Below, piece by piece: positions 1 to 64,000 of a DNA stretch of 64,000 nt. The translations under genes and the position numbers were made by a program. How positions within the stretch are numbered: position 1 is the stretch's first letter; every line of letters starts with the position of its first letter. Origin of the DNA: Owenia fusiformis (Eukaryota > Annelida > Polychaeta > Sabellida > Oweniidae); NCBI GenBank assembly GCA_903813345.2, contig CAIIXF020000012.1:23324184-23388183 (forward strand), written 5' to 3'. The notes under the pieces are model-generated. The model ran no database searches and was not told where the DNA came from. It saw only the letters and a program-made list of their open reading frames with translations.

Positions 1-146
1 CATTACGTGTTTACGTGACAAAAATACTCTATGCGTTTCCAACCCCTGATATTACATTTTGATAATTTAGCAATCAGATAATAGAACGCGTAGTCTCATT
101 AGACCTGTGCGTAGCTTGTAAAATATCAAAAATATTGCGTACACTA

Positions 147-2763
147 TCAAGCATCCCCATTCCCCACGACAAGCCTGTGTGCGTCGATGATGTTAAATAT
201 AGCATCTGTATAGCCATGGGCTTTATCAAGCGTCAAAGATACATTGCAATAAAGCCCTATCGTGAGGTAATAACGATAATTTAGATGAATTTCTTCACAC
301 ACGTTACCTTACCAATTTTAAAGTCTCGTTGTAGTTTGCAAATCTCTTCCATTGTGTTAACTATAATATTGCAGTTCAACTCTAGGCTTGTGAGATTCTT
401 CATCTTTGGAAGCATTTCTAAGAGGGAGGAGTCGATCAACTCATGTGTGTTCACCAGATCAAGGTGACAATATTCTGGAATGAGACTAATTTAACATTCT
501 TAGTGCCATGAGAATAGTTATCCACTTAGCTATAAAAATATCCATATCCATAACGTAAATTATTGAAATATTGTTATATCTAAATGGAATAAACAGAAAT
601 TAAAAAGCTTCCTAGCTTCATTACATTATGTCCAACCAAGCGGGGCGATTACAGGACGTTCTGTTGGGTGAATCAACTTAACTGACCGAGTATGCGCTTT
701 TTAAGTTTTAATAATTATCATACTAAATAGTATATGATTTTCAAGTGATATTAAATAACAGCTCTTCCAGATTTAGGTGACCTAGACTGATCAACTCCTT
801 TGTAGAAATAACATTACCTAATGTTTTTGAGAAAAAGCCAGCGATATGCATTACCAACTGATTAAGGTGCCATTCATCTTCGTGGTCACTTCCTGAACGA
901 ATGTAGAGGTACGTCAGCGGCATTTTGGATACAAGGAGGCGGGACAATTCACTATAGCGACCTGAAAGAGTATGCCCAACAGTAAGGAAACTAAAGAGGC
1001 ACCGTGTCAAAGAGTACCACTTGATATTTTTGCATTATTGCATATTTTTGCATTACTTGCCAACTTGACTCTCATGCCATGCGTCGGCCTTTGTCTTCGA
1101 TACTAAATAAAACATCGTTAACTCTAAACAGATGAACACCGATATGTATCTTCAAATAAATAATTGAAGCGTAGTGATATGACTTCTTCTTTTAGGTTTT
1201 GCGAGTTGGACTATTTTGACAAAAAATGATTCCAGCCAGTAAAATTATGGGTTCAAATCCAAGCGGTGATTTAAGTTTTTTGTTGTTTTCTTCATTTTGT
1301 ATACCTCATGTAATTTCAAAAGCTTAAAATATAGACTATTTTCGTTCTATGCTGACAGTTGGTTGTTGATTTGGCTGTTGATTTCCTCAATGTATCGGTA
1401 ATACTGTGCCCATAAGTTGGTCTCAAGATCAAGATATATCGAATTATAAGATATGTAAGGTAATTTAGGAGCAATTATAAAGGGACATCGCTGATTGTTC
1501 TTGGGGAGAAACCTAGAAGACAATACATCTTTAATGCAAACGTCACGAGTGCAAAACACTAGTTAGCTTGCTGAGTATCTTATTTGTGACGATGCTTTGA
1601 CATTCTTTGCAGATATTTAAGTTGTATCTTGGAATAAATCTTGGTTTAGTATTCCCAGGTTGTATGCACACTGGGGTGGATACAGGATATAGTTTATTTT
1701 TATTTTTTAATACCGGAAACTTACCAATGTACCAAAACGACATTTCTACATTCACGTAGGGACTTAATTTTGTAACTGCTTTCCATGTTTCCTTCTCAAT
1801 TTGGTGATGATGTGGGTCGTACCTATGTACCTTAATTCTCAAGAGTTTCAGTGTAGTTCCGCAAGAACTACTTATTGCAAGAAGTAGGTCGTCACTCACA
1901 CAGTTGTAGTTCAGTTGGAGAACCGTTAAATTGTTGAAACGGCTCATTGCGCGTTGAAACCGTTGATTATTTCTGGCATCTGATCTTGATTGGAAATAAT
2001 CTGTTAGGTTTAAGTCCTCTAGACTGTTCTTGGCACCCTCTGCTAGAGCAAAAAGCAGCCTGCATCCACCAGGAAGTGATACCGAGGCAGAAGACATGTC
2101 GAATACTCTCATTGCTCTTTGATGACGGAAAAATCTTGCAAGAGAACAAAATAATTTTTGTCTTATGAAATCGAACCGCCAGTATCTGTCGATGTCAAGA
2201 TGAAGTAACCTGAATTCACGAAGCCTGGCCTTGAGGTGGATATACCCAAGAAAAGTCGTCACCGTCTTTTGAAAGCGTTTACAAATATTATAGGAAGGGT
2301 GATAGCAGTATATTTTAATGTAGCGTAGGTGGGCTCCATGTTTTTTGGAAAACCCCAGTGCTTTTATTTGCTCATTTTGGGGCATGCCAGTCAAATTATA
2401 TGTTCTTCTCCTCCACAGGCAAGCGGTTTGAAAGAGATTATAAAGTCGTTTACATGTCAAGGCAAGGCGACTACGGTCTATGTCACGGAAGAGAAACATG
2501 TAAATACGTAACATGACAGTATCTGGCATTTGCGACCAATCATGACCTTCGGAGCAGTCTTTAAATGCTTCATCTTCGTGTTCAATGTCATTTGCAGCTT
2601 TTAATGTGTTGTGTGGGTAAGATGTTGTTGCTTCATTAAAATCGCTTTCAATAGGTTGATTGATATCCCCACTATTTGCACCTTCGACCGATGTGATCCC
2701 AGTATCAAATCCTTCTTCTGATGGTTGTAAATTTGATGATGACGACGTTGGAATTTCGTCCAT
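147..2763 (-). CDS. FBXO39-like: FBXO39-like F-box protein, four exons (paralogue 1)
   Basis: Predicted substrate receptor of an SCF (Skp1-Cullin-F-box) ubiquitin ligase. My model has exons 2763-1725, 961-818, 474-313 and 256-147, giving 484 residues. All junctions are phase 1 and GT-AG (donors GTAAGT, GTAATG and GTAAGG). The F-box lies at about residues 76-119 (MPDTVMLRIYMFLF, then CKRLYNLF and LWRRR). A leucine-rich-repeat-like region follows, with LQLNYNCVSDDLL matching what I recall of vertebrate FBXO39. A Ser/Glu-rich, probably disordered segment of about 70 residues precedes the F-box. The start is ATG 2763. The next gene on the plus strand is a paralogue that shares the exon 3 length (162 nt) and the C-terminal CNV motif. 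This copy has an extra intron (818-961 is a separate exon) and a shorter last exon. The splice model is inference; the F-box call is secure. Confidence 0.8.
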
Positions 2764-3001
2764 CACTTTGACTTACAAGGTCAAGTAGGTTTATTTTCAC
2801 GTGCCCCATCACATATTTGATAATTGAATCACTATCTTGTCACGCTCGCATATGTTTTCATTTAGATGTTACATATTTGGCTGTTGCTATTGAAACAATA
2901 ATAATATCACCATAGGTACACATGGAAAGCCATGACGTCACTTTTATTCATACCTCATATACGTCACAAAAAGGTGTCAAGATGGCGATGGTTAGAAAAT
3001 T
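2764..3001. promoter_or_regulatory. bidirectional promoter between two F-box genes, with CRE and E-box
   Basis: Only 238 bp separate the two divergent start codons, so both promoters must lie here or overlap the coding ends. A perfect CRE palindrome TGACGTCA is at 2933-2940, a second half-site TACGTCAC is near 2960, and an E-box CACGTG is at 2798-2803. I see no clear TATA box. A short upstream ORF opens at ATG 2982 and ends just past the ATG at 3002, so it could damp translation of the plus-strand gene. CRE-driven expression is inference from the motif. Confidence 0.5.
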
Positions 3002-4861
3002 ATGCTCGTGACTTCTCAATTGCTATTTTCATATCTGCGCGAATTTTGGCCTGCACTGCTGGAAATGTTTCGGATATCTCAGCGCCAAAGCGAAAGGAGA
3101 TTGGCGGACCATTGGAAACATCTACCTGATACAGTTCTCATAGATGTATTTCTTTTACTTCAAGACTCCGATCGCAGTGCTCTCGGTCAAGTTTGCAAAC
3201 GATTCAATCAGCTCTTTAAATCCGCACGCCTTTGGAGACGGCGTGAGTTCGATCTCACGTGCATGTCAGTCGCTGATGAAGAGCGTATGCTTGGCTTTGG
3301 GAGGAACCACGCAGCCCATCTGCGCCATCTGATATTGAGCTGTCGCCATCCTTCATACCACACGTGTACACGTTTCCAGAAAACGTTGACAACCTTTCTG
3401 AATTTTCTTTTTAGCAAGACAGAACTGTTAGAATTCAGTATGGAGCACTTAGAATTTGAGTGCTATTGGAGGTATTCAATATCGAGGGATCGTTTGCTGA
3501 CATCACTCAAAAGGTTCGTAAGGACCCAGCGGAAGCTACTTCTCTTTGATATGACCCGTGCTTTATTCAGCGCAGATGAAGGCTGTGAGCTTATCCAGTT
3601 ACTTGGAAAATCAAGTGGACAAACCTTGCAAGAACTTTACATCGAAGAACTCTTTGTGAGATCTTCCAGAATATTCCGGAATCCAATATATTTGGAGAGC
3701 GTAGCAAAGTTCAAAAGTCTGATCTCTCTTCACATCAGTTATAACGCAATTTCTGAAAACACCCTCGTAATAATTGCCCGAAATTGTGGCGAAACACTCG
3801 AACACTTAAAAATCAAGGTGCACAAACACACGTTTAGACAACATACTATCAGTCGGTATGTTTGGAAAGATATTGCAAAAATGTGTCCACGACTTGAAGT
3901 GTTCATTGAGTTCTTATGTGTTGGGAATAACGTGGAACTGTTGCGCATACTGTGCCCGTCCATTCCCTTAATTGATTTAGACATTGATAGTGGCTACAAC
4001 CACGAACAACACACATGGCGACTGAGCAATACTTTAGAATACGTCAGTGACACATACTCAAAATCTTTAGGTAGGTTTTTAACAGCCCCGTCTCGTGGCA
4101 ATTGCCCAGTGTCCAATTGTAATATGCTAGCAGAAGGAGAAACAGAACGATCAACATTCATCAAAATATGAAACTGATGAGGGTAATCAATTTTACTGAA
4201 TCTAAGAATAAAGATCCATCTTATGTAAAATATAGAATGGTTAAATGTTCTGTAATATACCGGGTGGGCGTACATCAACCCTAGCTGCAATGTGCTTTTT
4301 GCATATGTTTTCAGAGACACTATGTCTTGAGCTGGACAACCCGAGCGAGAACATAGATGGGGCTTTACGGTATCTCGTTAGAAAGTGTATATTCCTGACG
4401 TCGCTTGAGATCAACGCGCATTTGAGCGTCTCTCTGATGGAGGATATCTGTATATTGCAGTCTAATGACAAAATATGTAAGTAAAATAAATATGTAGGTA
4501 TTGAATAAAGAAACACGATTGTCATCGCTATCGGTCTTCTTAGATATTACTTTCATTTGGAGGGCACAGGGGAGGGCATCGCCACGCTAAAAAATCTAAA
4601 CAACGTTCATCGTTAAATGATTTCTTCTGTTTTACCGTTCCAGTCTTGACAAAATGCCACATAATTGCATGTAACGTAACACAAGAGGACTATTCACGTA
4701 TGAAGAGGCTACGCCAGGAATACGTCGAACAGTTTGCTTCACAGGGTTGCGACTTCAAGCTTCGTACAGACTATTTAATGGATATGAATGAGGAGTATGG
4801 AATAGCTGCCCTTGTCGATTTTGAGGACGATGATGACTTGATAAATATCCTTCAAGTGTGA
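3002..4861 (+). CDS. FBXO39-like: FBXO39-like F-box protein, three exons (paralogue 2)
   Basis: Paralogue of the minus-strand gene, transcribed away from it. Exons are 3002-4070, 4315-4476 and 4644-4861, giving 482 residues. Donors are GTAGGT and GTAAGT; acceptors follow pyrimidine tracts, and both introns are phase 1. The F-box is at about residues 37-80 (LPDTVLIDVFLLL, CKRFNQLF, LWRRR). A leucine-rich-repeat-like region follows (LISLHISYNAISENTL). The last exon reads CNVTQEDYSRMKRLRQEY and ends in an acidic tail. Exon 2 is 162 nt, exactly as in its paralogue. Where the paralogue has an intron inside the repeat region, this gene is continuous, so one intron was gained or lost after duplication. 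The expected role is an SCF substrate receptor; the substrate is unknown. ATG 3002 is the first in-frame ATG; an internal start a few residues later is possible. Confidence 0.82.
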
Positions 4862-4997
4862 ATACATGGGAGTTTACTGCAAGATAGCATACGCATGCGC
4901 ACATCCCCGTCCGAGTTAAAATACTTTTGTAGTCATGTTGACTTCATCTAACCAGAACCAAAATTGAATAACATAATACTTTCAAGCTATCTATATA

Positions 4998-6064
4998 CAA
5001 GGGGCGATCCATATATTCTGATAAAAATGCTCTCATTTTGTGATTTTTTCACATATCCCTCTCATTTTTTCAGAACTTGAAGATTATGTTATTATACATA
5101 CACTGCTAAATTATTATAGCTATATCTTAAATTATTTTTGAGATAAGGTTGCCACGGTAACCTGTATTTAGGGTAGGCAGGTCAGTTAAATTATAACGTA
5201 CCTGTATACAATAGATAAATTTGTTAATTTAATCATTCCTCGGTACCTATTTCAAGCAGATCAAATGCATATCCAGGTCATTGCCAACTATTCGTTGAAC
5301 CGCTCCTTACCCCTGTTGCCCTTGTTTGCTATTTCCACAGTGGAATAGTTCTTTTTTCATAAATTGCATCTCAAATCATCGTAGTGTTATTCTCTGTCCG
5401 CAAGCTCTTCTTGCAACCGGATTGGGAATGATATTCAACAGTGACTAGCCTTCCTCAAATTTACAATACTACCTAGAGATCCTTAGTGCAGATATAACAC
5501 CTTGTCCATACACTATACGAGTCCATGTATGTCTCTGGCAGTGTCCTCTTACTTATTCTTGGTAGTACATAAAATCTAATGGTATTCCTAATGTATCTGT
5601 TAATGTCACACTCTGCAACAGCCGCACTAACCTCATCTGATCTGTCATTTTGATATTTGGTGTGTCTCATGACATGTAATTCCAATTTGCCCATCCTGTC
5701 ATACATTGCTATTGTGGGTTGTTGTGATGGTATAGTGATCACAAATAAACATTTGTTTAGCAACAAACAACGAGAAACAATACCAAACTTTTTTTTAGAA
5801 AAAATGTATGATTTCCGCATGCTTTAATATAATTAAAATAACAAGTTATTATGATATTTTATACGTTATAATTTAATCGACCTGCCTACCCTTAATCCAG
5901 GTTACCATGGCAACCCTATCTCTTCATTAATTTAAGATGTAGCTATAATATTTCAGCATTGTATGTGTAATTACAAAATCTACATTTTCTGAAAATATGA
6001 GATGGATATGTGAAAAAATAGCAAAATGAGAGCATTTTTATCAGAATATATGGATCGCCCCTTG
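4998..6064. mobile_element. Tc1/mariner-like element with ~200-bp terminal inverted repeats
   Basis: The ends are inverted copies beginning CAAGGGGCGATCC, flanked on both sides by TA (4996-4997 and 6065-6066), the target duplication of Tc1/mariner transposons. Inverted similarity continues inward for roughly 200 bp, including a GGTAACC-type block near 5150 and 5905. The ~1.07-kb length is too short for a full transposase. The only internal ORF (minus strand, 5473-5820, 115 residues) has no feature I recognise. A right-arm relic of the same family lies at 31467-31658, so it is dispersed in this genome. Confidence 0.75.
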
Positions 6065-6324
6065 TATTTCAGTTATATATCTTGACTTCAACATTGCGAA
6101 TAAACGTACACACATTTACACGTGTGAATAATGTATGATGGAATGGTGTATCTTATGTTCAGAAAACTAATTTCTCATGAAACGCAAGTAAAGCGCTAGA
6201 AATGGAAAAGTAAAAAGTCTTGTATTATATAAAAATAAAAACCATGTGACTATTATGCTCACAGTAATTTATTTATAATTTTTACTGTGTTTGAAATGAA
6301 CTTTCAATTTACCAACACATTTAA

Positions 6325-9300
6325 TCACATGAGATGATTGTTCATGAACTCCACCAATCTCTCCAAGGACAACTCGTCCGCCGGTTGGTTATAGTTAGTG
6401 CCGCCAATCCTATTGAACCCATGGCCTGCACCTCTGTACATATATACCACGTTTTCATTACTTATATTCATCAGTAGCATTTCCAAATTCGCAGCCTCCG
6501 CCGGAGAGGAGAATCCCATCGCAGTGTCGTTCTCGCCGAAGTGCCCTTGTACGGGTATGGCGATATTGTTAAGGTCACACCCGCATCTATCCGCATTTGG
6601 TATTCCATAGAATGGAGCGGCTGCTGATATGAGATCGGGATCAGTCAATGATGCGGCTGCCAATGTCATCGCTCCTCCGAAGCAGAAACCGGTTACACCA
6701 ACCTAAAAAACACGCACGGAGTATAGGGAAAGAACCAGACACAACATCAGTGATGAATAGCACAAATGAATAGGACATGGAGGATCATTATATACCAGAC
6801 ATGCAGGGTGAGCCAAAAAGGTAACCCAAATGATTCTTAATAGATCAGTCATCCAGCATTGGTTCTCCATGTAAGTCATATTTGGCACAATTGAACTTTG
6901 CCTTCATTCTATTAGTCTATTAGGTTTCATTTGTCTAATCCGATTTGGTCACGATTTGAGCATGTTTTGTAAAATGGTCATAAAATCGTGACCATCTGAA
7001 GTAGACCAATGAAACTTGGTGAATTGAAGGAACTTTGATCAAGGTTCAATTCTGCTAAATATGACTTAAAATCCACACTGGTTATTTAGATTTGTTTTGG
7101 TTACTTTTTTGGCTCACCCTCTACAACCTTGACTGAATGTGCAATAGTTGAAAAATTGTCACTAAAATGTTAGCTGTTTGATTCTTAAGTAATTGTGGTA
7201 TACGATAGCAGTTTAGGATGGAGTATCATGTATACCTTTCTAATCCCCCTTGACTTGAGATACCTAGCTGCCCCCTGAATATCCTTGACTGCTCCGTCCC
7301 ATGAAAGTTCACCGCTAATTTTACGAGCTTCGTCACGATTCTGTGCTATGTCACCTCTGAAAACAAATGAGAGAAATCAAAATGCTTGGACATCATGTCG
7401 TTGCATGCTGTTCGTTTGAAGGTCAAGGGCGGTCACGGTTACATAATGTCAATGTCATCTTTACTTTGGAATGACTTGTGATGATTTTGTACAGAATGTG
7501 GTGGTTGACTATCATTACGGTCCCTCGTCTTACTTTACCCTATGTTACGTAATGTAACATCAATTTACCTAATTTTGAAAATCTGTTTCAAAGGTCCGAA
7601 TTTTACAATAATATAGAACTATTTTTCTACTCGTAAAGGATACTCAAATTAAATCTTAAGTTTGAAAATATGTTTTTACCATTCACTTATTCTTTTTTAT
7701 GACTTTAAAAGTTATTTTAGAGATTTTTGAAAAAATATAAGGGAAAGAGTCAAATATTCAAATTCCCCGCCACTTTTCAAATTAAAGTTGAAACTTTTAA
7801 TCAACAAATATTCTACTATTCAGTGCAAAATATATTAACTTTTTGACACCACTGTGAAGATTAAACAAATGACGTACTATTTGAATAATAAAACATCATA
7901 TCCAATGTGCCACTTAAGTGTTTAAGCATATTAAAAAATCTTTGCTCTCTAAATAAGTGACACCATCGTGATGTCATTTAGGGTGCAAAATGTTTTTATT
8001 GAATGTTTTTTTTTATTTCAATTTTTTCTAAATATACTAAACTTGCTGAACATGCTAAAAATAAACCAATGTTGATTGTCTAACTAGATTGAAAAGAAGA
8101 ATATATTGTGTTTTAGATATTATTTTACTATTGGTTCAAATGAGAAGTAAAATTTTGAAATGCATTGATGAATTCTATGGACGGTAACGTATTGTATTAG
8201 ATCTACATTAGATATTTAGCGGACGGTTACGTGCATGTACATCTTTCAAGTTAATGTTGCTAGTTCTAAAAGCCTCCTTCCATGTAATTGTTATAATGGG
8301 TAAGAAATGGAATATTGAATTGCTTATATTTGTTTTCAGGACTCGCAAGAGACGCTCTTGTTTGAGCCTCTATAGGGCAAGGAAAAAATTGTGTCTTGCT
8401 TTATTTATGAAACCAGTTTAAGTCAAAAAGATAGCAATGAAGAGGCAAAAGAAGAATTAGCACCAAGTACTGATGAATATGACAAAATTAAGAACAATGA
8501 ATCTGGGAAACATATTTGAACGAGCTTCGCGTAACCGTCAATCAATTTTTTGCGTAACCGCAAATTAAAAATACAATATTATGGCTTAAGTAGAACATAT
8601 TATGTGGTTTCCAATGCTCAATTGGCTTTTTATGATCGTATGTAGGTTACATCTATGAACCCCGAGGTCGTTAGGCAATGTAGACCATGCCCTAACGACA
8701 ACAATAAACAAATTACTAAATTTTGTGTAGTTTTGAATTTCAAACTCAACAGTTTTTAGCTTATTTCATGTTATCCGCGGGCATCAATTTGCAAAGAATA
8801 CGTTCAAAATATACATTACTAAATGCATCACCGAATGCGATGTCTACAAAAATCGTTCATCCTTTCATTGATACACAGTAGAAGAAAATAATGCACCAAC
8901 CTTAGTTTTCTGTTCCATCGCGGCCATTTTATTGGATAAATCAGTGATCGTAGTCGTCTTATTTCGTTTTCAGAGGTGTCGTAACCGTCATGCTATAACA
9001 CCCTGATAATACCCACCTATACAGATCCACTGCAAGTGTCACAAAGTTGCCGAGTTTAGCAATCTTCAAAGCACGTTCAGTTATCTCATTAGTCATTCCT
9101 AGATTCTCTTGAATCACAATCACAGCTTTAGTAGATCTCGTCAAATCTCCACTCAAACTTCCGTACATGTGATCAGCTTTTGGGTTCTCAGATGTGAATC
9201 TCACAATTTGTTTTTCCAACATCGTATTTGCTTTTGAAATAACATAAAATACGAATCATTTAATCAAAAGTACTGCCAACAGAACGATTCGCGCGCAGTC

Positions 9301-9889
9301 TTATGTTATTTTAAGAAAAAATGCATAAAACAGCTGAACGAAGTTATACAACTAATGCCTCAGTCATAATCAATCTACGACAACCGTACGGTGGCCGTAG
9401 TTACAAAACGTCGAGAGAAATATATGGATAAACAGTACTATGCAGATCATTTCTATACCGAATTTGTGAAGCTACGGCCGCCGTAGAGCAAACTTGACTG
9501 AGGCTTAAGGGCGCATTGATGCAGAATCATATATTTCTTTGATTGTATGATTTCTAATCATATTCCAACTGACACTGTCGTCGATGCTGTACCTCATGTC
9601 GTATCCGATTCCATCTCGATAAGAGCTACACTATTTGAGTCAACAATCTTTTAGGAATAGAATGGTTTCTAAATAAGTTGTAGATATACCAACCTTCACA
9701 TTGCATATTGACCGTTGCTTTCAGTTCATCCAATTTACTGTCGATGTCCATTTTCATTTCATCCAAACTCTCCTGTGTCGCTAAAATATCCATCGGCAAT
9801 TTTACTTTGAAACGCCATTTGTTCCTTGGCTTAGCATTAATAACACCCGTCAAATACACCAACAGAATTCCACCAAAACAGATGTTCAT
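6325..9889 (-). CDS. secreted dienelactone hydrolase family protein
   Basis: An alpha/beta hydrolase of the dienelactone hydrolase (carboxymethylenebutenolidase) family. Exons are 9889-9694, 9230-9017, 7356-7236 and 6702-6325, giving 302 residues. The nucleophile elbow GFCFGGAM puts Cys184 where the family has its catalytic Cys; Asp236 (GENDT) and His271 (GAGHGF) complete the triad, and VIQENLG holds the conserved Glu. Exon 1 supplies a signal peptide (MNICFGGILLVYLTGVINA) and the leader KWRFKVKLPMDILATQ plus an amphipathic helix, nearly the same as exon 1 of the two amine oxidase genes upstream. The join to the hydrolase exon (donor GTTGGT, acceptor CAAAAG, phase 1) keeps the frame. It is the weakest link: an alternative is a cytosolic enzyme starting at ATG 9222 (about 234 residues), with exon 1 belonging to a relic. 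Substrate unknown. Confidence 0.78.
6805..7120. mobile_element. MITE in last intron of the hydrolase gene
   Basis: Inverted ends AGGGTGAGCCAAAAA..GTAACC at 6805 and their reverse complement ending at 7120 enclose ~316 bp without coding capacity. The ends resemble mariner-type MITE termini. I could not define a clear target duplication. It sits wholly inside the intron between exons 3 and 4. Confidence 0.65.
7357..9016 (-). other. long A+T-rich intron 2 of the hydrolase gene
   Basis: This 1.66-kb intron has no ORF with recognisable similarity. It has A+T-rich homopolymer stretches around 7560-8160 and scattered GTAACCGTCA-like words (near 8180, 8540 and 8985). I see no gene or clear transposon ends. 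Confidence 0.5.
9354..9507. repeat. palindromic foldback element, copy 1
   Basis: Left half ATGCCTCAGTCA..CTACGAC..GGCCGTAG is matched in inverted order by CTACGGCCGCCGTAG..TGACTGAGGC. The ~154 bp can fold into one imperfect hairpin. It lies in intron 1 of the hydrolase gene, between the leader exon and the first hydrolase exon. A homologous hairpin is at 20826-20977, in the same position relative to the leader-exon relic there. Confidence 0.65.
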
Positions 9890-10200
9890 GTTTCCTACTT
9901 TTATAGTTTCGTAACTCTCTAAATTAAAGGTCGTTAATTAGTAACAGCTAGCATAAATCAATTGTAAGATCATTAATCACTTAATTGACCATCCGTAACC
10001 AAAGTACATACAGATCGATAATGCCGCATGCCTGGATTTTGTTCATTTCCTGAAAAATAACATGTAAACAATGCTCAAATTAAACAGATGAAATGGCCGA
10101 GATGTTGATAAAATTCATCCCGTTTGTGCAAAAATCTCATTGCAACAATATAAAACATTTCAAGTTTAATATGAGGCTTCCTTCCGACTATTTATTTATG
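9890..10200. repeat. duplicated 5' flank of the hydrolase leader exon
   Basis: This stretch (for example GCCTGGATTTT..CATTTCCTGAA and AAATTAAACAGATGAA near 10030-10100) reappears, diverged, at about 21225-21480, upstream of the decayed leader exon. With the hairpins at 9354 and 20826 it defines a segmental duplication of 0.8 kb or more covering promoter, exon 1 and part of intron 1. It presumably carries the promoter of the hydrolase gene; I see no decisive core element. Confidence 0.6.
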
Positions 10201-10528
10201 ACGCTTTTTAATTAGTTTAATTCTCGAGAGTCAGTGATCTATTTCTGGGAAAAGTTGTTTTTGGTGGTATGCAGTACCATGCGTAATATGATAGACTCAT
10301 GTTGTACAACTTTCAGCACGACCCTCTCGATAAGTCCTGATATGTAGTAGAGAATCAGGTTTTCTCGTGCACCAGATTCAGGGTTTAAAACCAGGGATTG
10401 TTTCATCTTTTGTCAAAATGTTGATCGAATGTGCAAATAGATTGCAGCATGGGTGTTGGTAGGGCCAGAATACTCAGGAAACATATGGCAAGACTCACTT
10501 AATTTTTTGATCTATCAAGTATTTCCAT

Positions 10529-10768
10529 TTGGAAGAAATAAACGCCGGTCACGCTGTTGTACCCAGTCGCTTAGATCGAACGCAACGTCTTAAAATAGCT
10601 TGTGAATGTGAAATTTGTTTGCGCGAGGGACTTTATCAAAGACTGCAACAAATGATTTTAAAAATGGGCGGTCCACATGTATCAGATTATCTTTCCTACA
10701 CGTGTATCTACAGGCAATACAACGTTTTCGGATGTTTGACAACGCCCCTTGAAACCATGCGAGGTTAA
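10529..10768 (+). other. unrecognised 79-codon ORF, probably not a gene
   Basis: An open frame opening with TTG, not ATG, encodes a Cys-containing stretch (CECEICLREG, then GGPHVSDYL). I do not recognise it and there is no convincing splice context. It could be a decayed exon or transposon fragment. It is recorded because 10200-11578 otherwise holds no gene. Confidence 0.15.
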
Positions 10769-10779
10769 CTCATTTAAAT

Positions 10780-10872
10780 TTCAGTGAAACGAGATCTTAA
10801 CGGGTATACAGTCAGATGAACACAGGCATATGAAATCCGCAATCCGCATACAGTAGTTACAGTAAGTTTTTA
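10780..10872 (+). repeat. duplicated block with splice-like borders, copy 1
   Basis: The block begins after TTTCAG, reads TGAAACGAGATCTTAAC, and ends in a GTAAGT-like TAAGTTTT. A diverged copy with the same borders is at about 26955-27075. Both lie on the 5' side of members of the minus-strand enzyme array, but the splice-like borders are on the plus strand. It may be a non-coding or UTR exon, or only part of the duplicated flank. Confidence 0.4.
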
Positions 10873-11254
10873 TATGACAATTGTTTTTGTAACATAATAT
10901 TTTCATTATTTGATACATGTTATGGCCATCTTTCGGATATCCTTGGAGTTTTACAATAAACTGTTAGTGTCCATAATTTTAAATTTTGTCCAGAAGACAT
11001 CAAGTTCTGTTTGTTCAGGATTTTGCTATCCTCATTTCAAATACTGTATGAATTCCTCATTTCACAAATAATTTTCATCTTTCAATTTTTCGCAGAGAGT
11101 GTATTAATATGCCTCATAAGTTATTGTCAGGTACATATACGTCATGCATCTTTCAGTTTTGGACAAAGCGTGCAGAAAATTACTTTGATAATTTAGTTGA
11201 GCACTCATAGATATATAAAAAGAGTGGTCTGTATATCTTACATAATTATAGAGG

Positions 11255-11352
11255 GGAACCCCCTTCAACATGGGTATGACGTAGAGCCGATCTAATCGGC
11301 TGTAGCAGTGAAGCAAAATTCTTTGTGAGCCGATGTAATCGGCTCTCGCATA
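11255..11352. repeat. two short palindromes in tandem
   Basis: GAGCCGAT-CT-AATCGGCT near 11284 and GAGCCGATGTAATCGGCTC near 11328 are near-perfect palindromes about 40 bp apart, just beyond the 3' end of the amine oxidase gene that ends at 11579. They could form small hairpins in RNA or DNA. I see no known family. Confidence 0.4.
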
Positions 11353-11578
11353 CACAATGGTGAGGTCAATGTGTACTTTCGGCCATTTTGATGCAATCTT
11401 AAAAGAGGACCCCTCCTTCCCAACGCGTCTATATCTTTCAGATCTGTACAAATATTGCACTAGTGAGGATGTTTTATTTATAAAATGTATGAAAAGTGAG
11501 AAAATAGACACCTACTTATTGAAAGTACCAACTAAGTCATTCACTTTATTTCCCATTTTTATACATCTTTTAAAAACA

Positions 11579-14500
11579 TCAACAACCGAATTTCACACAA
11601 TCAACGACGTTAGTTGCAGCATCTACCCCAGACATATATGCACCATGTGTGTAACCATAGTAACGTGCGTTTGTATGCTCTCCAGCGAAATGCAAATTTC
11701 CAATCGGTGCCGTCATAACATCATGATCGTCTTCGTCAAATCCTATTGGCCAGTTGCTATAGGAACCCATCGTAAGAGGATTGTCTAACCACGTATTGAC
11801 CAATACGGATATTGGGTCTGGAATATTCGCGCCATACATCGACCGTAGAACGCCCATGTTTTCAGCCACGATTTCTGCCTCTGTCAGGGAAGCAATACGT
11901 TTTGCCTCATCCCCAGTAAGGGTGGACATAAGAATGTTCGAACCTGTAATATAAAGTATAAGATTAGAACATATGGAAATCTGAAATCACATTTAGATCT
12001 ACGAGGTGGGCAAAATCGAACCTTATACCATGGGCTTTCAACTAGAAAGCCCATACTTAGACATATACACTTTTTCGCATTTTTGTCTTGTTGCGCAATC
12101 CTGTGCAATATTAAGAGACTTAATCTTGCAAATACGGCAACCTATAATTTCTTTAGCTGTTTATTTTTCATACATATTTTAAACAAGCTCGTTTCGTAAG
12201 ATATTGGGGCCTCCGAGCTGAAAGCATTATATTGTGCATCGAAATCAAAATTGCCAGCATAGTATGCAATAGACATTAGTATTATACTTCCCGTTGACAC
12301 CAACGTGAAATTGCAAATATTCCGTTCTCAACACGAAACACGAAGCTGAAAGGGTAACTGAAGTAGACTAAATTAACGCTTGTTTTGAATGCGCGCTATT
12401 CACATTACTAAATTGATTTGATGGACTTTCCGTTCACGGTTACGTTGCAAAAACATTGCAAACTTAAAGTCACTATTATTGAAGGCTACCTGGATGTATT
12501 CTGGAATGGTTTAGGTTTTCCCAGATTACGTAATATCCTGGTCTTTTTGCAGCATAGATTACGTACTCCGTTTCATCCCAAAACGCATAGGGGAATTTCA
12601 TGACAATTCTTGTGAAGTGAGACATTTTGAAAGCATTAATGGCTTCTTTCTTTTCATATGAAAATGGTGGTTCGAATGTTACTTTCTCATTCTGGAGAAC
12701 TCCGAGGCTAAATGTCATAATTGCATACGCCGCTTCAATTTTTACTCCAGAGTCAAGTGTGATCCTAACCCGGTTTTTCAATGTCTCAACTTTGGACACA
12801 GTTTCATTAAGCATGGTATTTGTTTCGTTAAGAAAATCAGCAGCCGTGGCTTGAACTAAATGGCGGTAACCTCGGGGATCAATAACTCGAAAGTCACCAT
12901 CCTCGAAGTCCCAATAACTGAATAATACGCCGTATTTAAGGGAAAGTGTGTCGATATTTTCTGCATATTCGAAATCGTATTTTAAATATTCTATAGCGTA
13001 ATCAAAATTTGATTTTGCTGTCCAACCACCCAGTCGAAGTGCTACCATTTTACTGATATCATTGCTGTTGCTTTGAAGTTTCTTTATAGCCAGTTCATCT
13101 TCAAATTCCTGTGCAGCCTCCAGGCGTGTGTATGAAAGATCAACTTCTTCAGTGACATCATTTCCATTTGCATCTCGTACAGTTTTGTCTGAATGGTGTG
13201 AATTCATTCCACTTAAATCAAACTTCTGAACAAGATCCCAAATCGGATTTCCATCCAAGCCTTGTATCCAAGACGCGCCCTTTTCTATGGTATAACCGTT
13301 CCAATCAATGTGAGATATCCTACCCCCTAGCTGTGACTGAGCTTCTACTAGGATAATATCTGTAACACCCGCTTCGTAGAGGGTCTTTGCAGCCATAACG
13401 CCAGCTATACCACCTCCTAATACAATGACGGATGTGGTTTCTGAAAATGAATCATTCATACAGACAAGACACGCAGTGATAAACATCGCATTTTTATCGA
13501 ACCATTGAAAAATGGCCACCGTGTTATTTACCCAGCATGCCTAAAATCTAATTAATCTTGTAGTCCAGTTGCCAAATAGGAAAATGACACCAAAGGTCGT
13601 TTTGTGGTAGAAAGTTTTTTTCTTTGCATTTTTGGATACCTTATTGTGTCTGCATAAAATATTAGGAAGATGCAAAATTGTGCAGGCTGAGCATTTTTTA
13701 TAAAATGCCATTGAAATTATGTAATCATTTCAGAGGTGGGCGTGGCACTTTACTTAACATATTATCATATAAAGGTTGCATCTTCACCTCAATAGACTGA
13801 TATCTTAAAGTGTAAGCATGCTAGTAATAACTACAGATAGCTAGAAATGATTTATGAGCACAATGTAAAGCAATTAAATGATATATTATGTAACAATTTC
13901 AGATGGATGTGGCAATTTTGCTACTTTTTACTCATTTTCACTTTTATAGCTGAGCTTCCTAATATTTTTGTAACAATTCCCAAGATATGACCCAGGTATT
14001 CTATGTTTAACAACTGAACAAATATTAGCAAGTTGCAAAATACTGCAGGTTTTTATTTTTCATAATTAGGCATTAAAATTATGTAATGATTTTAGGAGGC
14101 GGCGTGGCACTTTCCTTCAAAAACCATCATATGAAGGTTGTTTCTGCTCAATAACCAAGTGTTTTATTTAAGTGTAAACATGCTAGTAATAACTTCAGAT
14201 AGCTCTAAATGATTGATGTGCAATATGTTAATTAATTACATAATTAATGATGCAACAATATAAGGTGGGTGTGTCAATTTTGCCAACATACCAGGGGCAT
14301 GGTGCTTTACTTTACAAACCACAATATCAAGGTTGTTTCTGCACACAAACCAACTGGTGTATTGAAATTAGGATGCTAGTTATAAATTCAGCTACAGGTA
14401 TAAATGGTTCATGTGTAAAATGTTAATTAATTACATCATGACGTTACAATCTAAGTTGGGAGGTTCAATTTTGTCACTGTTTTCACTTTTTTAGCAGAGT

Positions 14501-17500
14501 TTCTTCATATTTTTGTGACTGCTAAAGTATGACCCAAATATATATCTTCATCAATTGAAAAGGTATTACCAAGGTTTCAAAATACTGCAGGTTGAGTATT
14601 CTTCATAAATTGGCATTGGAATTATGTAATCATTATAGATGGGGGTGTGGCACTCTCTCCACTTAAAAACACCATATAAAGGTTTTCTTTGCACATGAAT
14701 CGACTGATATTTTAAAATATAAGCATGCTAGGTATAACTACAGATATTTATAAATTATTTTATGTGCAAAATAATAATTAGTTACATCATAAATTACATC
14801 ATTTCATATAAAATTGTGGTTTATAATGCTATATCACCTGTTTGATTACCTAAATGCAGATTAAGATGATAATAGCCCCAGGTGCTGTATAAATCAGTGC
14901 CATGCTACAAACATGTTTCCTGACCAAACCACTGACACATGCTCAGAATCAAGGCTTTGATATCATCTGACAGGGAGATTCATTCCATAGTATGGTGGCC
15001 ACAATACAAAGTTAGCAAGAGATAAGGGGCTTACTACATCGCTGTATTAACCCATTATGAAGTCAATGAAACTAACAACAAAAATGGTATTGTTGATGGA
15101 AGCTCAGAGATTTAAGCTATGATTTTGGCCAAGAGTATATCATATCTACCAACGACAAGCAGCGACATATAGCAGTTTCAGAGCAATGGTATTACCCTGA
15201 TTGTTCCTGTAAGAATATGTACATGCTGACAATATTTATGACATCCATGGGAATATTCATGTCAGAATTTGGTATCCAGGAAATGAAAGAAGCATCATTT
15301 GCATGTGTATAAAAATGCTGAGTGAGTAGAAATAATTTCCCTCTGAATGTTAAAGCTCTTCAGATGCATGTAAACTTCATCCGGGAATTGATTGTATTGT
15401 ATTGCATTTTGTTTACCACCAATGAAGGTGAGCAATACCTCTTGGGTATGTCCCGTATATATACGGTCGTAATTTACGTAATTAACATGGAAGATAGACC
15501 CAGAAACCCCTCCTTGAAGGAGCCCTATGTTCTTTTGTGTGCACTTATACATAGACATATAAGAACACACCACAGCCTTTTGTACGAGTTGCGGACCACT
15601 CAGTCAAACACCCTGAAGTACTTCACGCAAACAAGCAAATTAAGTCTTGCCTGAACCGGGGATCGAATCCGGGACTTTTTTGCGTAAGAGGTACCTGCGC
15701 TACCGCTGAGCTACATGGATGGCCATTTTGAAGATAAAAACAAACAGAAGCCCCACTCCTAAACATTGGGTGCAGTCAGAACCTAATTAACCAGTCTTCA
15801 CTATGATGACTTTAACAAGAGCTGAGCGAGAGGCAGAGTAGCTGCTATATATGGGACAGTTAAAGATATGCCTCCCCATGTCACATCAATTATGCCAGAT
15901 ATGGTTATTTATCCTATGCCAAGTAGAGTTTTAGGGAGATAAGTTGGTAAGATATATCCCGTATCCTGATTTTGAGGTTTCCATATCCAGAACCTCCATA
16001 TCTCCCGCTTCGGTGCATATCTTCCCGCTTTGGTGCATATCTTCCAGCTTCCAGTGCATATATTCCCGCTTCCGGTAATGCAATAAAATGACTTTGCATA
16101 AGAATGATTTGTATATTTTTACACCTTGTAGTATTAAAATGACCATATGCCCCTGAAAACTCAACTTGGTATTGGATAAAGCAGTTATGTACGGTCTGTT
16201 TGGATATAGGGTTCATCCCTCGTGAGATATGCACATCTACCTTCGGTCCCTATGGTCCCTCAGGTAGATATGCATATATCCCTCTGAATAAACCATATCC
16301 AAAACCTCCCAGTACATAGCCCTTATTTATCTGAATGACATGGAATGCCTCCAAAATGCATATTTGATAGTGTAGCATGTCAGATTAGGCTCTGGTATTG
16401 AATGTGGACCGATTTGTTCTTAAAACAATGTTTATCATGTGTGGATGTGGACAAAGCGTTACAATAACTTTGAAACCAGGAACCATAAATCGGTACATAC
16501 AGTATAGTCTGAACGTGTGTAGTCAGCTGAACAAAGATCTTGTGATCTTGATGTCAACCTTTTATTTGAGAGTTGCTATGAAGACTACCAAAGGGATGCA
16601 CACAGTCATCAGACAACAGAGATGTCTGCAAACAGAATCCACAACCTGATCCCAACAACCCCTCTTTCTCTGCAAACTCCAACCATACAATTTGGAAAAC
16701 AGGATATCAGAAAACTGTAAAAGGCATACTTGCATACTGCTATGGGGTCAAACCCACTATTCATTAAACTATATCGGATCCTAATATGAGTTCAGAGAAA
16801 GAGATCTTGATGAGATTATGAAAGAGATGATATTGTCCGAATTTTACATAAACCGAGTCAACAATTCAGCACACCTTCCTTGAAAGATTGCCCCTTTTGA
16901 ATCTTGTAATGTTATTGTTAAAACTCATTTCTTTGACATTAGGTAGATTATATATTTGGAGGCACAGTAAATTTAAAAACATCAGATTTGTATCATATCC
17001 TGAAATATCAAGCAATACGCATTATGCAATATATAATCTAAATATTGAGTCTACTAGTGTATTTCATAATTTGCCATGTCTATTTGAATCGTAATTTATC
17101 TAGAATATGATACAGTAACACAGTAATACATTTACAAAGAAAAATTTTCCATTCCAGGTGCGAACCAACCCATACCTGTTGGTATATTAACAACACTACA
17201 ATGCCCATTTTTGAGTGATTACATAATTCAAATGCTCTTTATGTAATATACTCACATCATAATTATTATAATAGTAGAATTACACAAGTATCATATCATA
17301 GTTACATAACTACATGGTACAAATTTTAGGAAGCTCTGCTGAAAAAGTGAAGATGAGGAAATAGAAATTGTCACACCCACCTGTAATTGTTACATAATTT
17401 ATTATGCAATTAATTAACTTTGCACATATTTCATTTTAGGTATCTATAGTTACAACAAGCAGGCATTAACTTTGAAAAACAGTTATTTCATGTACAGGAA

Positions 17501-19924
17501 CAACCTTAATATGATAGTGATAGTGATAGTGATAGGTAAATAGTGCCACACCCCCTTCTCAAATAATAACGTAATTTCAATGCCTACTTAAAAAGATATT
17601 CAAATTGCAGAAATGTGCATTAAGCTAATATTTCTGCATAAACATGCACACTTGGATATTCTATTCTTAATAGAAATAGTTGCAAAAATATTAAGCTCAG
17701 TTGAAAAAGTGAAAATGAGTAAAAAGTAGCAAAATTGCCACATCCACCTGAAATTGTTACATAATATATCATTTAATTGCTTTACATTGTGCTCATAAAT
17801 CATTTCTAGCTATCTGTAGTTATTACTAGCATGCTTACACTTTATGATATCAGTCTATTGAGGTGAAAATACAACCTTTATATGACAATATGTTAAGTAA
17901 AGTGCCACGCCCACCTCTGAAATGATTACATAATTTCAATGTCATTTTATAAAAAATGCTCAACCTGCACAATTTTGCATCTTCCTAATATTTTATGTAG
18001 ACACAATAAGGTATCCAAAAATGCAAAGAAAAAAACTTTCTACTACAAAACGACCCCTACTGTGTCTACCGCTAGACTATTGGCACTGGCCTGCTCTTGC
18101 ATGCGTAAACATTTGCATTTCCAAAACTGAGGCTTAATTAAGGTTGTTTTATAAATTCAGAATCGATTGTATAATGGTGCTTGAATGGTGTGGGAGGGAG
18201 CATTAGACATTGTTTCTTGTCAAGTTAGATCATGGTTTAGGATAATTGGTCATGCTTGTTTTCCTTGTGGTGTACTCTAGATTTTCTTCTTTTTTACTGC
18301 AGCATATCTTGGGGTTATTTGTCGTTCTAACAACAGTGTCACGATTTAAGAGTTGCCGAAGTTTGTACGGTTTATTTTATTACATTGAAAAGCTCATTTT
18401 CACTACCCTTAAATCTTGACGTACATCCGTTCTAAGGTATTTTTCTTTATTCTCAATTGTATCTAAAGTTCTTGAGGAGTGAACAACGTCAACATTCGCT
18501 CCACGGTTCTGGATAACGGTTCTGCCGCAACGCGAATGTTGACGTTTTTCACTGCTCAATAAACGTGAATGTTGAAGTTGTTCTCTCTAGAAAAAACTTT
18601 AGATAGTACTATTTTTCCTGAAAATAAAGAAAGATGCATAAGAAATACAAAATACCCCTAGATATGCTGGAAAGCACAGCGAACAACCTCGATATTCGCG
18701 TCACAGCAGTCATCCAGAACAATGGAGCATGGATTGAGCGAATCATCAATAAATCGGGCGTGTTTGTTGATGTCATGTGATTTCCGCTAGATTTAAGACT
18801 GACTGACTTTTATTGTATCAACAAAAACTTTAGACCTTCCTTTCGAACATGTGAGAATATAGGTAATAACTGAGATATAGCTTTTTTGCAATGGTCACTT
18901 TTTGGGACACCCTGTATATAGTGTATGTTATGATTAATATGAAGTCTCCGAATGACTACTTTTCCCTGGTTGTAAATGTAGGTTCATATGTTATTCTATT
19001 TCGAATATGTATGTAATTCATATTGTAAGTAAAATGATGTTAGTGACGATAGACAAAATGATACAAACAGACTATTTCTGTATACTGGTTTACTTACGTG
19101 TTGTAGCTTCTGTGCATGCTAGTACGTTATGGAATCGTTTCTGAATGAATGACGCTTTGCATGCACATTTTACTCCGTCTCCAACATCTTTGCATTCAGC
19201 ATTGGGGTCGCTACAGCTATACCCGGGTAGACATGCCTCTCCCAAATCTAGTTCTTAAGAAAATCAGAATAGTACTAACCAATTGAACTTGAACAGTTGA
19301 GACATAGACTCAGTGACTTGGAATTTAAAATGGGTTAAAAGTTATTCAATTCTGACTTTTGAACCCTTAAGACAGTTTTCTATTATTTTAAAAATCTCTC
19401 GGGTTTTTACTATTTTTGAAATTGCGAAACACAATGTTACCTTTGCTACAGTCCGGAAGTGTGCATTTTTCGTATTGCTGTTCGCCAGAGTCTGAAGTTC
19501 TGCTCCTAACTCCACCAGCGCCACATGTTTTATTACACGCTCCCCATTCAGACCACACCTCGACTGCTGTTAGGAAATAAATATTTGACATTACATATTA
19601 CAAATTCAACCAGGTAAGGGCACACGATTCTAACAAGAGTAAGAGTCTACTAAGCCCCCAAAATGTCATATTTCAAATCTAACGTCAAATACTTCATGAA
19701 AAAGAATTTTAAACTTTACCTGTACAACGCGTATTAACAGCTGCTTTCAGTTCATCCAGTTTATTATCGATGTCTGTTTTCATTTCATCCAAACTCTCCT
19801 GTGTCGCTAAAATGTCCATCGGCAATTTTACTTTAAAACGCCATTCGTTCTTATTTGGTTTAGCATTACTTAGATAAGTCAAATACACCAGGAAAAACAA
19901 GATTTCGCCAATCCATATGTTCAT
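11579..19924 (-). CDS. secreted TSP1-EGF-flavin amine oxidase chimera, copy B
   Basis: Predicted secreted FAD-dependent amine oxidase, most like polyamine oxidases. Exons are 19924-19720, 19566-19441, 19253-19098, 13440-12490 and 11943-11579, giving 600 residues. All four introns are phase 1. Order: signal peptide and leader (residues 1-68), TSP1-type module (VWSEWGACNKTC), EGF-like module with six Cys, then amine oxidase with FAD-binding VLGGGIAGVMAAKTL and C-terminal FAGEHTNARYYGYTHG. The TSP1 exon is 51 nt shorter than in copy A and keeps only four of six Cys, so that domain may not fold normally. Intron 3 is 5.66 kb, swollen by a foldback element. Without the upstream exons the oxidase would begin at a cryptic ATG just 5' of its acceptor, but that ATG lies in the intron and the TTTTCAG acceptor is strong. 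Substrate (polyamine or other amine) is not determined. Confidence 0.8.
15649..15717 (-). repeat. tRNA-like sequence, probably a SINE head or tRNA pseudogene
   Basis: On the minus strand, TAGCTCAGCGGTAGCGC matches a Pol III A box / D arm and GGATTCGATCC matches a B box / T arm, with about tRNA spacing. The seven bases on each side do not pair into an acceptor stem and the anticodon arm is poor, so it is not a functional tRNA gene. No duplicate of the whole unit was seen in the window. Confidence 0.5.
15990..16075. repeat. short tandem repeat of a ~22-bp unit
   Basis: GCATATCTTCCCGCTT-like units recur four times with small differences, inside the centre of the foldback element. They make two overlapping minus-strand ORFs look open; I regard these as chance. 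Confidence 0.5.
18056..19097 (-). other. remaining part of intron 3 of oxidase B, with a hairpin
   Basis: No gene seen. A 13-bp perfect inverted repeat, CGTCAACATTCGC at 18487-18499 and its complement at 18532-18544, makes a hairpin. GGGACACCCTGTATA at about 18904 resembles a mariner/MITE terminus without a visible partner. Confidence 0.45.
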
Positions 19925-20001
19925 GTTGCCTATTTTCGAGTTTAACGTATAAGATCAAGTTAGAAAACGAATTACATAAGGATGAGTGTAACTATTGGAC
20001 G

Positions 20002-20305
20002 CAAGGAGGATTGGCTCCCAGAATCGAAGTCGATATTTTCCAACAATGAAAACGTCGAAATGTCGTTATTTTCTGAAATTATAACCGATTATAAATTCAA
20101 AGTAAACAGATCAAAAGATTTGAACCAATATCTCGATTATTTCCTGTGAGTTTTGGAATTTTTCGTTAGGAAATAAGACCAAAATTCACGATTCAAATGT
20201 TGAAGTGAACAAAATGGCCGCTGTTGGAATTCAAATTATGTAGCACGACATGCCCATATATGTGACAGAATATCGATGTTGCACTCTGGGAGCCAATCCT
20301 CCTTG
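20002..20305. mobile_element. MITE with perfect 9-bp target duplication (Mutator-like)
   Basis: Inverted ends CAAGGAGGATTGGCTCCCAGA enclose 304 non-coding bp. Both flanks are TATTGGACG (19993-20001 and 20306-20314), a perfect 9-bp target duplication, the size typical of Mutator-like transposons. It sits 70 bp upstream of the start codon of oxidase B, so it lies in or next to that promoter. The intact duplication suggests a fairly recent insertion. Confidence 0.8.
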
Positions 20306-20329
20306 TATTGGACGCAATAACTCAAAATT

Positions 20330-20510
20330 ATCATTTCAGTCTAACAGCCCATGATTGAAATATTAATTTCATAATATAAAGAACATAGGTCATTTATCAA
20401 CTCGCTTTTATACACTTCTTTGAATTTATTACTTTACAAAATAGATATTATTTTAATCTGATACAATTGTTAATTTTTGTTAAATGGACCACGGTGTGGT
20501 GATAATTTTG
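20330..20510. repeat. 5' flank of oxidase B, homologous to oxidase A flank
   Basis: Words such as TTTATCAACTCGCT, AAAATAGATATTATTT and ATGGACCACG occur here and again twice at 25680-26045 upstream of oxidase A. It is thus an ancestral upstream segment duplicated with the gene, and a candidate shared promoter or enhancer. The 304-bp MITE separates it from the leader exon in copy B only. Confidence 0.55.
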
Positions 20511-20825
20511 AAACACAGATCGATTATCAACTGATTATGGCTATAGCTGTTGAGATTGATTATGTTATTCAAGGTAATGTTTTAATTTGTCATTATCTAA
20601 TATAATATTCTATTACTTCCGACTACCACATCTACACAGGATCGGCGTTTAAAGTGAATCAGTTGATAAGCTACCATTGGCTGATAAATTCGTTATTCAA
20701 AATGGCATCAAAATGCGACTTGTGTTTGTCGATATGAATGGCATGGTGAAGTTAAGTAAGTTCACGCAGTCTCTTAAGTATTATGTTAATTTTTTTTTAA
20801 AATACACAAAATAGCTATAGAAACT

Positions 20826-20977
20826 AATGCCTCTGTCACATTTGATCTACGGCAACCGAACGACGGCCGTAGCTTCCCCAAATCGAGTAGAAATAGGCAT
20901 AACATATAGAGATGAGCAGTACGATGTATCGATTTGTGAAGCTGCGGCCGCCGTAGAACAAATGTGACTGAGGATCA
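20826..20977. repeat. palindromic foldback element, copy 2
   Basis: Same family and arrangement as 9354-9507: ATGCCTCTGTCACATTTGAT..GACGGCCGTAG, inverted to CTGCGGCCGCCGTAG..TGTGACTGAGG. It folds into a near-complete hairpin. It lies just 3' (in minus sense) of the decayed leader exon at 21080-21220, matching its position in the hydrolase gene. Confidence 0.6.
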
Positions 20978-21079
20978 AGGCATCTGCGAAGGATCTTCAT
21001 TAATGAGAAATTATCATACTTCTTAGATTTCTAATAATATTCCAACCATTTCGATTAGAGCTACATACACTAGTACACT

Positions 21080-21220
21080 ACTTTCAGTTCATCAAATTTA
21101 TTTTTGATGTCCATTTTCATTTCATCCAAACTATTCTGTGTTGCTAATACACTCAGAAGCAAATCCACTTTGAAGTTCCATTTGTCCCTGACTTAGCATT
21201 AGTCAGACCCATCAAATACA
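21080..21220 (-). pseudogene. decayed leader exon of the secreted-enzyme family
   Basis: On the minus strand the DNA is clearly related to exon 1 of the three enzyme genes (…GGATGAAATGAAAATGGACATC… matches the segment encoding SLDEMKMDID). The reading frame is lost: the part after the Ala-Lys of the signal-peptide junction is frameshifted and runs into a stop, and no start codon or signal peptide is preserved. Flanks on both sides match those of the hydrolase gene, so it is a relic of a duplicated hydrolase-type locus whose enzyme exons are gone. Confidence 0.7.
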
Positions 21221-21539
21221 AAAACTGTAAGATAATCAATCAATTTACAGACCATGCATCCGTAATCATAATATGCAAAGATCGATAATAGTAACGTATG
21301 CCTGGATTTTTTCATTTCCTGAAATATAACATTGTAAAAATTACTCAAATTAAACAGATGAAGTGGCCGAGATGTATATGAAATTCAACCCGTTTTTGTA
21401 AAAAAATTCATTGCATCAATTAAAACATTTCAATTGTTTTAATATGATCCTTTCCCCCGACTATCACATGTACTGTATTTATAAGTTATGTACCCAATCA
21501 GTGTAATAAATGTGTTTATGGATTAGTTACATCGGGGAT

Positions 21540-22014
21540 CCTAGTACCACTCCTAGCCAGGTACCTATATGCATGCAATTGTCTCACCTAAGGTCTCGGG
21601 GATTCTAGCCACTTCTAGCCAGGTACCTATATGCATACAATTGTCTCACCTAAGTTGTCGGGTAATCTAGCCACTTCTAGCAATGGTACCTATGTGCATG
21701 CATTTGTATCACCTAAGGTGTCGGGTATTCTAGCCACTTCTAGCAATGGTACCTATGTGCATGCATTTGTATCACCTAAGGTGTCGGGTATTCTAGCCAC
21801 TTCTAGCAATGGTACCTATGTGCATGCATTTGTATCACCTAAGGTGTCGGGTATTCTAGCCACTTCTAGCAATGGTACCTATGTGCATGCAATGGTCTCA
21901 ACTAGGGTAAGGTATGGGGATCCTAGCCACTTCTAGTAAGGTATCAATTTGCATGCAATTGTCTCAACTAAGTTATCGGGTAATCTAGCCACTTCTAGCA
22001 ATGGTACCTATGTG
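21540..22014. repeat. 63-bp minisatellite
   Basis: About seven to eight units of the form GGTACCTATGTGCATGCA..TCACCTAAGGTGTCGG..CTAGCCACTTCTAGCAAT. The central four are nearly identical and the outer ones diverged. Because 63 is a multiple of three, a 101-codon frame stays open across it (VSPKVSGILATSSNGTY repeated). I treat that as an artefact: there are no splice sites or gene context. Confidence 0.8.
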
Positions 22015-22017
22015 ACC

Positions 22018-22330
22018 GGAAGGGGTGATAAGTGATTCCTTCAGGGATTTTAAAGATACCCAATATGGGTGACCAAACTTAGCTGAAAGCAATGATTTTT
22101 CCTATGGGAAAATAACATGGGAAATATTGTTTTCCACTTTATCCAAAGGAATCTTTTATTCCTTTTAAGGGATTAACTGTGTGTCAAAACGTAACATATT
22201 GATGCAAAAAAAATTAAAAAGCAAGGATGGAAGGGGTTGAGAATCAGGAAAACATTTCAGAAAAAAAACATGTGGGTGGGTTGTTTGCAAAGATCGGTTA
22301 ATTTACCTAGCATAACAAGCTGTGCCAGAG
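22018..22330. mobile_element. fragment of the inverted-repeat element seen complete at 50 kb
   Basis: GAAGGGGTTGAGAATCAGG..AACATTTCAG and the preceding AGTGATTCCTTCAGGGATTTTAAAGATA match the right half of the element at 50002-50715. The outer TIR tip is replaced by unrelated sequence, so this is an incomplete copy. Confidence 0.6.
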
Positions 22331-22756
22331 TTGCCCCAGTCTAAAACGTGAGTATACAGTACATCTAACTGTTGAAATAATCTGGTACTAGCGAAGGAAC
22401 GGCCCAAGTATCCAATACTGGGCCGTTACCGTTGTAAACCATGTATGGAATGAGTTATGACTTGTGTACCTGAAGTAACAAGTGACTCCAGTTACTAGGA
22501 AGCAATTGAAATTTCTAAACATACGGAACTAACCACACCTTTAAGGTACTTATGCACTTTCACAGAAGAGGTTCGGGAAAATGTCATTTTGATCCTACTT
22601 AATCAAAATATTCTAATTTTGAACTGTATTTTCTACCATAATTTGTACATTTTATCCACATGAAATCTGATAGATGTTGACCATTTCGTTCACTATCGGA
22701 ATAGGTAATAATGATCATGGTTTATAAAGATTAATTCATATGCACCAACAAAATTA
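22331..22756. other. 3' flank of oxidase A; nothing recognised
   Basis: A+T-rich sequence beyond the stop codon of oxidase A (minus strand), presumably holding its 3' UTR. I see no ORF, repeat pair or clear AATAAA signal on the minus strand close to the stop. Confidence 0.4.
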
Positions 22757-25587
22757 TCAACAACCGTAGTTCATACAATTAACGACGTTAGTTGCAGCAT
22801 CTACCCCAGACATATATGCACCATGTGTGTAACCATAGTAACGTCCGTTTGTATGCTCTCCAGCGAAATGCAAATTTCCAATCGGTGCCGTCATAACATC
22901 ATGATCGTCTTCGTCAAATCCTATTGGCCAGTTGCTATAGGAACCCATCGTAAGAGGATTGTCTAACCACGTATTGACCAATACGGATATTGGGTCTGGA
23001 ATATTCGCGCCATACATCGACCGTAGAACGCCCATGCTTTCAGCCACGATTTCTGCCTCTGTCAGGGAAGCAATACGTCTTGCCTCATCCCCAGTAAGGG
23101 TGGACATAAGAATATTCGAACCTGTAATATTAAGTATAGGATTAAAAGGATGCACGCCTGTACATAGTTCGAAAGTTAAAAGGGAACTCCTAAAGATGTA
23201 CAAAGTGAACAAAATCAAAGCTTAAACAAACAATTTTTTGCATTTTGTCTAACTTGTTGCGCAATGTTGTGCAATAATATTGAGGGGTACCCGGATGTAT
23301 TCTGGCGTTGTTTAGGTTGTCCCAGAGTACGTAATATCCTGGTCTTTTTGCAGCAAAGAATACGTATTCCGTTTCATCCCAAAACGCATAGGGGAATTTC
23401 AGGACAATTCTTGTGAAGTGAGACATTTTGAAAGCATTAATGGCTTCTTTCTTTTCATATGAAAATGGTGGTTCGAATGTTACTTTCTCATGCTGGAGAA
23501 CTCCGAGGCTAAATGTCATAATTGCATACGCCGCTTCAATTTTTACTCCAGTGTCAAGTGTGATCCTAACCCGGTTTTTCAATGTCTCAACTTTGGACAC
23601 AGTTTCATTAAGCATGGTATTTGTTTCGTTAAGAAAATCAGCAGCCGTGGCTTGAACTATATGGCGGTAACCTCGGGGATCAACAACTCGAAAGTCGCCA
23701 TCCTCGAAGTCCCAATAACTGAATAATACGCCGTATTTAAGGGAAAGTGTGTCGATATTTTCTGCATATTCAAAGTCGTATGTAAAATATTGTAAAGCGT
23801 TATCAATATTTGATTTTGCTGTCCAACCACCAAGTCGAAGTGCTACCATTTTACTGATGTCACTGCCGTTGCTTTGGAGTTTCTTTATAGCCAGTTCATC
23901 TTCAAATTCCTGTGCTGGCGCCAACCTTTTGTTTGAAAGATCAACTTCTTCAGTGACATCATTTCCATTTGCATCTCGTACAGTTCTGTTTGTGAGGGCT
24001 GAGTGCATTCCACTTAAACCAAACTTTTGAGCAAGATCCCAAATCGGATTTCCATCCAAGCCTTGTATCCAAGACGCGCCCTTTTCTATGGTATAACCGT
24101 TCCAATCAATGTGAGATATCCTACCCCCTAGCTGTGACTGAGCTTCTACTAGGATAATATCTGTAACACCTGCTTCGTAGAGGGTCTTTGCAGCCATAAC
24201 GCCAGCTATACCACCTCCTAACACAATGACTGACGTGGTTTCTGAAAATGAAGCATTCATACAAGACAGCGATCAATATCGCCCGCTTTTCGAAAAACTC
24301 AAAATGGCTTCCATGTTATTCATCCAGTATACCCAAAACCTAATCAAAATTAGATCCGGTCTTCGTCATTCTATTTAATATATAAAACAAGTAAAATGAT
24401 GTTATAGTGCCCTATATAGACCAAGCGATACAAACGGATTGTTTTTGGATTATGTTTACTTACGTGTTGTAGCTTCTGTGCATGCTAGTACGTTATGGAA
24501 TCGTTTCTGAATGAATGACGCTTTGCATGCACATTTTACTCCGTCTCCAACATCTTTGCATTCAGCATTGGGGTCGCTACAGCTATACCCGGGTAGACAT
24601 GCCTCTCCCAAATCTAGTTCTTATCAAATCAGAAATCAGAATAATTTGAATTGAACAAGGTTAGCTTGTATTCGCGAATGCAACTTTCGGCTGTCGGCTA
24701 CCTGATTAATTAACTTACTATTTTATGACCAACTCATTGAGATAGTGGCAGGTACTTTTCATATTGAATGAGTTGTCCATGATCTGGTAGCCGAAAGCCG
24801 AAAGTTGCACTCGCGAACACAAGCTTACACGTAAACTCCGAGACTCGAAATAAATAAGAGTGGGTTGACTTCAATTCTAATCACGACGTAAATCCTACAA
24901 ATTTAAAAGTTTATTCAGAGCATCTACGACTGTGTGTATACATTTTAAACTGCAATGTTAACCGTTTCGCTTGCCATTTGTTACAAACGACGAACTCCGA
25001 ACGCCAACCGCTAAACTCAAAATCGACAACCACCAAACACGGAACTGAAAAAAGTTGGAGACAATAACGATATGATACTTCTTGTGGCGGTGAGATAAAA
25101 AATGTTACCTTTGCTACAGTCCGGTAGTGTGCATGTTTCGTATTGCACTTTTGAGCCTGGACACGCTTTCCTTCCTTGTTCTGATGATGGATCTTTGCAT
25201 GTTCTAGTTCTATTCCTGACTCCATCAGCCCCACATGTTTTATTACACTCTCCCCAGTTAGTCCACAATTCCCAGTTGCCACCGACTGCAGTAAAGAAAA
25301 CATTTTCCACATTACATAAATATGAACCCCAACATTTCATTTTTCAAATCAAAACACTTCAAGAGTTTGTTTTAAACTTTACCTGTACAACGCGTATTAA
25401 CAGCTGCTTTCAAATCGTCCAATTTATTATCGATGTCCGTTTTCATTTCATCCAAACTCTCCTGTGTCGCTAAAATATCCATCGGCAATTTTACTTTAAA
25501 ACGCCATTGGTTCTTATCTGGTTTAGCATTACTTAGATAAGTCAAATACACCAGGAAAAACAAAATTGCGCTGATCCATATGTTCAT
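22757..25587 (-). CDS. secreted TSP1-EGF-flavin amine oxidase chimera, copy A
   Basis: Exons are 25587-25383, 25285-25109, 24619-24464, 24241-23291 and 23121-22757, giving 617 residues. Every intron is phase 1 GT-AG. Residues 1-22 are a signal peptide (MNIWISAILFFLVYLTYLSNA), then WRFKVKLPMDILATQ and a short amphipathic helix. Residues 69-127 form a full TSP1 repeat (WELWTNWGECNKTC, six Cys). Residues 128-179 are EGF-like (C-x5-C-x6-C-x8-C-x-C-x14-C). Residues 180-617 are a flavin amine oxidase: Rossmann GxGxxG at G188/G190/G193, LVEAQSQLGGR, and C-terminal FAGEHT at 582-587. The closest family by motif is polyamine oxidase, whose members oxidise spermine/spermidine and release hydrogen peroxide; substrate here is unproven. 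The TSP1/EGF modules predict matrix or surface attachment. Intron 2 holds a MITE. Confidence 0.83.
24663..24825. mobile_element. 163-bp MITE in intron 2 of oxidase A
   Basis: Ends of about 40 bp (AGCTTGTATTCGCGAATGC..CGGCTACC) are inverted around a short non-coding core. The only nearby relative is a single arm at 26098-26150. Copy B lacks it at the same site, so insertion followed the gene duplication or was lost from copy B. Confidence 0.7.
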
Positions 25588-25679
25588 GTTGACTATTATC
25601 CAATGTTACGGATTAACATAAAGTTAAAAAATCATATACATACTTACGTACATAATATCATGTATTAATTGGATACAAC

Positions 25680-26045
25680 TACTCAAGATCATCATTTCAG
25701 TTTAATAGTCCATGATGAAAATATTAATTTTATAGTATAAAGAACATATGTCGTTTATCAACTCGCTATTATACTTGTACAGTATTTTAAATCTATTACT
25801 TAACAAAATAGATATTATTTCAATCGAATACAATTGTTCATTATTGTTCTAATGGACCACGATATTGACATTTGCTCAAGGTCATCATTTCAGTCAAATG
25901 GCCATGATGGAGATATTAATTTGATAGCATAAAGTGAATATGTCATTATTTTACACTAGTTAAAATTGCTGTACAAAATAGATGTTATTTTAATCTTACA
26001 CAAATTATTCATTATTGTTCTAATGGACCACGATGGGGATATTTT
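25680..26045. repeat. two tandem ~180-bp copies of the oxidase upstream segment
   Basis: Units 25680-25860 and 25861-26045 share CATCATTTCAGT, ATGGACCACGAT and AAATAGAT-TTATTT. One homologous unit lies at 20330-20510 upstream of oxidase B. Upstream DNA was therefore duplicated once with the gene and again locally, possibly multiplying regulatory sites. Confidence 0.6.
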
Positions 26046-26097
26046 GAACATACATGTATATATAGAAAAGAGCTCGATTATCGAATGTAGTATTCTC

Positions 26098-26150
26098 TGT
26101 AATACCTTGTATTCGCAAATGCAACTACCGGCTGCCGGCTACCGGGTTAA
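26098..26150. repeat. single arm of the 24.7-kb MITE family
   Basis: CTTGTATTCGCAAATGCAAC..CCGGCTACC matches one end of the MITE at 24663-24825 with a few changes. No inverted partner is near. Confidence 0.55.
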
Positions 26151-26151
26151 C

Positions 26152-26379
26152 TTATAAATCTTTAATGTAAGGATCGATTAAAATAAGCCGCGCGATTGAA
26201 TTAGCGAATAGATCGTAAGTCATGTTACTGGTACAAGCTTCTGCTTTTTTGTCGATATGAATCGGCATGGATAAGTTAGGCATGTTCTTATTGATGAGGA
26301 AATTCCAGCATATTTTCTTTTCTTCCAAAATCTCAGCATCTCGTGAGTCAAAATATTCAGCAGGAGATCCAAAGGTCAA
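26152..26379 (-). other. unrecognised 75-codon ORF
   Basis: Encodes SPAEYFDSRDAEILEEKKIC and PNLSMPIHIDKKAEAC; no family recognised. A diverged piece of the same DNA (TTTGTCGATATGAAT..GGCATGG) recurs near 20730, upstream of oxidase B, so it belongs to the duplicated flank. It could be a small exon or a transposon remnant. Confidence 0.2.
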
Positions 26380-26954
26380 GTTGTGCTTCGGTTAGCGACA
26401 TTTATACATTCGCCGAGTGATATAGTCCCGATTTCTCGGTACACTAGTTCGAGGAAAAATACTATTCAACACTGAACTAGGATTCGTCTAAGATATTTCG
26501 ATCGTTAATCACTGTAACTGAATTCGAACGTGTTATCTTAAAATAGCCAGTATTGTGATTGGCTACCATTTGGTTTAAATACCTGAGTATGATAGGGGTT
26601 ATCTCAAAAATTGCAATACGTAGTGGTTTGCCCAATAGTGAAATCATAACACTTGAAATGTGCATGTGTACATGGCAATTTAGTACGACATACATTGTAG
26701 TTGAACCATTCTTCATTGGTTTGTATATACTCTTCCTCCATTATGCAGTCTCAGTTAGGGCTAGTGAGGGGCGGGGGTCGTATGGGGTAACGGGACAACA
26801 CTAACTGGGTTCAGGAGGACCATATATTATTTTCTCATTGGAGTGTATTTGGACTACAAAATTTAATAGTGGTTTTGCTTCTCATTGTTAACTATTCATG
26901 TAAGTCTGACATGACCCCCTGAAACAGCGAGTGCTTAACACATTCAATTTTGTT

Positions 26955-27075
26955 TCAGTGAAAGAGATCTTAACACGTGCGATACAACTCAGATAAACAT
27001 AGGCATACGACAACAGTTCAATACGTGGCAGTTTACAGCGAATAAAGCAAAGCTCTTGGCATTCAGTAAGTTTTA
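26955..27075 (+). repeat. duplicated block with splice-like borders, copy 2
   Basis: After TTTCAG it reads TGAAAGAGATCTTAACAC and ends CATTCAGTAAGTTTTA. It matches the block at 10780-10872. The borders look like an acceptor and a GTAAGT donor on the plus strand. Between 26380 and 26955 I see nothing else. Confidence 0.4.
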
Positions 27076-27199
27076 CTTGTATTGCTCTGCATATTAATTT
27101 TGTCAATGCTGAATTGATTTGTTATATGAATTTGTAAATGATTCAATATGTGCAATGGATCTCCAACTCAAATTTGTTACTGATTAATCAATATATAGA

Positions 27200-28190
27200 G
27201 GTTATTTACTGGGAGGGATTCAATATGGGTTTTATCCCAAGGGACAATATGATATTTCCCGAGGGCCCGGACACATAAACCCATATTTATCCCGACCAGT
27301 AAATAAGCTTTTCTGACTCTTAATTATAATTTTAAAATCCATATTTGATTTTTGTATGAAACAAAACCAGACTATATATTTAGTCTACAAAATACAGCTT
27401 ATAATTTAAACTTTATGAAATTTTAAATGTAAAAATGTCATTGTATAACATAAACAAACAACAAATCAAGAATACGTATACTTGCCCATCAAGGGGCATT
27501 CGCATATTGCTCAGATGTCTATGACGTTGATCGTCCATGTCAGAGCATGAGGATGAAATTCCAATCATACACATCTTGAAATTCAATTCATTCTCCCACA
27601 AAAGATTTTATGAGACATAAAAGTGCGAATTTCTCTTTACCGGGACACGCGGGAATGAAATAGTTGGTGAATCAAATTAAATCATCTTTACACATTGATG
27701 GTACGGGACAAGTTTCACAGAGATATAAAGTCAAAAAATATGTTAAAAGTGTACTTTCATACTTGAAGTGCCGACAGAAATGCAACATACGCCCACATAC
27801 GAAAACAAAAGTCATGTGACCGCCTATACCCACCGTGAAACATAGGGGAATCATAATTTTATCATCATGCTGTGACACAGTCAGTCAACATATCGTAGAA
27901 ATCTGAGCAGGCGGCCAGTGTGATGAACATGCAAATTGTTGAATCTGTTGATGTGTTATATAACAAAATTTTTATATTTCGAAATGCCATAAAGTTAATC
28001 ATATTTTGTAGACTAATTATAATATAGTCTGATTTAGTTTCATACAAAAATCATACAGTATATGGATTTGAATTAATGATTTTATGAAAAGAGTTATGAA
28101 TATCTGAGATAAAACGCTTATTTACTCGTCGGCATTAAATATGGGTTTATTCCTCGTGACAATATGATATTTCCCTCTGACCCTCCCTTC
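27200..28190. mobile_element. nested foldback element
   Basis: Left segment 27200-27420 (TTATTTACTGGGAGGG..ATATGGGTTT..AGTCTACAAAATA) is repeated in inverted order at about 27960-28150. The left tip (27200-27312) is also a palindrome in itself. Small ORFs inside (27413-27601 and 27672-27878, minus) have no recognisable features. Confidence 0.55.
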
Positions 28191-28289
28191 CTATATCGCA
28201 GGGAGTGGAAACAGGAAATTCACTTGAAAAATTGAAATTTCGGATTAAGATGAAAATGCATATCCCATTATTCAAGGAGTTAAGGTGCT

Positions 28290-28700
28290 ATGATACTTAA
28301 TAGTCCATTTGTCATTTTCTTAACGTATGAATATTTAAAAACATGATGTTTTTCTGTGCAAATACTATCATTAGGGTTTATTGGAGTGATTTAGCTGGGA
28401 TGCCTAAAAATTAACGTTGGGGAAATTTTTTGTATCTATCACCATGGTAACATACCAGGTACATGTACATGGTGGTATCCCGACGCTAAGTCATTAGTCA
28501 ACGCCATGTTAAGCCAATGCACCCCTCCCTAATTAGCCGATATACTTTTTTCCCAAAACTAACTTTTTGTCCAACCCAGTTAAATCACTTCAGAAAACCC
28601 CTGTTATTATAAATTAACCATAAAACATCGTGTTTTTAACAATTCATAGGTTCACTTTAGTACAGTATAGGGGTGACAAATGGACTAATAACAGGAAATG
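28290..28700. repeat. inverted-repeat element, non-coding
   Basis: AATAGTCCATTTGTCA at about 28300 is matched by TGACAAATGGACTAATAACAGG at about 28675. Similarity extends inward (CATGATGTTTTT against AAACATCGTGTTT; AGTGATTTAGCTGGG against CCCAGTTAAATCACTT). The middle contains TACCATGGTGATAGA-like palindromic sequence. Confidence 0.55.
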
Positions 28701-28983
28701 ACAAAACATGTGACTTTTTAAACATTTTTTGAACAAAGATAGCAGAGTTCTGTTTTGACCTCCAGTCAATTCAAATAGTTCCACATACCATTTAAAGGTC
28801 CAGGATCACAATGTTCATGGTCATGGTCAAAATGACCCTAAACATGATGAAATAACCTTTTCAGCCCTCTGAAAATGTGACTGAAAAATAGCTAAAAGTA
28901 GGAGGTAGGAAAGGTCACTGAACAGAATCTTTTGAATTTTTCAGAAAATGTGCCCAATATATTGCTCTAAATGCAACAATCTT

Positions 28984-29727
28984 TGAAAAGGAGTGGTATC
29001 GATATGGCGAACTGATTTAAACAATGTTTTTCTCTTAAACCAATCATTCAAATTCAAACATTCTGTAAAAAACGGTATTTTATGTAATGTTGACTGATTG
29101 ACAACAATTCAATGCGAAAATTATCTAGAAATATTTCATATAACTGTTATTGTTAACATTTTTTGATTTTTTAGTGCAATTGTTTTTGCTCCTTTCTACC
29201 AATTCTTGAGAATGAAATAAAATGTCTTTCCGAACCTTGTTGGAACAAAAAAGCATTTACAACATGTTTTTAGACCTCTCAATATTATAGTTATACAAAG
29301 GAATTTTTGGTTGATTCTAAAAAAGTATTCAAAAAATTAAAACAAAATCCCCCCAAAATAAATAAAAATCAAGATGAAGCTTTTATTTTATTAACAAGAT
29401 ACTTTTTTAAAATCAACCAAAATTTCCTTTGTACAATTACAATATTGAGAGACCTAAACATGTTGTGTGTATGTCGTTTTGTTCCAATGAGGTTCGGAAA
29501 GATGTTTCATTTCACTTTGGAAACATGATACCAAGAACAAAACAAGTGTTTGATGTGTTTTCTAAAACAATATAGATGAAAGTATATATATTTTTTTCAA
29601 ATAATATTGTTACCATTCAAAATATGACAATTAAATTGACTATGTGTTGGATTTTTAGATTTTTTTCATGACTGGTTTAAGAGAAACGTGTGTCAAAAAG
29701 TTCTCCATATCGATACTCATCCTTTGA
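28984..29727. mobile_element. foldback element, copy 1 (family hit by the LINE at 58.8 kb)
   Basis: Tips AAAAGGAGTGGTATCGATATGG and its inverted partner ending near 29727 flank long inverted arms meeting at about 29340 (inner words GGAATTTTTGGTTGATT and AATCAACCAAAATTTCC). No coding capacity. A second copy in the opposite orientation spans 58490-58810 and 63416-63572, split by the LINE. Confidence 0.7.
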
Positions 29728-30260
29728 TATCATTCGTAGAAATAGAAAACAAATGAAAAAACTGATTTAGAAAGCGATCTATTTTCCTTTTTATGACCGC
29801 CATTTTTGTTTCAGACAATTTTCTATAATTTCGAAGATTGTGTCGCAATCTTCTAGTTTCCATACAGTGCTCTTTTGAAATTAATGATGTCATCCATAAA
29901 GTCAATCTTGAACTCAGCGTTCGAAGCTGCTTCAACGATTTGTTTCCGTCTTATTTTGCCATTTTCGTTTCCTTTCTTCCACGTGCTGTATGAAACGTCT
30001 GCTGGCTGACGAACTAATTGAATTACATGGGAAAATATTGTAAAGTGTCTTCCGATGTGAAATGCGGAGTGCATTTTCATTGGCACAATTATGAGCTCGC
30101 AACCACGAACTTAAATTATCAATTTTTACGTTGTTCATTAATCAACATGTCTACATTAACCCCATACTACATTTAACTAATTTCTAAAATTTGAAGTAGT
30201 AGATTATGCCTTTATCCATAAAATTCATACAGCTCTTACAGTTTGTATTAATGTGCTTTC

Positions 30261-30881
30261 TTACATCAGAAACAAGACACGGATGGCTTCAGCAACTCTC
30301 CGCGCTGTTTTATCAGGGATTGCAACAACGTTTGCGTATTTCGTGTCGTAAAGCCCGGTATACACCAATGGGGCAAGTTGGGACCTCCATAGACTTAACA
30401 TTGCGTGGGACCTCGTGGGACCTTTTGGGATTTTGCCCCATGAAGTCAGTGGGACTCCATGGGACTCCGTGGGATTTTGCCCCATCGAGTCCGACGAGGT
30501 CACATGAGGTCCCATGAAGTCCCACGTTGGACTCGGTGGGACTCGATGGGGCAAAATCCCACGGAGTCCCATGGAGTCCCATCGAGAATGAACATGTTCA
30601 TTCTTTCCATGGGGCATCGTGGGATTTTCGATCATATGATGTGTTGTGTGAAGCCCTACAATACATACACCAATGGGGCACGGTGGGATTTGATGGGACT
30701 CGATGGGGCCTGATGGGACTCCATGGGGCACGATGGGGCAAAGTCATCAAGGTCCCATGGGACTTCGTGGGATTCGATGGGGCAAATTGGGATTCGATCG
30801 GGCAAGATGGGACTCGATGGGGCAAGTGGGATATTGCCCCATTGGTGTATACCGGGCTTAACACATGTCAGTCGCGACATA
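30261..30881 (-). pseudogene. relic of a Gypsy-like retrotransposon integrase
   Basis: On the minus strand the frame ending at 30261 reads YANVVAIPDKTARRVAEAI, which resembles the integrase core of Ty3/Gypsy elements (…FTKY…IP…TA..VA.A…). The part before it, at 30862-30881, is in the same frame once the MITE and one TAA copy are ignored. Only about 40 residues survive and a stop follows, with no LTRs or other pol domains in reach. The identification rests on a short stretch. Confidence 0.45.
30352..30858. mobile_element. Harbinger-type MITE with G-rich minisatellite core
   Basis: Inverted ends AGCCCGGTATACACCAATGG enclose 507 bp and are flanked by TAA on both sides (30349-30351 and 30859-30861), the 3-bp TWA-type target duplication of PIF/Harbinger elements. 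The interior is filled with variants of TGGGACTCGATGGGGCA and, in the left half, their reverse complement. Many frames look open only because the core lacks stops; I do not call genes there. Confidence 0.8.
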
Positions 30882-31466
30882 TTTCTGCTACCTTCCTGAT
30901 TTATTTATTCATTATGATGTTGGCGTCAAGGATCCGATAAGGTCAATTCCAATTAAGAAATCGTCCCATTATTTCCACATTGTTACAATTGCATTTTAGC
31001 TGATATTGAGAAATCAGATGTTGAAGTTTACGTCTTCATCACAGGCTGGTATCGAAAGATTTGTCCGCTGTGATGGAGCATGCTATTTTTTATAATAAAA
31101 ACACTAAGAAAACCACACAATCTATTTTTTAACTCATATGTTTCGTTATACCAAAGAAAATAACTTACTTCCATGAAATGGATATATAACTTGCGGGTTA
31201 CTTTCAGTTTTGTTTGAAGTCCCATAAGGCTAGGAGTAAAAGCTATTAAAAATGGTCCCGGGGTATCATACTCCAAAATGTACCATATCTTTTTTAAACT
31301 TGTTAATGGCACGATATAGTGACACGATAATATTTACACATGGTGTCAGCATAACTCTGAAGGTATTAATGAGATATTGATGTATTGGGCCTTTTTAATT
31401 TTTTAAATAATGCTTAATTTTTTTGTCCGCTGTGACGGAGCAGTTGGAAATGTGAACTGTGAACCT
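30882..31466. other. intergenic; nothing recognised
   Basis: No gene seen. TTGTCCGCTGTGATGGAGCA at about 31051 recurs as a 19-of-20 match at about 31423 in direct orientation, possibly remnants of a repeat. A minus-strand ORF at 31028-31312 has no recognisable content. Confidence 0.4.
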
Positions 31467-31658
31467 TAGAAAAAATGTATGATTTCTGCATGCTCTAAAA
31501 AGACTAAAATAGTTATTATGATATTTTATAGGTTATAATTTAATTGACCTGCCTACCCGTAATACATGTCATACATTCCCGTAATACTTGTTCTGAAAAA
31601 ATATGTGAAAAAATCACAAAATGAGAGCATTTTTTCAGAATATATGGATCGCCCCTTG
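31467..31658. mobile_element. right-arm relic of the Tc1/mariner-like family
   Basis: Matches 5797-6064 (AAAAAATGTATGATTTC..GCATGCTC…TATGGATCGCCCCTTG) with internal deletions. It ends at the same CAAGGGG tip followed by TA. No left arm is nearby, so it is a truncated copy. Confidence 0.65.
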
Positions 31659-31879
31659 TACACGGATCTGCTCTCTGTTGTCCATTAATGACACTGGGGT
31701 TCGCTTTTGATACGATCGTAACTTTCGATGACTCGCGGCTAAATCACTTTACGATGGTTCAAAAAACTGTTTGTCCCTGCTCTAAATTGGATCTATCTGA
31801 GATATCTGTGCTCAGTAGCCTTATAACAGATGTCCCATACTAAAAATAGGTGGCACTAGTGTGTCATAAAGCCTATTAA

Positions 31880-32467
31880 AGGGACATTCCTGGCCAGACC
31901 ATTTCTATCCTGATATGGTAGCCTTAATCATATTTATGCTTTCCATATTTAACAAAACATGGGAAAATGTTTTAATATTGTCAATATTGATCATTTAAAA
32001 AATGCAGTGCAACCTGCCATATTTTAAGATTTCACTCAGGAAGTGATGTCATCAACTCTCAACTTTCATGACCTTGCATATAACAGTATAGGGAAGTAGC
32101 ACAAAATCGCTTCTAGACAAGTGGTCCTTACTTTATGTACAAAAATATCTTCAGAGCTTGTCAGTTTAGAATAAAAGAGACTCTTAAAAGGATTAAATAG
32201 TAGACAAATTTGAAAAATAATATTCAGCTGGTTTTGTAATGCTTAGTAGCTCCTTGCCTAATATTATATACAAAGTTGAGAGTCGATGACATCACTTCCT
32301 GAGTGAAATCTTAAGAAGATGGCAGCCTACTGGAATTGAGCACTACATTTTTAAGTGACCAATATTGACCATATTAAAACATATTTCCGTGTTCTGCTAA
32401 ACATGGTAATTATATATGGCTGTAGCTACCATATTAGGGGAGAGATGGTCTGGCAAGGAATATTCCT
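31880..32467. mobile_element. piggyBac-type MITE with TTAA target sites
   Basis: Inverted ends AGGGACATTCCTGGCCAGAC / AGGAATATTCCTTGCCAGAC run inward for ~190 bp (shared word TTTCACTCAGGAAGTGATG). They are bounded by TTAA at 31876-31879 and 32468-32471, the target of piggyBac transposons. The 588 bp are non-coding. Confidence 0.75.
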
Positions 32468-32705
32468 TTAAGTAAAGTCCATATCTGCACAATGTTTTGC
32501 GTATGCTATAATAGTTCTAATGAATTCCAGATAGAACATATTATGAAAGGTCATGCAAAAAATTTGGGTCGTATTGTTCGCCTTATACTACTTAGTAAGA
32601 GGTAATAATTTGTTTGTATTTTGTATTATATGTTTTGATACGATTTAGTATTTTTGCAAGATACCTCTGCCAGATACCTATTTTGATTCCAGACACAGAA
32701 GCAAT

Positions 32706-35700
32706 ATGCCAAAGATGAAACCGAACAAAAAGCCAGGAGCACCATTGTTACAACAGGATGCGACACCATTTCACCTGACGGGCGTTGAGGAAATATCATC
32801 TGCTTCAAGTAATATTGGGGATACATGTCCTTCCGAACGACAATCTAAATCCAAAGGTGGTCCCCATCAAGGTATGGCCATATCCCTTTTTAACGTTCAA
32901 TTTACGTAACAAAAGGGAGCTAATACACAATAATATGTATATAAGACATGATTAGAGATGTTTCGCGACTTTAAGTCCTTTTACTCCAAATGTCCCTATT
33001 TTTCAGTCTCCAGGGGTATATCATCCAGTTTCTTACTAAGTTAATGAGTTTTTTCAAATACAAGAATTCGTGTGAAGTTGTTTCACTTTATAGAATTATT
33101 ACTCCCCCCTCCGTCCCCTCCCCCCCTCCGTCCCATTTTAATTATTTTCGATTATTTTTTATTTAACGTATGGAAACTTATTTTATAAATTCAGCAATGA
33201 CATTAATTTAGTTATGATAACATCACTTACAAGTATTTATTACAGGTCGTGTAGTCCATTGTTGCTTGATTTATAGCAAAAACGTTGACTTTTGCACGTT
33301 GGTTGCGTTGCGCCTTTTTTAATAGATCTTATATCTTAAAAGAGTATCGGTTGAAAAATAATCCTAGAATACCTAACATATTTTATCATACCGTGCGCTT
33401 ATTCAATTTGCAATTCAATCGTAAACTCTGTCTTGAAAAAATAATTTTACCAGATTTGTTGAATTTTCTAGCGGATATTGCCTGCTCCCTAGGGTGGTCC
33501 AAAATATGGCGAAAAACCAACTTTGTTTCAGATCATCTTCCTCATTTCACTTACTGTTGTCCATGACCTAAAACACCTGCACACCAAATTTTAAGACCCA
33601 AATCACATGGGAAATTTACCCACGCTTCGACTGAAAATTCGGTTATTTCATGATTTTTTGCTATTTTCGATAAATTGTCATCTCCCTTTTCCTGGTATAA
33701 TATGTTTCTATTTTTTCATAATAAACATTTTTGTAGGACTCTTTATTACTTCATAATACTAGGAACCCATACACCAAATGTTGAGACCCAAATCCCATGG
33801 GAAATTTACCCACGCTTCGACTGAAAAATTCGGTTATATTTCATGATTTTTTGCTATTTTCGATAAATTGCCATCTCCATTTTCCTGGTATAAAATGGTA
33901 GATGTCTTTTCATAATAAATATTTTTGGATGACTCTTTATTACTTCATAATACTTAGGAACCCATACATCAAATTTTGAGACCCAAATCCCATGGGAAAT
34001 TTACCCACGCTTCGACTGAAAAATTGGGTTATTTCATATACAATACAATACATCTATCTTTTCCTGGTATTATATGTTTCTATTTTTTATAATAAATATT
34101 TTGGGAGGACTCTTTATGACTTCATAATACGAGGAACCCATACCCCAAATATGCACCAAATTTTGAGACCCTGGCCCCATGAGAAATTAATTCATGCTTC
34201 AACCAAAAATGTGTGATTTTCTGCGAATTTTCTCCTATTTTCAATAGATCAACATTAATCTTATATTTAGTTTTTAAACATTTTAGGAGGACATTAATAC
34301 GTTCTTAATACTAGGAACCGATACATGTAATATGTACCAAATGTTTAGACCTGAACCCCATGGGAAATTCACGTTTGCTTTGATCATATACTTTTGATTT
34401 TTGTCGTTTAGAGCACCATATTATTGTTGTGTGATGTGCAATTTGTAATAAATTGTATTACACGTTGTCTTAATTATCCTGTTTGGCCCTACATACGTTA
34501 CATCATGAAAGATGGTTATATAGTACTTTAAGGTAATTCCTTATTTTCAGTTTTAATGGCTTCCTAATTGGAGCCCCGTGTTTTTTCAGGAACACATAAC
34601 TCATTCCATTCAGATGCACAAACAGTGTATAAACATAGCACATAGTACATTATAGAAAATTACTAACCTCGGATCAACTAATAATCTAAATACATATTTG
34701 AACTCAGTGTAAAATTGAAAGAGCTGACCAAGTATGGAATGAGTTCCAGAAATAACACTGGACTCCACTTAAAATTTCTGAACATACAGAATTACCTTAA
34801 GTGTTTCTCATTGCTCTTCCTATCTTCTACATTGTGTACTTTCAGGGCATGAACATTTTCAGAGAAATGACAAAGCTCAGTGGAAGCTCGATTCCCTTGA
34901 AGATTTGGTACAGGCTTACTGGTTACAACAGAGACCATGCCATTGATACATTGATCAATCAAAAAATCATTTCTCCAAAGAAAATCAGATTTGATATTTG
35001 ACCTTACCCTGCAAAGATGTGAGAAAGAATATGACATCTCACACAAATCCAAACAAAGTCCTGTGATGTATCCCTACTGAAACCAACAAACCAAATCTTC
35101 AAGGCATTTGAGTTGCTGTCGAGTCATCACTTCTTAATATTAACCACAGTATATAAATGTACAAGTAAAAGATCCTAAATTTTCCCCAAACTACTGAATT
35201 TGTCGCCTTTCAATAAGACTTAAAGTCTTGATATTTAGGTGTTTCTTTGGATTAAGAAGGAATTACCATAATGTTTATTAACATTTTATGCCCCTAAAAC
35301 AGACATCATAAGCTATCATAAGCACCAGTTTTCAGTCAAAGCATGGGTAACGTTCTCATTGGATTTGGGTCTCAAAATTTGGTGGATATTTGGTGTATGG
35401 GTTTTTAGTATTATGAATTAATAAAGAGTCCTCAAAAATGTTTATTATAAAAACATATCGTACCAGGAAAATGGAGACAGCAATTTATTGAAAATCGGAA
35501 AAAATGTGAAAATCACAATTTTTCAGTCAAACCATGGGTAAATTTCACATGGGATTTGGGTCTCAAAATTTGGTGTTTGGGCTCCTAGTATTATTAAGTA
35601 ATAAAGAGTCCTACAAAAATGTTTATTATGAAAAAATAGAAACATTTTATACCAGGAAAAAGGAGATGGCAATTTATCGAAAATAGCAAAAAATCATGAA

Positions 35701-38700
35701 ATAACCGAATTTTTCAGTCGAAGCGTGGGTAAATTTCCCATGGGATTTGGGTCTCAAAATTTGGTGTGCAGGTGTTTAGGGGTCATGGACAACAGTAAGT
35801 CAAATGAGGAAGATAATCCGAAAGAAAGTTGGTTTTTCGCCATATTTTGGACCACCCTACTGCTCCCCCCCTCCGTCCCATTTTCACGATCACCGGGCGT
35901 GATACAATAAAACGATGATTCCGGCATCTCGTGAAAGAAAACGGTAGCTACATGTAGTTGATATTGATTCAAAGACAAGTTGTTAAAAACATCGTGATAC
36001 ACATTAACTTTTAAAAGTATTCCCTTGTTTTGTTACAGCTGATACACCAACCGCAGAATGTAAAGAGGGTGATGTGATGGTTCCTCAAGTAGCACCAACG
36101 AGTACAATTACTTCTTCATCGCTACCAGACTCGAGTAAGTTATTTTTTCAATATAATTTAAAAGAAATAATTTCCACAGAGGCTCAAATCTGTAAACGTT
36201 GATAGAATTACTAATAACCAATCGGATATAATCGATGCAATGTGTTAGATTAACCCATCCCTGAAACCAATTTTTAAACAATCTGAACAGTTATATTGAG
36301 ACTTGCGGATTTTCTCAACTTGGCAAGTGCAATTCTCTTAAAACTTTGATACTTTTGCTTGGAGTTCGAAAGATTTATTTGACAGGGAGTTGGCTATTTA
36401 TTTTATGGATACTTTGACATATTTATTTGACAGAGAGTTGGCTATTTACTTTATGGATACTTTGACATATTTATTTGACAGGGAGTTGGCTATTTACTTT
36501 ATGGATACTTTGACAGGGAGTTGGCTATTTACTTTATGGATACTTTGACATATTTATTTAACAGGGAGTTGGCTATTTACTTTTGACATATTTATTTGAC
36601 AGGGAGTTGGCTATTTACTTTTAATTTATGGATACTTTGACATATTTATTCGACAGGGAGTTGGCTATTTACTTTATGGATACTTTGACATATTTATTTG
36701 ACAGGGAGTTGGCTATTTACTTTATGGATACTTTGACATATTTATTTGACAGGGAGTTGGCTATTTACTTTATGGATACTTTGACATATTTATTTGACAG
36801 GGAGTTGGCTATTTACTTTATGGATACTTTGACATATTTATTTGACAGGGAGTTGGCTATTTACTTTATGGATACTTTGACATATTTATTTGACAGGGAG
36901 TTGGCTATTTACTTTATGGATACTTTGACATATTTATTTGACAGGGAGTTGGCTATTTACTTCATGGATACTTTGACATATTTATTTGACAGGGAGTTGG
37001 CTATTTTCATTATGGATACTTCGATATATTTATTTGAAATGAAGTTGGCTATTTGCATTATGGATACTTTGACATATTTATTTGACAGGGAGTTGGCTAT
37101 TTGCATTATGGATACTTCGATATATTTATTTGACAGGGAGTTGGCTATTTGCATTATGGATACTTTGACATATTTATTCGACGGGGAGTTGGCTATTTAC
37201 TTAATGGATACTTTGACATATTTATTTGACAGGGAGTTGGCTATTTACTTTTTTGGAGACTTTGGTATATTTACTTGACAGGGAGTTGGCTATTTACTTT
37301 ATGGATACTTTGACATATTTATTTGACAGGGAGTTGGCTATTTACTTTTTTGGAGACTTTGGTATATTTACTTGACAGGGAGTAGGGTATTTATTTTATG
37401 GAGACTCCGATATATTTAATTGAAAGGAAGTTCGATCTGTTTGACGGGGAATAAGCTTTTTACTTTACAATGACTTTGATATATTTACTTTGCAGAGAGT
37501 AAACTATTTACTTTATAGAGATTTCGATATATTTACTTTATTCGGTATATTCTTATGGTCTCCGTTTTTTGACGGCGGTTGGTGGTTGGCAATCGGCGGC
37601 CGGCGTCTGTAACAAATTCTTACAACTTCCAATGATTGAACAAATACTGCATAAAATAGATTTTACCTTTAATGACCTCATCAAGGTCAAAAATATCTTT
37701 TTTTATCTTGCTTCAACTAGGTGGGGACAGTTTGTCGACTTAATGCCTTGTTTGACATGGGGTTAGGCTATTTACACTTTATGGATACTTTGATATATTT
37801 ACTTGACAGTGAGTTCGGTATATTTACTTGACAGGGAGTAGGTTATTTACTTTATGAGGACTTTGATATAATTACTTGGGGTTGGCCTATTTTCTTTACG
37901 GGCTGTCTATATGTTTACTTGACATGGAGTTGGCTATTTACCTTGCGGGGACTTTTATATTTACTTATACAATACAATACTATGTACTTCTATATATTTA
38001 CTTAAATTTATATATGAGCCAGGTACAGGAAAATGGGTTTTATCACAGATTTTTCCCTCTTAATCTTGGGCACCTTTTTGGATCTGTAGCACAATTTTAA
38101 TTTTTGTAACAAGACCGGTTTTCCTATATCCAGGCTCATAGTTACGTGATGAAAACTTTTATATTCTTACTTCATGGGGACTTGATATTTACTTGATGGG
38201 GAGTTTGATATAATTATTTCAAGAGGACTTTGAAATGTTTTTATTACTTGACGGAGATTTTGATATATTTACTTGACCCTAATAGGTGTGGAGAAGTCGG
38301 AGAATGGGTTCAAATTCAATCCTCATCTTTACGTTAAAGACTACCTGGAACCAGATGTAGAAACATACAAGCAAGATCCAAGGTTCTACGACATGTTGAA
38401 CGTGGAATACAATTACAATATTCCAATCGAGGAACAAATTTATTTTAAAACCATAGCAACACCCTATGATTGGACGGACTGCCCCTCAGTGCCACCCTCT
38501 TTTGGCTGCTCGTTTTCCAATGGAATGCCAGTGTATAGAAGTCCATTGCCAATCAACATGGGCTTGTTTGTGAACCAAACTGATATTGCGACCCATCAAG
38601 ATGAGGACAAGGACGTTACAAAGATGAAAAATAAAAAACAGAGCAAAATTCCCACAGAAAACAATGATGTGGAATTTACTGCTAACGTCAGAGATGAAGC

Positions 38701-41700
38701 ATTAAACAGCAAAGTGAAAAATGCGGGAAGTGGTATTTCAAGTGCCATTATAAGATGTAGAAAATCATCTAATTTACCAGTTCATTCTATCAAGAACACA
38801 AGGAATCATGGTGCGACTGGATCGTCTGCAACTGGATCGTCTGCAACCAAGTCGTCTGCAACTGGATCGTCCGCAGCTACAATACATGGGAATGTCTCTA
38901 CTTACCCATATAAACCTTACAAACAAGACTTTCTAATCCAAGCAACCAATGAAAACAGTGTATTCTCCAGTGATCCCATACAGAAAACTGGCAAAGACGA
39001 CCATGACGCAACATGTTTAGATTTACCGTCACATATTCCTCATCTTATTAGTGATCCAGAATATAATTTTTCCCAAGCAAACGACCGAGAAATTGATTTT
39101 CATGACTCAATTGGAGGTAATAAAAGGTCCCATTTGACACATCGTGGTATTGTTGCTGTTGATGTTCCTCTGAAAAAGCGTTGCCATAACAATAGTTATT
39201 CTGACATGCCTTTATGTAGCAACCCTAGTAACTCTAGTTCCAATGTTATGAACAAGGAAAATAGCAAAAAGCATTTTCATTCTGCAACCCTTGTTGAAGG
39301 GGACAACAAAGCCAGTGCGACACGAAGAGCAGACATTAGTAAAAATCACTCAACCAATCAAACTAGAAATCCATATAATGCAGTAGTTCAAAGATCAAAA
39401 CGATCAGCTTACATTGGTGAATATAATCTTCAAAGTAATGAGAGATATGGTAGCGAGAGACATCTTGCTCGTGAGACACTTCATGCTAGTGAAAGACATA
39501 TCGAAAGGAAGAAACCATATGAAAACACCAATAGAAAGTCTCGACTGAATGCCAGTAAAGCCATTAATAGAACAGGAAAACATGATATAAATGGAGCAGA
39601 AACAACTGGATCATTCAAAGGTCTTGCAGCACGATCTCGTCACAGTACCAATAGAGTTGTCGAAACGTGTAAATCAAACCAATATTTGGCTTGTGTGGGA
39701 GGGTTTTCTGATATGTCAACGTTGTATAGATCACCTAATAAAGAACACAGAACTGATGGTAGCCATAGCAACACTGCCCTCTCTACTCATTCTATTCCAA
39801 TGTATGAAAATGTGAGTGAAGATGAACTATCAATGGGTAATGTTGCTACAACTGGTTCATCATCAAGCAAGTTTAACGCATATGTGAGTTATAGTTCAAC
39901 AGCAAGCAAGTTTAGTACACCTTCAAACCAGGCAGCCATGTCCAACATGTTAAACACATCTGTTAGACACGATCCATTTATTAAGGTCACATCAGATGGC
40001 GGGAAGGGATTATCAGCTTGCAAATCGAGAACATCGACAACCAAAAAACATGAGGAGTGCACAGCTACAACCATTAAAACAAAACAATCCACCACTAATG
40101 AAGAGACTGGTAAAATGGAGGAAAGAGTAGGAAATGCAACCAGTTGCATCGTAGATGACAGTACAACAGACTACAGCAAATTTGATTACAACACTGGCAA
40201 CAATAAAGGTCAGTCCTCTGCAAATCGAGAAAAATCTTTGATCAGTGATCTTGATGACGTTAGTGCTATGATGGATGGAATTCACAAACATATTGATGAA
40301 CACAAAACGTATTGTGACATGCCTCTACCTACGTACACTCAGTCAGGTTGCTATAGCAGTATATCCCCACCTTCCATACTTACTGGTGGGAATAATACCA
40401 TAGAAGCATCAAATGATGGTGTATTTAATGCCCACTATATGTTACCTAGCCAAAATTCAGAGCTCTTCAATAGAAACCGTATAGATGAAAATAACAACAG
40501 GAATATTTTATCAGGGTGTATGAGCATGAATAGCAATACAGCTATTAGTATCAGCCCTAACTCAGTCCAAAGGTTGCCCTTTACAACGAATAGGCTAATG
40601 TTAAGTACAAGTAACTCTGCGTTTTCTAAGACGGCCAATATAGCACAGAACATGGTAAAGATAGCCCCAAAGAAGAAATCTAAAGATACCAAAGTTTTGA
40701 AGAACCCAACGTTACCAACATTAAACCAAAACAGTACACAACGTCCCGTGTCCAGTTTAACGTCTTCGAATGTGACTGAAATGAATGTAGGTGTGACTAG
40801 AAAGCAGACATCCTCATCAATAACCAGCTTTGATCCTTACTGCTACAATCAAGACTTGAACAATCAGTTACCATACCAGACCAACACATATGCTTGTAAC
40901 CCACCAATTATGTTAAATACCGGTCAACATCAGTTTCCATTGTCAGGGAAACCGAATACACAAAATATATATACTGTGATTCCATATAGTCAGTATCCAT
41001 ATATATATGCAACACAAACAAATGACATGAGCGAGACACGTGATGGAAATATACCCGCCACCTATCCATATCAGCTACTAAACTCCACAGCAGTTCAACC
41101 CCTAGTAGCCCAGAGTAATGTAATACAATGGCAGTATAGTTCAATCCAAGGTCAGGTGATAAACACATGTGTTGGGCAAAACGAATTGCCAAACATGCAA
41201 TCACACCAAACATTTCCAATGAATTCAGATTCAAAAGAAAAAACAGTGAAAACAAGCAAGAAGAAACGAAATCCTTCCAGTAAGAAAGCTGCAACAGCAA
41301 CAAAAGCACAACACCATTCTACCAGCATTGTGGACCTGAATCAAATGCTCGCGAAAACCAAACAAGCACTAGAGCAACAAATGAAGGCAAAACCCACGAT
41401 AAATGAACAGCTTGATGAGAGCAAGAAAGATGTACACGTAGCACCAAAGAAAACCAGAAAATCTAAAAAGAAATCAGTTGAACAGAAAAACTCTTTAAAA
41501 GCTGAGGCGTTTAAGAGAACAAAACTCGGATACGAGCCACTTGACATTGCAGCGTCCTTCAAACCTGAAGCGACCTCTATCTACAGGTGTAAGGAACCAG
41601 TCAACACAACCGATCATGCCTATGAATCGTCAACCACGATGCAGAATCTTGACCACAAATGTGCTTGGAATGCAGCAAAGTCAATACCCATTGCAAGTGA

Positions 41701-44700
41701 AATGACAACGAAGTTGAAGCCTATGGTGAGCAAGATGTCAACAAAAATGATACCAATGACTTCTAAACCAAATGGAAATGATAAGACTACCATATTGACA
41801 ATGGAAGGTGATCTTTTTCTCAGTGACGTCAAACATAGCACGACGTCAATATCTTTGAATTTGAACAGTAATGTTGATATAGTTGAGGACAATGTGTCAG
41901 GTAGAACTGATGGCAATACAGTTGGTATTGGGATATTTCCTCAAAAGGAAGAACTCCGATTGGAAAAATTATTTGGAGAAGCTCCGACCTACCTTCAGGA
42001 ATATGAGTATGAAAGTAAGTGTATGGTAAAATGTAAAGAAACCAAAGAACATTCCATCGACGTCGTACTTGTAGGTGATGTAGAAAAACCTGCATGCAAA
42101 ACAACCACTGTTGATGTAATCAATGTGGCAGATAAACATAATCGTGTCCAAGGAAACATGAATGCAGAATTGTGTTCTGAAAATATCAGTGTCAACTCCT
42201 CGGAAAAGACATGTGACCATCAAGGCAAAGCTTCAAGATTGACGGCAATCGATGAAGATCTTCAGGGCGAGATGACAACACTGTCTATAACCAATGGTGA
42301 TCATCAACGCCACAGTTCAACACCATTAGGTCACACTACACCTTTGTTAACAATAAAAAGTGATCGCCAAATCGACACTGAAACACTCTCAGCTATCGAC
42401 TCTGATCATAAAGATGACACTACATCTTTGTCAATAACAAGTTGTGATCGTCTAGGCAGCACTATTACACTGACTGCAAACAATGATAATAATCAAGGTC
42501 ACACAACAACACTATCTCCAATCGATAGTGATCGGCAATGCCATGCTGTAACACTTTCATCAATCAATGATGATCGTCAAGGCGACACTATGGCACTGTC
42601 AATAATCAGAAATGAGCGCCAGGGTGACACTTCAGCACTTTCTCCAATCGATGATAATCTTCCAGATCACATTGCAACACTCTCAATAATCAATGACGAT
42701 CATCAAGACAACACTACAACAACGTCAACATTCCATTGTGATACTTTTGCTGACACTAACATGAAAAGCACTCAAATTATAGAGAAAACAGCAGAACATA
42801 TATCTGATAATGCTACTACAGATCATACAAATGAGATGAAAAATGACGAGCTATCAGATAATGCTATAAGAAATGCCAGAAAAATGTTTTTGGAAACTCT
42901 AAAATTGAGCCAGCTAACAAACATATATGATAGAAAGGTTGAATCAGCAACCAGTAGCGACGCGCACAAACACACATCGGGGACTTCTTACCCCAAACCT
43001 TTTGTCAAAACAAATAACTTGGTTGAAAATGATGTAGAAATATCAGAATTTCTCAATTTTATTCCACACAATACAAGGCAAGATAATATTGATCAACAGA
43101 CTAGAGCTATGAAAAATCCAATTATTAGCCAGAATTACAGCAAAACGGATGATGAGATCAGTCTAGATCAAACAGCTCTGGAATTCCCATTACATTGTGA
43201 TGAGGCCTTAATAGACGAGGACGTCCGCTTTAAACCAATAACTGACAAAATGATACAGCATGCCAATGAGGTTGTTACGCAATCGGAGAAAGCAGGTCCT
43301 CAGAAGCATGCAGTTTTGGACATAGCAACAGCAAGTATAGCAACTGTGTACAACAATAAAAACATGAATCCTTGGCTGTTTACATCTCCAGTCTCACGAC
43401 CGACCATAACATCTGGGACACCAGAGTCCATTAAGAGAATAAGATTAAAGTTCCAGCATGGCTTTCAACCACTGCAGAAGGACAATGGAGCTGATGTTCC
43501 TGCCACAGTCGGTGTGCAATGTTTACCCAAACATCCAACCCCACCCACATTAACAGGGGCAAACAAGGTATTAGATTTATCAGAGCCGATTTTAAGATCT
43601 CCACCCAAAGCACGACATATTTGTGGACCATTAGAGAGAGTTTGCATTCCCTACCACTATTCCCCTAAAGTAAAAATCGTGCCTACAATACTGAAAACGA
43701 AACAAATAAAGCCATCTACGAGTGTTCCAAAGTTAAGTCAACATTTTACAGAAGGGACATCCGGTACAGAACTTGTGAGATATACACGTAGCTCCGAAAT
43801 TGGACACCAGTATGCGAACCATCCAAACAACAATGTTGATTTTACGAGTACCGCATCAAAGAACGTGTATGGCTCATATACTACTAGTGAATGTAATACC
43901 ATTGGTTTGCTCAACCCGGATGTCTACTATAAAACCTGTCCCGTGACAATCGTGTACAGTAGACCTGACAGCCATACTGATACCACGTGCACACTTGTAC
44001 AAACCAATACCATACCTGTACACACTAATACTACACCTGTATTCTCTGATGCAACACCTGTATACATTGATTCAAATATAATCACTGCTGAAGCTCAACA
44101 AAGTGATAACGCTGAACATGAAAATGCAATTAAAGATAAGTTACGTGTGAAACGCGACATTGATAAAAAGACTAAGACGCAAACAAAAGACTGTCCAATG
44201 GTCATGGATGACGTCATACAGATTGTTGAAGAAACGGGTGTAAATATGAATATAAATCACAATGGTGTACATATGATGCAAGAAGTGCCCCACAGAGTCG
44301 AAGAGTCCGTCAGCAAATTTTCACATAAAACTGATGTTTATGAATCACATAATGACAACCCGGATCAAACAGAAGTAACGATCAAAGAATGTGAAAAACA
44401 TGATTTGTCAAATGAAGCTCCATTAAATATTGGTAATGTTTACCCTTGGGAAAATAAGGAAACCAATGTGGATCGTTGGAGTACAAAGGTGCATGATGAA
44501 AACATGAAAGATGATGAAAATGTGAATGACATGGATGATGGAAGCGCGTATATTAAGGATGAAGACAAGAGTATGGATTATGAAAACACGAACTTAGAGG
44601 ATGGAGACATAAACGTAGAGGATGGAAATACAAAGGTTGATGAGGAAAACATAAACGTAAATGATGACAACATGATTATGGATGATGTAAACATGAATGA

Positions 44701-47700
44701 GGAAGATGTTAACACAAATGTGGATTTTGAAAACACAAATGATAGAAGCAATCATGTTCGTGACATACATGTGATGACAGATATTGGAAAAGATACAGAG
44801 GGAACCATAAAGACCATTGATTGTGTAAATCGTGACAAGGACAGTAAAGGAAGTCCCAATCAAATCACAGGCAATAAACTAAGTCGAATTGTCACCGATG
44901 CACAAACACAGGAATTAGACAACAGTATGATCTTTGAAGTAAAAACTTTTACAAACAAACAGAATAATAACATGAGCAGGGAAGATGAAAATATATCAGA
45001 TGAAGTCGTTCAACCTAATGGTTGTTTACCTAAAAGATCAGAAGAGCTTAGTTTGAATAAAATCGTCATTGATAAACGATGTCTTGGTACATTAGAATAT
45101 GGTAGCAATGATTTTTATCAGAAATGCAATACACATAAAAGAGCAGATGATGTTGAAGTAGCCACACGGGATAAACCATACCCGCTAACATGTAATGATG
45201 TGGCAACCAGTGATGTTGCACAAATACCCAAAGAACGAATGGAAAAACAAGATCAACCCGAACTATCTGGAGTAATCCAGATGTTTGGCGGAAGAAAGAC
45301 TACAAGGGGTAGTCTGAAGTTAAGTGATCTTGAGTTAGCGTCTGTGTCTATGTCACTCTGTGATTTTTCATCCAATGCGAACGCAGGTGTTTTAGAACAC
45401 GCCCTTCATGTAATTGACATGAACAACAATGAACCAGAGGGCTGCTTACATGTGGACGAATTGATAAGTAATAACAATGCGTTACCCGTGGAAAACAAAA
45501 CAAACGAGTCTGAAAATTCAAAACATATTGATATAGTACCAGAAGATGATGTTGATCCATCTCCAGTTGACAATGATCATGTGGTTCAAAACCAACCAAA
45601 CGTTGAGCAAGCTAATTTGAATAACCACCAAATGATACCTGATGAAAGAATGGGGACAAAGGATATGACCACTGAAACTGAAACTTCAAAAATAAATGAC
45701 ATCGTAGCAGGTGACAATGACAATACTGTTGAGGAAAGCCTTGATCTTTGTGATAATACTTGTTCTAGTGTATCAGATATAAGCCAAGCAAACAAAGGCA
45801 ATAATTATTGTGAAGCTAGCGTAACAAATCATATTGCAGATCAATCTTTCAATGGAGGTTACACTGTGCCTATGAGTCACCATTATGGTGGAACAATTGT
45901 CTGGTACCCAACGCATGATTCAAGTGATGGTCAGCTTGAAGAGAATACCTCACATTTGAGTCCTAAAAGCTTAGGCAATCAACTCATATCCTTCCTGGAA
46001 AGGATATCATCTAGAGCAGGTAGAAAATGTGACGCAGAAAGTACAATTGCAATGGAAAGTACCGTAGATGATCCGCCACCTAAGAAGAACCTGTTAATAG
46101 ATCCATTTGAAGAAGTGCCAAAAGTCACTGATTCATTTGATGTGCAGCCTAAAGTACTGAAATCAGTAAATGGAACACAAATGATATCAGATCAAAAAGG
46201 GCACTTTGATCTGGGATTTTCGGCACAAAACAAAACAGTAGTACCAAACAATACGATGGCACCATGCAATACAATAGCACCATGCAATAAAGTTATACAA
46301 AACAATATAGTGGCACCAATCGATATGGTCGAGTCATACAGCACAGCGCCACCAAACAATACATTAGCATTAAACGAAACGGTGTCACCAAACAATATAG
46401 TGGCAATTAACAATACAATGACACAATACAAAAGAGTGTTACCAACATATACAACAGCACCAAATAACACAAAGACAACAAACAACACAGTGGCACTTAA
46501 CAATACAGTGGAACCAAACAACATAATGTCACTAAACAATGAGTTGCCACTAAACAACACAGAATACCAAGACAAACCATTGGACTTAACAATGGGACAG
46601 AAGAGAGAACATGAAACTGATAAAGTTGTAGATGACGATGATACCCCTAACACTAAACGAAGAAAGGACATTGAAATATATGCAGAGAGCAATAAATTTG
46701 ATACAGTTGACTCAGATACTGATAGATCAATCGGATATTGTATGTCACCAGAGACAAATCCCATATGGGATGAACATAATGACGAAACCGGAGAATGCTA
46801 CAGAGAATCTCTAGATTTCCAAAGCATGCATGCACGTGAATCGCATCACATTTACCCAAAAAGAGAAATATTCGCAGGCGATCAAAGTTTATTGAAAAAC
46901 TATTCACAATCTGTGTTCCCTGAAAAGATTCCACAGTTTATATCCGATTCAAGACAAGCGTCCGAGAAAATAAAATTAAGGAAGAGGGGGAACACTACTA
47001 CAACTGTACCTAAGGCAAGGGCTACAGAAGGCTTTGATGACGAGGATGAATTCAATGAACTAGTTATTGATATCAAAGAGGAAGGCGCAGATGATACTAT
47101 TGGTGTGTCTCATAGTTCGAACCAATCAACGCGGAGGAAATCTAAGCAAGTGATGACTGGGAGAGCATTGGACCAATCAGCGAGGAGTAAACATGGACAC
47201 GTGATGACTGAGAGAGCATTGAACCAATCAGTAAGTGGCAAGAGCGCGTCAAGTAGTGAGACGGGGGATGATACGGAGTGGAAGCCATGGCAATCACATA
47301 AAACCTATCAGTACAATACCTCCAGCCAAAAACTACGCAAAAGGAAGAAAATCAAGAAAGAACGTATCGATGGGGAAGCTATTAGTGCTGTAGATTTAAC
47401 TGAAGTTGAAAGACCTCTTAAGTAAGTTTAACATTAATTTTTTCGGTTTCTCAAGGTCATTCAGGAGCAAGTTGTTTTTGCACATTTCAATCATTTTCAA
47501 ACCATTTGTTTGTCAATTCTATAAGAAAACGGTACTCTCTGACATGTCTACATTATCATAGGTATGTTATAAATCGTTTATGTCACTATCGTGGCACATA
47601 TGCCCTCGGTTCTCAGAGATCAATGTCACTCCCAAGGTCGGGCCATATATCACTGAGACCTCGGGCATATATGCCACGATAGTGACATAACCTCTAATTA

Positions 47701-50700
47701 TGATACATGACATACATAAGCGTTAAATGTTTTATTTCTAGATGCAACATTTGCAAGAAATCGTCAAAGTCAAAAACAAGACTTTGTGAGCATCTGATCT
47801 CCAAAGGTCTTGGAGAGCAAAAATGTGACAAGTGCAGTGCTTTCTTCCATACGATGGTATAACGGCAATTTTCTTATGTTTTCCATGCAGTTTTGAGGCT
47901 CGAATTAGTTCTAAATATTCTATTTTCTTAACTTTTTGGATTGATTTAAGGAACTGGCGTTTTTTATTTACTTAGTGAGGCCATGTTATGCAATAGTTAA
48001 GCAGCCAGATAAGTTCTGTACTTGTACCATTATTGTCTGTAAAGATGTTGCACGTAACCAAAATGTTGATGAACTCAATAACAAATGAAAAGACTTTATT
48101 TCAGATCGACCTCGTCCACCATAAAATGGAGAAACATGTAAAGTGTTGGTTCATATGCTCTCTGTGTGATGGAAAGTTCACCAGTCAGTTCCAACTTGAT
48201 CAACATGATGCAATATGTGCTAGCAAAAGACAAAATACTGAAAGGTAACCAAGTATATGGGGCCATTACCAGAATTTCTATTATTTTCTTCTCATGACCC
48301 AAATGTAAATATGTAGCTTAGTTTTATTTCAATATTATTTTTTTCTGCTCATATTTGCAGGTTCAAGTGTACGATATGTGTTAACAGTTTTCAACAGGAG
48401 CAGCATCTCATAAGCCACACAAGATACCATAACTCAAAGGACCTCTTCCCTTGTACGGCCAAAGGTTGTGTTTATGGAGGAACGTCAGAGGCAGTGCTTC
48501 ACCAACATGTACAGGTACGAGGTGCATTTGAAAAGATCGTTTCTTTTTGCTCTAAAAATACCAGGATAGTTCGAATATTTATTATTAATCTGGGAAAATT
48601 ATAGCGTGTAATATCTCACAGCCACGGGTTTACATTCGTTTGAAATATACATGTACGTGTCTCGATACCGTGGACCAGCTTGAATGTGGATACTTTTACG
48701 TCATCCAGTCATAATGTGCAGTCCTCAGACCTATCTTATCATTGCCACAACATTAAGCCAGTGGGACAAAGTCAGGGCTCTCTATCTCCTTCGAAGTATT
48801 TTTTCCAAAATAGAATGCACTTTCTAAACCTCCGTGTCCAATCCATATAGGCATTTTCCTGTTCAATTATCGTCTTCACTTAGTCAATGTCTTCTTTTAA
48901 TATCGCTATCCATTTCTCCCGCTTTTTGGCTCATCTTTGATGGTTGCCGGGATGCCTTTCTTGAACTTGTTCAATGACCCTCGTATATGTAATTGTGACA
49001 TGCATTTTATGTAAAACACAAGTACTATGTATTTGACGAAAATGCAACGATCAGAGAAACGATCTTAAGAAATGGTGCATAGGTATGAACTGTAAAGTTA
49101 ACGTAAGATTACAATAGAAAGTTAGTAGTAACGATTACATACCCCCATGGTTATGTAGTAAAGCATGGGACATGTAGTTTGTGTCATGCATTCCATTGTT
49201 GCTGTTTTAATACAGCTCTGGGTCCAAGGTAATTGATTGTATGAAATGCTTTTCAAGATCACATGCTCAATGACTACAAACTATTTCCAGAAACACCACC
49301 AAAAATCCAGCCAGGTTTGGGAGTGTCCCATATCAGCATGCATGGCACAGTTTAGCAGCATTATAGACCTAAACACACACGTAACGGAACACACGGGGTC
49401 AACAGTGATGACGTGTAACTTCTGCGGGAGCGTAATGGGGACAAAGCCGACGTTAGCAAAACACCTACAGCGTCATAGTGAAGTGAAGCCAATGGGCTGT
49501 AACTTGTGTGAGTTCAGATGTCGTCAGAGGAACTCTATCAATTACCACATGGCAAAGCATCATCCTATTGAATGGCAGCAGAAGTAAGTGCTATTTTTAA
49601 ATGGTCCATTTTCCTTTCATGTTGGCGTTATATGCATGTTACCATGGTAACGGGATATGAGACTTATCATATAACATTTGTTTTTCAATTAATGAGCTAT
49701 AACTGACTCAAAATTCATTCAAACAAAAATGCAAATGCTTATAGTGATGTTACAAGATTTCATATCGTAAGAATAGCTGTTATCATGGCAACGAACTAGG
49801 GGACCTAAACTACAGTACTTCTATGGTTGTAAAAATAGTGATATCTTGAAGTCATCAGATATTGGCCAGTGTACTGAAACCATGGCAACAAATTAAGGGA
49901 TTCTGGATTTACACTTCTGTTGATCTTCAATATTCTAAATCATACAGATGCTACAGACACATAGGCTAGCTGCTGGACACTACATCATTCAATGTCTGTT
50001 AAAGGAGGAGGGAAATTAGCGCAACAGATTTTGGACAGTCATATGTCGGATTTTGGCCATTTTCTGAGGATTTAAACAGGTGCATACGGTATGTTAGGCC
50101 AATGTATTACCTCCAGGAAAAGCACTTCTAGAGATGATGAAATAACTTCGACTTTGAGACAGGGCAGATGCAAACAACCCACCCACATGTTTTTTTCTGA
50201 AATTTCCTGATTTTCATCCCCTTCCATCCCTGCTTTTTAAGTTTTTTTGCATCAATATGTTGCATTTTGACACACAGTTAACATAAGTGATTCCTATAGA
50301 TAAAGTGGAAAACAATATTTCCCTTGTTATTTTCCCATAGGGAAAACTCATGCGATCAATTGCTTTCAGCTAATTTTGGTTACGCATTATGGATATCTTT
50401 AAAACCCCTGAAGGAATCACTTATTCCTTTAAAATGGTTAACTGTGTGTCAAAACGCAACATATTGATACTTCAAAAATTGAAAAAGCAGGGGTGGAAGG
50501 GGTGGAAAATCAGAACAACATTTCAGAAAAAACATGTTGGTGGGTTGTTTGCACCTCCCCTGTCTCAAAGTCGAAGTTATTTTATCATCTCTAGAAGTGC
50601 TTTTCCTGGAGGTAATGCATTGATCTAACATATGCACCTGTTTAAATCCTCAGAGAATAGCCACAATCCAACATATGACTCTCCGAAATCTGTTGCGATA

Positions 50701-52083
50701 CTTTCCGTCCTCCTTTATCTTAAACGTTATATAATTTTTTGTTCATTTATTTTCAGACTGGTTTGTCTATGCCCAGTGTGTGACAAACGCTTTGAAGGAA
50801 AATTCCATCTGCAATGTCATCAACGTAAAACTGGACACGTCATAAAATCAGAGAGTGCTGGTGGTAAGACTAAACAGACTAAAGCAATAAAGAAAAACTA
50901 CAAATGTAACGTATGTGACCGAACCTTTAAGGGTTCCTTTAATCTAACCTGTCATCAATGGAGAGCAAAGCATGATGGGACAAAGAAGAATGCTGGGATT
51001 GAACAACCTGGCCCAAACAGTATGGATAAAATAGAGGTTTGTTCTACCGACGTGAGCAACCAACTCAAGAGTGATCTGGATGAAAATGATAACAAGCTTT
51101 GCAATACAAATAGTGGATATGCTTACTTCAAAAACTATGCCAAAAATGACCATTCAAATGATGAAAAGTCTGACCATATGAACAGTAAAAAGGCAGATAA
51201 TGAGAACAATGAAAAGCCTGATCACAAGAATAATGAAAAAGCTGATCTCAAGAAGATTGAAGAGGGTTATCAAAATGACGCTGGAAAATCTGATTATAAC
51301 AACAATGAAAAACCTGATCACAAGAATAATGAAAAAGCTGATCTCAAGAACAGTGAAGAGTGTTATCAAAATGACGCTGAGAAATCTGATTATAACAACA
51401 ATGAAAAATCTGATTACAAGAATGATGAAAAATCTGACGCCAAGAACAATGAAACACCACATCATTCAAGCGTTGAAAATATCAAGAACACAGACAATGA
51501 AAATCCAGACCATAAACAGAATGAAACCTCTCACCACACAAGTAGTGCTAAGAGTGTCCATTACAGATCCCCACAGTATGAAGTGGTTGACCAAAATGCC
51601 AACATTCTACATGGTTCTATGGTTGGCATTGATAAATTCACAAAAATAAGACTAAAAATGAAACTAAAAAAGGGACCTAGAAAATCCTTAGGAAGCAGAG
51701 AATATCCAACTACCCAACTGAATGCCCAACTTGATGCCCAACTCGGAGACAGCAATCTATCTGATGACAAACATGAAAATGGGCAACATAGTCCTGGGAA
51801 TATTCAACATTGTTTGAAAAATGTTCAGTTTGATGTGGCAAAACATGTTCAAAGAGTTCCTGAAAAATGTTCACAAGATCCTGAAAGTGTTCAACATGAT
51901 TATCAAAATGATCAAGATTGCCCTGGAACTGAACAATTGAGTACGGGGGATTTCCAAGAAATATTTGAAGCATTTGCAAATACTCCAAATGATGTTCAAG
52001 TAAATACTGCAAATATTCAACTGAATACTTCAAATGCTCAAGTAAATACTGATGATCAAGTAAAACAATCAACAAATACTTGA
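32706..52083 (+). CDS. giant C2H2 zinc-finger protein, eight exons
   Basis: Exons are 32706-32871, 36039-36134, 38286-47421, 47742-47856, 48105-48244, 48361-48514, 49291-49583 and 50757-52083; the sum (11,427 nt) gives 3,808 residues with all phases matched. Exon 3 (9,136 nt) encodes a low-complexity, probably disordered region: a Ser/Thr repeat around DRQGDT (42240-42740), an acidic Asp/Glu/Asn run (44490-44720), Asn-Asn-Thr repeats (46230-46560) and a basic KLRKRKKIKKE cluster (NLS). PLDLT at residues 2852-2856 fits the CtBP-binding motif. Exons 4-8 carry about ten C2H2-type fingers, eight canonical, some split across introns (for example CDKCSAFFHTM|IDLVHHKMEKH). A nuclear DNA-binding regulator, possibly a repressor, is inferred. 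I do not recognise an orthologue. The ATG at 32706 has A at -3, but upstream exons may exist. The tail has NNEK-x-DHK repeats. Confidence 0.8.
33490..35859. mobile_element. hAT-like foldback element with 8-bp target duplication, in intron 1
   Basis: Tips TAGGGTGGTCCAAAATATGG and the inverse are flanked by CTGCTCCC at 33482-33489 and 35860-35867, a perfect 8-bp duplication as in hAT elements. Each arm holds diverged tandem ~180-bp units (CATGGGAAATTTACCCACGC / TTCGACTGAAAA / CGATAAATTG), about four on the left and three on the right. The 2,370 bp have no recognisable transposase. A spacer at 34250-35290 has no clear content. Confidence 0.8.
36365..38275. repeat. 48-bp minisatellite in intron 2 of the zinc-finger gene
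   Basis: About 20 units of TTATTTGACAGGGAGTTGGC..TTTATGGATACTTTGACATA, nearly identical between 36630 and 37010, then increasingly diverged. Degenerate units (GATATATTTACTTGAC) continue to 38275, right against the exon 3 acceptor at 38284-38285. As 48 is a multiple of three, a 216-codon frame (MDTLTYLFDRELAIYF repeated) is open; with no splice support I read this as intronic. Confidence 0.8.
37566..37650. repeat. dispersed repeat shared with 58330-58420
   Basis: GGCGGTTGGTGGTTGGC..CGGCGTCTGTAACAAATTC interrupts the minisatellite. Its reverse complement is at about 58330-58420, followed there by the same GTAACAAATTC..AAACTT continuation. It is short and of unknown family. Confidence 0.5.
47575..47692. 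repeat. hairpin MITE in intron 3 of the zinc-finger gene
   Basis: TTATGTCACTATCGTGGCA..TATGCCC is repeated in inverted order ending at about 47692, giving a ~118-bp hairpin with ~45-bp arms. It lies between exons 3 and 4, leaving splice sites intact. Confidence 0.65.
50002..50715. mobile_element. inverted-repeat element in last intron of the zinc-finger gene
   Basis: Arms of ~340 bp (AAGGAGGAGGGAAATTAGCG…GGATTTAAACAGGTGCATA) are inverted about a centre near 50360, with TA on both flanks (50000-50001 and 50716-50717). Non-coding. Related pieces are at 22018-22330 and 63617-63760. Its right tip ends about 40 bp before the exon 8 acceptor at 50755-50756, so the element supplies the DNA just upstream of that splice site. 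Confidence 0.75.
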
Positions 52084-53150
52084 GAAAATACTACAAAACG
52101 TTCAAGTAAATAGGGAAATGTTAAAGTAAATACTACAAACGTTCAAGTAAATAGGCAAATGTTTAAGTAAATACTACAAATGTTCCAGTAAATAATTCAT
52201 ATGTTTAAGTAAATACTACAAATGTTCATGTAAATATTACAAATGTTCAAGTAAATACTACAAATGTTTAAGTAAATAGGCAAATGTTTAAGTAAATACT
52301 ACAAATGTTCCAGTAAATAATTCATATGTTTAAGTAAATACTACAAATGTTCATGTAAATACTACAAATGTTCAAGTAAATACTACAACTGCTCAAGTAA
52401 AAACTACAAATGTTCAAGTAAATACTACAAATGTTCCAGTAAATAATTCATATGTTTAAGTAAATACTACAAATGTTCATGTAAATACTATAAATGTTCA
52501 AGTAAATACTACAAATGTTCAAGTAAATACTACAACTGCTCAAGTAAAAACTACAAATGTTCAAGTAAATACTAAAAATGTTCAAGTAAATACTACAAAT
52601 GTTCAAGTAAATACTACAAATGTTCAAGTAAATAATTCATATGTTTAAGTAGATACTACAAATGTTCATGTAAATACTATAAATGTTGAAGTAAATACGA
52701 CAAATGTTCAATTAAATACTACAACTGCTCAAGTAAAACCTACAAATGTTCAAGTAAATACTAAAAATGTTCAAGTAAATACTACAAATGTTCAAGTAAA
52801 TACTACAACTGCTTAAGTAAAAACTACAAATGTTCAAGTAAATACTACAAATGTTCAAGTAAATAGGCAAATGTTTAAGTAAATACTACAAATGTTCCAG
52901 TAAATAATTCATATGTTTAAGTAAATACTACAAATGTTCATGTAAATACTATAAATGTTCAAGTAAATACTACAAATGTTCAAGTAAATACTACAACTGC
53001 TCAAGTAAAAACTACAAATGTTCAAGTAAATACTAAAAATGTTCAAGTAAATACTACAAATGTTCAAGTAAATACTACAACTGCTCAAGTAAATACTACA
53101 AATGTTTATATAAATACTACAGATGTTAAAGTAAATACTCTGATCAAACT
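52000..53150. repeat. 21-bp minisatellite spanning the coding end and 3' UTR
   Basis: About 50 units of AATGTTCAAGTAAATACTACA. The first units are in frame and translate as N-V-Q-V-N-T-x repeats at the protein C-terminus; the TGA at 52081-52083 lies inside the array. Downstream units carry GTTTAAGTA variants with TAA, so the array is not open. Higher-order periods (a block with TAATTCATATG every ~120-290 bp) show repeated segment duplication. Confidence 0.82.
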
Positions 53151-53696
53151 CTGAGCAGATACTTCAAATGATCGAGATCAAAGCTAATTTTATTTCTTAA
53201 ATAAGAAAGTACAGCGAAAGTACAGCGAAAGTACAGATTGTACAGATTGTACAGTGAATTGAATTATGTTTATTTTCTGTTCTTTAATCAGACACATGAT
53301 TGTGTTGGATTGTGTCCAATTATCAACAACCATAGAAAAGCGAAGTAAATTTTGTTATGGATGCCCCCCCCCCTTCTCTCATATAACAAAATTTTAAATG
53401 TTGATCGGTCTTTCACCTGTTGAATATCAAACGAATGAACACTAATCACTATCGAAACCATCATTTATCCTGTCCCTATAATGAAACTAACTTCTTATTT
53501 CCACAATTGATGATCATTGGACATATTCCCAATTATTTAAGAATTGTAATATCTATTTGACCCCAATGGTATTATTGGGTTCCGTTTATGTTTCTCTTTG
53601 GAAATCTATCCAGCAATGAAAATCTGTATAGAGCATTGAACATTCTGGTACTACACTGTATGTCTCTAAAATGAAAGTTTGAATTTTTCTCAATTC

Positions 53697-54016
53697 AATA
53701 AAGGCTTTGTTGTATTATTTTTGTACTATTGGTTAACAAGGACTGTACAGTGTAGACCCTTGTTGGATCATGATTTCATTGATAACAGTCTTTTAATCCT
53801 GATGTGAAGATCTTGTTTTCTTTATTTGTGAATTCTAACACTAAAATAAAAATATAGTTTCTGTTATTATGTTTATACACTTAGTTCTAATGTTTTTATT
53901 ATTTATGTAAATTCAAAATGAAGAAGATCGGAGATACACGTATATAGGAACAGAAAGAGACGCACCCAATTTTGTGCTCATGGGGCTAAACTGAAGGAGT
54001 TTTCAGTTTAATAAAG
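53697..54016 (+). terminator. polyadenylation signals of the zinc-finger gene
   Basis: AATAAA occurs at 53697-53702, 53845-53850 and about 54010-54015, 1.6-1.9 kb past the stop codon, after the minisatellite. The first or second is the likely 3' end; which is used cannot be told from sequence. Confidence 0.4.
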
Positions 54017-55845
54017 AATTGCTTTTCTGCAGGAATCAATGAAGATACGAAATCATTTTGTATGAAATTATGTGTCATGTCAATTTTAAAAAATTTGCTT
54101 TACTCTTTTAATTTTGTCAAACCATTATTGAAATAAATGTTTCCACTCGCATTACAAATCACAGTAATATGGAGGTGTCTTGCAATGAGAGGTGATTGTT
54201 TGGGCACTTCGGTGACAATGACTATCACAGATTTCAATGTTTCAGGAGACAATAAATAGACCTAGTTGTTTCAACTAACATCAACTTTTGTAGGATCTAT
54301 GAGAAACTAATTATTGGTATTCTTGAACCATCACTGTAGAGGAACTCGTAAAGAGGGTTACGTAAACAGATTCGTTTTCGTAATAAAATGGCGCAAACGA
54401 TTTTGATACGTTTTTGTTTTTCCTTGATTTCACGAGATATAAGCAGAACCACCACTCCCTGTTTTGCACAAACGTGTGTCAGAGTCCTAGGTTTCAAAAA
54501 ATCCAAGCTTTTGGGAACGCATTTCCTTGTAAGATTGCAAAATTATCAATATACTTCCTCACTTAAGTTACGTAAATGAATGGGCTAAGAAGTGCAGCAA
54601 TTACGAATACGATGAAAACTATGTTATGTAAACGGGATTTCACGATAATTCTTTACACGCTCAGTTGATAAAGTTGGCAACACAAAGGATCCGTTACCCC
54701 ATGTACCTAAAGATGCCCCAAAGGTTTCATTGAATATAGCATGGAAATAGTTACTTTTATCAATTATGAACACATCAAAAACAAAATTAGGTCATAGGGA
54801 TTAAAACTAAGGTCATTCAGTGCATTTAAGTTTGACTATGCAAATCATTCTAAATATCATGTTACGGGTATGTTAATCTTCACCCATGACTATTTTAAGT
54901 ATATTGACCATTCAATCAATCGATATATCAAACTATCATTAAGGTAGGACACAAAGGGCAACATATTGAAAACAAAAATCATAAAATAACCCCTAAAATG
55001 CAATATATCGATGAATCTTAATCTTGAATCTCAGCAAAAGTACCATTATCACCCCAGTTGGTTTTCGTTAATCTCCTACCACTGTAACTTCCAACTTAAT
55101 TTTTGAAAGCCAAATACGACAGTCACGCATCAATATTTAAGTAACACGTTGATAGTACACCATGTGTGTACATTAACTGTCGAATACATGCCGACTTACT
55201 TTTATATAAATATCCACAGTTAATTCAAATCATCAATTCTCGAAACGGTTTATCATATAACCTTGTGAGTTTAATGTTTCATTTTAATTATAATTATGGT
55301 ATCGGATTTGAGTATGATATTAGCCGAGGCTTAAGGAAAACGATGAAATTGCATGAAACGTTTTGTGAAAATTCGAACGATTTTTCAAGAATCCTCCTTC
55401 AAAGTGTTACCAAAAGTGCTCCCTGGGAGTGGAAATTTCGTCTTGTGCAATCAAAATAACAGCGGTTATTTATCTTTAAATTTAAAAACGTATCGCCCCA
55501 TCGAGAGTTACATGTAGTTTTTGGCAATCGATCATCATAAAGGCTAATTATTGTGTAAAAGCAGGAGTTGACACGTTTACATTTGGAATTGAAAATCCTA
55601 CATAAGTCTTCCCGTATAACCTGCATAATTCACGCCGCTTACACTGGGTGACTAATTTTTAAAGCCTTGGTATTTCAAACTTCAGGAAAGAAGCTTTGTC
55701 ATGGTAACAGCCTGTTGATGAAAATTGCAGACTATTGCACAATTAAACAAGGCACAGGACGTGAACAAGATCACACCATCAAATAGGCAGACACTATGAA
55801 CCAGGAAAACTGTTCTCCTATTATGTTTACAAATTTGAAGAACAA
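54017..55845. other. intergenic; no gene recognised
   Basis: A+T-rich DNA. The longest plus frame (55166-55459, 97 codons) has no recognisable motif, low coding character and no supporting splice context. I find no transposon ends. Confidence 0.4.
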
Positions 55846-55847
55846 GA

Positions 55848-56230
55848 AAACAAGATGGCCGCCCAAAAGTTAATCAGCTCTAGTACTTGATATCCTCTAT
55901 CATTTGTGTAAATTTGAAGGAAATCCGATGAGCGGTTTTCCTGAAATGGCGATGACAATATTTTTCGAAATACCTTCAAAATGGCCACCAGAAAACAAGA
56001 TGGCCGCCCAAAAGTTAATCAGCTCTAGCATGTGTGTAAATTTGAAGGAAATCCGATGAGCGGATTTTCTGAAATGGCGATGACAAGATTTTTCGAAAAA
56101 TCTTCAAAACGGCTGCCAGAAAACAAGATGGCCGCCCAAAAGTTAATCAGCTCTAGTACTTGATATCCTCTATCATTTGTGTAAATTTGAAGGAAATCCA
56201 ATGAGCAGTTTTCCTTAAACGGCGATGACA
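55848..56230. repeat. ~140-bp tandem repeat, three copies
   Basis: Units share AACAAGATGGCCGCCCAAAA, GTTAATCAGCTCTAG and GGAAATCCGATGAGCGG..TTTCTGAAATGGCGATGAC. The middle copy lacks the CTTGATATCCTCTATCATT segment. Copies are about 90% alike. Non-coding. Confidence 0.7.
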
Positions 56231-56237
56231 AAAAGCG

Positions 56238-56302
56238 GGACGATCACGACCACGATCACGACCACGACCACGATCACGACCACGATCACGACCACGACCA
56301 GT
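56238..56302. repeat. CGATCA/CGACCA hexamer microsatellite
   Basis: About ten alternating CGATCACGACCA units directly follow the tandem repeat. On the minus strand they read Arg-Gly/Arg-Asp, giving a spurious open frame. Confidence 0.75.
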
Positions 56303-56704
56303 TTGACGACTATAAAAGGGTACGTTAGAACCAGTCCCGATCAAGATATTTATAAGTAGAAATAGTTTGATACATTAGGGAGGGGCGGCATCAAAATATC
56401 GCAATGTATGATAGGAACTGAATGTTTGAGGGTTCTGGTAAACGCACATTTTAGTTTCTTATCCGACATTTTCCAACATTTCAATATTATGTAAATATGT
56501 CGCTACCTACCTCATTCATATACTTACAATAGAACATAATAAAAACAGATTATAAATTATGATTGATACAAAATTTATGATGGATATTTTATACAGTATA
56601 GCAAGGAAATAAAGGTGAGAAGACCAATGAATGTGTCTTTAAATTAACTCCACGACAATATTTTACAAAATCTCCAGTGGAAACTTAAACTGGTTTACTT
56701 GCAG

Positions 56705-57765
56705 ATAAATACGTTGAGGACTGTCATTCTGACCCATCCTTTACTGGTGTATGAAACATAAAAACAAAAGAGGGACGAATATTCAGTGCCTATTGCGACC
56801 AGGGCTGGATGTATATTTTCAAACGATTCGACGGCACAGAAGACTTCTATCGTACATGGACTGAATACCAACATGGCTTTGGCTATGCAGAAAAAGAACA
56901 TTTTATCGGACTTGATAACCTCGCAAGCACTCTTAAAAATGAATTACTTGAGTATTTCCCAAGTATAAAAATTACTTAAAGTTAAATACTTAGTTTTACT
57001 TCATTTTACTTAGGTTTTACTTATATTGTCATTTTGAGTTTTTTAATTGCTTAATTATGTAAATGAGTATTACAATTACTACAGTAAGTATTTCAATTTC
57101 TCTCCTTGCATTAGTAAATTCACCATAAATTCAGAGTGCCTGTGAAGTCATTTTAATTTTTTTAAAATTAATATATATATCATTGTTTTAAATTACTTAT
57201 AATTACTTGTAATTACTTTAAATTACTTAAAAATTATTCAGTAGTTCAAGATTATTTAAGTAATTTTTTACTTAAAATGAGTAGTACAAGTTCTCAATAT
57301 AAGGAAATCCAAGTAATATTTTTTAAGAGTGAGTGTATTGACACAGGGGAACTATAAAGTTCGGATTGACCTTGCAATGTGGCCAGGTCCATCAAGTACA
57401 GCAAAGTTCGCTGAATATTCAATCTTCAATATCGATAGACTGACAAATATCGTCTAATCATTGGAGGTTATCGTGGAAGTATGAATGACAGTATGACACA
57501 GCATAGCAATGGCCAACAGTTCTCTACATATGATAATGATAATGACTCCCATGGAACCGGAAATTGCGCTGCAATCTTTAAAGGTGCTTGGTGGTATAAA
57601 AACTGTCGTCTTGCTAATCTATTTAGCATCTACGCAAAAGGACCAGTTTGTCCTGAACGTGCTACTTGTGTGTCGTGGTATCACTGGGGATCTGATATTG
57701 GTCATCCAAGCAATGATTATTACTCATTCAAAGAGGCATCTATGAAGCTCTATCGTACTATTTGA
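56705..57765 (+). pseudogene. fibrinogen-related domain (FReD) pseudogene
   Basis: Remnant of a fibrinogen C-terminal domain, as in ficolin/tenascin/FREP lectins. Recognisable segments are YCDQGWMYIFKRFDGTEDFY and the C-terminal part with GNCAAIFKGAWWYKNC and YSFKEASMKLYR. Three lesions break it: an in-frame TGA at 56752-56754, a 404-bp MITE at 56928-57331, and a one-base frame change near 57441-57450. The part before 56705 follows TTGCAG and may have been a splice acceptor. AATAAA follows about 60 bp after the final stop. No signal peptide exon was found upstream. A sequencing error could explain one lesion but not the MITE. Confidence 0.8.
56928..57331. mobile_element. MITE inserted in the FReD coding sequence
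   Basis: Inverted ends CACTCTTAAAA / TTTTAAGAGTG with ~50-bp arms (GAATTACTTGAGTATTTCC against its partner) bound 404 A+T-rich bp. Host AG flanks both sides (56926-56927 and 57332-57333). Removing the element plus one AG leaves the FReD frame unbroken at the junction, so the borders are exact. Confidence 0.8.
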
Positions 57766-58025
57766 AATGCGATCTAAACTTGTCTCACGTCCTTTATTAT
57801 TTATGACGTGTTCTTTTTTATCACTTTGAAATAAAATAAAATGTATTTAAGCTTTATGAATCAACAAAGGTTAGTTTCGGAATTGGCCAAGTTTTGGGAA
57901 ATAGAAAGCCCGTGTATTACTAAATGTGTATTATTGGACTCTGGTTAAAATAGTATTCATGGAATGGATATCGACACTTCAAAATAATATGAACTATAGT
58001 TTATTCATATAACAGTTGAACGACA

Positions 58026-58205
58026 GGCCCGTAGCCAGGGGGCGGGGGGGGGAAGTTCGGTCGAACCTCCCTCTCGCCAAAAATCAATTTAAAATCATGC
58101 AGTTTTTCAGCATTCGGAGCCAAATATTCCAAAGTGAGCAATTTGCCACAGTAAGCCCCCCTGGAGTTTTTTCGAACCCCCCTCGGCAAATCCTGGCTAC
58201 GGGCC
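58026..58205. mobile_element. MITE with GGCCCGTAGCCAGG ends
   Basis: 180 bp bounded by GGCCCGTAGCCAGG and its inverse, with C/G-rich subterminal runs and CGAAC-CCCCCT motifs. Many animal hAT-type MITEs have similar termini. No clean target duplication was seen. Confidence 0.65.
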
Positions 58206-58329
58206 GTTGAAGGCCGACCAACCCCGGGCGGCCAACTCCTCTTTAATGATAACACCCCTTTCTTCATTGTGCTTCTTGCAGTCCTTTATTTATTAGGAAA
58301 ACTAGAAATTAGAAAAAGGTTGAAGTCAG

Positions 58330-58420
58330 TCTAAACAGCATATGTTAAGTTTTAAGAATTTGTTACAGACGCCAACTGGCGCCCGTCGATCGCCAACCAC
58401 CAACCGCCAGCTGCCACCCA
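58330..58420. repeat. dispersed repeat shared with 37566-37650
   Basis: GAATTTGTTACAGACGCC..GCCAACCACCAACCGCC is the reverse complement of the sequence in the zinc-finger intron. It is C-rich and non-coding. Confidence 0.5.
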
Positions 58421-58851
58421 CCATCCGCCGCCACAAAAAACGTAGACCATGACAATATGTCACCACTTTTTGGTGGTGACATAAAAACGAATGTGTTTAG
58501 GTCTCTCAATTTTGTAATTGTACAAGGGGAAGTTTGGTTGATTTAAAAAAAAAAGTATTTTGTTAATGAAATAAAAGGTTTATCTTAATTTTTATTTATT
58601 TTGGGGGTTGTTATAATTTTTAGAATACTTTTTTTTAAATCAACCAAAATTTCCTTTGTATAACTATAATGTTGAGAGGTCTAAGAAAATGTTGTATATG
58701 ATATTTTGTTCCAACAAGGTTCGGAAAGATATTTTATTTCATTCTCAAGAATAGGTAAAAAGGAACAAAAAACAATTGCACTAAAAAACAAAAAATGTTA
58801 ACAAAAACAGTTTTTTTTTTTTTTGATAAAATTTATTTCAGTTTAACATAA

Positions 58852-61800
58852 TTATTTACAGGTATGGTACAAAGATGAGGTTTCAAATTCATAAAGAGTA
58901 TTTAAGTTACTCACACATTTTTCAATATACCATTTGTGAATAGATAACTTTGCTATCAGTATATTTTTGTAATTCTTTACTTTACCTATTCCATATATTT
59001 GATTGGCAGTTATATTTGGGAAATGTTTAGTCCAAAATTCAGCAACTGCTTTGCATTTAACAAAATGATGCTCTAAATTATCTATTTCATCACAGCTTGT
59101 ACATTTGCTTGAATTTAAAATACCATATCTATGCAGTAAAAGATTACATGGATATATTGAATGTAAAATCTTCCAGTGTAGTATAATAAGGTCTGTTGCT
59201 GTTGTACAATTTTTTGCATTAAGCCAGGTTTTTCTTGTTAAAACTTCATTTTTGAATACAATTTCACAAACCCGTTTTTCTATTAAAATTTTCCTAAAAT
59301 CTTGAACATTTAAGTACTGCACATCTGTATCATTGAAGTATAAAGTATCTTCTGGAGCTACATTTTGATGTTCTAATATCATCTCCCTTTTGAGTGCTTG
59401 TTTCAAAGTTTGATATTGCATCCATGTTTCAGCATTTCTGCCTACTGAGGAAACAATTTCATCATAAGAAATAATCTGGCCATTTTTGCAAACATCACAT
59501 ATAAAATTTATTCCACACTTAATCCAGCTTTGAAAATACAATTCTTTACCTGTAGCTTTGATATTTTCATTATGCCATAAAATAGAGCTGTCTTTGAACT
59601 TATTGTTTGATTTCAATAGATATAATAGTTCGCTATAAAATCCTAACAATTTATCAGTATTCACAATATTTTTAAAATCATTATTACATTGAAATATGGT
59701 TAAATCTTTACATAGGGTACCATACAAATACAGAGGAATTTTCCTCCAGCTGCCATTTCCATTTTCTTGTAGCTGTTTGACCCATTTAAATGCTAGAGCA
59801 TTTTGCATATCAAATATATTGATCATTTTTAATCCTCCATTTTTAAAATCTTGTACAATTATTTCCCGTTTAACTCTTTCGGGAACATATTTTAAATCAT
59901 CTTCCTTGAATTTTCCCTTCGCCCATATAAACTTAAATAACATTCTGTTAATCCTTCTAAGAAGATGTTCAGGCAATATAAAACTTTGCAGTAAATATAA
60001 AAATTGTGAGGAAAGAAAAGTCTTTGCTAATGTTATCTTGCCTAATAATGTGAGACGTCTCTGAGCCCAAGATTTCATTATATTAACACATTTTTGTATT
60101 TTTGGCTCAAAATTGTCTTGTACAAGATCTGTTACACTGGTAGTTGTACAAAATGTAATACCCAAAATTTTAATTTTATTATTTGGACTTAGCTTCCAAT
60201 TAATATTACCTAAGGTATCTTGTCTATATTTCCATGTTCCGAGCCACATGGCTTCAGTTTTGTTTTTATTAATTTTCAGACCTGATATTATTGAAAATTT
60301 GTCGATCAATAACATGGCATTGGCAAATGAAGCTTCATTTTTCAAAAAAAGGGTTGAGTCATCTGCATATTGCAACAACTTGAGCCCCATGTCACAACCA
60401 GGTATTTCAACACCCTGTATATTGTTATCTTGTCTTAGTTTACATGAAAACAACTCTGTAGCTAAAATGTAGCAGATCGGACTGAGTGGACAGCCCTGTC
60501 GTAGCCCTCGATCTAAATGAATGGGGGATGTGCCATTTATCCACCCATTATAATTAATGAAATTCATACAGTTTGCATTTAAGACTTTCACCCAATTTAT
60601 AAAGCTATCTCCAAATCCATACATCTTTAAGGAGTCAAGCACAAATTCTTTAGAGATTGTATCATACGCTTTAACATTATCTATTGCTAATAAAATACCC
60701 TGTTTCTGCTCTTTATCAATAAAATTAATTACATCATCAATGGCTCTTAAAATCATACCTGCTGATCTATTTTTAATATAACCACATTGATCTTCATGTA
60801 CCAAGTCTGATATAACAAGCTTTAGTCTTAACACCATAACTTTAGCTGCTAATTTATAGTCCACATTACTTAAAGTTAAGGGACGCCAATTTTTTAACTT
60901 ATCTTTCGGAAGATTCTTTTTGGGTAAAAGAGCCATTATACCAACTCTCTGTGAACATGACATAGAGCCAGTTTCAGAGGCAGCATTGAGGGAATTCAGA
61001 ACCAAAGTATTGAGTTTGCACCAAAACATTTTGTAAAAACCTGCAGTGAGACCATCAGAGCCTGGACTAGACTCATTAGACATTGTTTTAAGTGCTTGTT
61101 TACATTAAAAATCAGTAATTTCACCTTCACACTTTTGAGCCTTTTCATTTGTTAAAGATGGTACATTAACATCATGCATAAAATCATCTAAATCTGCTTT
61201 ACGATATGTATTTGGGTTTTTGTATAATGCTTTGTAAAACTTTATTTGTTCATTCATGATGCGGTTTTGATTTACAATAATTTCACCATTGTCTAACTGG
61301 AGCTTACTCATTATTTTTTTCTTCCCTTTAACCTCTTCTAAACGCAAAAAATATTTAGTGCTTTTTTCACCATGTTCTGCCCAAAGTGCTTTAGAGCGTA
61401 ACATAGCTCCTTTTGCTTCAGAACACGATAATAAATTAAACTTGTTCTTAAGCATGTTAATACCAGTATTATTTACAGTAGTGATATCATTTGGGTTTTT
61501 ACATAGCTTTTTACTTTCTGTTTTAAGTTGGTGTTTTACAGTATATAACTCATCTCTGTTTGCTCTTGCTTTCAGTCTGCCATATTCACATGAAAATGTT
61601 TTTACTTTATTTTTTACAATAATCCCATTTAATTTGGGGATCATCAATATTGCATACATTTATCTTATTTTCAATTATGTTATTAATACCATCAACATAA
61701 TCTTTATCTCTTAAGAAGCTATTATTGAGTTTCCAATAAGAAGGACCTTTATCTGTCTTGACTAGTTCTATGTTAACAATAATACCTCTGTGGTCAGAGT

Positions 61801-62476
61801 TTGGAATATCAACTATTTCAGAGTTGACCACCTTGTCAAAACATATATCATTCATAAAGTTATAATCTATTCGTCGTATAATGTTTTGATTTTTATGACG
61901 CCATGTGAACATTTTCTCATTGGGATGAAAAAGGCGCCAAGTATCATTCATGTTATTTTGATAGATAAGATTTTTGAATCCATTTATTTCATTAATATTA
62001 TGGTTTTTACCACTGATGTTATCAACATTTGGTTCTAAAACACAATTAAAATCACCAGCTATAATAAGATTTACATTATTTGAATTGAAGTCTTTGATGT
62101 AACCATCTAATTTATTGTAAAATGATATCTTATCTTGGTTTTGATTTGGTGCATAAGTGTTGATGCACCTAAACACTTCATTTTCATGAGTAAATTCTAA
62201 AATCAAAATCCTACTTTCCTGGTGAAGAATGCTTACATCAGTGTATTCAAAATTTTTCTTAAATAAAATGATTTCTCCTTTGCTGTGTGCTGTGCCAGGG
62301 TTAGCATAAATATCACCACCCCATTCCATTTTCCAATTATTTATCAAATCATCTGTTATATAGCACTCTTGCAATATCGCAATATCACAATCAATCTGCT
62401 TCAAATATTTGAAGCAAGAGTATCTTGTAAGCCGTCGCCGTAATCCTTGGACATTTCCTGAGAATATTGTTATCAT
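58852..62476 (-). pseudogene. LINE ORF2: endonuclease-reverse transcriptase, broken
   Basis: About 1,200 residues from 62476. The N-terminal endonuclease shows NVQGLRR, LQECY, GDFNCVL and SDHRG motifs (residues 8-240). The reverse transcriptase, from about 61020, has GCPLSPICYILATELF and the catalytic YADDSTLF. Near the end a C-x2-C…H…C knuckle (SSKCTSCDEIDNLEHHFVKC) is typical of LINE tails. Two lesions stop translation: a one-base frame change at an A-run near 61607-61620 and an in-frame TAA at 61105-61107. It is 30 bp downstream of ORF1. Otherwise well preserved, so the insertion is young. Confidence 0.85.
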
Positions 62477-62506
62477 TTAAACATATTTGTAAAGTGTGTG
62501 TTTAAA

Positions 62507-63412
62507 TTATCCAGGATCCTTCACTGTAGGTGGTATGCATTTCATGCTATTAGGGATTTCAGAAAGAGGGCTCACTGATTCCTTACATTTCTTGTTTTCA
62601 GGGTTTTCACAAAGTGGGCTTACTTGGTCCCTGTTACGCTTAAAATGTTTGTATAATTTGCTTTGCGTTTTCTTTTTCTCCTTCTTTTCTGTTTCACTTT
62701 CTCTCACCGTGTTCACAGGTGAAGTTGCTTGAGTCAAGAAAGTGTCAACACGTTCCATTATTTCAGCTTCACTTTGGTCATTCTGGTTAACTTCCATTGC
62801 TAGATCTAGCAGTTGGCTTACCAGCTTGCGAGGGGTTGTATGGATAGTTGTAGTTGTTGTTACTGCTGCCGGTTGGCTTGCTGCAGCTTGTTGATCATTC
62901 TCAATGCTGTCGATGTCATCACTCATAGGCTGAAGGTTATCACAGGGGTTGTTTTGGGGTGGGTGTTGGTCCTGTCCTGCTTTGTTTTGACGTGGATTTG
63001 GGCAATCTTGTTTTTTGTGAGTTAAATCGCCACAATTCCAACATGCAATCTTTTTGGAAGCAGCTTCATTGGTACACTGATGACGCAGGTGCCCCTTTTC
63101 GCTGCACAGAAAACATGTTTTTGTCGTAGATTTGTTATTCGGGCAATCCTTGGTATTGTGATCTCCATAGCAATGTCTACAATTGATCGCTTGGTCGTCA
63201 TAGTAGAGTGTTAGTTGAACATCAATCAAATTGCTGGGCTCAAATGGATCTTTCACAGGGAACTTTATATATCGTGGCTGCTGATTTTCTATTTTCGATG
63301 CGTAGCAGAATCTATGCCCCGTCATGATATTAACTTTTTCACCATTCTCAAATTTGTACTTGACATGCCACTGAACATCAGATGTACGAGTTGCAAATGT
63401 ATCAACAAATTA
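62507..63412 (-). pseudogene. LINE ORF1 fragment with three CCHC zinc knuckles
   Basis: The open frame runs from the truncated 5' edge to TGA/TAA-side stop at 62507; the first in-frame ATG is at 63325. Knuckles are CRHCYGDHNTKDC, CFLCSEKGHLRHQC and CWNCGDLTHKKQDC (C-x2-C-x4-H-x4-C). They are followed by a Pro/Gln/Asn-rich linker and a basic tail. ORF1 proteins of this type bind the element's RNA. The N-terminal part is missing. Confidence 0.8.
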
Positions 63413-63616
63413 AATTAAATTTATATAAATTGTTTTTGCTTTTAATGGTTGTCAGTCAGTCAACATTACATAAAGGACCCTGTTTCTTTACAGAATGTTT
63501 TCAATAATTAATTTAAGAGTTAAACATTTGTTGAATTCAGTTCACCATATCGATACTTATCCTTTTGACAATTACGTTTTCCTATGAACTTCGCTAATAT
63601 ATTGTGTAAAGCCATG

Positions 63617-63760
63617 AAAGGAGGAGGGAAAGTTGGGTTGTTTGCATCTCCCCTGTCTCAAAGTCGAAATTATATTTTATCATCTCTATGAGTGCTTTTC
63701 CTGTAAGTAATGCATTGACCTAATATATGCACCTGTTTAGATCCTCATTTTGGCATTATG
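63617..63760. mobile_element. internally deleted copy of the 50-kb inverted-repeat element
   Basis: AAAGGAGGAGGGAAAGTTG joins directly to GGGTTGTTTGCATCTCCCC and continues to GCACCTGTTTAGATCCTCA, matching both ends of 50002-50715 with the centre deleted. Confidence 0.6.
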
Positions 63761-63993
63761 TTCATCTGTCGAAATTTAGCATGGGATTGCACTCGTGGTG
63801 TAAACCTAGTTAAGTTGAAGTAAGCTGAAATGTATAGTAATAAAGATGATTCTAATATGAAGTTAACAAGTTCATCATCAATATCTAATGGGATAACCGC
63901 GATTTTGGATAAGAGCACTAACTCTTCTGGGTATGCTTTCGAGTCTCCTGATGCACTGCCCAGGGTTATTAACCCATGTTCTTTGAACTGCAA
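63745..63993 (-). other. possible exon reaching the window edge
   Basis: An open minus-strand frame of 82 codons (…HGLITLGSASGDSKAYPEEL…ILESSLLLYISAYFNL…) runs into the end of the window. No family recognised. GAAATTGCAG just before it could be an acceptor. Its 3' end overlaps the transposon fragment at 63617-63760, which argues against an intact gene. Confidence 0.25.
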
Positions 63994-64000
63994 TTTCCAG

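Follow-up and report, generated by a model that had tools for sequence, protein, structure and literature searches.

The locus described here raises two questions: whether an animal genome joins a secreted FAD amine oxidase to TSP1 and EGF-like modules in one reading frame, and whether the resulting protein would produce hydrogen peroxide, as a sequence-only reading of the DNA had proposed. The window is the whole stretch of DNA analysed, 64,000 nucleotides long. Within it the gene, here called G1, has five minus-strand exons that form a single open frame of 617 amino acids, and all four introns are GT-AG and in phase 1; the coordinates and junctions first proposed for these exons are correct. 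Exon 1 (25383..25587) starts with ATG, is open to a phase-1 donor and encodes a signal peptide and a heptad-like leader with a terminal cysteine, both assigned by eye. The N-terminus is hydrophobic (residues 1-19 have a mean hydropathy of 1.73), S-N-A precedes the likely cleavage site as judged by eye, and the product is predicted to be of the secreted type. Exon 2 (25109..25285) encodes a TSP1 repeat, identified by its six cysteines and its match to Pfam TSP_1 (E 1.7e-10, 41.4 bits, cut-off 21.6). It contains the motifs W-x-x-W and CNKTCG, which we take to be marks of C-mannosylation and O-fucosylation. Exon 3 (24464..24619) encodes a module with six cysteines. Exon 4 (23291..24241) encodes the first part of the FAD amine oxidase, with an arginine (AGA) at the position of Lys300 in the maize enzyme, and exon 5 (22757..23121) the second part, with Tyr403, Glu430, Tyr439 and the stop codon. 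Pfam Amino_oxidase matches G1 over its cut-off (E 1.1e-62). The 14 NCBIfam families listed are all far under cut-off and mostly match the nucleotide-binding start. A secreted-type protein in which phase-1 exons place TSP1 and a cysteine-rich module before an FAD amine oxidase is therefore supported.

The identity of the cysteine-rich module required some revision. It had been called EGF-like, and its six cysteines are indeed conserved, but no EGF family exceeds its Pfam cut-off in G1 or in the second window copy, G2. EGF_3 gives 15.8 bits (E 0.016) for G1 and 19.0 bits for G2 against a cut-off of 28.5, so that the EGF label alone is weak. The locus at C11:27.34 Mb has three TSP1 exons and, after them, a series of similar modules; strung together or alone, these match Pfam EB at 31.5 and 26.3 bits (cut-off 24.3), and they align with the oxidase module at all six cysteines. 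For these two reasons EB/EGF-like is the better name; the oxidase module itself has no EB match in Pfam at E ≤1. A single-sequence AlphaFold model of the module (mean pLDDT 65) gave seven Foldseek matches, none at E ≤0.001, and a profile search of the PDB gave no match at E ≤1.

G2 spans 19924-11579 on the minus strand and has the same five exons, open over 599 amino acids: signal peptide and leader (19720..19924; mean hydropathy of the first 19 residues 1.47), a shortened TSP1 repeat (19441..19563), the EB/EGF-like module (19098..19253), the first oxidase part, also with arginine at position 300 (12490..13440), and the second oxidase part with the stop codon (11579..11943). Identities to G1 for exons 1 to 5 are 94.1, 79.7, 100, 94.5 and 97.8%, the module exons being identical in DNA. 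The TSP1 exon of G2 is 54 nt shorter than that of G1 and encodes four cysteines, the third and fourth of the domain being gone; it matches Pfam TSP_1 at E 2.3e-4 and 21.7 bits (cut-off 21.6). Whole introns and outer flanks of the two genes show 42-69% aligned identity and length ratios of up to 25-fold. In the 120-base flanks next to the exons, seven of ten have a local match of at least 19 bases at 74-88%, and six of ten score above the best of 20 shuffles. Conservation of the exons against diverged introns is more than chance. The sequence-only reading counted G1 and G2 as two independent copies; they are tandem duplicates and so do not constitute independent evidence for the exon order, for which a pair of paralogs at C12:10.067-10.081 Mb provides stronger support. 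The G1-G2 dN/dS of 2.06 for the second oxidase exon, calculated from one synonymous and seven other changes, was set aside.

Several further observations concern this tandem pair. The module exons (24464-24619 and 19098-19253) have no synonymous differences, while dS is 0.53 for the TSP1 exon and 0.21 for the leader; this patchy divergence hints at gene conversion. A diverged copy of the leader exon lies between the two genes (21078..21220, minus strand). The 5.7-kb intron of G2 contains an inverted repeat of 372 bases, 96% complementary (13595-13966 and 17684-18055), perhaps a mobile element that lengthened the intron.

The paralog pair, L001 and L002, forms a cluster 13 Mb from the window on the same contig, C12, of this 498-Mb genome. 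TSP1 and module exons recur there at C12:10,066,987-10,067,877 and C12:10,078,813-10,079,380, each followed by an oxidase that is 64-66% identical to that of G1 in the first oxidase exon and 71-72% in the second. A genome search with the module exon gave 26 matches at E ≤1, of which four are strong, each lying ahead of such an oxidase; those ranking next, at 43-47% identity, are on C11. Adjoining L002 is L003, a decayed oxidase fragment with no TSP1 or module match. The order TSP1, module, oxidase is thus found at four of the five loci of the clade (G1, G2, L001 and L002). The product of L001 (C12:10.06 Mb) is open over 633 amino acids and is encoded by a short exon, a hydrophobic exon (mean hydropathy 2.9 across 19 residues), a stalk exon, and then TSP1, module and oxidase; its module matches no Pfam EGF family at E ≤0.1. 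L002 is similar, with an extra stalk exon and a second TSP1 exon. Both start with a membrane-anchor exon, not a signal peptide, and their proteins appear to be held at the cell surface by a type II membrane anchor. A genome search with the membrane exon gave nothing beyond the 10-Mb cluster better than E 0.845. Two local features of the cluster were also seen. The first oxidase exon of L002 (L002:5874-6824) has an in-frame TAA in an otherwise open paralog, which may be a recent loss, a polymorphism or an assembly error. In L001 the end of the TSP1 exon and its splice donor are tandemly repeated with 88-base spacing (L001:4600-4935), and the repeated donor could provide alternative splice sites.

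The paralogs also bear on whether the TSP1 and module exons belong to the oxidase transcript at all. The oxidase could be made alone from a start before exon 4, with the modules belonging to another gene, and in-frame ATGs are indeed found at least 7 (G1, G2), 17 (L001) and 11 (L002) codons before the oxidase exon's first complete codon. The positions of these ATGs differ between the two clusters, however, the G1 module exon is free of stops to its phase-1 donor, and the next matching acceptor, 222 bases on, is that of the oxidase. The exon order is moreover identical in paralogs at 65% identity. We consider separate transcripts very improbable.

Other loci show the oxidase without modules. 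L004, on C5, has a signal-peptide exon joined in phase 1 directly to an oxidase exon; a run of N follows this first oxidase exon, and a second was not found at the locus. Contig C156 carries L005 and two copies of L006, one with a signal-peptide exon like that of L004 and a shortened oxidase, the other with stops. As judged from their exons, module-less, membrane-anchored and secreted forms coexist in one genome. Read from its exon phases, the assembly of the gene is a classical case of phase-1 shuffling, with exons inserted between those for the signal peptide and the enzyme. A maize-type secreted oxidase would have gained TSP1 and the EB/EGF-like module as a cassette in the phase-1 intron that separates its signal peptide from its catalytic domain, and the TSP1 exons and EB array on C11 are a likely source of that cassette. 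The process would be readable in a single genome, in which the form without modules and likely donors of both modules and leader can be identified.

The leader has its own history. Directly downstream of G2 lies a dienelactone-hydrolase-like (DLH-like) gene of the secreted type (9889-6325, minus strand), whose leader exon (9694..9889, minus strand, ends read by eye) is homologous to exon 1 of G1 and G2 and has 73% protein identity to the G1 leader. A homologue on C7 (L007:4727-7139, plus strand) has the same leader exon, and its mature part gives E 4.6e-33 with Pfam DLH. Because two loci combine this leader with DLH and the window alone combines it with the oxidase, the simpler assumption is that it moved from DLH to oxidase. 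The leader of G1 and G2 is probably derived from the DLH-like family, and the window lineage would have taken its present leader exon later than the cassette, from a family with an adjacent member.

The closest solved relative of the oxidase is maize polyamine oxidase (ZmPAO1, PDB 1b37), a secreted-type enzyme as G1 is predicted to be, which matches G1 across the whole domain (residues 183-613, 260 bits, 35% identity). LSD2 (123 bits), human spermine oxidase (116 bits) and PAOX (102 bits) score lower. In maize numbering G1 and G2 have Gln62, Glu170, Phe298, Arg300, Ser402, Tyr403 and Tyr439, and all of these except Arg300 are states given for PAO clade I in Table 1 of PMC7576179; Phe298 is found there in one of 36 clade I proteins. 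Clade I, as that source describes it, comprises plants, fungi and red algae, with an ancestor taken as extracellular, and animal PAOs in its Table 1 belong to clade II only. The clade I aromatic sandwich is given as Phe or Tyr403 with Tyr439, phenylalanine also being listed for fungi (PMC7576179). Tyr403 and Tyr439 are present in G1, G2, L002 and L003; L001 has Cys439 and Asp170. Glu170, Tyr403 and Tyr439 are thus shared with clade I as listed in PMC7576179, and G1 differs in having Arg300, TSP1 and EB/EGF-like modules in front, and an animal host. Since the tree includes no full-length animal SMOX or PAOX, placement of G1 in clade I is indicated, not proven. The search for close bacterial relatives used pattern scans of genome contigs. 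The first matched 596 stretches, none confirmed; the second matched 172, one of them confirmed, a Chloroflexi sequence (L015) at 31%. As the patterns were few, the scans argue only weakly against recent transfer.

The five sequences G1, G2, L001, L002 and L003 form one clade (support 96/99), and all five have arginine at position 300, encoded by AGA in G1, G2, L001 and L002. The tree has long branches at L012, L008, L015 and maize, and its midpoint root serves for drawing only. Lysine is present at this position in L004, L005, L008, maize PAO, the Chloroflexi L015, L009 (a PAOX/SMOX-like exon) and one L006 copy, the L006 residues being read outside the tree alignment. The exceptions are asparagine in the stop-containing L006 copy and methionine in L012, a distant sequence that is protoporphyrinogen-oxidase-like by eye; the asparagine means that loss of the lysine is not wholly confined to the clade. 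L008 (C12:22.60 Mb) is a PAO-like gene in pieces that keeps Lys300 and has Asn403, Ser430 and Thr439.

One explanation of the shared arginine is that it is a sign of decay in a set of pseudogenes. Some members have in fact degraded: L002 has its in-frame stop, L003 is a fragment, and G2 lacks two TSP1 cysteines. Those two, however, are cysteines three and four of the repeat, which we take to be disulfide partners of each other, and in G1, G2 and L001 the frames are open throughout and the splice sites intact. The same residue, arginine, is found in five of five. Between G1 and L001/L002, dN/dS is 0.13-0.14 for TSP1, 0.06 for the module, 0.19-0.20 for the first oxidase exon and 0.22-0.24 for the second (Nei-Gojobori; dS 0.76-2.4, the large values being rough); L005 and L004, with saturated dS, are left out. 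Given this constraint, decay is scarcely credible as an account of the family.

The sequence-only reading described a complete FAD amine oxidase that makes peroxide. The fold is complete, but the active site is not, and the claim of peroxide production is unsupported. Section 11 of PMC7576179 calls Lys300 "strictly conserved in all PAOs", and PMC12272882 reports the lysine in nearly all flavin amine oxidases, with a water-mediated hydrogen bond to flavin N5. Taken together, the statements on this lysine in PMC7576179 and PMC8009472 indicate that Lys305 of MAO A corresponds to maize Lys300. PMC8009472 reports that the K305R variant of human MAO A was entirely inactive in every condition which that study tried, and that K305M still oxidised the amine but reacted poorly with O2. 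The K305R mutant resembles the present case in that arginine replaces a conserved flavin-facing lysine, and differs in being a laboratory mutant of a mitochondrial enzyme, a single mammalian MAO from another branch of the family; here the change is natural and occurs in five paralogous sequences. Replacement of Lys300 throughout the clade, together with the inactive K305R, makes H2O2 production by G1 doubtful. Because the lysine is absent, the G1 family is described here as PAO-derived and is not filed as PAO.

A working (poly)amine oxidase would account for part of these data. Tethered to matrix, mucus or cuticle, such an enzyme would produce peroxide that serves defence or cross-linking, and its arginine would be tolerated or compensated. 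The domain is full length and constrained, arginine is also basic and keeps the positive charge, and Glu170, Tyr403 and Tyr439 are retained in G1 and G2, as suits a working enzyme; the retained charge and residues also count against a pseudo-oxidase. We nevertheless think a working oxidase unlikely, given the strict conservation of the lysine stated in PMC7576179, the inactivity of K305R reported in PMC8009472 and the fixation of arginine in every clade member. That the lysine was lost while constraint persisted elsewhere in the FAD enzyme argues that G1 is most likely not an ordinary H2O2-making oxidase.

The reading that we prefer, with slightly more belief than doubt, is that G1 is a real, selectively maintained phase-1-shuffled gene whose product is exported and probably held in matrix or mucus, and is most likely a pseudo-oxidase that binds amine or flavin, or else a flavoprotein that does not use O2. 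The leader, TSP1 and cysteine-rich module would retain the exported protein in extracellular matrix or mucus, or multimerise it. Matrix tethering is reasonable to infer from the W-x-x-W and CNKTCG motifs of the TSP1 repeat. With the flavin-facing lysine changed to arginine, the protein may bind amine or flavin, or pass electrons to an acceptor other than O2. Exon order, intron phases, constraint, nearest family and the Lys-to-Arg change can be read from the sequence; secretion, matrix binding, loss of O2 chemistry and the direction of leader transfer are inferences drawn from it. A broader proposal, on which doubt slightly outweighs belief, is that of an extracellular pseudo-oxidase family with a plant-like PAO domain in an animal. 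Lys-to-Arg would have been fixed on the branch that gained matrix modules, giving secreted and membrane-anchored forms that bind amines or transfer electrons while inert to O2, and the anchor would have been swapped between a membrane segment and a leader taken from a neighbouring hydrolase gene.

Other extracellular amine or amino-acid oxidases of animals include the secreted L-amino-acid oxidases and the membrane copper amine oxidase AOC3, a copper enzyme with a type II anchor. AOC3 resembles L001 and L002 in its anchor, as these appear, and differs in being a copper enzyme. L-amino-acid oxidases are more distant from G1, the best chain so named among the 60 matches listed scoring 69.6 bits compared with 260 for maize PAO. 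We know of no L-amino-acid oxidase or AOC3-type enzyme with TSP1 and EB modules. A literature search brought up no publication describing an FAD amine oxidase with TSP1 and EGF; the closest analogue in it is Tuphoxin, a tunicate phenol oxidase with the order EGF_CA-TSP1-tyrosinase, for which PMC9395347 proposes interaction with matrix. In Tuphoxin, as predicted for G1, EGF-type and TSP1 modules precede the oxidase domain of a secreted protein, but that domain is a copper tyrosinase (PMC9395347) and in G1 an FAD amine oxidase. Of the 18 Pfam families that G1 was listed with, none is tyrosinase, and a text search of two PAO-evolution papers did not find the word "thrombospondin". If it is real as a protein, G1 would serve as a natural test of a Lys-to-Arg substitution at the very residue to which O2 activation in flavin amine oxidases is ascribed, and the lysine-bearing relatives in the same genome would be ready controls for the arginine clade. 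It would also be a plant-type extracellular PAO relative in an animal, of a kind unlisted in Table 1 of PMC7576179.

The rest of the window contains other features. An open frame of 1543-2772 on the minus strand matches Pfam F-box-like (E 1.4e-7), and the adjoining plus-strand frame at 2996-4171 is similar by eye. A plus-strand frame of 3053 codons at 38264-47425 is rich in Ser, Thr and Asn and has no Pfam match at E ≤0.01. Long tandem arrays with periods of 48 and 21 bases are found at 36253-37395 and from 51968 onwards. Non-LTR retrotransposon-like frames lie at 58852-63409 on the minus strand, with a zinc knuckle under cut-off (E 0.0011), a reverse transcriptase (E 5.8e-32) and an endonuclease (E 3.2e-8).
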